This document shows, in pieces, positions 1 through 41,693 of a DNA stretch of 41,693 nucleotides. The stretch's first letter is position 1. Each line of letters begins with the position of its first letter. The notes beneath the pieces were generated by a model. The model ran no database searches. It was not told the DNA's origin and was given only the letters and a program-made list of their open reading frames with translations. Source of the DNA: a virus. The position numbers and the translations under genes are program-made. Location: the IMG/VR virus record IMGVR_UViG_3300022074_006580, positions 1 through 41,693 of that record; one strand, given 5' to 3'.

Positions 1-161
1 CCTGTTTCACCTTCTGCAGTTGAGCGAAATACTGCTGCCACGTCATTCTCGCCCTCAATGTCAGCTTTTGCTGCAAAGTAAAGATACCTACGATTTGCTT
101 GTGATTCACCTGCAAAGGCATCTTTTAAATTCTGAACTGTTTTGCTTTCACTTAATTCCAT
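1..161 (-). CDS. Rubrerythrin, N-terminal part (cut by window edge)
   Basis: The gene starts at 161 and runs off the left end, so only 53 residues are visible. They match the start of rubrerythrin closely: FAGESQANRRYLYFA (residues 16-30), then KADIEG and STAEGETG. E19 and E52 are in the positions of the first two diiron ligands of the ferritin-like four-helix bundle. Rubrerythrins are cytoplasmic non-haem iron proteins that reduce hydrogen peroxide in bacteria. AAGGA lies just upstream of the ATG. The usual C-terminal rubredoxin domain cannot be checked here. Family assignment is firm; a role in protecting the infected cell from peroxide is inference. Confidence 0.9.
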   Translation of the reverse strand, partial: MELSESKTVQNLKDAFAGESQANRRYLYFAAKADIEGENDVAAVFRSTAEGET

Positions 162-186
162 ACATTCCTTCTCTTTTGGCAGAAAC

Positions 187-206
187 GGGCGGGAGTGACC
201 CCGCCC
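187..206 (-). terminator. GC-rich hairpin between small ORF and rubrerythrin
   Basis: GGGCGGG (187-193) pairs with CCCGCCC (200-206) around a short loop. On the leftward transcript it lies between the 36-aa ORF and rubrerythrin and is followed only by GTTTCT, so it may be a weak terminator or an mRNA-stabilising hairpin. Confidence 0.45.
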
Positions 207-212
207 AACTAG

Positions 213-323
213 CTAGTGTGATGCTGCGGCTAATAACATTGCAAAGAATACTCCATAACAGTATATTGCTTCGCATAGATAGCCATCACAGTTAGCTAGA
301 CGCTTCCTGACCTTCTTGTACAT
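213..323 (-). CDS. Small hypothetical membrane peptide, 36 aa
   Basis: The ATG lies four bases after the hsp20 stop codon. The peptide has a basic start (MYKKVRKRLANCDGY) followed by a hydrophobic stretch (GVFFAMLLAAASH) that could be a single membrane helix. I recognise no family. Position in a tight leftward operon supports it, but it is short and has no strong ribosome-binding site, so it may be translated by coupling or not at all. Confidence 0.45.
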   Translation of the reverse strand: MYKKVRKRLANCDGYLCEAIYCYGVFFAMLLAAASH

Positions 324-327
324 TTTT

Positions 328-738
328 TCACTCGATATTTATCATCTTAGGTCTATCCTCGTCTGGCACTACTTCGTCCAGATCAATACACAGGAGACCT
401 CTGTTCATGTAAGCTTTCTTGAGCTGCACATGCTTGTGTAACGTAAATGTTCGCACAAACTCTTTTCCACTCAACCCCTTGTATACATATGACTCGCCGT
501 CTTTTTCCGTCAGCTTACATAAACCTTTTACGGTCAAGACATCTTTATGCTGTGATATTTCGATATCGGATTTGTTCCAGCCTGGAACTGCTATCTCGAC
601 TCGATACCCAGCGTCTGTCTTTACGATATTATATCGAGGGTATGCCCCATCAATATTCGGGTTTACATTCTCAAAACGGTCAAACCCCAAAAAGAATTTT
701 GGGAAGTCTGCCACATTCAATCTTGCTAGATTGTTCAT
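328..738 (-). CDS. Small heat shock protein, Hsp20/alpha-crystallin family
   Basis: 136 residues with an alpha-crystallin domain: YRVEIAVPGWNKSDIEIS, LTVKG, and the conserved A-x-x-N-x-G-L signature as AYMNRGLLCIDL (about 108-119). The length suits IbpA-like proteins. Such proteins hold unfolded proteins in the cytoplasm as ATP-independent chaperones, and Hsp20 genes are known in marine myoviruses. The start is set by AAGGAG 6-7 bases before the ATG at 738. It lies downstream of a 52-aa membrane protein and of two matched hairpins in its own leader (751-789). Likely roles are folding of virion proteins or stress protection; the sequence does not decide. Confidence 0.9.
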   Translation of the reverse strand: MNNLARLNVADFPKFFLGFDRFENVNPNIDGAYPRYNIVKTDAGYRVEIAVPGWNKSDIEISQHKDVLTVKGLCKLTEKDGESYVYKGLSGKEFVRTFTLHKHVQLKKAYMNRGLLCIDLDEVVPDEDRPKMINIE

Positions 739-750
739 AGTTTTCTCCTT

Positions 751-789
751 GTGCCCTTTCGGTACACTCTGTGGATCCTTTCGGCATCC
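751..789 (-). promoter_or_regulatory. Tandem bulged GAAA-loop hairpins in the hsp20 leader
   Basis: Two 17-nt units separated by 5 nt have the same shape on the leftward RNA. Unit one (789-773) is GGAT, bulged G, CC, GAAA, GG, ATCC. Unit two (767-751) is GUGU, bulged A, CC, GAAA, GG, GCAC. The second ends 2-3 nt before the AAGGAG ribosome-binding site of hsp20. A shared design with different stem bases suggests a selected RNA structure. I cannot match it to a known riboswitch or to ROSE/fourU thermometers. Confidence 0.5.
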
Positions 790-821
790 GGTTTAGTTGT
801 GGGCGTTAAAGGTGCTCCGAC

Positions 822-980
822 CTAATCTTCAGTAAACTCAATAACTCCTTGAGCCTCTAAGTAATCTATAGCATGTTCAATACCCGCCTTGTGCCCTGCT
901 TTAAAGCTACCGTACGCGCATCCAATCATACATATTATTACTGTTATTATTTGTAGTTCAAACACGCTAATTAACTCCAT
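822..980 (-). CDS. Small membrane protein of common phage type, 52 aa
   Basis: The protein begins with a hydrophobic helix (about residues 8-25, FELQIITVIICMIGCAYG) and continues GSFKAGHKAGIEHAIDYLEAQGVIEF. The pattern of a transmembrane helix followed by spaced glycines and AIDYLxxQGxIEF recurs in small proteins of aquatic phages. Function is unknown. It is the first gene of the leftward hsp20 unit and is served by the promoter at 1019-1047; a possible weak ribosome-binding site is AAGGAAT further upstream. Stop TAG at 822-824. Confidence 0.75.
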   Translation of the reverse strand: MELISVFELQIITVIICMIGCAYGSFKAGHKAGIEHAIDYLEAQGVIEFTED

Positions 981-1018
981 TGCTTAATTCCTTAAGGCCG
1001 TTACTGTTACAGTCATAT

Positions 1019-1047
1019 ATTATACACGCAGACACTTCATATGTCAA
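1019..1047 (-). promoter_or_regulatory. Leftward sigma70-type promoter
   Basis: Read on the minus strand: TTGACA (1047-1042), 17-bp spacer, TATAAT (1024-1019). This is a perfect consensus match driving the membrane protein, hsp20 and rubrerythrin genes. It stands back to back with the rightward promoter at 1085-1113. Confidence 0.88.
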
Positions 1048-1084
1048 GAATTATTTTTAGAAGGAGAGAAATAAAAAATAGTAC

Positions 1085-1113
1085 TTGACATAAAAGGTTA
1101 ATTCCATTATAAT
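1085..1113 (+). promoter_or_regulatory. Rightward sigma70-type promoter, leaderless start
   Basis: TTGACA (1085-1090), 17-bp spacer, TATAAT (1108-1113). Transcription would begin near 1120, which is the A of the ATG of the next gene, so the first message is probably leaderless. Confidence 0.88.
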
Positions 1114-1119
1114 ACTACA

Positions 1120-1296
1120 ATGAAAAATTATAGAAGGCGACCCTGGACGTACGAAGAGCGTACCCTCCTGGCAAATAAATATCATTTTTGTAAAGAAGCA
1201 GAGCTAAGTGAGATGTTTCCAGATCGTAGCTATAATTCATGTGTAAAACAGGCTAAATATCTGAGGGATAGAGGATGGGTATTCAAAAAGCCATAG
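1120..1296 (+). CDS. SANT/Myb-like small DNA-binding protein, 58 aa
   Basis: The protein carries RRRPWTYEERTLLANKY and later FPDRSYNSCVKQAKYLRDRG, the arrangement of a Myb/SANT or GcrA-like helix-turn-helix (W-T-x-E-E, then R-S-x-x-S-x-x-x-x). It is the first gene of the rightward operon. No Shine-Dalgarno is present; the ATG coincides with the predicted transcription start of a perfect promoter, and A-rich codons follow it, as is common in leaderless genes. The end overlaps the hydrolase start by 22 bases. A regulatory role is plausible but only inferred. Confidence 0.7.
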   Translation: MKNYRRRPWTYEERTLLANKYHFCKEAELSEMFPDRSYNSCVKQAKYLRDRGWVFKKP

Positions 1297-1775
1297 CAGC
1301 AGCACTGGGAGTATCTTTACTACTCTCTCCAAAAGCTGTAGCTGAAGAACTAGATGTTCGAAAAGAATTGTACTGTCTTGCAACAAATATCTACTTTGAG
1401 AGTAGAAATCAACCCCAGGTTGGAAGAGTTGCAGTAGGACAAGTAACGATGAACCGTATGAACTCACCAAAGTTTCCAAATACTGTGTGTGAGGTGGTGA
1501 AACAAGCTAGATATTATCCGAGTGGAAGAATTGATTTACATTCATGCCAATTTAGTTGGTACTGTGATGGCAAGTCAGATGCTATAAGGAATCAGAAAGC
1601 TTGGGATGATAGTATGTACTCTGCTTTATTTGTGTACACTTCAGATCCACTTTTAGACATTGTAGATGGTGCTCTTTGGTATCATGCAACCTACAGTAGC
1701 CCTGCATGGGCAAAGCATTTTGAAAAAACAGTTCAAATAAATGAACATATCTTTTATAAGGAGAAAGAACAATGA
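1275..1775 (+). CDS. Cell wall hydrolase, SleB (Hydrolase_2) family, secreted
   Basis: 166 residues. Residues 1-23 look like a cleavable signal peptide (ending SPKAVAEE). The mature part matches the SleB hydrolase domain: LATNIYFESRNQPQVGRVAVG with the likely catalytic glutamate E42, VTMNRMNSPKFPNTVCEVV, then CQFSWYCDGKSD. SleB-type domains cleave peptidoglycan glycan strands. With a signal peptide it would reach the periplasm through host Sec, so it is the best endolysin candidate here. Start choice: GAGG just before the ATG at 1275, inside the end of the previous gene. Two cysteine-bearing motifs are conserved. Confidence 0.88.
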   Translation: MGIQKAIAAALGVSLLLSPKAVAEELDVRKELYCLATNIYFESRNQPQVGRVAVGQVTMNRMNSPKFPNTVCEVVKQARYYPSGRIDLHSCQFSWYCDGKSDAIRNQKAWDDSMYSALFVYTSDPLLDIVDGALWYHATYSSPAWAKHFEKTVQINEHIFYKEKEQ

Positions 1776-1930
1776 GAGAGCCAGAACAGGGTGAACTATT
1801 CAGCGATGATTTCGTTCATGACGTATACCTAATAGAAACTGATGCAGAAGCATTAGCCTCAGCAGGGTTTCATACTAATGAAGAAAGCTACAATGAGCAA
1901 AATTGGGACGATATAGTTTATGGGAATTAA
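1772..1930 (+). CDS. Acidic hypothetical protein, 52 aa
   Basis: A short acidic protein (MREPEQGELFSDDF..., ending NWDDIVYGN) with no recognised family. AAGGAG lies 7-8 bases before the ATG at 1772, its start overlaps the hydrolase stop, and its stop TAATG overlaps the start of bS21. This tight coupling makes it a real gene. It has no membrane segment or cysteine. Function unknown. Confidence 0.72.
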   Translation: MREPEQGELFSDDFVHDVYLIETDAEALASAGFHTNEESYNEQNWDDIVYGN

Positions 1931-2136
1931 TGAAAATAACAGTTAGAAATGGTAATGTAGAAAGCGCTTTGCGTGTACTCAAAAGAAAAACGAAAGAGTC
2001 TCTTATTGATCTTCGTTCAAAAGAGCACTACGAAAAGCCCTCTGCAAAGCGAAATAGAATGAAACAGGCCGCAAAAGTGCGCGAAAAGAAACGGATTAGA
2101 GACCAAGGATTAAAGTGCAAATCACCAAAGAAATAA
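1930..2136 (+). CDS. rpsU: Ribosomal protein bS21
   Basis: 68 residues. The N-terminus ITVRNGNVESALRVLKRK and the central HYEKPSAKRNRMKQAA match bacterial S21 (E. coli has VRENEPFDVALRRFKR and FYEKPTTERKRAKA). bS21 sits near the anti-Shine-Dalgarno end of 16S rRNA on the small subunit and affects start-site selection. Viral bS21 genes are documented in aquatic phages. The ATG at 1930 overlaps the previous stop, and the frame upstream of it does not fit the family. The basic tail is shorter than in E. coli. Replacing host bS21 to favour phage messages is a published proposal, not shown here. Confidence 0.92.
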   Translation: MKITVRNGNVESALRVLKRKTKESLIDLRSKEHYEKPSAKRNRMKQAAKVREKKRIRDQGLKCKSPKK

Positions 2137-2537
2137 TAGAACTCTGGCATCAGCACGTTTTCGGAGATTGGATAAAAGAGATCGAAGTAGAATGGGAAAC
2201 CGTTGAGGAAGGCTTAATTACTGCAAGACTAGAAAACAAAGAAAAGTATTGCAGTCACCTAAAGCAGGGTAAAGATAGAATGTATGGCCAAGTAATTATG
2301 GCTCTTACGGATACCATGTCATTCATGGTTCTATATACTACCCCAATAAAACCGCTAGGAACTCTTACACAGCACAGCTCTTTTATAGGGGCAGCAAAAG
2401 GGCCGTTCTTTAAGATAGAATGCTGTGTAAAGAAACTTGGTAAAAGAATATCTCATGTAGAAACTACATGGCATGATAGCGAAGATACTTTAGTGTTTCA
2501 CTCTGTATCTAGCTTTACAATGATGGAAGAAAAATGA
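2115..2537 (+). CDS. Hotdog-fold thioesterase, PaaI-like
   Basis: 140 residues, GTG start at 2115 with AAGGA 5 bases upstream. Residues 57-66 (YGQVIMALTD) fit the glycine-rich helix of 4HBT/PaaI enzymes, with D66 in the catalytic acid position. TLTQHSSFIGAAKGPFF and VKKLGKRISHVET follow the beta-strand pattern of the family, ending DTLVFHSVSSFTM. These enzymes hydrolyse acyl-CoA or aryl-CoA thioesters in the cytoplasm. Substrate cannot be read from sequence. It overlaps bS21 by 22 bases and the next gene by 4, so all three are co-translated. Such a gene in a phage is uncommon. Confidence 0.78.
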   Translation: MQITKEIIELWHQHVFGDWIKEIEVEWETVEEGLITARLENKEKYCSHLKQGKDRMYGQVIMALTDTMSFMVLYTTPIKPLGTLTQHSSFIGAAKGPFFKIECCVKKLGKRISHVETTWHDSEDTLVFHSVSSFTMMEEK

Positions 2538-2926
2538 AAGTAAAAAGCATACCAAAAGCTACTAACTTTGAGTTAGTTGGAGACTTCATGGAAGCTTTCG
2601 GTCAAGATGTTTATATAGAACCTACTTGGCCTGACTTTTCTACTCGTGAGCTGAGATTAGAACTTATACAGGAGGAGGTAGATGAGCTTGGAGAGGCTAT
2701 GGAACAACGAGACATGGTGGGCATTGCAGATGCACTTACTGATATTCTCTACGTTGTATATGGCGCTGGCCATGCTTATGGTATCGACTTAGGTGAGTGC
2801 TTTCAAGAAGTACATGCAAGCAATATGTCAAAGCTCGGAGAAGATGGAAAGCCGATACGAAGAGAAGATGGAAAGATACTTAAAGGACCAAATTTCTTTG
2901 AGCCAGACTTGGAGACGTGTTTGTGA
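2534..2926 (+). CDS. PRA-PH/MazG-like nucleotide pyrophosphohydrolase
   Basis: 130 residues of all-alpha NTP pyrophosphohydrolase type. The metal-binding helix pair is visible as QEEVDELGEAM (E47, E48, E51) and ADALTDILYVVYGAG (D66, D70). The tail NMSKLGEDGKPIRREDGK and LKGPNFFEPDL is characteristic of the phage and bacterial phosphoribosyl-ATP-pyrophosphohydrolase-like family. These enzymes split nucleoside triphosphates or related substrates to monophosphate plus pyrophosphate. The start overlaps the thioesterase stop (ATGA), and the stop overlaps the GTG of the next gene. Nucleotide-pool control is the probable role; exact substrate unknown. Confidence 0.85.
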   Translation: MKVKSIPKATNFELVGDFMEAFGQDVYIEPTWPDFSTRELRLELIQEEVDELGEAMEQRDMVGIADALTDILYVVYGAGHAYGIDLGECFQEVHASNMSKLGEDGKPIRREDGKILKGPNFFEPDLETCL

Positions 2927-3075
2927 TTAACTATTTAGAGTTATTTATATTCACTACTTTTACTATTTTTGGAATGGTATCAGCACTATACTTTCCTATT
3001 GCTTGGGTGGAGAAACGGTGGCCTTTTCGTATAAAGAAAGGCGGTAAAACCAACTCTGGAGCAAAGTTTGGATGA
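2923..3075 (+). CDS. Single-span membrane protein, 50 aa
   Basis: GTG start overlapping the previous stop (GTGA). One hydrophobic helix (about residues 4-27, YLELFIFTTFTIFGMVSALY) is followed by a basic, cytoplasmic-looking tail (EKRWPFRIKKGGK). No family recognised. The coupling to the upstream gene and the clear membrane segment support it. Confidence 0.65.
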   Translation: MINYLELFIFTTFTIFGMVSALYFPIAWVEKRWPFRIKKGGKTNSGAKFG

Positions 3076-3085
3076 GGAAACTAAA

Positions 3086-3232
3086 ATGGGTTTAGGACTT
3101 ATGGATGGCTTTCCTGCTGCGCTAGAGTTCTGGGAACACTGGTGTAAAAGTGAAGGTGACATAATTGGAACTGAGAAAGGGTACCCATGCAACTGGTGTG
3201 GGGCCGAGGAAAAGGAAGATGATGAAGAATAG
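3086..3232 (+). CDS. Small hypothetical protein with a CxxC pair, 48 aa
   Basis: ATG at 3086 is preceded by GAGG. The sequence is MGLGLMDGFPAALEFWEHWC, then YPCNWCGAEE and an acidic tail. The C-N-W-C pair plus an earlier cysteine could bind metal but there is no full zinc-finger pattern. Its end overlaps the next gene. Function unknown. Confidence 0.6.
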   Translation: MGLGLMDGFPAALEFWEHWCKSEGDIIGTEKGYPCNWCGAEEKEDDEE

Positions 3233-3584
3233 GATGATGTGGTTCTTTTATAGTTGGGATACTATAATGAGCTTAAAATACAATCCCATAAGATTTATTG
3301 GAGATGTAAGTTTACAATGCTACTATATGATTGTACTCTCAATTATTTGGACTATGGCTTTTTGTAGTATGATAGCTGGGTGGTCAGGAGTTTTACCACT
3401 TATCGTAGGACACGTAGCTGTAATCTTTGCACTCTTTTTTACTTACGCTATCTTTTATGATGCAAGAAAAGACGGAAAAGGTTGGTTTCTAACTTGGGAT
3501 CGTTCTTACAAGATGTCAAAGTCTTACAAGAACAAAGACCGCAGCAAGAATGCTTGCAAGTGGGATCTGGAGCAGGAAGCATGA
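3219..3584 (+). CDS. Two-span membrane protein, about 121 aa
   Basis: Starts at either of two adjacent ATGs (3219 or 3222) behind GAGGAAAAGGAAG. Two hydrophobic helices are clear: YYMIVLSIIWTMAFCSMIAG and GVLPLIVGHVAVIFALFFTY. They are followed by a charged tail rich in lysine and aspartate (DARKDGKGWF, SKSYKNKDRSK). The layout would suit a holin-like or other inner-membrane protein, and it lies in the same operon as the wall hydrolase, but no family motif proves it. Confidence 0.65.
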   Translation: MMKNRMMWFFYSWDTIMSLKYNPIRFIGDVSLQCYYMIVLSIIWTMAFCSMIAGWSGVLPLIVGHVAVIFALFFTYAIFYDARKDGKGWFLTWDRSYKMSKSYKNKDRSKNACKWDLEQEA

Positions 3585-3760
3585 AAGTAACGAGATACAA
3601 GCATAAGCTGGAGCGTACATTTTATGTAACTCCAGCACTTGTCTGGGAATGGTCGTATACAAACTCTACAAATAAGCAAAAGGCCTACACCGTGGGTCTT
3701 GAGTTTGCAAAATGGGGTTTTTATATGGATCTTATCTTCGGCGGAGATAAGAAGTCTTAG
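3581..3760 (+). CDS. Hypothetical protein, 59 aa
   Basis: ATG at 3581 overlaps the preceding stop (ATGA) and has GGAGCAGGAAG upstream. The protein is aromatic-rich (YVTPALVWEWSYTNSTNKQK, FAKWGFYMDLIFGG) with no recognisable family. It is the last gene of the rightward operon, before a strong terminator. Confidence 0.65.
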   Translation: MKVTRYKHKLERTFYVTPALVWEWSYTNSTNKQKAYTVGLEFAKWGFYMDLIFGGDKKS

Positions 3761-3818
3761 CAACTCTTTCAGTTGCACACTTCGGGCAGAGCACCGTGTT
3801 AAAAAGAAAAGCAAAGTG

Positions 3819-3853
3819 AAGGACGGGACCTGTGTAATTACAGCCCCGTCCTT
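3819..3853 (+). terminator. Hairpin terminator at end of rightward operon
   Basis: AAGGACGGG (3819-3827) pairs perfectly with CCCGTCCTT (3845-3853), followed by TGCATTTT. An inner TAATTA palindrome lies in the loop. The leftward operon converges at 3946, and a second small hairpin (ACGCTT/AAGCGT, 3922-3935) lies between, so this 185-base gap separates two converging transcripts. No gene seen from 3761 to 3945. Confidence 0.75.
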
Positions 3854-3945
3854 TGCATTTTAGGTGATTAGGATCTAGCTTCATTTTGTAGCTCTTTCAG
3901 TCGCCATGCTAACGACTACTGACGCTTAAAAGCGTTCTCTCATTT

Positions 3946-4239
3946 TTACCAATCTCTTTTCTGGTTTTGAATTGATTCTATTCCCGCTACAATCTCTGCC
4001 CAGGGCGGGTTCTCTTCAAAATGTTTTTCGAGTTCTTTCATATCGAGCACTGGCTGCTTTAGAGCTTCCATCATGTACTCGAGATCGTTTTGCAACTCTT
4101 CTACACTTTCTCCGTAGGGCTTCATTGGATTTTCTGTCATGCCTTTGATCTTTCCATCATCGTCGTAGTAAACTTCATACAGTTGTAGAAATTCACCTTC
4201 AGGTGCTTTTTCCGAAACAATACGGTAGTTCCAAGTCAT
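3946..4239 (-). CDS. Conserved-type phage hypothetical protein, 97 aa
   Basis: Begins MTWNYRIVSEKAPEGEFLQL and continues YEVYYDDDGKIKGMTENPM. The N-terminal MTWNYRI and LYEVYYDDDGK pattern is seen in small proteins of many bacteria and phages, but I know no function. The C-terminal half is helical and acidic (SVEELQNDLEYMMEALKQPV). AGGAGAG precedes the ATG, which overlaps the stop of the upstream gene. It is the last gene of this leftward run. Confidence 0.75.
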   Translation of the reverse strand: MTWNYRIVSEKAPEGEFLQLYEVYYDDDGKIKGMTENPMKPYGESVEELQNDLEYMMEALKQPVLDMKELEKHFEENPPWAEIVAGIESIQNQKRDW

Positions 4240-4412
4240 TCATACTCTCCTAATTCTTCATCTGTAAACACATAACCTATACCAGAAAGAAACTGCTGAA
4301 AGGCTTGCATTAGTTGGTCTCTGGTAGCATCCTCTGAGTCTATTTCCATTCTGAGTTTTTCTACTGCAGTGTATTTTTCATTTTTTATCGTCGTGTAATT
4401 AATTGTTATCAT
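4236..4412 (-). CDS. Small phage hypothetical protein, 58 aa
   Basis: Starts at 4412 behind CAGGAGCG. The sequence includes VEKLRMEIDSEDATRDQLM and QAFQQFLSGIGYVFTDEELG. The motif of an L/A-rich helix ending in AFxxFLxxxGY followed by an acidic end recurs in small phage proteins, function unknown. Its stop overlaps the next start (ATGA), and its beginning overlaps the upstream gene by 14 bases. Confidence 0.7.
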   Translation of the reverse strand: MITINYTTIKNEKYTAVEKLRMEIDSEDATRDQLMQAFQQFLSGIGYVFTDEELGEYE

Positions 4413-4584
4413 TTGCTTTTCGCTCCTGTTCGTTTATGTGGTCTGTCAATATTTTTTCGAGTCCTGCATTCAACAATAGTTTCAATGCAGAAGCATCTAA
4501 GTCTAGCACTATATTTGCAGTGCCGTCTTCATTCTCTATAACTTCTATAACTTCTATAACTGGCAGTGTTTCTTCACTTTCCAA
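4399..4584 (-). CDS. Small hypothetical protein, 61 aa, TTG start
   Basis: Best start is TTG at 4584, with AGGAG (4596-4592) 7 bases upstream; an in-frame TTG at 4608 lacks a site. The protein has VIEVIEVIENEDGTANIVLD and then DASALKLLLNAGLEKILTDH, a fold pattern (two strands plus a helix) seen in small phage proteins. The VIEVIEVIE run reflects three tandem copies of a 9-bp unit near 4534-4560. Function unknown. Confidence 0.65.
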   Translation of the reverse strand: MESEETLPVIEVIEVIENEDGTANIVLDLDASALKLLLNAGLEKILTDHINEQERKANDNN

Positions 4585-4855
4585 AACGTGTCTCCTATTT
4601 AAAAACAAAACTTTTATACATTACCTGATTGCCGCTCTACAAGTTGTATCTCTTACCTACTCAAAAATAGTACTTTATTTATGCCAAAAAGTGTGGTAAA
4701 ATATATAACATATTTGATGAACAATCAAGTCAATCGTTAATTTACTCATCCAGCAGATTGGAGTTTTAATTAGAGCGTTAATACTGAGGAGCGAGCCGCC
4801 AGGCGAGTGCCTCTCAGTATAGCTCTTAATTAAACCGACAATCATCAATCTCACT
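4585..4855. other. Gap with no convincing gene
   Basis: Between the TTG-start gene and the 25-aa peptide. It contains the inverted repeat at 4766-4833 and A/T-rich flanks. On the minus strand TTGTAG and TATAAA about 18 bp apart, near 4615-4645, could be a weak promoter for the three downstream leftward genes. No other structure seen. Confidence 0.4.
4766..4833. repeat. Long imperfect inverted repeat
   Basis: Outer arms TTAATTAGAGC (4766-4776) and GCTCTTAATTAA (4822-4833) pair with one bulge. Inner arms ATACTGAG (4781-4788) and CTCAGTAT (4813-4820) pair perfectly. The 24-base centre can form a further small hairpin (GGCGAGTGCC). Neither side has a T-run, so it is not a standard terminator. 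Confidence 0.7.
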
Positions 4856-4933
4856 CTAATTCGCTTCAACTGAAGTAAGAATTACGACAACCACAAGGAC
4901 CGTGATAATTAAATATCTTGTTACGGGTCTCAT
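4856..4933 (-). CDS. Membrane micropeptide, 25 aa
   Basis: The ATG overlaps the stop of the upstream gene (ATGA) and AAGAAGGA precedes it. The peptide is MRPVTRYLIITVLVVVVILT followed by SVEAN: a basic start and one uninterrupted membrane helix. No family can be assigned at this size. The coupling signals argue that it is translated. Confidence 0.55.
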   Translation of the reverse strand: MRPVTRYLIITVLVVVVILTSVEAN

Positions 4934-5190
4934 TCCTTCTTTCCACCTTTCTCAAAATTCGTCTTAATTTCACGCAATTCGCGATTATTTTTTCGCTTTA
5001 AAATCTCTTTTGCTTGTCGTATTGCCCCAGTAACTACAGGGAATTTTCTTGAATCTTTAGAAATTATACGCAAGGTATAAAACATGGTATCATAGTTCGA
5101 GTTATGTGGTAGAGCACCAACCTCTTCCCAGATTTCAACTGTAGTAGAACCGTCTTCCCAACTTTCAACTAATTTTGGTAGTTTATTCAC
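4930..5190 (-). CDS. Hypothetical protein, 86 aa
   Basis: GTG start at 5190 behind AAGGAG, overlapping the upstream gene by 8 bases. Contains LPKLVESWEDGSTTVEIWEE, then YTLRIISKDSRKFPVV and a strongly basic/acidic helix ILKRKNNRELREIKTNFEKG. No recognised family. Third from last in a tightly packed leftward operon. Confidence 0.72.
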   Translation of the reverse strand: MNKLPKLVESWEDGSTTVEIWEEVGALPHNSNYDTMFYTLRIISKDSRKFPVVTGAIRQAKEILKRKNNRELREIKTNFEKGGKKE

Positions 5191-5494
5191 CCGTAGAGGC
5201 TCCTTTTAAGACTTTCAAAACATTCTTTGGGGCTTTCTCCAACCCCGCTAAGACCCCGGGCGAGATACCCAAAGCTTCTGCTAATTCTGCTACTAGCTCA
5301 ACTTTGGTCACTGGGGATTCGCCTGTCTTCGTCTTGTAGACGGAACGGCGGTACACTCCTTCTCGGCTTAACTTTCCGATTATAGACTTAGGAGTCTTGT
5401 CTAGTTCTTTTGCCAATCTTTCTACTGTAATACGTGTTGGCTTGTTCGTATATTCATCGACCATGTACTTGGTCTGATCTTCCGTATAGTTCAC
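5183..5494 (-). CDS. Helix-turn-helix-like phage protein, paralogue A (103 aa)
   Basis: Starts MNYTEDQTKYMVDEYTNKPT and continues ITVERLAKELDKTPKSIIGKL, then SREGVYRR. The pattern of an opening YTxxQ..., then VExLAxxxxKxxxSIIxKLSRxGVY, is a recurrent small protein in cyanophage and other aquatic phage genomes and looks like a helix-turn-helix with a recognition helix at KSIIGKLSREG. The C-terminal part (VTKVELVAELAEALGI...) resembles a second small helical domain. Two paralogues lie at 7820-8158 and 11127-11417. DNA binding is inferred. Confidence 0.75.
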   Translation of the reverse strand: MNYTEDQTKYMVDEYTNKPTRITVERLAKELDKTPKSIIGKLSREGVYRRSVYKTKTGESPVTKVELVAELAEALGISPGVLAGLEKAPKNVLKVLKGASTGE

Positions 5495-5700
5495 TAGTCC
5501 TCCGGATATTCTGTTAATAGTGTTTGTAGTTTCTCTGTGACTGATGCGAGTTTTTCAACTTCGCTGTCAATTGCTCCCAATATATCTGGGTGCTCTCCAA
5601 TCCCAACGGGGTTTTTCAAATAAACGTCAATGTTCATACGGTGGTATTCCATTTCTCCACTATACTTAGCTTTCAACGCATCTAGTATTCTACTTTTCAT
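5494..5700 (-). CDS. Conserved small phage protein, 68 aa
   Basis: ATG at 5700 overlaps the upstream stop (ATGA), with GGAGAAGAA before it. Sequence: MKSRILDALKAKYSGEMEYH, then NIDVYLKNPVGIGEHPDILG and a helical tail. The motif VYLxNPVGIGEHPDI is a hallmark of a widespread small protein of T4-like and other marine phages with no known function. Length agrees with those homologues. Confidence 0.82.
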   Translation of the reverse strand: MKSRILDALKAKYSGEMEYHRMNIDVYLKNPVGIGEHPDILGAIDSEVEKLASVTEKLQTLLTEYPED

Positions 5701-6017
5701 TTCTTCTCCAACTCTTCTGGATCGACCAAATGTATACTGATCTTTCCTGTTACTGTATCGCGAACCATTCCAACATAAGGACAGTAATCCAACCACTCAA
5801 GTGGAACATTGTCCTCACCAACTTCTTCGATATACAATATCATTAGCTTTTGGTAAGAATCCTCCATTTCATGTGTCTGATTCTGTATCGTTTCCATTCC
5901 TTTTCGTACTTTGTCCATCGCATCGTACATGTCTCCAAGAGAGTCACGCATCTCATTCATGCTGTCTTCCAGCTTTGATTTCAAAGTTTTATCAGGGAAT
6001 TGAATAATATCGCCCAT
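5697..6017 (-). CDS. Phage hypothetical protein with coiled coil, 106 aa
   Basis: Begins MGDIIQFP, a start shared by small phage proteins of this type, followed by a long helical region (residues about 10-65) with heptad-like spacing and a compact end (NVPLEWLDYCPYVGMVRD). AGGAGA lies before the ATG. In other marine phages a similar IIQFP protein is paired with the NPVGIGEHPDI protein, as here. Function unknown. Confidence 0.75.
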   Translation of the reverse strand: MGDIIQFPDKTLKSKLEDSMNEMRDSLGDMYDAMDKVRKGMETIQNQTHEMEDSYQKLMILYIEEVGEDNVPLEWLDYCPYVGMVRDTVTGKISIHLVDPEELEKK

Positions 6018-6026
6018 TAGTGTCTC

Positions 6027-6224
6027 CTACACTGTGTAGTTAATTACGTGTGAGTTTGTAACTGTTTGCAGCTTACCGTTAATGTCGTAGATTGTTACAT
6101 TATACACTGTTGAGTGCACTTGTGTAGTTCCAGGCTCAGTGCCTTCGTACACCTTTGTAACGACATCTTGGCGTGTGGTAGTGGTAGGAATGATAGCTCC
6201 TACACTAGGTATAATATCTGGCAT
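6027..6224 (-). CDS. Hypothetical protein, 65 aa
   Basis: Start chosen at 6224 because GAGGAG lies 7-8 bases upstream; an ATG at 6239 is in frame but lies before that site. Sequence MPDIIPSVGAIIPTTTTRQD then a beta-rich section (STVYNVTIYDINGKLQTVTN). No family recognised. First gene of the leftward operon driven by the promoter at 6248-6276. Confidence 0.7.
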   Translation of the reverse strand: MPDIIPSVGAIIPTTTTRQDVVTKVYEGTEPGTTQVHSTVYNVTIYDINGKLQTVTNSHVINYTV

Positions 6225-6247
6225 GTAACTTCTCCTCATTTACCTAT

Positions 6248-6276
6248 ATTATAAGGGACATGAAGAAAAAAGTCAA
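6248..6276 (-). promoter_or_regulatory. Leftward sigma70-type promoter
   Basis: Minus strand: TTGACT (6276-6271), 17-bp spacer, TATAAT (6253-6248). It follows directly after the terminator of the noncoding RNA and starts the operon running from 6224 toward 4856. Confidence 0.85.
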
Positions 6277-6294
6277 GAAATTTTTTTGAATAGG

Positions 6295-6335
6295 TATAAA
6301 AAAATGCCCCAAGGCTTGGACACCTTAGGGCATTT
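6295..6335 (-). terminator. Rho-independent terminator
   Basis: On the minus strand the 13-base arms at 6335-6323 and 6314-6302 pair with one mismatch around an 8-base loop and are followed by an unbroken run of seven T. It ends the candidate ~510-nt RNA. Confidence 0.9.
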
Positions 6336-6808
6336 CTCCAGTTGAGTACTCTTCGTTTATCTCACCTCACGATGAGCGAAGCGGGCTACCTAAATTAAGC
6401 GGTGGCTCCTGCTAGCTAGTCAGGACTAGGAATTACGATCCTCGATGACTCCGTCGGCTTCCGGCTTTCATGCTTTCGCGATATCCGGTTTAGCTACTGA
6501 CCTCCTTTTAGTTAGATGAGTGGGGTCCCTCCTACTTCCTCCACTCGCAAGCGAATCACAGACAGTACATATCGCTTCCCTACTCTGGATTGTGGGGATA
6601 TGCCCAGAGTGTAATTTACACACAAACATAGGAATTAATACCAGTTATGTGTGGACTACTTATCGAATGAGTCAAACGGGGATGACACTTTAACGATGTC
6701 TCTCATCCCATGGAGTAGAACGACTGGTTTTAGGCACTGCCCAGTCACAGTGGGGTCGTACAAACACCCTGCAGGTCGCCCATGGCCGATACTGCTCCCT
6801 AAATTTGA
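6296..6808 (-). ncRNA. Candidate large structured noncoding RNA, about 510 nt
   Basis: A leftward unit is bounded by TTGACA-N17-GATAAT (6843-6815) and a strong terminator (6335-6295), yet no reading frame longer than about a dozen codons has a plausible start on that strand. Several hairpins can be read: GACTGG/CCAGTC near 6719-6745, GGATGA/TCATCC near 6680-6710, ACTCTGG/CCAGAGT near 6580-6615, and GAGTGG/CCACTC near 6517-6548. Part of CACTG/CAGTG could form a pseudoknot. It is not recognisable as RNase P, SRP, 6S or a group I intron. Large phage RNAs such as GOLLD and ROOL, often near tRNAs, are the natural comparison. Confidence 0.65.
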
Positions 6809-6814
6809 AAAGAT

Positions 6815-6843
6815 ATTATCTCAAAAAATAACCTTTCTGTCAA
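6815..6843 (-). promoter_or_regulatory. Leftward promoter of the noncoding RNA
   Basis: Minus strand: TTGACA (6843-6838), 17-bp spacer, GATAAT (6820-6815). One base from the consensus; transcription should begin near 6808. Confidence 0.8.
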
Positions 6844-6855
6844 CAATTATTTTTG

Positions 6856-7086
6856 TTATCCTACTAAATTTCCTATTTTTCGGAAAGGTACTGGATAACC
6901 GTTTGTATCGTAAATCGTTTTCACACTATCACGACCTTCGCGAACAAAGCCACCAAGAATGTCATAGCTCATGCCTTCTCGTCGACTTACGCAGCGGATA
7001 GGAAATACTTCCTGCTCTCCAAGCATACGCTTACGGCTCACTTTCTTTTGTGATGCAATACGTGCGGGTTTCTTGCCTCTAGCCAT
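6856..7086 (-). CDS. Basic hypothetical protein, 76 aa
   Basis: AAGGAG precedes the ATG at 7086, and the start overlaps the end of the upstream gene. The first 25 residues are strongly basic (MARGKKPARIASQKKVSRKR), followed by SRREGMSYDILGGFVREGRD. No family recognised. The basic arm suggests nucleic-acid contact, but this is only inference. Confidence 0.7.
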   Translation of the reverse strand: MARGKKPARIASQKKVSRKRMLGEQEVFPIRCVSRREGMSYDILGGFVREGRDSVKTIYDTNGYPVPFRKIGNLVG

Positions 7087-7270
7087 TTACATTCTCCTTT
7101 GCTACTTTTGCTGCGGCAGCGCTCATTGCTCGGTTTTGAACCAGCCAAGCGATATCTTCAGCAGTTGCTAATTGTGCTCTCAAGATAAAAGCAAGTGCTT
7201 CTTCAGACTTGAGACCCTCGCTCATCATGCCACCATGCATCATGAACAATTCAAATTGTGAATCTGTCAT
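7079..7270 (-). CDS. Hypothetical protein, 63 aa
   Basis: Start at 7270 chosen because GGGAG lies just upstream and the predicted transcript begins near 7288. Sequence MTDSQFELFMMHGGMMSEGL then an alanine-rich helical part (AMSAAAAKVAKENVNG). No recognised family. First gene after the promoter at 7295-7323. Confidence 0.7.
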   Translation of the reverse strand: MTDSQFELFMMHGGMMSEGLKSEEALAFILRAQLATAEDIAWLVQNRAMSAAAAKVAKENVNG

Positions 7271-7294
7271 ACTGTTCTCCCTTAATATGCGTAT

Positions 7295-7323
7295 ATTATA
7301 CAGGCTTACGCATTTCATGTCAA
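7295..7323 (-). promoter_or_regulatory. Leftward sigma70-type promoter
   Basis: Minus strand: TTGACA (7323-7318), 17-bp spacer, TATAAT (7300-7295). The bases after the -10 box (ATACGCATA) are shared with the PPK2 promoter. Confidence 0.88.
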
Positions 7324-7333
7324 ATCTTTTTTG

Positions 7334-7407
7334 TGGACTAGGAGGTCGGAATCGAACCGACGTACACGGAGTTGCAGTCCGTTGCGTAGCCTCTCCGCCA
7401 CCCCTAG
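7334..7407 (-). tRNA. tRNA-Cys (anticodon GCA)
   Basis: 74 nt including an encoded CCA (7336-7334). The acceptor stem CTAGGGG/CTCCTAG pairs with one G-U. The anticodon arm is ACGGA, loop CTGCAAC, TCCGT, giving GCA for cysteine. The T arm GTCGG, TTCGATT, CCGAC is canonical. It lies immediately upstream of a promoter and downstream of the tmRNA region on the same strand, so it may be processed from that transcript. Confidence 0.93.
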
Positions 7408-7424
7408 AAATTAAACTTAGAAAA

Positions 7425-7514
7425 CATACTGGGCTGGGGTCACGATTTTCTTCTCCCCGATCTTTTCTGACATATCCATCCCTACGAGGGGACAGTCGCG
7501 GTCTTCCCAGTATG
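7425..7514 (-). ncRNA. Unexplained folded element between tmRNA and tRNA-Cys
   Basis: CATACTGGG (7514-7506) and CCCAGTATG (7433-7425) on the minus strand form a perfect 9-bp outer stem closing about 72 nt, followed by TTTTC. Inside, TCCC/GGGA and GGGG/CCCC pairs are possible. It has no T-loop so is not a tRNA, and it lies after the tmRNA stop hairpin. It could be an extra tmRNA domain, a processing element, a terminator, or a separate small RNA. Confidence 0.5.
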
Positions 7515-7519
7515 CTTAC

Positions 7520-7817
7520 TAAGTGGCTCTCCTTTTGATAACAAGGCGAGAGCCTCTCCCCGTCTAGCTTATGCTGCTAGAGAATAAACGTCGTCATTGG
7601 CGTTTGTAGTTTTTCTTACGTTTACGGTAGCTTGCACACCGATTCTCCACTAACCTGAGATTGCTTGTCGAAACCATGCTCCCCCATCAAAAGCACACTG
7701 TTGCTCAAGGATGCGATCCTACATAGACTTACTGACGCTTGCACGTTCTCAGTGTGCTTTTGGTGGAGGAGGGGGGAATCGAACCCCCGTCCACTCAATC
7801 CTACTTTAGCTTCACCG
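7520..7817 (-). ncRNA. ssrA: Circularly permuted (two-piece) tmRNA gene
   Basis: The acceptor piece comes first (about 7817-7761) and carries the T arm GGGGG-TTCGATT-CCCCC, acceptor strand CTCCTCC, A and encoded CCA. The coding piece follows from 7685 with GGGGGAG, which pairs with CTCCTCC over all seven positions with one G-U. The tmRNA signature GGTTTCGAC is at 7675-7667. A 75-nt intervening segment is closed by a perfect 12-bp repeat (7689-7700/7750-7761). CAATC (7663-7659) can pair with GATTG (7800-7796) as a P2 core. The tag frame is at 7601-7569. Hairpins TCTAGC/GCTAGA and GGCTCTC/GAGAGCC follow. The exact outer ends are estimates. Confidence 0.9.
7569..7601 (-). other. tmRNA proteolysis tag reading frame, ANDDVYSLAA
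   Basis: Ten codons from GCC (resume codon) to TAA encode ANDDVYSLAA. It matches the E. coli tag ANDENYALAA in length, the AND start and the LAA end that ClpXP and other proteases recognise. The stop codon lies in the loop of the TCTAGC/GCTAGA hairpin, as in other tmRNAs. Confidence 0.9.
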
Positions 7818-7819
7818 AA

Positions 7820-8158
7820 TTAGTTAGCCTCGGCGTTAGTCTCAACGATAGCCAACAAAGTCATTAGGTCAGACTTGGTAGCTTTGCCCAAAGAAGGCAA
7901 GCTGAGATCAGTACCAAGAGCATTTTGAATTTGCTCTACCAATTCGTCTTTGCGAACTACAGCAACACCTGCTTTGGTCGTGCTACGCTTTGCAGGAACG
8001 TAGATGCCGATGTTGGACAGCTTAGAAATAATGCTGCGCTTTGGCTTGCTGAATTGAGAAGCAAGTGCTTCTACAGTTGCCATTGTAGGCTCAGCTTCGT
8101 ACTGGTCGGTCATAGATGAAACCATTTCGTCCGTGTAGTTAACTGCTGAATCTGCCAT
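7820..8158 (-). CDS. Helix-turn-helix-like phage protein, paralogue B (112 aa)
   Basis: Start at 8158 chosen for GGGAG upstream and because homology with paralogues A and C begins there (VNYTDEMVSSMTDQYEAEPT). The core VEALASQFSKPKRSIISKLS and NIGIYVPAKR matches paralogue A at VERLAKELDKTPKSIIGKLS. The C-terminal part ends in a small helical domain (LGKATKSDLMTLLAIV). It has its own perfect promoter, and its stop codon abuts the acceptor piece of the tmRNA, so the two are probably transcribed together. Function: probable DNA binding, inferred. Confidence 0.75.
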   Translation of the reverse strand: MADSAVNYTDEMVSSMTDQYEAEPTMATVEALASQFSKPKRSIISKLSNIGIYVPAKRSTTKAGVAVVRKDELVEQIQNALGTDLSLPSLGKATKSDLMTLLAIVETNAEAN

Positions 8159-8194
8159 ATTTTTTCTCCCGAATGTTTGTTTGTTTAAGTGTCT

Positions 8195-8223
8195 ATTATA
8201 CAAGCCAAAGGTTAAAATGTCAA
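8195..8223 (-). promoter_or_regulatory. Leftward promoter for paralogue B and the tmRNA block
   Basis: Minus strand: TTGACA (8223-8218), 17-bp spacer, TATAAT (8200-8195). The -35 box overlaps the stop codon region of the PPK2 gene. No terminator is seen before the tmRNA, so it may also transcribe the tmRNA and tRNA-Cys. Confidence 0.87.
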
Positions 8224-8861
8224 GAACTTTTTTCACTTTTCGTCTCCAGTATATCGCAGAGTTTTGTGATAAGAGCTAGTCGTCCCTCTGGCTTGTTGTT
8301 GTAGTTAATTGTATACCAATTGTTAGTCGTTGTCAATACCCTTTCTTTGAGTAGGGTCATCTCATCGTAATATGATAATGCTCGCTCGTCGTTTGGGGAC
8401 AACTTCCAAAACTTGAGCGGGGATACTTTCCTCTCAGCCAATCTGCTAGCCTGTTCTTCCTCACTGATAGACAGCCAGAACTTAATCATTCGAACAGGAG
8501 CTTGTGCTTTCTCCCAAAAATTTACATCTTCCATGAAATCTTGATACTGGTCGTTAGAGCACCAGCCATTGATCTTTTGTACCATTGCTCTTGAGTACCA
8601 AGATCGGTCGTAGAATACCATCTGCTTGCCTGATGGCATTTTGGTACCCCAGTAATCTAGCCAGTTTTCCATAGTTTTTGGACTAGGTTTGGCAGATAGC
8701 TGTACACCAAATTTGCTTACAGGCAAGTAGTGGGTAACCTCTCGGATCGTAGATGATTTGCCCGCAGTATCACGACCTTCAAGCACAATCGCAGTAGGAC
8801 CGAAGTCTTTTGACATTACGATTTGGTTGAGCCGAGCCTGCTGGGTTTCTAATTTATTCAT
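8220..8861 (-). CDS. Polyphosphate kinase 2 family (PPK2) nucleotide kinase
   Basis: 213 residues with all three PPK2 signatures. Walker A is LEGRDTAGKSST (27-38), Walker B is FYDRSWYSRA (83-92), and the lid module RKVSPLKFWKLSPND spans 144-158. PPK2 enzymes transfer phosphate from polyphosphate to nucleoside mono- or diphosphates (AMP, ADP, GDP) in the cytoplasm. The protein is shorter than most cellular PPK2s (about 230-300), missing part of the N-terminal extension. AGGAG precedes the ATG at 8861; it is a one-gene unit with a perfect promoter. It could feed nucleotide pools from host polyphosphate during infection, which is inference. Acceptor preference cannot be read. Confidence 0.94.
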   Translation of the reverse strand: MNKLETQQARLNQIVMSKDFGPTAIVLEGRDTAGKSSTIREVTHYLPVSKFGVQLSAKPSPKTMENWLDYWGTKMPSGKQMVFYDRSWYSRAMVQKINGWCSNDQYQDFMEDVNFWEKAQAPVRMIKFWLSISEEEQASRLAERKVSPLKFWKLSPNDERALSYYDEMTLLKERVLTTTNNWYTINYNNKPEGRLALITKLCDILETKSEKSS

Positions 8862-8884
8862 CTATTCTCCTAAAGTATGCGTAT

Positions 8885-8913
8885 ATTATACAACCCTAAG
8901 CATTGTTTGTCAA
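8885..8913 (-). promoter_or_regulatory. Leftward promoter of PPK2
   Basis: Minus strand: TTGACA (8913-8908), 17-bp spacer, TATAAT (8890-8885). It overlaps the end of the upstream gene at 8910. Confidence 0.88.
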
Positions 8914-9113
8914 GAACTTTGTGGTATTTCCTCCCAAAAGAATTCGTCGCCAAACATTGCTTCTAGCACTTCTTCTAGACTGCCCTCTGCCAGACGGTCG
9001 TCATCTTCTAACAGCTCTTCTCTTGCGTTCGCAATAAGGTTGTGCCAGTCCAAGCTCGTGTAGAACTTAAACGATTGGTCTGCGATGTCGAAGCTAACGT
9101 GCGTGTATTTCAT
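8910..9113 (-). CDS. Acidic hypothetical protein, 67 aa
   Basis: Starts MKYTHVSFDIADQSFKFYTS at 9113 with AAGGAAA upstream, and has a perfect promoter. The second half is very acidic (EELLEDDDRLAEGSLEEVLE). Small acidic early proteins in phages often act as inhibitors or DNA mimics, but nothing here shows it. No family recognised. Confidence 0.7.
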   Translation of the reverse strand: MKYTHVSFDIADQSFKFYTSLDWHNLIANAREELLEDDDRLAEGSLEEVLEAMFGDEFFWEEIPQSS

Positions 9114-9140
9114 TTATCTGTTTCCTTAAATTATGCAACT

Positions 9141-9169
9141 ATTATACAACCCCAACCCTCTCTTGTCAA
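9141..9169 (-). promoter_or_regulatory. Leftward sigma70-type promoter
   Basis: Minus strand: TTGACA (9169-9164), 17-bp spacer, TATAAT (9146-9141). Drives the acidic 67-aa gene. Confidence 0.88.
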
Positions 9170-9309
9170 ATGTATTTTGCGGAATTGCTCATAAAACATC
9201 GCAAAGTTATTCCCGGGGGCCGCGCGCGGGGTTTTTCTGTCAAGTTTTATTTTGCCCAAATCTTCCAAAATTTGCCAAGATTTGCCACGCTTTTGCGGGG
9301 TCTGCGCCA

Positions 9310-9338
9310 ATTATACACTATTATCGTCCCCGTCGCAA
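9310..9338 (-). promoter_or_regulatory. Leftward promoter-like site
   Basis: Minus strand: TTGCGA (9338-9333), 17-bp spacer, TATAAT (9315-9310). Perfect -10, two mismatches in the -35. No gene begins directly after it, so its target could be the acidic gene at 9113. Confidence 0.55.
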
Positions 9339-9418
9339 GACCTGCCCAATCAAAATAAATTGCACGCAACCCCGCAAAAAGACTTGACAAATCGCAGCAC
9401 TGCGCGTATAATCGGCGC
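9335..9418 (+). repeat. 84-bp direct repeat, copy 1
   Basis: Shares the order of blocks with copy 2 (9461-9544): TGCCCAATC, an A-rich run, CCCGCAAAAA, GACTTGACA, a TATAAT-like box and GGCGC. Both span 84 bases and start 126 bases apart. Divergence is substantial between the blocks. Confidence 0.7.
9384..9412 (+). promoter_or_regulatory. Rightward sigma70-type promoter inside the repeat
   Basis: TTGACA (9384-9389), 17-bp spacer, TATAAT (9407-9412). It points toward 9.8-11.4 kb, where all genes are leftward, so it would make an antisense or small noncoding transcript, or act as part of a replication or control region. Confidence 0.75.
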
Positions 9419-9460
9419 CCGGCCCATTTTAAGGTCGAAAATCGACTTTGCACTGGCGCA

Positions 9461-9544
9461 GAGAGACTTGCCCAATCTAAAAAAATTTTGTCCACACCCG
9501 CAAAAAAGACTTGACATTGGTCGCTTTTGCACGTATTTTGGCGC
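9461..9544 (+). repeat. 84-bp direct repeat, copy 2
   Basis: Second copy of the block order. It keeps TTGACA (9511-9516) and a 17-bp spacer, but the -10 box is TATTTT (9534-9539), so this promoter should be weaker. Confidence 0.7.
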
Positions 9545-9639
9545 AAGGAACACCTTCGGTTTTGCACATCGTTTTCCCACTGGCGCCCCCGCGCCAAAAT
9601 CGCGTTGTCAAGCGATCTGGCTGCGGTGGGGGCGGGGAG

Positions 9640-9655
9640 TGTTCCACGTGGAACA
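9640..9655. promoter_or_regulatory. parS: parS centromere-like site
   Basis: TGTTCCACGTGGAACA is a perfect 16-bp palindrome and an exact match to the chromosomal-type parS consensus TGTTNCACGTGNAACA bound by ParB/Spo0J of the host ParABS segregation system. No parA or parB gene lies in the window. Only one copy was found by eye. Confidence 0.85.
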
Positions 9656-9798
9656 GTCTGGGGGAGGCGCGAGCCTAGCCTACCCTGAGAGGATAAGCCA
9701 AGCGACGCCTAACAACAAGGCTATGTCGGCGGAGACGGAATAGGCCATATAGACCGCAACCAAAATTTTCCAGAGCCGCGAGTTTTTCTTTTCCTGTT

Positions 9799-10464
9799 TC
9801 ATAGTCCGAGCATCCATTTTGCAGAAGGGCTTTTTGCCATACCAGCCGCCAACAGTTTTTCTCTGCTGGTAGGGCTGGCGATGATAGTTGCTAGAATCGC
9901 GCCTTCGTAATCGCGGGCATCTTCCAGCGCGGTGTGAGGTTCGACGGGTAAGGTCGGGTCAACGAATCGCGCAACATGGTCGGCCTTGCTAGATAGCTGG
10001 CCGCCCTTGGTGAACCAATCGTTCTCATGGCACGCCTGAGCGTAGTCGTCGGTTGAGACGATAACCGCCTTGGCCGCTTGCATCAAATCGAAGCGATTAG
10101 CAAAAATGCCCAAGTCGATGCCGGTATTGCGGCATTTGCCCCAATCGAAACCGATATTGTAAGCGGTCAAGATTGGCGAGAAAGTCGCAGCCATCTCAGC
10201 CAGCCAACGATTGACATAAGCCGGAGTCGCGATAGCGCGGTCGCCATTCGCAACCATGCCCTGATATTTTCGCAGGGTATGCTTGGGGTTGCCGAGCGAC
10301 CAATGAAAATCAGTCGCGCCGAAAATGCCCTCGATGAGAACGCCCAACGATGCCGCTACGTTGCCTTTGCGGTCGATAACAACCGCGCCGAAATCCGCTA
10401 CCCGATCATCCGACGTTGTTTCAACGTCGACGATGAGGTAATAGTGTTTGAGAGTGATTCTCAT
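9799..10464 (-). CDS. DEDDh-type 3'-5' exonuclease
   Basis: 221 residues with the five catalytic residues of DEDDh exonucleases: D13 and E15 in LIVDVETTS, D107 in AYNIGFDWGK, and H177 and D182 in PHTALEDARDYE. The family includes the DNA polymerase III epsilon subunit, RNase T and phage exonucleases that trim DNA or RNA from 3' ends with two metal ions. AAAGGAG precedes the ATG, which overlaps the stop of the HAD gene (TAATG). Codon usage is markedly richer in GCC, GCG and CGC than genes left of 9 kb or right of 12 kb, so transfer from another source is likely. Substrate unknown. Confidence 0.88.
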   Translation of the reverse strand: MRITLKHYYLIVDVETTSDDRVADFGAVVIDRKGNVAASLGVLIEGIFGATDFHWSLGNPKHTLRKYQGMVANGDRAIATPAYVNRWLAEMAATFSPILTAYNIGFDWGKCRNTGIDLGIFANRFDLMQAAKAVIVSTDDYAQACHENDWFTKGGQLSSKADHVARFVDPTLPVEPHTALEDARDYEGAILATIIASPTSREKLLAAGMAKSPSAKWMLGL

Positions 10465-10940
10465 TATGCAATGCTCCTTTGAATGTATGCGTTATATTGT
10501 ACCGGATCAACCACGCGAAGTCCAACGCCGCGTAGAGTATTTTGAACGTCGATTGAATCGTCAAACATGATTGAATCGTGCGCGAATTGAACCCAGTTCA
10601 CGCCCATTGCTGCCGCCATGCCGCGCAGCTTGGTTAGCTTAAGCTCGCCGCATGGTCGGGCATCGCCCTCGCCTATGCGATGGATAACAGGCCCGCCATT
10701 GGGGAGCAAACCCTGCAAGCGTAGGAAGGCAAAATCTGCCTTGCCCATCACGCGGCTAGTGCAAACCCAAACGTCCAAGCCATCTTGAATCGCGGTCTGC
10801 ATCTTGCCAGCCAACGGAAGCAATCCGTCGCGCATGATGTTGCCAACGGTATTGAGCCGCCGCCAATCGTCAAGGGAGCCGTCCCCTTGTCGGTGGGACG
10901 AATCAACAACCGTCCCGTCAAGATCAAAAATGAATCGCAT
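10464..10940 (-). CDS. HAD-superfamily phosphatase
   Basis: 158 residues. Motif I is FIFDLDGTVVDSSHR, with nucleophile D6 and general acid D8. Motif II serine/threonine is in VWVCTSRVMGK, a lysine follows in ELKLTKLRG, and acidic motif IV is FAHDSIMFDDS. The layout suits small cap-less phosphatases such as the 3'-phosphatase part of phage polynucleotide kinases, but no kinase domain is present. Start at 10940 chosen for GGAGGA 6 bases upstream. With the exonuclease next to it, a role in nucleic-acid end processing or nucleotide metabolism is possible. Exact substrate not determinable. Confidence 0.82.
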   Translation of the reverse strand: MRFIFDLDGTVVDSSHRQGDGSLDDWRRLNTVGNIMRDGLLPLAGKMQTAIQDGLDVWVCTSRVMGKADFAFLRLQGLLPNGGPVIHRIGEGDARPCGELKLTKLRGMAAAMGVNWVQFAHDSIMFDDSIDVQNTLRGVGLRVVDPVQYNAYIQRSIA

Positions 10941-11130
10941 AAAAATATCCTCCAATACCGATTATGTTTAAGAAAACCAGATTATAGCATTCTTTGCGTA
11001 TAGCTTGCAAGGTCAATAATCCGAGTCCGACGATAGCAAGCGCCTTGCCTTCCGTCGTGTCGATGATGAAGGGAGCGCAGCATAACGCTGCTGCTCCCAA
11101 CCAATCTGCTAAGGTGCGAAGCAATCTCAT
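10924..11130 (-). CDS. Small two-span membrane protein, 68 aa
   Basis: Two hydrophobic segments, DWLGAAALCCAPFIIDT and ALAIVGLGLLTLQAI, then a third weak one at LVFLNIIGIGGYFYAIH. The pattern ALCCAPF...KALAIVGLGLLTxQAI is a recurrent small phage protein with no known function. The start overlaps the stop of paralogue C, and its end overlaps the HAD start by 17 bases. Codon use is GC-rich at the start and more AT-rich at the end. Confidence 0.72.
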   Translation of the reverse strand: MRLLRTLADWLGAAALCCAPFIIDTTEGKALAIVGLGLLTLQAIRKECYNLVFLNIIGIGGYFYAIHF

Positions 11131-11417
11131 TTAAGATTGCTCAGGACGACATCAAGCTCGGCCTTAGTGAGATCGCCAGCGCGATCAGGCAAAGCAACCG
11201 CCTGACGAATAGCATCCGTCAGCTCGGCTTTGGTGATGCCCTTGGCAACTCGCGCCTTGGGCGATGCCTTGACATATTCCAAGCCAAGATGCTTGGCCTT
11301 GGAAATGACCGAGCGATGGCTAACGCCAAAGTCAGCCGCGAGATCCTTAGCGGTCTCTAGGTTAAGCGGAGCCGCCGCTTGCAGTTTGGCAACCATTGCC
11401 GGAGTGTAGTTAGACAT
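11127..11417 (-). CDS. Helix-turn-helix-like phage protein, paralogue C (96 aa)
   Basis: MSNYTPAMVAKLQAAAPLNL then TAKDLAADFGVSHRSVISKA and KHLGLEY. It aligns with paralogues A and B at NYT, the LA..F.....RSVISK recognition-helix region, and the C-terminal K-A-E-L repeat (GITKAELTDAI, DLTKAELDVVL). AAGGAG precedes the ATG. It is encoded with GC-rich codons, unlike A and B, so it was probably acquired separately with the island rather than by recent duplication. Probable DNA binding, inferred. Confidence 0.75.
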   Translation of the reverse strand: MSNYTPAMVAKLQAAAPLNLETAKDLAADFGVSHRSVISKAKHLGLEYVKASPKARVAKGITKAELTDAIRQAVALPDRAGDLTKAELDVVLSNLK

Positions 11418-11444
11418 AGAAGTCTCCTTAGTTAGTGTTCGAGT

Positions 11445-11472
11445 ATTATAGCAAATGGAGCGAGTGAGTCAA
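11445..11472 (-). promoter_or_regulatory. Leftward promoter of the island operon
   Basis: Minus strand: TTGACT (11472-11467), 16-bp spacer, TATAAT (11450-11445). Drives paralogue C, membrane protein, HAD phosphatase and exonuclease. Confidence 0.8.
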
Positions 11473-11491
11473 ATACCGATTTGGAATAAGC

Positions 11492-11692
11492 TTATGCTTT
11501 TTCGGCATATAGGCGGACGATCATGAACGCCAGAGTAACTAACAGAAAAGCTAAGGCGATGCAGGCAAAGCCGAGAACCTGAGTCAGCCAATCGCCGCCG
11601 CCCGTAACAAACAGCCAGCCGCTAATAGCCGTGACGCTAACAATAATTGTTAGCATGACAGAAGAAATAATAACGCCGATATAGTAAAGCAT
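11492..11692 (-). CDS. Two-span membrane protein, 66 aa
   Basis: Two long hydrophobic helices: YYIGVIISSVMLTIIVSV (about residues 3-20) and VLGFACIALAFLLVTLAFMI (about 39-58), separated by GWLFVTGGGDWL. AGGGG precedes the ATG. The size and topology would allow a holin-like role, yet no family motif supports it. A TTGACA (11750-11745) upstream with a poor -10 (TAAGCT, 17-bp spacing) may be its promoter. Confidence 0.65.
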   Translation of the reverse strand: MLYYIGVIISSVMLTIIVSVTAISGWLFVTGGGDWLTQVLGFACIALAFLLVTLAFMIVRLYAEKA

Positions 11693-11897
11693 GGGAAGCC
11701 CCTTTCATTGATTCAGCCTATAGCTTAAGGCATCCCGCCGCGCTTGTCAATTGTTTTTGCCTATCAATAGGGGGGCGGTTAATAGACCTTGCCTATCGCC
11801 GCGCCGCGGGCGTACTCCACACGTACAACTTGGGGTATTTTTGACTTCATAATTTTGTAACGAAATTGTCATGTCTCATTCATAATAAAAATAGTAT
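11693..11897. other. Divergent intergenic region, return to AT-rich sequence
   Basis: No gene seen. The GC-rich composition of the island ends near 11840 and AT-rich sequence resumes. It separates the leftward membrane protein from the rightward late genes. Confidence 0.6.
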
Positions 11898-11926
11898 TTG
11901 ACAATTTAGCCCTCCAGTGGTATAAT
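11898..11926 (+). promoter_or_regulatory. Rightward sigma70-type promoter
   Basis: TTGACA (11898-11903), 17-bp spacer, TATAAT (11921-11926). Predicted leader of about 43 nt with AAAGGAG before the GTG start at 11976. Confidence 0.9.
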
Positions 11927-11975
11927 ATTCCTCGAAATCACCAATGATTTCAAAGAATTCTAAAAGGAGAATATC

Positions 11976-12245
11976 GTGAAACTTGCAATCGTAGCTGCTG
12001 CTGCTTTAACTCTTGCTCTACCCCTGTCTGCAACCGCCTCTGAAAAACTGGATCTTACTTTCACAAAAATGGAAGATGGAACTTACTGCGGTAAATTTTA
12101 TAGAAATCGCTGGTCGAATGACATGAAGTATCAATGCCGAACTCAAAAAGAATGGGAAAAACTGGGAGTAAAGTTTCCTCAGCCTAAAACAGAAAAAGTA
12201 ATTCTAGGAGAGCCCGACCTAGAACCAGATCAAGCAGTAGCTTAA
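11976..12245 (+). CDS. Small secreted protein, 89 aa
   Basis: GTG start behind AAAGGAG. Residues 1-21 form a classical Sec signal peptide (KLAIVAAAALTLALPLSATA, probable cut after ATA-S or nearby). The mature part has two cysteines (GTYCGKFYRN and YQCRTQKEWEKLG) that could form a disulfide in the periplasm; CRTQKEW resembles motifs in small secreted proteobacterial proteins. It is a single-gene unit with a perfect promoter and terminator, as expected for a highly expressed product. Function unknown. Confidence 0.78.
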   Translation: MKLAIVAAAALTLALPLSATASEKLDLTFTKMEDGTYCGKFYRNRWSNDMKYQCRTQKEWEKLGVKFPQPKTEKVILGEPDLEPDQAVA

Positions 12246-12250
12246 TACAT

Positions 12251-12276
12251 AAAAGGGCTCTTCGGGGCTCTTTTTT
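12251..12276 (+). terminator. Rho-independent terminator with TTCG loop
   Basis: AAAAGGGCTC (12251-12260), loop TTCG, GGGCTCTTTT (12265-12274) with two G-U pairs, then more T. Closes the secreted-protein unit. Confidence 0.85.
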
Positions 12277-12297
12277 ACCCCTACCTAAAAATAAATC

Positions 12298-12326
12298 TTG
12301 ACTTTCGAGTCTTTTTGTCCTATAAT
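12298..12326 (+). promoter_or_regulatory. Rightward late promoter, leaderless start
   Basis: TTGACT (12298-12303), 17-bp spacer, TATAAT (12321-12326). Predicted transcription start at about 12333, one base before the terminase ATG; no Shine-Dalgarno is present. Confidence 0.85.
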
Positions 12327-12333
12327 TCTTCTC

Positions 12334-12792
12334 ATGGCTAAAGAATTAACCACAATCTCTCCAGAGGGACTTGAAGTAGCTAACTCGTACCTAACTTTCG
12401 GAAATATCCGTGCGGTTGTCGAGCAGCTTGGCGTACAAGAAAACAAAGTAGTCGAGCTGTTGAACAAGCGCGAAGTAAAAAAGTACATTGACACGGTGTA
12501 CTTAGACATGGGTTACCGCAATAAAAACAATATTGCTGGCTTACTTGACGAAATGATTGAGAGCAAACTTGAAGAAGCTAAAGAAAGTGGGGTATACTCC
12601 AATAAAGACTTAGCTGACTTGCTCCAAATGGCCCATAAGATGAGAATGGATGAGATAAAAGCACAAGCTGATCTACAAAAAGCAGAAGCTACAAACGTAA
12701 AAAGCCAAACAAATGTACAAATAAATGAGGGACTACCCTTCGGCCAGGGCAACTACGGTAAGCTCATGGATAAGTTGTTGAAAGATGTCTGA
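12334..12792 (+). CDS. terS: Terminase small subunit
   Basis: 152 residues. ISPEGLEVANSYLTFGNIRA and EQLGVQENKVVELLNKREV form a helix-turn-helix-like N-terminal DNA-binding part; DTVYLDMGYRNKNNIAGLLD follows, then a long helix (MAHKMRMDEIKAQADLQKAE) for oligomer formation. This layout is typical of phage TerS, which recognises the packaging site and feeds DNA to TerL. The ATG at 12334 is used because the predicted transcript starts there; an upstream in-frame TTG lies inside the promoter. The large subunit lies 5 kb downstream in the same direction, a wide gap filled by small genes. Confidence 0.82.
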   Translation: MAKELTTISPEGLEVANSYLTFGNIRAVVEQLGVQENKVVELLNKREVKKYIDTVYLDMGYRNKNNIAGLLDEMIESKLEEAKESGVYSNKDLADLLQMAHKMRMDEIKAQADLQKAEATNVKSQTNVQINEGLPFGQGNYGKLMDKLLKDV

Positions 12793-12994
12793 TGAAGAGC
12801 TAACCGAACTAAAGACGGAATTTTTAGTACATGAAAAAGAGTGCGCTGAAAGATGGAAAACAACCTTCAATCGTCTTGATGATATTGATGGCCGTTTGGA
12901 TAAAATTTTTCAAGTAATTATTGGAGGTGGAGCAACAACCATAGTATTCTTACTTGGTTTGATCTCTACCGTAGTGCTAAACAATTGGTCATAA
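12785..12994 (+). CDS. Coiled-coil protein with C-terminal membrane helix, 69 aa
   Basis: The ATG lies within the end of terS. A charged helical part (EELTELKTEFLVHEKECAER, NRLDDIDGRLDKIF) is followed by one membrane helix (GGGATTIVFLLGLISTVVLN). This shape is typical of phage holin-associated or haemolysin XhlA-like proteins (helix plus C-terminal anchor), so a role in lysis is possible. No motif proves it. Confidence 0.72.
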   Translation: MSDEELTELKTEFLVHEKECAERWKTTFNRLDDIDGRLDKIFQVIIGGGATTIVFLLGLISTVVLNNWS

Positions 12995-13747
12995 ATGAAA
13001 TGGTTGCCACTGAAGACCGCATTAGGCATACTGATAATACTAGCATATTTTTTGCTAGCAGTACCTGCCTTTGCAGATACCGAAGACCCTGATCAAAGAC
13101 CAAACGACTTATACGAACCGGATCCAGATTTACCCAATGAAGGAGGTGAAGATAGTACAAACTCAGGTGATAATGAAGGCGCTGAACAAGACGGCAGCCT
13201 TAACACCAACAATCAGAATAGTACAGTAAATAGTAATAATACTACTAACTCAAAAACATACAATGGAGCCGGTAGTTCTGGTATGCCTGTATACTCAGCA
13301 ATTTCACCAAGCTATATGAGTACAGGACCAGAAACTTGTTTTAGAGGCAACAGTCAAGGTCTTCAGTTACCGAGTATTGCACTCAGTAGAGGCGGGTATA
13401 AAGAAGACCCAGAGTGTAACAGACGAAGAGATGCAAAAGTTTTAAGCGACCTCGGAATGAAAGTCGCCGCAGTAGCGAGAATGTGTCAAAATCCGGAAGT
13501 ATGGAGAGCCATGTTTATATCAGGCACTCCCTGCCCAGTTTTACAGGGTGGCAAGTTGATAGTAGGAAAGCGTGCTTACTTAACGCTAAAGACTTTACCA
13601 GCTTTGCATATCCCAGACTATGAGAAGAAAAAAGACTGGTATAATGATGTACTAGGGATTGGAGTTGAAAATGAACAAGCTGAGAGTGGCGATACTCGTT
13701 CTATTTCTGAGCGCTTCAGGAGTAGTGAAGGCGGACCCGCTGAATGA
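12995..13747 (+). CDS. Secreted low-complexity protein, 250 aa
   Basis: Residues 1-27 form a signal peptide (TALGILIILAYFLLAVPAFA). An acidic Pro/Glu/Asp-rich part and an Asn/Ser/Thr-rich linker (about 60-90) follow, then a folded part with six cysteines (ETCFRG, PECNRRRD, ARMCQNPE, GTPCPVL). The end overlaps the next gene by 77 bases. The folded part has no family I recognise. Host-directed or virion-associated roles are both open. Its Sec signal suggests it acts in the cell envelope. Confidence 0.68.
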   Translation: MKWLPLKTALGILIILAYFLLAVPAFADTEDPDQRPNDLYEPDPDLPNEGGEDSTNSGDNEGAEQDGSLNTNNQNSTVNSNNTTNSKTYNGAGSSGMPVYSAISPSYMSTGPETCFRGNSQGLQLPSIALSRGGYKEDPECNRRRDAKVLSDLGMKVAAVARMCQNPEVWRAMFISGTPCPVLQGGKLIVGKRAYLTLKTLPALHIPDYEKKKDWYNDVLGIGVENEQAESGDTRSISERFRSSEGGPAE

Positions 13748-14516
13748 CTTAGTTAACTCAAGTCAAGCAGTAGTGGATCAATTGAATATCGGATATAAAA
13801 CAGTTGCAGGTTTGCAGTACAACGCAAATCTAGGTTACATGTCTGATGGTACAATGGCAGATGCTGCAAAGATTTCAGAAGCACAAAGAGTTGCATATAA
13901 TGATGCATTAAGTGCAATGGCAGATATGGAGTTCTATACTGCCCAAGATTTCTTGATGGATCAAGGAGAGATAGCAATTGCAAATATGGAAACAGCTATT
14001 GAAACCTTTACAGAAGCGGCAACAGAGATAGCAGTCATACTAGAAGTGACTACAATGGCCGAAGAGGCAGCACAAACAAATAGTGACCCAGAAATGCAAG
14101 CGGTTGCAGAGTTTGCAGAAGCAAATGAAGCAGCTCTTACACTTCAAGCAGAAACAGTAACTGAGTATAATGACTCCTTAGAAGACGTAGAAGGTTACGC
14201 ACAAGAAGCAGCAGCATACATCGGTGTTGCAAATGATGCAGACTCTGTAGCTTTCTTTGATAATAGCGCAGAGCAAGCAGATTCTAGTTTTGTTGATGAG
14301 GTTACAGCAACGTTTAGTACTACAAATAACTGGGTAAAGCTTGACTTTGAAAATGCAAACTGGGCTTCTGCAGTATATTTTGACGGTACGAATAGTTTAG
14401 ATTTGTATAAGTCAAGCACTGCAATACTTCAAGATGGAGCGAATGATACTTATTATACAAGCAGCCCAAGTTATGTAGGCTATGAATGTTTCTTCTACGG
14501 AACAGGATGTGAGTAA
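13671..14516 (+). CDS. Secreted alanine-rich protein, 281 aa
   Basis: Start at ATG 13671 chosen for GGAG upstream; an in-frame TTG at 13659 precedes it. Residues 1-21 are a signal peptide (LRVAILVLFLSASGVVKA). The mature region is mainly acidic helix (SEAQRVAYNDALSAMADMEF, AEEAAQTNSDPEMQAVAEFA) and ends in a Tyr/Ser-rich segment with two cysteines (GYECFFYGTGCE). No family recognised. Together with the gene before it, a pair of exported phage proteins is encoded directly upstream of small virion-like genes. Confidence 0.68.
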   Translation: MNKLRVAILVLFLSASGVVKADPLNDLVNSSQAVVDQLNIGYKTVAGLQYNANLGYMSDGTMADAAKISEAQRVAYNDALSAMADMEFYTAQDFLMDQGEIAIANMETAIETFTEAATEIAVILEVTTMAEEAAQTNSDPEMQAVAEFAEANEAALTLQAETVTEYNDSLEDVEGYAQEAAAYIGVANDADSVAFFDNSAEQADSSFVDEVTATFSTTNNWVKLDFENANWASAVYFDGTNSLDLYKSSTAILQDGANDTYYTSSPSYVGYECFFYGTGCE

Positions 14517-14518
14517 AA

Positions 14519-15016
14519 ATGTCTATAGAAGATACCGAGATAAAGGTAGGTGGCGTAAGCTTCAAGGGAATGCACATAGCGATAGTGTTCGGCATTATTT
14601 CAAGTATTGCTGGGGCTATATGGACGGCCAGTTCTATTTACTCAAGATTAGAAGCGGTGGAGGCATACGAGATACCAGACGTGACCCCTCTGACGGAGCA
14701 GGTCCACCTGATAAAACAAGAACTCGAAGACAACGATATCAGCAAATTGCAAGGAAATCTCGCAACTTTACAGGCTAATCTTCAGACAATAATGCAGCAG
14801 CAGCAACAGCTCCTACTTATTCAAGAAAGAGTAGTAGAAGCAGAAAAGACTGTCACTGAGATGGAAACGGAAGTTGAAAAAGCAGAACTAGCTGTTCAAC
14901 GTATTGATAAGTTTGATGAGTACTTAAAAACTCTTGAAGACAAGTTCAAGAAAATTGATAAAGAGATAGACGATCTCTGGGAGGGCTTAGATGCCCTAGC
15001 AAACCCATTAGGGTAG
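14519..15016 (+). CDS. Membrane-anchored coiled-coil protein, 165 aa
   Basis: One membrane helix (about residues 18-40, MHIAIVFGIISSIAGAIWTA) is followed by a long heptad-rich coiled coil (VVEAEKTVTEMETEVEKAEL, YLKTLEDKFKKIDKEIDDLW). The glutamine run QQQQQ lies in between. The layout resembles phage spanin-like or internal membrane-associated proteins, but no signature is present. Starts two bases after the previous stop. Confidence 0.68.
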   Translation: MSIEDTEIKVGGVSFKGMHIAIVFGIISSIAGAIWTASSIYSRLEAVEAYEIPDVTPLTEQVHLIKQELEDNDISKLQGNLATLQANLQTIMQQQQQLLLIQERVVEAEKTVTEMETEVEKAELAVQRIDKFDEYLKTLEDKFKKIDKEIDDLWEGLDALANPLG

Positions 15017-15024
15017 GAGTAAAT

Positions 15025-15168
15025 ATGGCACAGGTAATGAAAAAAGCAGATGGATGGGAAGTTTTAGACGAGAATGGTCGTCATCTATTTGATACAGAAG
15101 CAGAAGCAAAAGCACATGTAAGTGGTAGTTCTGCACCTGTTGAGAAAGAAGAAGAGGTCGAAGAGTAA
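15025..15168 (+). CDS. Hypothetical acidic protein, 47 aa
   Basis: TAGGAG precedes the ATG. Sequence MAQVMKKADGWEVLDENGRH then FDTEAEAKAHVSGSSAPVEK and an acidic tail. The W-E-V-x-D-x-x-G-x-x-x-F-D-T-x-x-E-A pattern looks like a small beta hairpin plus helix found in short phage proteins. Its stop abuts the next ATG. Confidence 0.65.
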   Translation: MAQVMKKADGWEVLDENGRHLFDTEAEAKAHVSGSSAPVEKEEEVEE

Positions 15169-15351
15169 ATGGCTGTCCGTCGAAAAAGAACGGCGGCCAA
15201 AAAGAAAAAGCCGGTACCCACAAATAAAAAACTTTATGCGAGAGTAAAAGCTCAAGCAAAGCGGAAGTTTGCTGTGTATCCTTCCGCGTATGCAAATGGT
15301 TGGCTTGTGAGAACTTATAAAGCCAAGGGCGGTAAATACCGCATGGGATAA
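15169..15351 (+). CDS. Small basic phage protein, DUF5872-like (60 aa)
   Basis: MAVRRKRTAAKKKKPVPTNK is followed by KLYARVKAQAKRKFAVYPSA and YANGWLVRTYKAKGG. The motif KLYxxVKxxAKRKFxVYPSAYANGWLVxxYKxxGG is the family signature as I know it (DUF5872; recalled, not searched). Net charge is strongly positive. First of six consecutive basic small proteins. Function unknown; capsid-associated or DNA-binding roles are guesses. Confidence 0.78.
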   Translation: MAVRRKRTAAKKKKPVPTNKKLYARVKAQAKRKFAVYPSAYANGWLVRTYKAKGGKYRMG

Positions 15352-15354
15352 ACT

Positions 15355-15501
15355 ATGCCTTCACACTACGGAAAGAAAAAGCCTATGGGCAAAAAGAAGC
15401 CTAAAAAGAACGGTAAGAAGAAGAAAGGTTTAACAGCTAAGCAAAAGAAGCTCCCTCCAGCTCTTCAGAAAGCAATTCTGAAAAAGCAAAGAGGCCGCTA
15501 A
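15355..15501 (+). CDS. Lysine-rich protein, 48 aa
   Basis: The protein is almost half lysine (KKKPMGKKKPKKNGKKKKG), with a short helix at the end (LPPALQKAILKKQRGR). It starts three bases after the previous stop; its stop overlaps the next ATG (TAATG). It cannot be assigned to a family. The coupling and conserved direction argue for a real product. Confidence 0.65.
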   Translation: MPSHYGKKKPMGKKKPKKNGKKKKGLTAKQKKLPPALQKAILKKQRGR

Positions 15502-15653
15502 TGCCTGGTATCCAAGTACCGGCAGGATACAAGAAAAGCATGGCAAAGAAAAGACGTAAAGCACCGAGAGGCTATCATTACATGCCAAACGGTAAACTTA
15601 TGAAAAATTCTGCTCATAAGAAGAAGAAAAAGAGGGGCAAGAAAAAGGGCTGA
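15501..15653 (+). CDS. Basic hypothetical protein, 50 aa
   Basis: MPGIQVPAGYKKSMAKKRRK then APRGYHYMPNGKLMKNSAHK and a KKKKKRGKKKG tail. Strongly basic. The central GYHYMPNGKLM resembles short repeats in phage small basic proteins. Starts by stop-start overlap. Function unknown. Confidence 0.65.
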   Translation: MPGIQVPAGYKKSMAKKRRKAPRGYHYMPNGKLMKNSAHKKKKKRGKKKG

Positions 15654-15664
15654 GGGAGATAACT

Positions 15665-15952
15665 ATGGCAAAGCCTCGTGGAGGTTTAACAAGATGGTTC
15701 AAGGAGAACTGGGTTGATCTAGGACGACCAAAAAAGGGCGGCGGCTTTGAAAAGTGCGGTCGCAGCAAATCTGGATCAAAAAAGTATCCTAAATGTGTAC
15801 CGGCTGCAAAAGCAGCTCGTATGACTCCCTCTCAAATAAAATCTGCTGTTCGTCGAAAGCGAGCAGCAGGTAACCCTCCTGGGAAGCCTACAAATGTGAG
15901 TACATTTGTTAAAAAGAAAAGGAGACAAAGGCGTGCCCGTAAGAAAGGTTAA
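15665..15952 (+). CDS. Basic phage protein, DUF6321-like (95 aa)
   Basis: Starts behind GAGGGAG. MAKPRGGLTRWFKENWVDLG, then FEKCGRSKSGSKKYPKCVPA and AAKAARMTPSQIKSAVRRKR, then PPGKPTNVSTFV. The combination of an N-terminal GLTRWFKENWVD, two conserved cysteines and AARMTxxQxxSAVRRKR is the pattern I associate with DUF6321 in phages and large viruses (recalled, not searched). Function unknown. Net positive. Confidence 0.78.
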   Translation: MAKPRGGLTRWFKENWVDLGRPKKGGGFEKCGRSKSGSKKYPKCVPAAKAARMTPSQIKSAVRRKRAAGNPPGKPTNVSTFVKKKRRQRRARKKG

Positions 15953-16088
15953 AGGTGGATATAAATGGGGAACGTCAGGCAAGACGTATAAAAGAAAGAA
16001 AGATGCCATGAAACAGGCTCGAGCTATCTACGCTAGTGGATACAAAGGAAAAAAGCGTGGCAGTAAGAAAGCGAAAAAGAGATCCTAG
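15933..16088 (+). CDS. Small basic phage protein, 51 aa
   Basis: GTG start at 15933 behind AGGAG, within the end of the previous gene. MPVRKVKGGYKWGTSGKTYK then KKDAMKQARAIYASGYKGKK. The motif VKGGYKWGxSGKxYxxKxxAxxQxRAIYASGYK is common in short phage proteins. Function unknown. Confidence 0.75.
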   Translation: MPVRKVKGGYKWGTSGKTYKRKKDAMKQARAIYASGYKGKKRGSKKAKKRS

Positions 16089-16356
16089 ATTAAAGCGTGC
16101 TGGAGTTTCTGGTTTTAATAAACCAAAGCGTACTCCAAGTCATGCAAAAAAGTCACATATTGTAGTGGCAAAAGTTGGGGATAAAATTAAAACAATTCGA
16201 TTTGGGCAGCAGGGAGCAAAAACTGCTGGTAAGCCCAAAGTTGGAGAGAGTGAGGCAATGAAGCGAAAGAGAGCTTCATTTAAAGCTCGTCACCGTAAAA
16301 ACATTGCCAAAGGCAAAATGTCAGCAGCTTACTGGGCTGATAAGGTGAAGTGGTAG
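16057..16356 (+). CDS. Conserved basic phage protein, 99 aa
   Basis: GTG start at 16057 with AAAGGA 8-9 bases upstream. RLKRAGVSGFNKPKRTPSHA then KSHIVVAKVGDKIKTIRFGQ and SFKARHRKNIAKGKMSAAYW. The motif IRFGQQG...SFKARHxKNIAKGKMSAAYWAxKxKW is widespread in aquatic phage genomes, with no known role. Last of the six basic proteins. Confidence 0.8.
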   Translation: MAVRKRKRDPRLKRAGVSGFNKPKRTPSHAKKSHIVVAKVGDKIKTIRFGQQGAKTAGKPKVGESEAMKRKRASFKARHRKNIAKGKMSAAYWADKVKW

Positions 16357-16823
16357 TGATCGCTGAAGTAACCGCAGTTATAGGTGCGCTCAATGCGGTC
16401 AACGGAGCTATTAGTACTCTAAAAGAAACAAAGAGTAATGTAGATAGCATCTCTAGAGTTTTTGGAAGAGTTACACAAGCTGCAAGCGGTCTTGCAGAAG
16501 TTGAAGAAAAAGTAAGAACAGGAAAACTTGTTCTTAGCACTACTGATGCCATGAAAATTTCTATGGCAAAGAAACAAGTTGCAGACTATGAAAAGCAGCT
16601 AAAAGACTTATTCATTTACTCTGGTAACGGAGATATGTATAAGGAAATGAAAAAAATACAGATTACTTCTATACAAGCAGCAAAGAAAAGAGCAGCAAAA
16701 GCAAAAGCTGCTACTGTTGCAAAGAATAAACAGACTAAAGATGAAGTAATGGTTCTTGCAATTACTATAGTTGTTTTAATACTAACTGTTAGCGGCGGAT
16801 TTTTATGGACAGTACTACGATGA
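16350..16823 (+). CDS. Helical protein with C-terminal membrane anchor, 157 aa
   Basis: GTG at 16350 (or 16356, with AAGGTG upstream). The N-terminal two-thirds are helical (VTAVIGALNAVNGAISTLKE, SMAKKQVADYEKQLKDLFIY), then an alanine/lysine-rich helix, and one membrane helix at the end (VLAITIVVLILTVSGGFLWT). Typical of a phage membrane-associated small structural or lysis-related protein. No family recognised. Confidence 0.65.
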   Translation: MVVIAEVTAVIGALNAVNGAISTLKETKSNVDSISRVFGRVTQAASGLAEVEEKVRTGKLVLSTTDAMKISMAKKQVADYEKQLKDLFIYSGNGDMYKEMKKIQITSIQAAKKRAAKAKAATVAKNKQTKDEVMVLAITIVVLILTVSGGFLWTVLR

Positions 16824-17143
16824 ATAAGCGTTTAGAAAGAGATTCCGAGTATGCAGCATATGATACCGACGGCGATGGTATCGTTACTGATGAAGAGTTG
16901 GAAACAAGTAAAGAGCTGCAACAATTAAAGTTAGCTCATGATAAGGCAGATGCACAAAGAGCTATGGCTTGGTTTGCTTTATTTGGTATGTTATTGTACC
17001 CATCTTTAATTGTGATTTGTTCTTTAGTCAGATTAGATACTGCAGCGGCTATATTAGGGGATATAGCAAGTGTGTATTTTGTAGCAATCGCTGGCTTAGT
17101 TGCAGCATTTTTTGGAGCATCAGCATGGCAATCGAAAAAATAA
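16820..17143 (+). CDS. EF-hand membrane protein, 107 aa
   Basis: ATGA overlap with the previous stop sets the start at 16820; an in-frame ATG at 16805 is the alternative. A canonical EF-hand loop DTDGDGIVTDEE spans residues 15-26 with D15, D17, D19, I21-T23 and E26 as calcium ligands. A helix and two membrane segments follow (MAWFALFGMLLYPSLIVI; IASVYFVAIAGLVAAFFGAS). EF-hand plus membrane helices recurs in marine phage small proteins. Calcium binding is strongly suggested; role unknown. Confidence 0.75.
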   Translation: MNKRLERDSEYAAYDTDGDGIVTDEELETSKELQQLKLAHDKADAQRAMAWFALFGMLLYPSLIVICSLVRLDTAAAILGDIASVYFVAIAGLVAAFFGASAWQSKK

Positions 17144-17589
17144 AAAGAATAGCAGAAGACTTAAAAGAAAACTTTGAATATGTATCAGACCAGCGACAGT
17201 ATGGAAAAAGAGAAGCTTGGTACATAATGAAGCCAGATCCTCTTGCAAAAGACTGGCCTGTTTATAGGGGTGACTGTGAAGATTTTTCACTTACAGTTTT
17301 ATACCATTACGTAGATAAAAGCTGGCTAAAGTTTTGGTATTATTTAATTACTTATAAAGCACACATGAGATTTTGTTATGTAGATACTCCTGATAGAGGG
17401 CACGCTGTTCTTAACTTCGGGGACGTCTACATTGATAACATCTTTGGTACGACAACTACTAAAGATGAAATGGAGACCAGGGGATATGTCTTCAGGACAC
17501 CATCCTGGTTATACTTTGCACCGACAACAGTAGCAATTAAGCTTCTAATAGGAAAGTTATGGAAAAGTCAAAGAAAAATAAGCCAGTAG
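17125..17589 (+). CDS. Transglutaminase-like cysteine peptidase (BTLCP type)
   Basis: 154 residues. The start at 17125 is set by GGAG 9 bases upstream and overlaps the EF-hand gene. The Cys-His-Asp set is readable as YRGDCEDFSLTVLYH (C51), RGHAVLNFGD (H93) and VYIDNIFG (D104). Bacterial transglutaminase-like cysteine proteinases cleave or modify periplasmic proteins, yet this one has no signal peptide. In phages such proteins are found near structural genes. Substrate unknown. No role in the head or tail is proven. Confidence 0.78.
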   Translation: MAIEKIKRIAEDLKENFEYVSDQRQYGKREAWYIMKPDPLAKDWPVYRGDCEDFSLTVLYHYVDKSWLKFWYYLITYKAHMRFCYVDTPDRGHAVLNFGDVYIDNIFGTTTTKDEMETRGYVFRTPSWLYFAPTTVAIKLLIGKLWKSQRKISQ

Positions 17590-17702
17590 TATACATAGAA
17601 GAATATAAGAAAAATATTCGGCCTCCTAAATCAGAAGAGTACTTAACAGAGCTAGAGTACTGTAGACGATACAGCAAAACGAGATCCATGGGACAAGACT
17701 AA
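17559..17702 (+). CDS. Small basic protein before TerL, 47 aa
   Basis: AGGAAAG precedes the ATG at 17559, overlapping the peptidase end by 31 bases. MEKSKKNKPVVYIEEYKKNI and PPKSEEYLTELEYCRRYSKT. Its stop is directly followed by the TerL ATG. No known family, translation coupled. Confidence 0.62.
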   Translation: MEKSKKNKPVVYIEEYKKNIRPPKSEEYLTELEYCRRYSKTRSMGQD

Positions 17703-19007
17703 ATGTCAATAGAAATTAGCCGCAAAGATATCTTTGCAGAGTATATAGCAGATTACTGCCAGGAAGGTAAGTTTTTGAAGCTTCCAGTAGAGCCCTATAT
17801 GGACTTACTGGGAATCACACCCCTGCCTTCTCAAGTAGCAATCATAAATGCTATAAATAATCCAAAATATAGATTCGTCTGCGCGGCAATTTCACGAAGG
17901 CAAGGAAAAACATATATAGCCAATATTATAGGGCAACTAGTTTCGCTTGTACCTTCGTCCAATATTTTGATTATGTCTCCGAACTATGCTCTCTCGCAAA
18001 TCTCTTTTGATTTGCAAAGAACTTTGATAAAACACTTTGATCTAGAAGTAGTTAGAGATAACGCAAAGGATAAAGTGATTGAAATATCAAACGGATCTAC
18101 CATACGCATGGGATCAGTAAATCAAGTGGACTCATGCGTTGGTAGATCTTACGACCTAATTATCTTTGACGAAGCAGCTCTTGCTGATGGGAGAGATGCT
18201 TTCAATGTAGCACTCCGCCCTACACTTGATAAAGACAACTCAAAAGCAATCTTTATATCTACTCCACGAGGAAGAAATAACTGGTTTGCAGAGTTTTTTG
18301 ATAGGGGATTTGTGGATGATTTTCCGGAGTGGGTCTCTATTAAGGCGAGTTATAAATCTAATCCTAGAATGTCTGAAACGGATATTAAGGAGGCTCGAAA
18401 AAGTATGTCCGAGGCTGAGTTTCGACAAGAGTATGAAGCAGACTTTAATACTTTTGAGGGTCAGGTTTGGAACTTTAATTTTGAAGAGTGTGTCGGAAAC
18501 TTTGACGAAATAGATATTTCTGAGATGGATGTTTTTGCTGGGTTAGACGTAGGTTATAGAGATCCTACTGCATTTTGTGTAATTGGGTACTCCTGGGATG
18601 AAGGCAAATACTACCTTCTTGATGAGTACTTAGATGCAGAGCGAACTACAGAGCAGCATGCAACAGAAATACAGGCTCTAATCGACAAGTGGGATATTGA
18701 CTATATTTATATTGATTCTGCAGCTCAGCAAACTCGTTTTGATTTTGCCCAGAACTATGATATTACTACTGTAAATGCAAAGAAATCTATCTTAGATGGA
18801 ATCTCTCATGTAGAAGGAATAGTAGATAATGATAATTTACTTATTGATCAACATTGCAAAGAAACACTCCAAGCGTTAGATCAATACCAGTGGGATCCTA
18901 ATCCCAATCTTTTAAAAGAGAAGCCAAAGCACAATCGTGCGTCACACATGGCAGATGCATTGCGGTATGCACTGTACTCATTCCAAACATCAAACAGCGG
19001 CTTTTAG
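17703..19007 (+). CDS. terL: Terminase large subunit
   Basis: 434 residues. The ATPase part has Walker A SRRQGKT (64-70) and Walker B LIIFDEAAL (152-160, catalytic glutamate E157), with motif III near ISTPRGR. The nuclease (RNase H-like) part has D282 in GLDVGYRDPTA, D338 in YIDSAAQ and D418 in HMADALRYA. It packages DNA into the prohead and cuts concatemers. Length and motifs fit the family. The start follows the previous stop immediately. Confidence 0.95.
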   Translation: MSIEISRKDIFAEYIADYCQEGKFLKLPVEPYMDLLGITPLPSQVAIINAINNPKYRFVCAAISRRQGKTYIANIIGQLVSLVPSSNILIMSPNYALSQISFDLQRTLIKHFDLEVVRDNAKDKVIEISNGSTIRMGSVNQVDSCVGRSYDLIIFDEAALADGRDAFNVALRPTLDKDNSKAIFISTPRGRNNWFAEFFDRGFVDDFPEWVSIKASYKSNPRMSETDIKEARKSMSEAEFRQEYEADFNTFEGQVWNFNFEECVGNFDEIDISEMDVFAGLDVGYRDPTAFCVIGYSWDEGKYYLLDEYLDAERTTEQHATEIQALIDKWDIDYIYIDSAAQQTRFDFAQNYDITTVNAKKSILDGISHVEGIVDNDNLLIDQHCKETLQALDQYQWDPNPNLLKEKPKHNRASHMADALRYALYSFQTSNSGF

Positions 19008-19030
19008 AGATACCATGTCAAAAATAATGT

Positions 19031-19059
19031 TTGACATGATACCTTATGTTCGCTATAAT
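19031..19059 (+). promoter_or_regulatory. Rightward sigma70-type promoter
   Basis: TTGACA (19031-19036), 17-bp spacer, TATAAT (19054-19059). The HNH start at 19074 would have a leader of only about 8 nt and no Shine-Dalgarno. Confidence 0.87.
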
Positions 19060-19073
19060 TCTGGTATTCGAAA

Positions 19074-19436
19074 ATGGATCTAAAAAGAGACCTCGTAAAA
19101 TACATAAGAGACAAAGCAAAAAACAAATATGAAAAAGGCACTGAGTGTTATATTTGTGGAGAACCAACAGAACTTGATTTTCACCATTTTTATTCATTAA
19201 GTCCGTTAGTTCATAATTATGTAAAAAAGAATAAGTTACTTCCCGAAAATGTTTTATCTTTTCGGGAAGATTTTATACAAGAGCATTGGGCTGAGTTGTA
19301 TGAACACACAGTTACATTATGCCATGCACATCATCTAAAACTACATAAGGTGTATGGAAGAGACCCAGGCTTAGGAACTGCAAAGAAGCAAGAAAGGTGG
19401 GTCGAGATTCAAAGAGAAAAACATGGCATGGTATGA
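19074..19436 (+). CDS. HNH endonuclease
   Basis: 120 residues with zinc pair ECYICGEP (C25, C28), the HNH core LDFHHFYSL (H37, H38) and the downstream TLCHAHHLKLHKVYG. HNH proteins next to large terminases assist cutting at the packaging site in cos-type phages such as HK97. Its own promoter gives a very short leader, and it overlaps the portal by 14 bases. Confidence 0.88.
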   Translation: MDLKRDLVKYIRDKAKNKYEKGTECYICGEPTELDFHHFYSLSPLVHNYVKKNKLLPENVLSFREDFIQEHWAELYEHTVTLCHAHHLKLHKVYGRDPGLGTAKKQERWVEIQREKHGMV

Positions 19437-20622
19437 TCGTATATTAGGAAGAACGCCAGAGGTGGAGGAAAAACTAAATCCTGCACAACAATATTATGAT
19501 CATGCCACAACACCGTCTCGTGAGTTTACATTTAAATATGAGAAAGCATACGAAGACATAGAGATTGTAAATCGTGGTGTAAATCTTATTGTAGATGATA
19601 CATCAGAGATTAAAACAACCGTAGGAGCACAGATACCAGGACTACAGAGTGTCGTAAAAGGCGTAAAAAGATCAAGAGTAAATCTTCTTTTAAATAAAGA
19701 GCCTAATCCTTTCCAAGACATTAGCACATTTAAAAGAAATCTTATCACTGATTTCTTACTCGACGGTAATATTTTTATTTATTACGACGGAGTTCACCTC
19801 TACCATCTTCCCGCCAATAAAATGAACATTCATACAAGTAGTACAACTTATATTGATAAGTTCACTTTTAATGAGAAAGTTGATTACAAAACCTCTGAGA
19901 TAATTCATATAAAAGATAATTCTTTCTATTCTATTTACAGAGGAATATCAAGATTAAAGCCAGCACTTCGAACTATGGTTTTAATGCAAAATATGCGACA
20001 GTTTCAAGATAACTTTTTTAAGAATGGAGCTGTTCCCGGTCTAGTACTTAAGAGCCCAAATACTCTGAGTGAGAAGATCAAAGAAAGAATGATACAGTCT
20101 TGGTCTCTTCGTTACAGACCAGACTCAGGCGGTAGAAGACCTTTAATCCTGGATGGAGGATTAGAGATAGATAGTTTTACAAATACTAACTTTAGGGAGT
20201 TAGACTTTCAAGCAGCTATACATGAGAACGAGAAGATTATTCTAAAAGCGCTAGGCGTTCCTCCAATCATGTTAGACTCTGGTAATAACGCAAACATTCG
20301 ACCTAATATGAGAATGTACTACCTAGAAACTGTATTACCAATAGTGAAGAAAATGCACTTTGGTTTGGAAAAGTATTTTGGATTTGAACTAAAAGAAGAC
20401 GTTACTGAAGTGCCTGCGTTGCAGCCCGAGATGAGAGATCAGTCGCAGTACTATACTGCTCTAGTTAATGGAGGAATTATATCACCAAATGAAGCTAGAG
20501 AGCACTTAGGTTTTGATCCTGTAGAAGGATATGACGATCTTAGAGTACCTGCCAATATTGCGGGAAGTGCTGCAAATCCGGATGAAGGTGGCAGACCAGA
20601 AGAAGGAGAAGATGATGGGTAG
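19423..20622 (+). CDS. Portal protein, HK97 family
   Basis: 399 residues. Signature segments: DGNIFIYYDGVHLYHLPANK, IIHIKDNSFYSIYRGISRLK, QDNFFKNGAVPGLVLKSPNT and KIILKALGVPPIMLDSGNNA. The portal is the dodecameric ring through which DNA enters and leaves the head. Position between terminase and protease is standard. The C-terminal end is acidic and glycine-rich. Confidence 0.93.
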   Translation: MAWYDRILGRTPEVEEKLNPAQQYYDHATTPSREFTFKYEKAYEDIEIVNRGVNLIVDDTSEIKTTVGAQIPGLQSVVKGVKRSRVNLLLNKEPNPFQDISTFKRNLITDFLLDGNIFIYYDGVHLYHLPANKMNIHTSSTTYIDKFTFNEKVDYKTSEIIHIKDNSFYSIYRGISRLKPALRTMVLMQNMRQFQDNFFKNGAVPGLVLKSPNTLSEKIKERMIQSWSLRYRPDSGGRRPLILDGGLEIDSFTNTNFRELDFQAAIHENEKIILKALGVPPIMLDSGNNANIRPNMRMYYLETVLPIVKKMHFGLEKYFGFELKEDVTEVPALQPEMRDQSQYYTALVNGGIISPNEAREHLGFDPVEGYDDLRVPANIAGSAANPDEGGRPEEGEDDG

Positions 20623-20980
20623 CATAAGACGTAGAGATGTTGCTATAAGAGCAGCAGCAATGGCAATGCTAGAAGAAGGTAAAGTTCTTAGTAAAAAAGA
20701 GTTTGATATGATTACCAAACCTACTGGTGTACGATCAGGTAATCTAATGAATTTATTTGGAAGCTGGTCTCGACTAGTAGGATTTATAGAAAAAGATCAT
20801 CCAGATATATGGGCACAACTTCATGAAGAAGCAGCTCCTGAGCCAGAGCCTGTAAAGGAAGAGGTTTGTGAAGTTTGCGGAGAGGAGTGTGACTGCCCTC
20901 CAGGAGAGTGCAAGTGTGCCAAGCCTGATCCATTAGCAGCTCTTGCTAAAGTATCAGAAGTAAAGGAAGACGATGAATAA
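20612..20980 (+). CDS. Hypothetical protein with Cys-rich end, 122 aa
   Basis: Two adjacent ATGs (20612, 20615) behind AAGGAG, overlapping the portal end. A basic helical N-terminal part (SIRRRDVAIRAAAMAMLEEG, SGNLMNLFGSWSRLVGFIE) resembles a small helix-turn-helix. It is followed by a cysteine cluster (CEVCGEECDCPPGECKCAK, seven Cys) that could bind metal, and an acidic end. No family recognised. Position between portal and capsid suggests an assembly factor; this is inference. Confidence 0.65.
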   Translation: MMGSIRRRDVAIRAAAMAMLEEGKVLSKKEFDMITKPTGVRSGNLMNLFGSWSRLVGFIEKDHPDIWAQLHEEAAPEPEPVKEEVCEVCGEECDCPPGECKCAKPDPLAALAKVSEVKEDDE

Positions 20981-22973
20981 GATATTTAATCTTACTTCCA
21001 CGTTTAAGTCACACGAAGTTGAAGACGGAAGTGTGATGATTCGCGGAATGGCGAGTACGAATGACTTTGATCGTGCAGGAGATACTATTTCTCCTGATGC
21101 ATGGGCAAAGGGTGGCTTAAAGAATTTTGAGAATAATCCAATTATTCTTTTTAATCATGACTATAACAAGCCGATAGGTAGAGCTACGGGGTTAAAAGTA
21201 ACTCCCAATGGTCTAGAACTAGAGGCAAAAATTAGTAAATCTGCACCCGAACATGTGTGCGATTTAGTTAAAGACGGTGTCCTTGGAGCCTTTTCTGTTG
21301 GTTTCCGGGTCAAGGACGCTGATTACTTATCGGAAACCGATGGATATAAGATAAAGGACGCTGAGTTGTTTGAAGTTTCGGTAGTATCCGTTCCTTGCAA
21401 TCAAGCAGCTACTTTTTCTCTGGCGAAGTCTTTTGACTCTGAATCAGAGTATGAAGACTTTAAGAAAACTTTCACCAATCGTGTAGATCTAGCCAGTCAG
21501 TCTCTGGCTAAAGATGATAAATTATCTGTAGCTAGTGACACACTGGACGGAGCGCAAGCTCAAAAGGAGATCAAAATGTCGGAAGAGGTAAAAACTCCCG
21601 AAGTCGACTTGGAAGCATTTGCTAAGAAGGTAGCAGAGGAAACTGCTGCTAAAATTGCAATGAAACAAGCCGAGACTAAAGCTGCTGAAGAAGCTGCAGC
21701 ACAAGAAGCTGTTGAGAAAGCCGCTGCGGAAGCAGAAGCTAAAGCAGTTCAAGAAGAAGAAGTCAAGCAAGCTGTAGTAACTGGTGTTGAATCAGGTACT
21801 GAAAGGCTTCTTGAAGATGTTCAGAAAGAGTTTACTAAGCGTGATGCCGATATGGCAGAAACTCTCGCTAAGTACAAGAAAGAACTCGAAGAGAAAACTG
21901 ACGAAATCACTAAGATGCGTGACTCTAAGCGAGTATTCGCAGATCGTGCTGAAAAGAACGATATTTCTAAGTGGGGTCAGGACTTCTTAACCGCACATAT
22001 GCTAGGTGTAATGACTCGTAAGGGTTGGGATACTAGCTTTGGACGTGACATCCAAGAAAAGGCCGGTATCGACTATGCAACTAATGCTGGCGATATTGAC
22101 CAAGAAGTTTCATCTCTTATTGAGAAGGAAATTCAAAATGAGCTACGTGTAGCTCAACTATTCCGTGAAATCCCTGTGAACGGTGGAGCAACTGTGCTAC
22201 CAATTTCCGTAGATGTTGAGCCTGCAACTTTCTCTGCAAGTGCAGCAACTTCTGGTAACTTGGAAAATCGTGGCGCATCAAACAGCACCTACCGTCCTAA
22301 GCAAGTAATCTTGAATGCGTATCGTTTGATCTCAAGCACCTTTATGGACAACGATGTTGACGAGCAAGTTCTGATTAACTTGATGCCTATGCTGATTGAA
22401 GGCGTAGCACGTGCACACGGTCGTGCAGTTGAGAATGCTATCTTGAATGGTAACTCAAGCGCACCTGCAGGTCTTGCAGACTTTGCCGCAGCAGCAACGC
22501 TGTCTGGCACTGACAACATGGACATCTCTGATGGCGATTTGTTGACTGCTGCTAACTTGTTGACCGCACGTAAGGCAATGGGTAAGTATGGTTTGAATCC
22601 TTCAGATGTAACTTACATTGTTAGCTCAGCGAGCTACTATGATCTGTTGTCAGATTCTGCTTTCCAAACTCTGGATGAAGTAGGATCAGATCTGGCAGTA
22701 CGAGTCACTGGTACAATCGGAGCCGTGTTCGGTTCTCCTGTTGTTGTATCAGAAGAGTTCCCTGCAGACAACACTAACGGAAACATGGCTGCAGTAGCTG
22801 TGTACCCCCGTAACTATGTAATTCCACGTCTACGTGGTGTTACGGTTGAACAAGATTACGAAGTGATGAATCAGCGACGTGTTATCGTTGCGACTCAGTC
22901 ACTCGGATTTGAAGAAATCGTGGCCGGCGCTTCAGCTGACCAACCTTCAGTTCGAATTAACTTCCAGTCTTAA
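20973..22973 (+). CDS. Prohead protease fused to major capsid protein
   Basis: 666 residues. About 1-160 is a HK97-type (U35) prohead protease: FNHDYNKPIGRATG with H62, GAFSVGFRVKD with S108, then ELFEVSVVSVPCNQ. About 202-315 is a coiled coil typical of the scaffolding delta domain. About 320-666 is the HK97-type major capsid protein (GWDTSFGRDIQEKAGIDYAT, KQVILNAYRLISSTFMDNDV, GVARAHGRAVENAILNG). The protease should cut the delta domain and itself away. A strong Shine-Dalgarno and in-frame ATG lie inside at 21576. Confidence 0.93.
   Translation: MNKIFNLTSTFKSHEVEDGSVMIRGMASTNDFDRAGDTISPDAWAKGGLKNFENNPIILFNHDYNKPIGRATGLKVTPNGLELEAKISKSAPEHVCDLVKDGVLGAFSVGFRVKDADYLSETDGYKIKDAELFEVSVVSVPCNQAATFSLAKSFDSESEYEDFKKTFTNRVDLASQSLAKDDKLSVASDTLDGAQAQKEIKMSEEVKTPEVDLEAFAKKVAEETAAKIAMKQAETKAAEEAAAQEAVEKAAAEAEAKAVQEEEVKQAVVTGVESGTERLLEDVQKEFTKRDADMAETLAKYKKELEEKTDEITKMRDSKRVFADRAEKNDISKWGQDFLTAHMLGVMTRKGWDTSFGRDIQEKAGIDYATNAGDIDQEVSSLIEKEIQNELRVAQLFREIPVNGGATVLPISVDVEPATFSASAATSGNLENRGASNSTYRPKQVILNAYRLISSTFMDNDVDEQVLINLMPMLIEGVARAHGRAVENAILNGNSSAPAGLADFAAAATLSGTDNMDISDGDLLTAANLLTARKAMGKYGLNPSDVTYIVSSASYYDLLSDSAFQTLDEVGSDLAVRVTGTIGAVFGSPVVVSEEFPADNTNGNMAAVAVYPRNYVIPRLRGVTVEQDYEVMNQRRVIVATQSLGFEEIVAGASADQPSVRINFQS
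21576..22973 (+). CDS. Nested start: capsid precursor from internal ATG
   Basis: AAAAGGAG lies 6-7 bases before ATG 21576 (residue 202 of the fusion), in frame. Translation there would give a 465-residue delta-domain/capsid precursor without the protease. This would supply many capsid subunits and few protease-bearing chains, as overlapping in-frame pairs do in lambda C/Nu3. It rests on sequence signals only. Confidence 0.6.
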   Translation: MSEEVKTPEVDLEAFAKKVAEETAAKIAMKQAETKAAEEAAAQEAVEKAAAEAEAKAVQEEEVKQAVVTGVESGTERLLEDVQKEFTKRDADMAETLAKYKKELEEKTDEITKMRDSKRVFADRAEKNDISKWGQDFLTAHMLGVMTRKGWDTSFGRDIQEKAGIDYATNAGDIDQEVSSLIEKEIQNELRVAQLFREIPVNGGATVLPISVDVEPATFSASAATSGNLENRGASNSTYRPKQVILNAYRLISSTFMDNDVDEQVLINLMPMLIEGVARAHGRAVENAILNGNSSAPAGLADFAAAATLSGTDNMDISDGDLLTAANLLTARKAMGKYGLNPSDVTYIVSSASYYDLLSDSAFQTLDEVGSDLAVRVTGTIGAVFGSPVVVSEEFPADNTNGNMAAVAVYPRNYVIPRLRGVTVEQDYEVMNQRRVIVATQSLGFEEIVAGASADQPSVRINFQS

Positions 22974-22984
22974 TAACCAGCAAA

Positions 22985-23015
22985 CTTGGGGGAGCTTTGG
23001 CTCTCCCAGGTTTTT
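22985..23015 (+). terminator. Rho-independent terminator after capsid
   Basis: CTTGGGGGAG (22985-22994), loop CTTTGG, CTCTCCCAGG (23001-23010) pairs with G-U steps, then TTTTT. It lies directly before the connector gene, so it should reduce transcription beyond the capsid. Confidence 0.85.
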
Positions 23016-23027
23016 ACTAATTTACTT

Positions 23028-23618
23028 ATGACAGATTTAGTTACATTATCAGATTATAAAGACGCAGAGGGAATTGCAAATCCTAAAGAAGATTTGCGAT
23101 TACAGTCTCTTATTCCATCTGTGAGTCAATTAGTAAAAACCTATTGTGGTAATAGCATAGTAGATTTCTATTCATCAAATAAAGAGGAAGATTTTGATGT
23201 TTATTGGGATACATATGCAGTACAACTTACAGAGAGTCCTATTGTTTCAATAGTAAGTGTACAAGAAAGAGGTAGCTATGATGAGGCTTATACTACTCTC
23301 ACTACAGGAGCGCATGAATATTATCTTGATGCGCGTACCGATAGTATTATACGAACTAATAGCTCTGGCACTCGTCTTAATTGGAAGCAAGGTGTTGGTG
23401 CCGTAAAAGTCACATATAAAGCAGGATATGCTTCTACGCCTTCAGATTTAAAACTAGCAGTATTTGATTTAATTACATACTACTTGAGAGATGAACATAA
23501 AGAGCGTAGAACTCTTGGAGGAGCTAGTATACAGAATCAGCCCTCTACAAGCCAGAGAAATAATGTAGCGTTTCCAGACCACATTAAGCGAGTTTTAGAC
23601 TTATACAAGAATTTTTAA
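23028..23618 (+). CDS. Head-tail connector, gp6-like
   Basis: 196 residues. LRLQSLIPSVSQLVKTYCGN is the helical start of phage gp6-like connectors, VQLTESPIVSIVSVQERGSY and VGAVKVTYKAGYASTPSDLK the usual central strand pattern, then DLITYYLRDEHKERRTLGGA. These rings join portal to tail. The ATG at 23028 is the first in frame after the terminator; no clear Shine-Dalgarno precedes it. Confidence 0.85.
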   Translation: MTDLVTLSDYKDAEGIANPKEDLRLQSLIPSVSQLVKTYCGNSIVDFYSSNKEEDFDVYWDTYAVQLTESPIVSIVSVQERGSYDEAYTTLTTGAHEYYLDARTDSIIRTNSSGTRLNWKQGVGAVKVTYKAGYASTPSDLKLAVFDLITYYLRDEHKERRTLGGASIQNQPSTSQRNNVAFPDHIKRVLDLYKNF

Positions 23619-24985
23619 TGGCAAAGGGTAATCTCAAAAAAGTACTGGAAGAGCTGAATACAAAACTTGAAAAAGATTCAGAAGCCTACCGTACTTTGGT
23701 TGCAAATAAGCAAGCCCATTACTTAGTTCTAGATCAAGAAAAATTAAAGAAACAAATTGAAGCACAACTACTTGCTGTAGAAAAGAAAGCAGACTCAAAG
23801 TTTAATAAACTTAGTAAGGATCTTCAAGGTGTTGTAGACCGTGAAGTTCCAAAAATGTTTAACTACTTAGCTGATAAGCTAGACCCTAAACATTATGAGA
23901 ATCCAAGAAGAAAATATCTAACAGAAAGTTACGATAATAGTGGTGGGGTTTTGACTGTCGTAATTGAAGTAAAAGCAGGAAAGCCTCCTGGCGACGTTTT
24001 TGCATACTTTAGAAGAATTAAACAGAGATCACAGAAAAATTTAGTTACTGAGTTGAACAAAGAGATTGCAAAGTTAAATAAAAGAAATGTAGCTCAGAGG
24101 CAAGAAGTAAAGTCTTCTGATTTTTTAGATATTGGACACGTTGGAGAGTCGGCAGTATCTAAACAAAGAAAAGCAGAAGTAGAGAAAACTTTATTTCAGT
24201 TCAGCCAGCAACAAAATCCAATGGTTAGAAAGTTTATAAAAGAGCTGGCAGGAGAAGTAGAGTTAAAGATTAGACGAGTTCCTTCAAAAAAGAAAGTTGG
24301 CGGAAAAGAAGTAAACGAAATAACTCTTGAAAGTACACGTTTAAACAAAGCAGAGGGGCAAGAATTAAAGAAAGTAGCTGGCGAAATAAATGATAAGCTA
24401 GAAAAACTTATAGCTGCATTAGACCCAACACCTGCAGAACTTTCTGGCTCTCCTTCTTATGTCGATAGAGCAGAGCAACAGGCTGTTAATATGATGGCTA
24501 ATGTTGCGACAAAGGTTGGAGCTAAAAAGAACTTTAAGGCAAAAAAACAAGTTAAAAAGACTTCAACTGCTTCTGTAAAACGAAAGTCAAAAGCAAGTGC
24601 AGGAAAATCTTTTAACGATAAAACAAAAGCTCCTGCAATTAAAATGGGATCCGATGAAGGCAGAAAGCAATCGCCTATAAGCTTAATGGCTTTGATAAAT
24701 GCAAAACTGCCTTCTACAGTAAGAAAGAACATGGGTGCTCCAAGATTGGAGAATCAAACTGGACGATTTGCTTCTAGCGTTCGTATGGTGGATGCAACAA
24801 TAACTCCACAAGGCTTTCCAAGCTTAGGATATACTTATCAAAAGCAGCCCTATGGAGTTTTTGAATCAACAAGTGGAAGTAGGTTTGCAAGCATAGAAAG
24901 AGACCCAAGAACTTTAATAGATAAGTCTATAAGAGAAATTGCAGCAGAACTGGTAACAATGAGACTGTATACAAGGAGAGTCTAG
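23618..24985 (+). CDS. Long basic head-tail joining region protein, 455 aa
   Basis: N-terminal coiled coil (LKKVLEELNTKLEKDSEAYR), lysine-rich central part, and a C-terminal section (APRLENQTGRFASSVRMVDA, SLGYTYQKQPYGVFESTSGS) like neck or tail-completion proteins. Its place between the connector and tail terminator fits a head-closure or HK97 gp10-like role, but it is much longer than usual (about 130 aa), so the N-terminal half is extra. Family assignment tentative. Confidence 0.6.
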   Translation: MAKGNLKKVLEELNTKLEKDSEAYRTLVANKQAHYLVLDQEKLKKQIEAQLLAVEKKADSKFNKLSKDLQGVVDREVPKMFNYLADKLDPKHYENPRRKYLTESYDNSGGVLTVVIEVKAGKPPGDVFAYFRRIKQRSQKNLVTELNKEIAKLNKRNVAQRQEVKSSDFLDIGHVGESAVSKQRKAEVEKTLFQFSQQQNPMVRKFIKELAGEVELKIRRVPSKKKVGGKEVNEITLESTRLNKAEGQELKKVAGEINDKLEKLIAALDPTPAELSGSPSYVDRAEQQAVNMMANVATKVGAKKNFKAKKQVKKTSTASVKRKSKASAGKSFNDKTKAPAIKMGSDEGRKQSPISLMALINAKLPSTVRKNMGAPRLENQTGRFASSVRMVDATITPQGFPSLGYTYQKQPYGVFESTSGSRFASIERDPRTLIDKSIREIAAELVTMRLYTRRV

Positions 24986-25440
24986 TGTCAACAAGAACAT
25001 ATACTTCTAGACGAGCAAATATACTAGAAGCTCTTACTGTTAAGTTGCAAGATATTGATGGCTCTGGAGTATTTCTTACTGACTTACAAAACAATGTTCA
25101 TCCTAGACTTAAGTTCTGGGATGAAGTAGTAGAGTTTCCTGCAGTACACTTAAATGCAGGAGCAGAAACAAGACAGTATCAGGGCGGTGGCTATAAAGAT
25201 AGATTTTTAAGTATAGTTGTTCGATGTTATGTTTCTGATGAAAATGATGCCACAGAAGCTTTAAACATGCTGATGGAAGACATTGAAACAGTACTAGAAG
25301 ATAACTCTAGACTAGAATACTCTGATAAACAGAATAATACATTTAATGTTCAACAGATCACAATAGTCAGTATTAATACTGACGAAGGTGTACTAGAGCC
25401 CCTAGGTGTAGGTGAAATTACAATAGAGGTTCGATATTAG
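24985..25440 (+). CDS. Tail terminator protein (lambda gpU-like)
   Basis: 151 residues, GTG start at 24985 with AAGGAG upstream, overlapping the previous stop by 1 base. EALTVKLQDIDGSGVFLTDL and FLSIVVRCYVSDENDATEAL match the alpha-beta pattern of gpU-like terminators, which cap the tail tube. Position before the tail tube gene supports it. Confidence 0.75.
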   Translation: MSTRTYTSRRANILEALTVKLQDIDGSGVFLTDLQNNVHPRLKFWDEVVEFPAVHLNAGAETRQYQGGGYKDRFLSIVVRCYVSDENDATEALNMLMEDIETVLEDNSRLEYSDKQNNTFNVQQITIVSINTDEGVLEPLGVGEITIEVRY

Positions 25441-25501
25441 AAAATACTGGCACGAACAGACGTTCACGTCCAAGTCTTTTCAAGTTTCATAGGAGAAAAC
25501 T

Positions 25502-26662
25502 ATGGCTACTAATTTGTATTTTAGTCGCGATACTAAAGTCTATATTGAGGTAACAAATGGAGTCTTTGAAGTTCCTGTTCTCGATGGCTTTAGTTTTAGT
25601 CAGGCTAATAATTCAACAGAAGTAACACTCGCAGAGATGGAATCATCTGCCGGTGTAAGTAAGCGTGGACGAAGAGTATTTAACGACTCACTCGCACCTG
25701 TTGAGTGGTCTTTCTCTACTTATGTCCGTCCTTTTAAATCCGCAGGCACAAACGTTGCCGGAAATGCAAACAAAAATAGCATAACTAGTCATCATGCTGT
25801 AGAAGAGATTCTATGGGCTCTTATGGCAGGTCCTGCTACCTATACTGCAACTACTAGTTCGGCAAATGCTGCACTAACTGGTTTAACCACAGACGCTACC
25901 GACTTAGATATTACATTTGCTAACTCAAATAAATCTACATTGGGAACGGCAAATATTTATTTCTCACTTGATGATGCTGGAGGCAACCCGACGGTTTATA
26001 AGTGTACTGATGCTGTTGTAAATGAAGCAACTGTTGATTTTGATATTGATGGTATTGCAACAATTAACTGGTCTGGTTTTGCTACAACATTGGCTTCTTC
26101 AAGTAAGCCTACTCGTACAGTATTTGAAGCAATTGGTGCTACGAATAACTATATTCGTAACCGACTAACTCAGCTTACAATTACTGCAGATGATACTACT
26201 ACTTTCCCAGGAGCAAGCAGTAACGGTGTATATAACCTTACTCTTACCGGCGGAAGTTTTACTATTTCAAACAATATGACATTCTTAACGCCAGAAACAA
26301 TTGGTTCAGTTAACCTACCTATTGGTCACGTTACCGGAGCACGCTCTGTAAGCGGATCCTTTACCTGTTATCTAGCCTTAGACACTTCTAGCAACTTAGG
26401 AACATCAACTGATTTCTATGCAGACCTCACAACGACTGCAGCAAGAAATAAAGTTGTAAATAAGTTTGCAACTACATTTAAGATTGGTGGTGCTTCCGCA
26501 GCTCCTCGCTTAGAAGTAGTCTTCCCCACAGCTCACTTTGAGATTCCTTCTCACAGTGTAGAAGATGTTATTTCTCTTGAAACAACGTTCCAAGCGTTGC
26601 CTTCCACGATTGATAATACAAATGAGGTAACTCTCAAATACTTAGGTCTAGCACCTGCATAA
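25502..26662 (+). CDS. Major tail tube protein
   Basis: 386 residues. TAGGAG precedes the ATG. KVYIEVTNGVFEVPVLDGFS and VSKRGRRVFNDSLAPVEWSF fit siphovirus tube proteins; a long central part rich in Thr/Ser/Asn looks like an extra Ig-like insertion. Followed immediately by a strong terminator and a new promoter, as expected for a very abundant product. Larger than lambda gpV (246). Confidence 0.78.
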   Translation: MATNLYFSRDTKVYIEVTNGVFEVPVLDGFSFSQANNSTEVTLAEMESSAGVSKRGRRVFNDSLAPVEWSFSTYVRPFKSAGTNVAGNANKNSITSHHAVEEILWALMAGPATYTATTSSANAALTGLTTDATDLDITFANSNKSTLGTANIYFSLDDAGGNPTVYKCTDAVVNEATVDFDIDGIATINWSGFATTLASSSKPTRTVFEAIGATNNYIRNRLTQLTITADDTTTFPGASSNGVYNLTLTGGSFTISNNMTFLTPETIGSVNLPIGHVTGARSVSGSFTCYLALDTSSNLGTSTDFYADLTTTAARNKVVNKFATTFKIGGASAAPRLEVVFPTAHFEIPSHSVEDVISLETTFQALPSTIDNTNEVTLKYLGLAPA

Positions 26663-26666
26663 GAAG

Positions 26667-26688
26667 AAGGGGCTTCGGCCCCTTTTTT
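26667..26688 (+). terminator. Rho-independent terminator, TTCG loop
   Basis: AAGGGGC (26667-26673), loop TTCG, GCCCCTT (26678-26684) and T run. Ends the tail tube unit. Confidence 0.92.
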
Positions 26689-26713
26689 CTTCCCACCACA
26701 CAAAAAATATTTC

Positions 26714-26742
26714 TTGACATTTTTTCTCTCGTCGAGTAGAAT
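26714..26742 (+). promoter_or_regulatory. Rightward promoter for tail assembly genes
   Basis: TTGACA (26714-26719), 17-bp spacer, TAGAAT (26737-26742). Leader of about 35 nt with GAGGA before ATG 26784. Confidence 0.82.
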
Positions 26743-26783
26743 ATATCTTAATTAAATTGTCGCACCCTTTTGAGGAATTTTTT

Positions 26784-27206
26784 ATGACCGATACGCCCGT
26801 TTCTTTAGCCAGTCTTATGACATCAAGTAAGACGGTTTCAATTGACTTTCCAGGTTACACAGGAATGTCGATTGACTTATGTTATTTAGCACGTGAAGAA
26901 CTTATTAAACTTCGTAAACGATGCATTAAAACTAAATGGGATAAGAAAACCCATCAGCCTTTAGAAGAGCTAGATGAGGATAAATTCTTAGTTGAATACA
27001 CAAAAGCAGTACTCAAAGGATGGTCAGGTCTTAAGTATCGATACCTAGAAGAGCTTCTTTTGGTAGATATAGGAGATCTTGATCCTGACGATGAATTGCC
27101 TTTTACTCAAGAAAATGGAGAGTTGCTTATGAAAAACGCAAACTCTTTTGATACTTGGGTAACTGAAACAGTGGGTGAGCTGGAAAATTTTACGGAGCGC
27201 AAGTAG
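26784..27206 (+). CDS. Tail assembly chaperone (lambda gpG-like)
   Basis: 140 residues. The start at 26784 has GAGGA upstream. SIDFPGYTGMSIDLCYLARE and LEYTKAVLKGWSGLKYRYLE-like segments resemble gpG-type chaperones (family known for divergent sequence). It lies between tube and tape measure, and a slippery site near its end leads into the next frame. The product is not part of the virion; it binds the tape measure. Confidence 0.8.
   Translation: MTDTPVSLASLMTSSKTVSIDFPGYTGMSIDLCYLAREELIKLRKRCIKTKWDKKTHQPLEELDEDKFLVEYTKAVLKGWSGLKYRYLEELLLVDIGDLDPDDELPFTQENGELLMKNANSFDTWVTETVGELENFTERK
27185..27191 (+). promoter_or_regulatory. -1 ribosomal frameshift slippery site
   Basis: The heptamer A AAT TTT in the gpG frame allows both tRNAs to re-pair one base back (AAA TTT). 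After it, the gpG frame stops at 27206 while the -1 frame runs open from 27191 to 27589. Confidence 0.8.
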
Positions 27207-27589
27207 CAGAAATAGTAAAGCTGCTTGAGCGCTTTGTAAAAGAATCCGGACAAAAAGTAGATGTTGATAAATATCTTCTACTGTGTGAACAATTAGGACA
27301 AGAGCCAGATCCGAGTAAAATGCCACTGGAGGCTTCTGCATTTCCGCAAGAAGTTCAGGTGGCATTTTTTATGTTTGACCTTTTACCAGATCGCTGGGAT
27401 GGAAACTCAGGCTTATATATGGGCAAAGACTGGGGTGCAGCAAATTTTTTGTTTGATTTATATGGTTTTGACGAAAAAACAGACATTGTTTACTTTATGA
27501 AAATTTATGAAAATTTAGTAATTAATGATAGGGCTGAACAAACAGAAAGAAAAAGAAAGGCCGCAGAGCGGAAAGCAAAGAGTAACTAA
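27191..27589 (+). CDS. Frameshift extension of the chaperone (gpT-like part of GT)
   Basis: Read only by -1 shift from gpG. It adds 132 residues beginning YGAQVAEIVKLLERFVKESG and giving a GT fusion of 268 residues. No start codon lies in frame close to its beginning; the first ATG is at 27320. The T part (VAFFMFDLLPDRWDGNSGLY) ends with a charged helix (EQTERKRKAAERKAK). In lambda the fusion recruits tail tube subunits to the tape measure. Confidence 0.8.
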   Translation, partial: YGAQVAEIVKLLERFVKESGQKVDVDKYLLLCEQLGQEPDPSKMPLEASAFPQEVQVAFFMFDLLPDRWDGNSGLYMGKDWGAANFLFDLYGFDEKTDIVYFMKIYENLVINDRAEQTERKRKAAERKAKSN

Positions 27590-30500
27590 TGGCTAAGAAG
27601 AAACAAGTATTTATTGAGGTAATAGTAGACGATAAAGGTACTACTCAAAGACTTGCTGTCGACGCTAATAAATTAGAGAAGGCTCTTGTAGGTCAAAACA
27701 AGCAAACAAAAGATGCAGATCGCGCCTTGCGTGGTGCTGCAAGCATGTCCTCTAATACTACTAAAAACTTTAGTAAGATGACACAAGGCATTAACGGTGG
27801 AATCGTACCTGCTTATGCCGAACTAGCTGCTCGTGTTTTTGCTGTTACTGCTGCCTTCCGTTTCTTACAGGAAGCAGCAGATACTCGTAATCTTATTGCA
27901 GGCCAGCAACAGTTTGGCGCTTTGATGGGCACAAACTACTCTGCAATAACAAAATCTTTACAAGAAGCTACAAACGGGCAGCTACGCTTTACAGAAGCGG
28001 CACAGGCCACCGCTATTGGTACAGCTGCTGGTTTAACTGGTAATCAACTTGAGCGTCTTGCAACTGTTGCAAAGAATGCTTCCTTTGCTTTAGGAAGAGA
28101 TTTAACAGATTCATTTAATCGTTTGATTCGTGGTACTACAAAAGCGGAACCCGAACTATTAGATGAACTTGGTATTATTCTACGCCTTGATCCTGCTACA
28201 AAAGCATATGCTGCAGCCACAGGTAGAGCTGCAAACGAGTTAACTGCTTTTGAGAGAACTCAAGCTGTTACTAATTTTGTACTTGAAGAAGGTGAAAGGA
28301 AGTTTGCAGCTATTGGCAAGGTAATGAATGAAGATGCAACTGCTGTTGCTGAGTTTGGAAAAGCTTTCGATGACATTGTTAATACTATAAAAGTTGGCTT
28401 AGTAAATGGACTAACTCCTGTTTTACAATTTTTATCAAATAATGTAACTTCTTTAGTCTCTCTTTTTGGTCTTTTAGCCCTTCCTCTTGTTCGCTCGGTT
28501 CTTCCTACTCTAGATGCTTTTGGACAAGCTGCAAAAAGTGCAGGAGACCGTGCAACTGCGTTTGCCGATAAAACTCAAGCTAAGTTTGATGAGTTAACTA
28601 AACAAACTCGTGTTCTTGGTAAAGACATGGACGAAGTTGGTAAAAGTTCCACAGATTTAGCAAAAGGTGCAGGAGTAAAACAAGGACAGACAAAAGGCAC
28701 GGGTATGTCTTTTTTATCAGGAGAAGATCCTAGTAAAAGAGCACAAACTAATGCTGATAAAATTCTTAAAGGTGCTGAGAAACAAATTATTAATGGTAAA
28801 AAGGTTACAACCGGAAAGCTAAAAGGATTTAATGCTCAAGAGGTAAAAGATCTTCGCCTATCATATGAGCAAAGAGCTCAAGTTGTAAAGAAGTTTGAAA
28901 AAACAACTCGATTGAGCATGAAAGGCATTGAGCTATCCGCAAAGCAAGCTGCTGCAGGTACAAGTGTAGCCTTTACTAGGGCATTTTCTGGCCTAGCTGC
29001 GGGTGCAAAAAGATTAGCAGGTGGAGTAGATCTTTTATTCAAAGCAGCAGGTATAGCAGGAGCTGTTCTACTTTTTATTGATTTAGGAAAGATGGCAAAG
29101 GATGCTCTTTTTCCAATTCCTTCGGCTGCAAGAAGGGCTAACGAAGAAGTAGAGGGTCTTTCTGAAAAAACAGCAGAACTTGGAGATCATTTAGCAAAAG
29201 TAAATGAAATTAGAGCAGATCGTACTCTTCAAAATTTAGAAGAAAAAACAATTCAGTTTGGAAACGCAATAAAGGAAGCCAATGTTGCTAATCCTGGCGG
29301 CTTGATTGATCAGATCAATAGCTTAGACGCAAAGAAAGGCACAGAAGGTTTTGGAAAGTATAGAGAAAATTTACTTGAAACTACATCACAGCTAGCAAAG
29401 TTGGATAGTAGATTTGCTCCATTAAATCAAGCAATTCTTGACAATAAGAAAATAACTGAAGAAGATGCAAAGGCAATTCTTGCACTAAATGAAAATGCAC
29501 AAAAAAGTGCAAATGCTTTACAGCAGATTACTGAAGCAAGAAAAGCAGCAGACCAAGCTCTTCAATCTACAATTAATTCAATTGCACAAGCTCCTTTTCA
29601 AAATCTTGTTTCTGCTTTTGCAGAAGTTGCAAAACTAGAGACAGAATATCAAGTTACTTTTGATAAGGAAAAATTTGCGGAAGATCGAGCAGCCCTTCAA
29701 AAAGAGATAGAAAAGTTTGATAAAGGAACTCAAGCTGTTACAATAAAAACTCGTCGTGGTACTACTGTTAAAACGGGGAGAGTCGAGCAAAGTGCAGAGG
29801 ATATAGCAAGAGTAGAGGCACTCGAGGCTCAAGCAGCAGCAGAAGATGCCGCAGTAAAAGCAAAAGAAAAAGCAGCAGACATAGCAGTACTAAATGCAAA
29901 TGCAGCCCTTGAAGCACAAAAAGAGGCTTTAGACTTAGAAGATAACATTCTTGATCGAAAGAAAACAATTTCAAAAGTTGATAAGGTGTCCCAATCTTTT
30001 GCCGCCCAACGAGAAAGAGCAGCAATTGGTGTTTTAAACGCTGAAACTGCTGTTGATAAAGCAAAACAACAAGTTTTACAATCAGAGTTAGCTTTAGACG
30101 TTCTTAGAAATAACGAAGTTGCTGAGACTGATCAGAGAGTAATAAATGCAAATAGAGCTTTAACTTTAGCAGAACAAAATGTAGAAGTAGAGGAAAATAA
30201 TTTAAGAAATGCAGAAAAGAAAAATGCAGTTGATCAAATAGGCATTGATATTGCAGAAAGACGTTTACAAATACAAAAAGATATAAACGCTGCACAAAAC
30301 GCACTTGCAAGAGCAAGAATAGCACAAGAAAGAGCTACAACTGCCGGAGCGGGTACTGTAGGCAAGAGTCTTGCTGATATTGGCACTGAAAAACAAGAGG
30401 GAAGAGAAAATAATATAATTGCTCAAAGAAAAATTATAAATGATCAAATTCTTCAAGCAGAGGAAAAGAGAGCAAAACTAAATGCAACAACAAATGCTAC

Positions 30501-31362
30501 ACGTATTGTAGCTCTTGATCAAGAAATAGAAGGTTTAAGAATTAAAGGTGAGCAGTTAGATAGAAATCTTGAAAAAGAACAAACCGCTGTTCTTATAGAG
30601 CTTGAAAAAGGAAGATTACGTTCACTAGACCTTGCAGATCAAATGCAAACATTCTCGTTTTCTACTGCTCACGAAGCGGCTGCTCGTAGAATTTTAGAGC
30701 TAGAAAATGCAGGCCACACTGTTTCAGCAGCACAAAAAGAAGAGTTTCTTGCACAAAATATTGCATTAGAAGAGCAAGAAACAATACTTAAAGGCATGGA
30801 AAATCTAAGGTCTACTGTAGAGTCCAGTATGAATAGTGCTTTTATGTCAATTGTAGATGGATCAAAGTCTGCGAAAGAGGCTTTTGCTGATATGGCCAAA
30901 TCTATACTTGCAGCTATTGCAAAAATGATTATTGAGTTACTTGTAATGAAAGCTATACAAGCAACAATTTCTCTTTTTAGTGGAGGAGCTCCTATTCCTG
31001 CAGGTCGAAATGGTATGATAGCAGAAGCTGTGCCAGCTAGACGAGGCGGTATTCTTCAAAGCTATTCAACAGGCGGTATTGCAAGAGGCAGACAAGCCGG
31101 ATATCCTGCTATACTACACGGTACAGAAGCTGTTGTTCCTTTGCCCAACAAGAAAGAAATTCCAGTTGACATAAGAGGCGGCACAGGAGATGTTAATAAT
31201 ATTAGCATTACTGTCAATAGTGACGGAACAACTAGACAAGATGGTTCAAACTCTTCAGAACAATCAAAGCAGTTAGGAAGAGCGATATCAGCTGCTGTTC
31301 AAGATGAACTGCACAAGCAGAAGAGACCTGGTGGTATACTGAGTCCGTTTGGAGCAGCATAA
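27589..31362 (+). CDS. Tail length tape measure protein (lambda gpH-like)
   Basis: 1257 residues. RVFAVTAAFRFLQEAADTRN and ANGQLRFTEAAQATAIGTAA-like early helices, hydrophobic segments (SLVSLFGLLALPLVRSVLP; AGIAGAVLLFIDLGKMAKDA), a long coiled coil (about 640-1030) and a C-terminal gpH-like end (AKSILAAIAKMIIELLVMKA). At about 1.5 A per helical residue it predicts a tail near 190 nm. It sets tail length and is ejected with DNA. Overlaps the chaperone end by 1 base. Confidence 0.9.
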   Translation: MAKKKQVFIEVIVDDKGTTQRLAVDANKLEKALVGQNKQTKDADRALRGAASMSSNTTKNFSKMTQGINGGIVPAYAELAARVFAVTAAFRFLQEAADTRNLIAGQQQFGALMGTNYSAITKSLQEATNGQLRFTEAAQATAIGTAAGLTGNQLERLATVAKNASFALGRDLTDSFNRLIRGTTKAEPELLDELGIILRLDPATKAYAAATGRAANELTAFERTQAVTNFVLEEGERKFAAIGKVMNEDATAVAEFGKAFDDIVNTIKVGLVNGLTPVLQFLSNNVTSLVSLFGLLALPLVRSVLPTLDAFGQAAKSAGDRATAFADKTQAKFDELTKQTRVLGKDMDEVGKSSTDLAKGAGVKQGQTKGTGMSFLSGEDPSKRAQTNADKILKGAEKQIINGKKVTTGKLKGFNAQEVKDLRLSYEQRAQVVKKFEKTTRLSMKGIELSAKQAAAGTSVAFTRAFSGLAAGAKRLAGGVDLLFKAAGIAGAVLLFIDLGKMAKDALFPIPSAARRANEEVEGLSEKTAELGDHLAKVNEIRADRTLQNLEEKTIQFGNAIKEANVANPGGLIDQINSLDAKKGTEGFGKYRENLLETTSQLAKLDSRFAPLNQAILDNKKITEEDAKAILALNENAQKSANALQQITEARKAADQALQSTINSIAQAPFQNLVSAFAEVAKLETEYQVTFDKEKFAEDRAALQKEIEKFDKGTQAVTIKTRRGTTVKTGRVEQSAEDIARVEALEAQAAAEDAAVKAKEKAADIAVLNANAALEAQKEALDLEDNILDRKKTISKVDKVSQSFAAQRERAAIGVLNAETAVDKAKQQVLQSELALDVLRNNEVAETDQRVINANRALTLAEQNVEVEENNLRNAEKKNAVDQIGIDIAERRLQIQKDINAAQNALARARIAQERATTAGAGTVGKSLADIGTEKQEGRENNIIAQRKIINDQILQAEEKRAKLNATTNATRIVALDQEIEGLRIKGEQLDRNLEKEQTAVLIELEKGRLRSLDLADQMQTFSFSTAHEAAARRILELENAGHTVSAAQKEEFLAQNIALEEQETILKGMENLRSTVESSMNSAFMSIVDGSKSAKEAFADMAKSILAAIAKMIIELLVMKAIQATISLFSGGAPIPAGRNGMIAEAVPARRGGILQSYSTGGIARGRQAGYPAILHGTEAVVPLPNKKEIPVDIRGGTGDVNNISITVNSDGTTRQDGSNSSEQSKQLGRAISAAVQDELHKQKRPGGILSPFGAA

Positions 31363-31736
31363 TGGCTATAGGATTTGCAGACTTAAACTCAGTTCAAAGA
31401 ACTCCAGATAAAACTCTTACTCGAAGTAATAAACCTCGAGTAATAAAAATTCAATTTGGAGATGGCTATGAGCAACGAGTACAGGAAGGTATAAATAATA
31501 TTACTCAACAGTTTACTGTTACTTTTTCAAATAGGCCAAAGGCAGATATTGATGATATAATGGCTTTTTTTGATAACAAAGCAGGTACAACTGCTTTTAA
31601 TTTTACTTACCCTGATACTAATGCTTCAGGATCTGAAAAGACTGTAAAAGTTGTTTGTGAAGACTATACACAGTCTTATACGTATGATGATTTTTATACT
31701 TGTAATGCAACCTTTAGAAGAGTGTACGAAGCATGA
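31362..31736 (+). CDS. Minor tail protein, lambda gpM-like
   Basis: 124 residues. RVIKIQFGDGYEQRVQEGIN is the hallmark of gpM-type minor tail proteins, with VTFSNRPKADIDDIMAFFDN and an end DDFYTCNATFRRVYEA. It is a tail-tip subunit of the distal tail. Start overlaps the tape measure stop. Confidence 0.92.
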   Translation: MAIGFADLNSVQRTPDKTLTRSNKPRVIKIQFGDGYEQRVQEGINNITQQFTVTFSNRPKADIDDIMAFFDNKAGTTAFNFTYPDTNASGSEKTVKVVCEDYTQSYTYDDFYTCNATFRRVYEA

Positions 31737-32902
31737 CACAAATAAATAAAGAACTTCAGAAACAAGATCCAGGTTCAGCTTTAGTTGAGCTTTATGTTCT
31801 TGAATATACTTCAAATACTTTTGCTTACTTTTTTGCAGGATTAGATGAAGATTTAAATGCTATTCAATTTAGAGACGAGGATGGCACTATAAGAACTTAT
31901 GCAGCCTTGCCTATGTTTTCAGAGGATATTTCTGTGAAAAGTGACGGATCTATGTCAAGACCAGAGCTTTCTATAGGTAATGTAGGAAATACTCTTACAA
32001 ATGCAATTGGTGGGATAGACTATGAAGATTTAATAGGCCAAAGAATAACAAAACGGAGTACCCTTGTAAAATACTTAGTCGGAGAGGCAGGTGACGCAAC
32101 TCCTCCCTTAGAGTTTCCAAAGCAAACCTATGTAATTGATAGAATAAAAGAGCGAAATATTATATCTATTACTTTTGAACTTGCTTCTCCTTTTGATGTT
32201 GCAGGAATAACTCTACCTCGCAGAAATATTATTGGTGGAAGCTGTCCTTTTAGGTATAGAGAGGCTGCTGGTTCTGTTTCAGCCGCAAACAGGTGCGGTG
32301 GATGTAACTGGGGACAAAAAACTGGATTTAGTGTTACAAGCGCACAGACAAGCGAAAGTAATAGTGTTTATATGAATCGTTATGATGAGTATATAGTTCC
32401 TTCTTCAATTAGTTTTACTACATTTACAGCAGGATCTACAAGTGCAACAAAAGGTAACTACTATCTTACTGTAAGTAATGTGCCCCGTCTTAATACAAAT
32501 GGCACAATATCGAATGCAAATGCAAATAATTACTGGCAAGCAGTAGTAAATACCTCTGCTACTCCTTCTGATACTAGCACTAGTTGGAAAAGAGTAAGAG
32601 TATTTGGAACAACTTTATCTTCCACTTACTATGCTTATAGTGATACAAAAAGAAATGAATATATCCTTAGACAGGGAAATCTTTGGCAAGCCCTTAAAAC
32701 TAGATCAAATCCTTCAGTCTCTGAAATAAAAGAAGGAGTTAATTGGACAGAAGGAGATATATGCGGGAAGAAAATAAAATCTTGCCGACTAAGATTTCAT
32801 TCTTTGCCTCATCCAACCGTTTCCAACGGAGTAGCAATAGAGACAGATAAAAAAGTAATATTACCTTTCGGGGGCTTTCCAAATGTTAGACAGAAACGAT
32901 AA
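31733..32902 (+). CDS. Minor tail protein, lambda gpL-like, with insertion
   Basis: 389 residues. The N-terminal half (VELYVLEYTSNTFAYFFAGL, RPELSIGNVGNTLTNAIGG, ITLPRRNIIGGSCPFRYRE) is gpL-like. The four ligands for the [4Fe-4S] cluster known in gpL relatives can be read as C171, C188/C191, C344 and C351, five cysteines in total. About 150 residues (192-343) intervene before the last pair and contain two YWQAV/LWQAL-like repeats. gpL normally has about 230 residues. Overlaps gpK by 20 bases. Confidence 0.87.
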   Translation: MTQINKELQKQDPGSALVELYVLEYTSNTFAYFFAGLDEDLNAIQFRDEDGTIRTYAALPMFSEDISVKSDGSMSRPELSIGNVGNTLTNAIGGIDYEDLIGQRITKRSTLVKYLVGEAGDATPPLEFPKQTYVIDRIKERNIISITFELASPFDVAGITLPRRNIIGGSCPFRYREAAGSVSAANRCGGCNWGQKTGFSVTSAQTSESNSVYMNRYDEYIVPSSISFTTFTAGSTSATKGNYYLTVSNVPRLNTNGTISNANANNYWQAVVNTSATPSDTSTSWKRVRVFGTTLSSTYYAYSDTKRNEYILRQGNLWQALKTRSNPSVSEIKEGVNWTEGDICGKKIKSCRLRFHSLPHPTVSNGVAIETDKKVILPFGGFPNVRQKR

Positions 32903-33587
32903 GATAATAATAAATGATTTATTTGATGATTATCCAGAAGAGGGATGCGGACTTTTACTTAACAAGAGAGGCAAGATTGTCTGGAAAAAATGTGAAAATA
33001 TAGCAGAGGATAAGTTACATACTTTTAAAATTTCTCCAGACGAATATGTAAAAGCAAGGCTGTCCGGAGATATTTATGCAATAGTTCATAGCCACCCAGA
33101 TTCTTCATGCGAAGCAAGTGAATCAGATAAAAAAGCAAGCGATCATTTAGGTATACCGTATATTATATACTCACTACCAGAAGCAGAAAAATATACTTAT
33201 ACGCCAAAAAAGTTAGAAAATACTCTGCTAGGAAGAGAATATGAGTTTGGAAAGAATGATTGTTGGTCTTTAGTAAGAGACTACTATAGACAGAATCTTT
33301 CAATAGAACTTCCTATGTTGGAGTTTCAAGAGCTTTGGTGGGAAGAGGGACTAAACTATTTTGATGACTTATATGAGTCTTTTGGATTTGTAAAAGTCGA
33401 AGAGCCACAAAAACATGATGGTATAGTTTTTAACATTATGTCCTCAGTAGGAAATCACTGTGGAGTTTATCTGGATGATGGAGTCTTTTTACACCATGCC
33501 AGACATCGTTTATCCTGTAGAGAGTCCATATATGGAGTTTGGGGTAAAGCAATTAGAGGGTATTATAGATGCAAACAGTTTATTTAG
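32883..33587 (+). CDS. Tail-tip peptidase: JAMM plus NlpC/P60 (lambda gpK-like)
   Basis: 234 residues. JAMM metalloprotease: E20 (EEGCGLLL), H69 and H71 (IVHSHPDSSC), S79 and D82. NlpC/P60: C127 in YEFGKNDCWSLVRDYY, H192 in GNHCGVYLDD. The two domains in this order match lambda gpK. Needed for tail-tip assembly or peptidoglycan penetration. Confidence 0.92.
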   Translation: MLDRNDKIIINDLFDDYPEEGCGLLLNKRGKIVWKKCENIAEDKLHTFKISPDEYVKARLSGDIYAIVHSHPDSSCEASESDKKASDHLGIPYIIYSLPEAEKYTYTPKKLENTLLGREYEFGKNDCWSLVRDYYRQNLSIELPMLEFQELWWEEGLNYFDDLYESFGFVKVEEPQKHDGIVFNIMSSVGNHCGVYLDDGVFLHHARHRLSCRESIYGVWGKAIRGYYRCKQFI

Positions 33588-34354
33588 AGGGTAACTTAGC
33601 AAAGTTTGGGGATAAGTGGGAAACCTCTTGTAATAATGTGGGAGAAATACTTAGACTTATAGAATGTCAGACGTCAGGGTTTAGAAAACATTTAATAGAC
33701 GCACATGAAGCAGGTATAGAGTTTCAAATAAAACGAGGCAAAGATATACTTAGCGAAGAGGAGCTACTACTAACTTTACATGATGATGATATTGTCATAA
33801 CAGAATTACCTGCAGGAGCAGATGGAGTAGGAAAGCTTTTAGCAGCGGTTGTTTTAGTAGTTTTAGCATTTACTGTGGGAGGTTTAACCTTTGGGGCAGG
33901 ATTTACTGCTAGTTTAGCAGGAAATGTATTAGGAGCAACACTTTTACTTGCTGGTACAAGTCTTGCGATGATGGGAATATCAGAAATGATGATGCCAGAC
34001 CCTTCTGTAGATGGTACCGATAATAATAAAAATTATTTATTTAGCGGACCCGCAAATACTGTTGCACAAGGACAAGCAGTACCTTTAGCCTATGGAGAAC
34101 TAATAGTTGGTGGCGCTCCCATTTCACTATCTTACTCGCGCACTCCAATCACTGTTGACGGCGGAGAAGTAGGGGGAACAACGGGTACAACTGTTGCACC
34201 AAAAGAGAAAGTAAATACCCTTGCATCAGATAATGTTAATACAAAACCTACACCAGCAAGACCTGTAATGATACCAGGAATAGATATATTTTTTACTGAT
34301 GAGGAAGCCCGTCAAATTCGTCTCACATTTCAGGGACATTTTGGAATATCATAG
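33569..34354 (+). CDS. Tail assembly protein, lambda gpI-like
   Basis: 261 residues. YLEGNLAKFGDKWETSCNNV is a ubiquitin-like start; a hydrophobic part follows (GKLLAAVVLVVLAFTVGGLT, AGNVLGATLLLAGTSLAMM), then YLFSGPANTVAQGQAVPLAY, the gpI signature. The end has a glycine/threonine-rich tail. Lies between K and J as in lambda. Confidence 0.9.
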   Translation: MQTVYLEGNLAKFGDKWETSCNNVGEILRLIECQTSGFRKHLIDAHEAGIEFQIKRGKDILSEEELLLTLHDDDIVITELPAGADGVGKLLAAVVLVVLAFTVGGLTFGAGFTASLAGNVLGATLLLAGTSLAMMGISEMMMPDPSVDGTDNNKNYLFSGPANTVAQGQAVPLAYGELIVGGAPISLSYSRTPITVDGGEVGGTTGTTVAPKEKVNTLASDNVNTKPTPARPVMIPGIDIFFTDEEARQIRLTFQGHFGIS

Positions 34355-34364
34355 GAGTTAAATT

Positions 34365-37300
34365 ATGGGAGGTTTTGCACCAAAAAGTGAGTCGGATTAT
34401 GAAAATGAGCAGCAGCAAGCAGCTCTTGCTGCAGCTGCGCCTAGTACTCCTACAACTGAAAAACAGTATGGTGTAGCTACTGATATAATTTCTGCAGGTG
34501 AAATTCAAGGTCTTGTTGGAGGGCTTTCCGGAGTATACCTAAATGGTACTTCAATTATTGATGAACAGAGTTATGATACTCTTACTACAAAAACAGGAAC
34601 TGCTACTGTAAGCGGAACAAGTGTTACAAATGCTGGTGGAAATGCTTCGGGTGAAGGTCTTTTTAGTGGAGTTGATTTATCTATTGGGGATAGATACTTA
34701 TTAGTTTTTTCTGCAGGCCCTACAGGTAACTTAAATACTCTACCTGGGTTTAGTGGAAATTTTGCAGCTAAAAGAGGCTCAAGTATTCTTTACCTTCCTA
34801 ATAGCGTTACAGTTCCAACAAATATAGAAAATAAACCCGGTACTACTGAAAAAGCAGATGCTGATGACTATGTAGTCGGACGAATACGTGTTCCTGGTGC
34901 AGGTGTTGATGGAGATGTATATACAGGAATTATAGTAGGACAAGGCACACATCCAAGTTACGGTAAATGGGTAAGAGTTAACCCTCCCATAAGCACAGAT
35001 GTTTCTTCTTCTGGAACAAAAACGTTTTTCTTTGATACTGTGCATCAAGTTAGTTCAATTACTAATGCGAACACAGCAACTCTTGCTACCGCAGTTGAAA
35101 GAAATAGAACGGCACAACCTGTTATACTATCAGAAGCTATTGTTAAGTACGGAGACACAAATCAAAGTCTTGCCTATGATAATGCTTATGCTTATTTAAA
35201 AAGAGGAACTCGATATCAAACGCCCATTATTAAAACAAGTGCATATGGAAGCCCTGGTAGCTCATTTGTAATTGGCCCCCAAACAGAGCTTACATGGTAT
35301 TCCGGTACAGGAAGTGTTCGTGTAGGAGGAAGTGCAAGCGCTACATTTATAACTCCAACTCAATTTTCTTTTTCAGAGGGATCTAAAGAAGAAATAGACT
35401 ATTTAAATATAGCTATGGAATTTCCTAGTGGTCTCTTGTATAAGCAGCCAAATGGAAAAGATGGACCTGCCGGAGCAGAGTTTCAAATAATTCTAAACTA
35501 TAAGAATGACTCTACAGATTCTGACTTTACAAAAGTTTTAATACATGGTAATAATTACGGTGGGTCTGAGTTTATCAATGGCCTGCATCAAGCTAGCGAT
35601 TCATTAAATACAAAATCAAGCACATATAGCTGGATAATCGGTAATGGAACTAGTGTTGAGTACCATGATCAGATAGTAAATTATTTTCAAGGCTCTTTAG
35701 GTGTAGGTAGAAGGGGCACAGGAACAATTGTTCGACAAAATACGTCTGGAGGCTTTATACAAGAGTTTCGTATTAATCTGGAAAGATTTCAGCCGTTATT
35801 TGACTGGAGAATTGAAATAAGAAGACTAAGTCCTGATGCTTCTTCAGATTATAGTAATTTTTCAGATGGAGATGGTAGACCGCAGTATCAAGGCAGAGCC
35901 GTAATAAAGACGGTAGAGGCAGGAATAAATGATAAGTTTTCTTATCCTACAACAGCGCATGCTTCTGTTTCTTTTGCTGCAGAAGACTTTCCTCAGCCTC
36001 CTTCTCGTTCTTACCATATTTTAGGAAGAAAAGTAAAAGTTCCTTCAAATTATTTTACACGAGAAGAATTAGGTTCTTTTACATCAAGTTATACTCGTAA
36101 TCAGAGCACTGGAGCAAATACAAGTTCTTACCAAGCGTGGAATGGGACTTTTAGAGGAGATCCAGCTGCTTCTTCTGTTGCAAATAGAGCAAAAGTCTAT
36201 ACAAATAATCCTGCCTGGGTTTTTTATGATATTCTTACAGATAAAGAAAATGGTTTAGGAGACTTTGTACAAGAAGCAGATATAGATAAATTTTCTTTAT
36301 ATCAAATAGCAAGATACTGCGACGAGCTTGTTCCAGATGGCAAAGGAGGACAAGAGCCTCGATTCACTTGTAATACTTATATTCCAAATGCTACAGAAGC
36401 ATATAAAGTTGTAAAAGATTTAGCTAGTGTATTTAGAGGAATGCTCTATTGGATAAATGGAGAGGGGTACACCGTACAGGATAGTCCAAAAGAGCCTGTT
36501 TATACTTTTACTACCAGTAATGTTGAAAATGGTATTTTCAGCTATACTTACACAGGAGACAAGGCGCGCCCAAATCAATTTAATGTTACTTGGAATGATC
36601 CAGAAGAGTTTTATAAAAAAACAGTCCTAACTGTAGAAGATATTGCAAATATAAAAAAGACAGGACGAGTACTTGCTCGTAATATTGTTGCATATGGTTG
36701 TACTTCGGAAGGTCAAGCAAGGCGACTTGCAGATTTTCATTTAAAATCAACTAGCTTAGAAACTGAAGTAGTTAGTTTTAAAACTGGCTTTAATGCAGTA
36801 TTTTTACGTCCTGGTGACATTATAAATGTACAGGATAAAAGACAGCATAGTCTTGAAACTAGTGGTCGTGTAAGCACTGGCTCTACCACAACATCTATTA
36901 ATTTAGATAGAATTGTTACTTTTCCTGGAGGAAGTGCGGGTACTGGGTGTAATTTATACTTAATATTTACAGAACCAGGAGTATATTTAGCACAAGCATC
37001 TGCTACTATAAATGGTCAAAGCTATAGCCGTGGTGGGTTGCTTTTAGAAGATGCTAGTGGTAATGCTTTGGCTACACAGGCACAGGCAGCTAATCTAATT
37101 GATGACTCTGGTAACTCAGTTTTAACTCAGTTTTCTGAAAATTCAAGAGTAGAAATAAAAGAAATAACAAATACAGGAACTTCTGCAAGCACTATTACTG
37201 TTTCTGGAGGATTTTCTACTGCTCCTCAACAAGATACCATCTGGGCAATTAGTAGAGAGGATGATGTAAATACTGATGAGCTTCAGGAGTATAGAATAAT

Positions 37301-40300
37301 TGGTATGACAAAAGAGGAAGATGGTATCTCTTTCTCTGCTTCAAAGTATGCAAAAGAAAAGTATGATGAAATAGACGAAGATGTTCCTGTAGAAACAACT
37401 GATTACCAAATTTTACCTCCAAAAGACCAAAAGGTTCCTGCACCTTCCGTAGTTCTAATAGAACAGGTTACTACTAGCTCAACAGTAGACGGTGGAGTGG
37501 GCACAGGAGTTACAGCTCAAATTAACTGGAGCACTCCAGTAGAAACTTTTACGGATACAGCTGGAAATACTTCTTCTATAACATACAGATTTCTATCTCA
37601 TTTTGAAGTTCATCATAATATGAGTTTTGCAGGTAGAAGCAATAAGTTTGTAAAAATAAATAATATTCCGGGCTCTGCTACAACTCATGAAGTTACAAAT
37701 GTAAGTTCGGGAGTTTATACTGTAAAAGTACGTGCGGTTAATAGTAGAGGTGCAAAATCAGCTTGGAAGGAAGTAACTCAAAAAATATCTTCTTCTCCGC
37801 CTTCTTTAAATAGAATAGGCAGAATTGTTCGTGGAGGTAGCTTAACATCTAGCCCAACAATAAATACATCAACAGGTTTAGTCAATGTAATTGTAGGGTC
37901 TTTTGAGTATACTTTTATTACAGCTGGAGGTACAGAAGTACGATATAATTCTCCTACTGCTGCCCAAAGAGAGCAAGCTTTTTCTGGTTTATCGGTTGGA
38001 CAAAGAGGTTACTTATATTTAGATGCTTCTGACACTGCAGATCCATGGAAAGCAGTAGTAATTGCAACAGATACTGTACAAACAGATATAAATGGAAATA
38101 AATCAAACACAGAGTACTTTCAGGAAACAGGCGCTGCAAATCTTGGTTTAACAACTATTAGTGGTACCGTAACCGCTACCGCAGGTAGTAATACAGTTAC
38201 AGGAAGTGGTACTTCTTTTCTCTCTGATTTTTATCCTGATTCTATAATTCTTGTAACTACAAACAATACTAATAACTATGTTGCAGCTTCTGAATATAGA
38301 CAAGTTGTATCTATTGAAAGTAATACAAGTCTTACTGTAAGAAATGCATTTACTAGAACCATGAGCGGTCAGTATGCACGAAAGCAGACTTTGCCTGTAT
38401 CTCCTGCACGAGACGCTTTGCTTGCTGAAGTAAATAGAACTGGTTCTAGTGCATATAATGCTTCATTCTTTGTAGCTTCAAAAGGCGAAGATGGACCGCA
38501 AGGCGCACAAGGTGCTCCAGGTCCAGATGGGCCTACAGGACCAGTTGGCCCCGTTGGTAATCCAGGTGGACAAGGACCTGGTGGACCAGCAGGACCTCCG
38601 GGACCCGTTGGAGATCCGGGAGTACAAGGAGCACAAGGACCTGGTGGCGCTGCTGGACCACAAGGACCACAAGGAGCTCCTGGTAATACAGGTTCACCAG
38701 GACCAGGAGGAGCTACGGGACCACAAGGCCCTACTGGACCTACAGGTTCACAAGGTTCAGCAGGACCTTCGGGTGCTGCGGGAGCTTCAGGCTCTCCTGG
38801 GCCTGACGGCTTAAGTACTTTCTTATTTTACTCTGCTGCATCTGTTACAATATTAAATTCTTCTCCAAGTATTTCTGCTTGGAGTTCGGGAGCATCCTAT
38901 GCAATTGGTAATGTAAGATCCTATAACAGTAAAGTCTGGGCAGCAACAAGTGCACACTCTGGAAGAAGCACAAATCCTCAGTCGGATACAAGTTACTGGG
39001 TTCAAGTTTTTGCTGATGGATCTTCTGCAATTTCGTCTATGACTAATCTTACTCCTACTTTTTATAATACAGGAAGTAACTTTTGGTATGTAGTTGCAGA
39101 CTCTACGGCCAACAGATTTCATGCAAATGCTACGCAGGTTTCCGGAGGTGTTACAGGAGTTACCCATACAATTATAGGTACAGGAACTGCTGCTAACTCT
39201 TTATCTTCTGGAAGTATGGGATCTCCTTTACTAAATGAGGGACAAACTGGCCCCACTGGACCAACTGGACCCGTAGGAAATCAAGGAGCGGCAGGACCTC
39301 CAGGATCTCAAGGTCCAACCGGTCCTACTGGCCCTCTAGGACCACAAGGCCCTACTGGTGCTACAGGACCACAAGGTGGAACAGGTGCTGCTGGACCTAC
39401 TGGCCCTCAAGGCCCTGTCGGTGCAACTGGTCCTACAGGCGCAACGGGAGGCCCCGGGCCACAGGGACCACAAGGTCCTACTGGACCCACGGGACCCCAC
39501 GGTCCCACGGGTACCGCAGGAGGAACAGGTCCAACCGGCCCAGCTGGCCCTCCAGGAGCTACAGGTGCTGCAGGTGCTCAAGGACCCGCAGGACCCCAAG
39601 GCCCACAGGGGCCAAACGGACCCGCAGGACCTTTAGGGCCAGCAGGTGGTGCGGGTAATCCAGGACCTCCCGGAGGGCAAGGACCTCAGGGACCACAAGG
39701 GCCTCCTGGGCCGAGTGGTGTTTCGCCTACGGCGGTTTCAGCAAGTAAAAGCAGTGTAACTTTTTCAAATAGAAATGCAAGCCAGACTGTTACTTGGACT
39801 CGAGCAACCGGATCTACAACAAGTACGGCATCGGTTGTGGCTAGCTCTGCCAGTAATGCAAATACTGTTTCTTGGGCAAGTACTGCTCCTTCAGGTTGGT
39901 CAAATAGCAGGAGTGGTAACGGAACTGCTGCTGCGACTTGTACTATGTCGTACAATAGTGTCTCTGCAGCTTGCACTGCTATCTATGTTGATTTAGGTCC
40001 CATAGGTCCAACTACATGTTTTGTTGCGCGTACTCCTGTTTGTTTACAGGATGGCACTTTTAAGAAGATTGTAGATGTTGAAACTGGGGACAAAGTCAGA
40101 GGTGAAAACGGTAGTATTAATACTGTTCTTGGAAATTACTCTTGTGAATTTCCTTTTGAGCATTTATATGGTATTAATGAAGAAGAGCCTTTCTTTACTG
40201 CAAATCACCCATTCTTAACAAAAGACGGATGGAAAGCTGTAGATCCTGAGCTAACATTAATCATTGACGGAAAAGAAGTAGCAGATATACTTGTAGGAAA

Positions 40301-40703
40301 GTTACAGGTTGGAGACATTTTAATAAAAGATGAAGGAGGCGAAGAAGTTTTGTCTGCTCTAACTAAGAGACCTTTAGAACAAAGCGAAAAAACAGTGTAT
40401 AATCTTTCTACTGATGGAACAAATACTTATACTGCGAACTCCTTTGTTGTTCACAATAAGAGTAGTGATATTCGACTAAAGAAAAATATAAAATTCCTAA
40501 AGTGGTTCAAGGGACAATATATATACTCATGGGATTGGAATGACATAGCCGATAGTTTAGGAATAACAGGACCAACTATAGGAGTTATAGCTCAAGAGGT
40601 CATGGAGACAAGACCAGATCTCGTATCTATTGATGATAAAGGGTACTATTCAGTAAATTATGAAAAATTAGGAATAAAATATGAGGTACTAACATGGACT
40701 TAA
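34365..40703 (+). CDS. Central tail tip/host-specificity protein (gpJ-like) with collagen, Hint and S74 domains
   Basis: 2112 residues. N-terminal gpJ part ([40 protein letters not shown]), FN3-like domain about 1026-1145, collagen-like G-x-y run about 1374-1482, CBM5/12-like domain about 1500-1550 ([18 protein letters not shown]), second collagen run about 1626-1785, Ig-like part, Hint domain 1885-2031 ([15 protein letters not shown] to SFVVHN), and peptidase S74 chaperone 2033-2112 ([28 protein letters not shown]). gpJ binds the receptor. The S74 unit folds a trimer and cuts itself off. TAGGAG precedes the ATG. Confidence 0.9.
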
Positions 40704-41434
40704 ACATACCAGATACGATACAGGATTATGGATTTTCGCTGACCACTCCTTCGGGGGTGGTTTACACCTGTGAGAAATACCCATGGACAGAAAGAGACTT
40801 CTTTTTAAATATGAAGTGGGGCTATAAAGCATTTACTAAAGCCGAAAGTGATATTACACAAACTGACTTAGCATATCTTTTTGATAACAATTTTATTACT
40901 TCTTTATTTTATGGAAAAACTCTTCCTGCAGAGTCGTCACATATTGCTATTACATTATATAAAGTTGATGGAGTAAATCTAGGATTTACAGAGGTTGAGC
41001 ACTATATTGATGAAAATAGCACTAGACATATAAAAAGTATATCACAAGTTATTGCACCATCTCTAAGAGGGCAAGGACATAGTAAATATATAAATGCAAT
41101 GCTTAATCATTCAGCAAGATACTTTGTAGATACTTACTCTGAAGCATCTATTACAATAAGACACGGTAGTATTGGAGCAAGAAAAAATGTTCAAAATGCA
41201 AAAAGTAGAGTAACACTAACTCAAGATACTTCAGAATATAATACTTTAGCAGAAGAGTATATACAAAAAGTTGAGTATCCTACTCAAGCAAATATGGCTG
41301 CTCAGTATGAAAAAATAACAGAATTAGGAACATACTCAACAACAAATCCTGATGAGTACTGGAAAGATTCTCCAAAAACAGATGCAAAATGGGCACATCC
41401 TTTAAATAATACAACTCCGGACTTCACAGTATGA
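40694..41434 (+). CDS. GNAT-like acetyltransferase, tail gene context
   Basis: 246 residues. The acetyl-CoA-binding motif appears as [20 protein letters not shown] (R-x-x-G-x-G/A type), after a beta-rich half ([20 protein letters not shown]). It overlaps the end of the tail protein by 10 bases and the next gene by 4. GNAT proteins next to tail fibres are known in some phages but their target is not. C-terminal third is unassigned. Confidence 0.68.
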
Positions 41435-41693
41435 AAACAAATATTATAGTAGTAGATGATTTTTATAATAATCCAGAAGAGGTTAGACAGCATGCACTCG
41501 GCTTAAGCTATGATACCCTAGGAAACTATCCTGGGCAGAGATCAGTACCCGAGCCCACAGATCAGACTTCTTACCTAAAAGCTTTTTTCGAGACAGAAAT
41601 ATTACACAAAAAAGTAATTAACTGGAACAATGAGTATAATACTTGTTATCAATATACGACTGTAGAAGACTCTACGTGGATTCATAGTGACTC
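41431..41693 (+). CDS. 2OG-Fe(II) oxygenase-like protein (DUF6445 type), cut by window edge
   Basis: The first 87 residues are visible. VVDDFYNNPEEVRQHAL, then GNYPGQRSVPEP and the HxD iron motif in STWIHSD. This matches the DUF6445/2-oxoglutarate-oxygenase pattern of phage and bacterial proteins. ATGA overlap with the GNAT-like gene. Truncated by the window, not by mutation. Confidence 0.78.
   Translation, partial: MKTNIIVVDDFYNNPEEVRQHALGLSYDTLGNYPGQRSVPEPTDQTSYLKAFFETEILHKKVINWNNEYNTCYQYTTVEDSTWIHSD

What the first reader, a model, noticed from the sequence alone, without database searches (positions are those of the whole stretch)
6296..6808. About 510-nt candidate structured RNA with its own promoter and terminator
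A near-perfect promoter and a strong terminator enclose a region with no plausible reading frame but at least four clear hairpins and a possible pseudoknot. It resembles no common RNA class I can recall. Large phage RNAs such as GOLLD and ROOL sit near tRNAs, as this one does. This is the best candidate for a new element.
Basis: partly seen in the sequence, partly recalled or inferred. Interest (0 to 1): 0.85.

Follow-up and report, generated by a model that had tools for sequence, protein, structure and literature searches.

The report
Large mosaic structured phage RNA
This stretch of a marine T5-like phage genome encodes a roughly 510-base folded RNA that makes no protein and belongs to a previously undescribed family of large RNAs built from exchangeable folded domains, often found beside the phage's ribosome-rescue RNA and tRNAs, whose function is still unknown.

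Summary
On the minus strand a promoter (TTGACA-17-GATAAT) and a terminator enclose a ~508-nt transcript (about 6806 to 6298) with no conserved reading frame. It is a real structured RNA. Homologues lie at the same locus in other marine T5-like phage contigs, and the domain shared most widely (M3, window 6613-6515) covaries strongly: 96% of cells paired, 11 of 14 pairs with changes on both sides, slid controls 34-46%. The RNA is a mosaic: a hairpin (M2), a tandem-hairpin domain with a possible pseudoknot (M3), and a 3' domain (M4) with two sites where unrelated hairpins are swapped. In one relative a tRNA is inserted between M3 and M4. In related phages the 5' end is a 96-nt three-way junction (M1, also strongly covarying); in the window's clade M1 sits instead directly 3' of the permuted tmRNA (7516-7423). 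I found M1 in 42 contigs and M3 in 27. Nothing matches Rfam, GOLLD or ROOL. Layout and setting resemble GOLLD; sequence and domains do not. Most likely it is an unrelated, analogous large 'ornate' phage RNA acting on or with the translation machinery. That mechanism is inferred; nothing here tests it.

The parts
6815..6843 (-). sigma-70-type promoter TTGACA-17-GATAAT of the RNA
   Evidence: the same promoter precedes the RNA in L002, L003, L005, L004, L007, L012 and L024
6298..6806 (-). the ~508-nt noncoding RNA (start inferred from the promoter, end from the terminator)
6729..6803 (-). clade-specific 5' domain, closed by UUUAGG/CCUAAA; replaced by M1 and other elements in related phages
   Evidence: fold; alignment (only four similar sequences, little covariation)
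6679..6709 (-). hairpin GGGAUGA...UCAUCCC
   Evidence: fold; present in four clade-A sequences
6619..6653 (-). M2 hairpin, conserved internal AAYUGGUAUnAAUUCCUAUG
   Evidence: ten different outer stems; inner two pairs occur as GG/CC, GC/GC, AC/GU and GU/AC (strands chosen by eye)
6515..6613 (-). M3 domain: hairpin H2 (6610-6582) with possible loop pseudoknot to AGGG (6581-6578), H3 (6577-6549), H4 (6546-6518) with loop motif RGGnGG
   Evidence: model R2: 27 contigs; covariation; 88.7 bits in the window
6339..6499 (-). M4 3' domain, closed by CAGU/ACUG, with swap site 1 (6488-6461), swap site 2 (6441-6387) and a GNRA hairpin (6381-6351)
   Evidence: (nine sequences; six pairs with double changes)
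6298..6335 (-). intrinsic terminator
   Evidence: conserved with changed stem in L004 and L007
7423..7516 (-). M1 element (three-way junction) directly 3' of the tmRNA and 5' of tRNA-Cys; in related phages M1 is the 5' domain of the large RNA
   Evidence: model R1: 51.3 bits, E 6.9e-12; no clade-A copy was in the model seed; one P2 pair changed C-G to A-U
7478..7857 (-). permuted (two-piece) tmRNA, tag ANDDVYSLAA (its 3' boundary as given by ARAGORN overlaps M1)
7334..7407 (-). tRNA-Cys (GCA)
6856..7086 (-). 76-aa basic protein of unknown function directly upstream of the RNA
   Evidence: no Pfam or PHROG match

Best explanation
The locus encodes an independently transcribed, ~508-nt noncoding structured RNA. 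It belongs to a previously undescribed family of large mosaic RNAs of marine T5-like phages, made of exchangeable folded domains (M1, M2, M3, M4 and swap hairpins). Shown: homology at the same locus, selection on RNA base pairs, promoter and terminator, domain exchange, tRNA insertion, linkage to tmRNA. Inferred: host RNA polymerase makes it from its strong promoter during infection; it folds into a compact multi-domain particle, possibly oligomeric as GOLLD and ROOL are; and it works as an RNA scaffold on or with the translation machinery (ribosome, tmRNA or phage tRNAs) while the phage takes over the cell. I put about 0.95 on the first part (a real, selected, noncoding structured RNA family) and about 0.35 on the translation-linked scaffold role; the confidence given is for the whole statement.
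For: Homologues lie at the same place, between the 76-aa protein gene and the next promoter. M3: 22 distinct sequences, 96% of cells paired, 11 of 14 pairs with double changes, slid controls 34-46%; the model found L143, L145, L148 and the L129/L131/L132 group, which were not in its seed, each downstream of M1 in the same RNA or, in L148, in a separate RNA nearby. M1: 21 sequences, 92% paired, 13 of 18 pairs with double changes, slid controls 25-48%. M4: six pairs with double changes. No conserved frame. Mosaic: one site of M4 holds three unrelated hairpins, one of which recurs in a different RNA in L152. A tRNA is inserted between M3 and M4 in L002. Linkage: permuted tmRNA in 19 of 35 member contigs but 2 of 50 contigs chosen by terminase, and both of those two carry M1 and M3. 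M1 lies next to the tmRNA in the window clade.
Against: No expression data. Nothing shows that the RNA binds ribosomes, tmRNA or tRNA, or that it oligomerises. 16 of 35 member contigs show no tmRNA, although most are fragments. In three lineages M1 or M3 stands directly before a small membrane-protein gene (L148; L159/L165/L174; L143/L145), as a cis-regulatory leader would. The M2 and H2 strand pairs were chosen by eye, which favours pairing. H4 loops such as GGUAGG and AGGCGG do not fit a simple anti-Shine-Dalgarno decoy.
Confidence: 0.6

Rival explanations
1. The modules, M1 above all, are ligand-sensing aptamers or cis-regulatory leaders (riboswitch-like), and the long RNA is an mRNA leader or a by-product of termination.
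For: M1 is a ~96-nt three-way junction with many invariant unpaired bases (AGUAAAGAU, AA, AG); it stands directly before a small ORF in L148 and L159/L165/L174. Part of that invariance comes from searching with an exact core pattern.
Against: In the window and most members the RNA ends at its own terminator, followed by a fresh promoter before the next gene. M1 also occurs at 3' ends, inside RNAs and beside tmRNA. No terminator or ribosome-site switch follows M1 in most members.
Confidence: 0.15
2. A large phage antisense or sponge RNA that regulates host or phage mRNAs by base pairing through its exposed loops.
For: The purine-rich H4 loops (RGGnGG) and swap hairpins could expose pairing sequences.
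Against: Conservation falls on structure and junctions rather than on long single-stranded seed regions; the stems covary. No target search was done.
Confidence: 0.1
3. A divergent true homologue of GOLLD or ROOL that Rfam models cannot see.
For: Same general setting: large phage RNA near tRNAs, marine, conserved 3' and variable 5' part, tRNA in a linker (PMC12286853).
Against: GOLLD and ROOL models give nothing on 33 member contigs beyond one 7.6-bit chance hit outside the RNA, although the ROOL model rings at 130 bits on its known plasmid.
Confidence: 0.07
4. A DNA element (replication, nicking or packaging site) whose inverted repeats mimic RNA stems.
For: T5-like phages use special DNA sites (own knowledge); the arms are inverted repeats in DNA too.
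Against: Promoter and terminator frame the element; G-U pairs occur in the stems; a GNRA loop and, in L002, a tRNA lie inside; the significant hits of both models lie on the transcribed strand.
Confidence: 0.03

Closest known systems
GOLLD RNA (Rfam RF02032)
   Same: Large phage noncoding RNA near tRNA genes, found in marine samples, conserved 3' part and less conserved 5' part, tRNA sometimes in the linker (PMC12286853).
   Different: No model match; shorter (~500-660 nt in the nearest clades against often over 800); built of domains seen elsewhere in other orders; linked to permuted tmRNA. Oligomerisation untested.
ROOL RNA (Rfam RF03087)
   Same: Phage or prophage RNA of comparable length (659 nt for env-120) near tRNAs with pseudoknots (PMC12286853).
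   Different: No model match while the positive control rings. [quoted passage not shown] here domains are exchanged freely.
Phage K lncRNAs (staphylococcal kayvirus)
   Same: Abundant long phage RNAs near tRNA genes, likened to GOLLD and ROOL by position (PMC9241854).
   Different: A different phage group; blastn of the RNAs against phage records found no real match.
Permuted tmRNA of marine phages (Rfam RF04321; e.g. phage Melnitz, PMC9004378)
   Same: Next to the RNA in this locus. In Melnitz a structured RNA (glutamine riboswitch) is attached to the phage ssrA, much as M1 lies beside the tmRNA here.
   Different: M1 is not the glnA riboswitch (no Rfam match), and the large RNA is a separate transcript.

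Membership tests
GOLLD (RF02032) | match to the family covariance model (gathering score 150 bits) | tested here: not met
   no significant hit in 33 member contigs, only 7.6 bits far from the RNA; none in cmscan of the window or relatives. No positive control for this model was run.
GOLLD (RF02032) | phage RNA near tRNAs, conserved 3' and variable 5' part, tRNA sometimes in the linker | tested here: met
   feature list from PMC12286853
GOLLD (RF02032) | homo-oligomeric RNA cage | not testable with these tools
   needs native gel or cryo-EM
ROOL (RF03087) | match to the family covariance model (gathering score 99.1 bits) | tested here: not met
   nothing in 33 contigs; positive control pMP118 130 bits
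Any Rfam 15 family | gathering-score match within 6296-6808 | tested here: not met
   best sub-threshold hits are terminator-like or short hairpins
Riboswitch-type leader | aptamer followed by an expression platform of a downstream gene | tested here: inconclusive
   own terminator and a new promoter before the next gene in the window; M1 before small ORFs in some lineages
Family described here (M1-M4 mosaic RNA) | M3 tandem hairpins with covarying H3 and H4 | tested here: met
   window 88.7 bits; covariation; note that the window was in the model seed

The most novel reading that the evidence does not exclude
Marine T5-like phages carry a platform RNA that evolves by cassette exchange. A large RNA-only particle is assembled from interchangeable domains, its M1 domain can be moved next to the phage tmRNA, and it acts on the translation machinery: a class of natural RNA machine unrelated to GOLLD and ROOL.
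Probability: 0.3. Interest if true: 0.92.

Novelty: new variant of a known kind. Interest (0 to 1): 0.78.

Why it matters
Large 'ornate' RNAs are few and their functions unknown. This adds an unrelated family with dozens of natural variants that swap whole domains, which gives a way to assign function to domains and to test whether large phage RNAs repeatedly arise to serve the translation machinery. The position of M1 either beside the tmRNA or inside the large RNA suggests a specific, testable partnership. Relatives of this phage's terminase are frequent in marine viral contigs, so the family may be common in the ocean.

Tried and rejected
Rfam at gathering and permissive thresholds: no match. 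blastn of the RNA against 50,697 phage records: only short chance-level matches; the one in Pseudomonas phage ZQG1 is a 40-nt piece in a short intergenic gap. Model R1 against seven named T5-like and Pelagibacter phages: nothing. Pattern scan of 84,980 prokaryote genomes: one apparent chance hit in what looks like coding sequence. An exact 22-mer of the window RNA in IMG/VR: none. A loose regular expression for M2 gave mostly noise and was dropped in favour of covariance models. A long-range CCAGU/ACUGG helix looked attractive but does not vary enough to be supported; one search suggests ACUG closes M4 locally. Shine-Dalgarno decoy by H4 loops: rejected as the main constraint, because GGUAGG and AGGCGG variants occur.

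Full report
What is there. The finding lies in a 41.7-kb virus record. Its large terminase is 48-49% identical to those of T5-like phages such as Pectobacterium phage My1. The RNA gene is on the minus strand. A TTGACA-17-GATAAT promoter at 6843-6815 and an intrinsic terminator at 6335-6298 bound a transcript of about 508 nt. Upstream on the same strand lie a permuted tmRNA (7857-7478), tRNA-Cys (7407-7334) and two small protein genes; downstream a new promoter starts the next genes. Both small upstream proteins (79 and 76 aa) lack Pfam and PHROG matches.

Not a protein gene. The longest stop-free stretch in the RNA is 58 codons, and the longest stretches in relatives fall in other strands, frames and positions. 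Relatives differ by insertions that are not multiples of three and, in L002, by a whole inserted tRNA.

Homologues. The neighbouring 76-aa protein led to six IMG/VR contigs with the RNA at the same place. Patterns from the conserved hairpin, the GNRA hairpin and the GATAAGGCAGTAAAGAT core added many more. Members fall into a window-like clade (L002, L003, L005; L024 intermediate) and clades whose 5' end is the M1 element. Lengths between promoter and terminator run from 497 to 660 nt in the window-like and nearest clades.

M1. From 21 distinct sequences: P1, then AA, then P2 (GCC/GGC with internal loop AnGGAC/GAUAA and a variable hairpin), then AGUAAAGAU, P3, AG, and back to P1. 92.2% of cells pair, 13 of 18 pairs show changes on both sides, covariation score 0.503 against 0.143 in shuffles; slid versions pair 25-48%. 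The invariance of the 17-base core is partly a product of the exact search pattern. Model R1 finds M1 in 42 distinct contigs at E below 1e-9 (duplicates of one contig counted once). In the window and its clade it lies outside the 508-nt RNA, between the tmRNA coding piece and tRNA-Cys (7516-7423; E 6.9e-12, all pairs standard, one P2 pair changed from C-G to A-U). No clade-A copy was used to build the model, so this is an independent hit.

M3, inside the window RNA. H2 carries a CCCC loop that could pair with the AGGG that follows. H3 has a loop ending in GUGA in most members. H4 has an RGGnGG loop. Model R2, built from ten sequences, recovered members left out of the seed with E from about 1e-7 to 1e-5, each downstream of M1 in its RNA or, in L148, in a separate RNA nearby. 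H3 and H4: 96.0% of cells paired, 11 of 14 pairs with double changes, score 0.790 against 0.242; slid versions 34-46%. That alignment is fitted to the structure, which favours it, but the size of the gap is hard to explain that way. M2 and H2 show ten and thirteen different strand pairs that all stay complementary; those strands were picked by eye, so they count as support rather than proof.

M4 and mosaicism. M4 is closed by CAGU/ACUG and ends in a CUCAUC-GUGA-GGUGAG hairpin whose outer stem varies as CUUCG/CGAAG, CACUA/UAGUG and CUCU/AGAG. One site inside it holds three unrelated hairpins in different phages; one of these, GAAAAGGGAAUAAAAACCG, recurs in a different RNA in L152. A second site also varies. 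In L002 a tRNA is inserted exactly between M3 and M4. M1 occurs at the 5' end, inside, or at the 3' end of other long RNAs, beside the tmRNA, and before a small ORF. The RNAs thus look assembled from exchangeable domains.

Setting. The permuted tmRNA is found in 19 of 35 member contigs but in only 2 of 50 contigs chosen by terminase, and those two carry M1 and M3. Nine of the 35 also hold the terminase of this phage group. Part of this enrichment follows from members having been found near the tmRNA locus in the first place; the two terminase-chosen contigs are the unbiased part.

Known families. No Rfam family matches the RNA. GOLLD and ROOL models give nothing relevant on 33 member contigs, while ROOL rings at 130 bits on L. 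salivarius pMP118. I could not run a positive control for GOLLD (record not held). Literature searches found no description of this family in the held library; most subscription papers are not held.

Mechanism. Shown: independent transcription signals, RNA-level selection, domain exchange, linkage to tmRNA and tRNA. Inferred: a compact, perhaps oligomeric RNA particle that serves the phage at the translation machinery. Arguments for the inference are the neighbours, the embedded tRNA, the placement of M1 beside the tmRNA, and the analogy with GOLLD, which binds ribosomes in pull-downs according to PMC12286853. None of this was tested here.

Verdict. I class it as a new variant of a known kind (large structured phage RNA), because the general kind is known through GOLLD and ROOL although this family is unrelated to them by every test I could run.

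Noticed in passing
window 7423-7516 (-): M1 element directly 3' of the permuted tmRNA in the window clade, the same domain that heads the large RNA in other clades.
   Followed up: yes
L002 5585-5659: tRNA inserted in the large RNA; ARAGORN gives a four-base anticodon (gtta), suggesting an enlarged anticodon loop.
   Followed up: no
window 8220-8861 (-): Phage-encoded polyphosphate kinase 2 (PPK2, Pfam E 2.7e-42).
   Followed up: no
L145 (579-877 and 6532-6902): One phage contig carries two different permuted tmRNAs with different tag peptides.
   Followed up: no
L145, L147, L170 within M1: Variable hairpin of M1 is expanded by a 17-nt tandem repeat (TTTTGTACTTGATACAG) with different copy numbers in three contigs.
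   Followed up: no
window 1-12000: Several perfect TTGACA-17-TATAAT promoters in both orientations; promoter regions are repeated within relatives.
   Followed up: no
L143, L145, L148, L159, L165: Small proteins with one apparent membrane segment (such as MDGVTIALIVVALLIIPSSNK...) encoded directly after M1 or M3 in some phages.
   Followed up: partly
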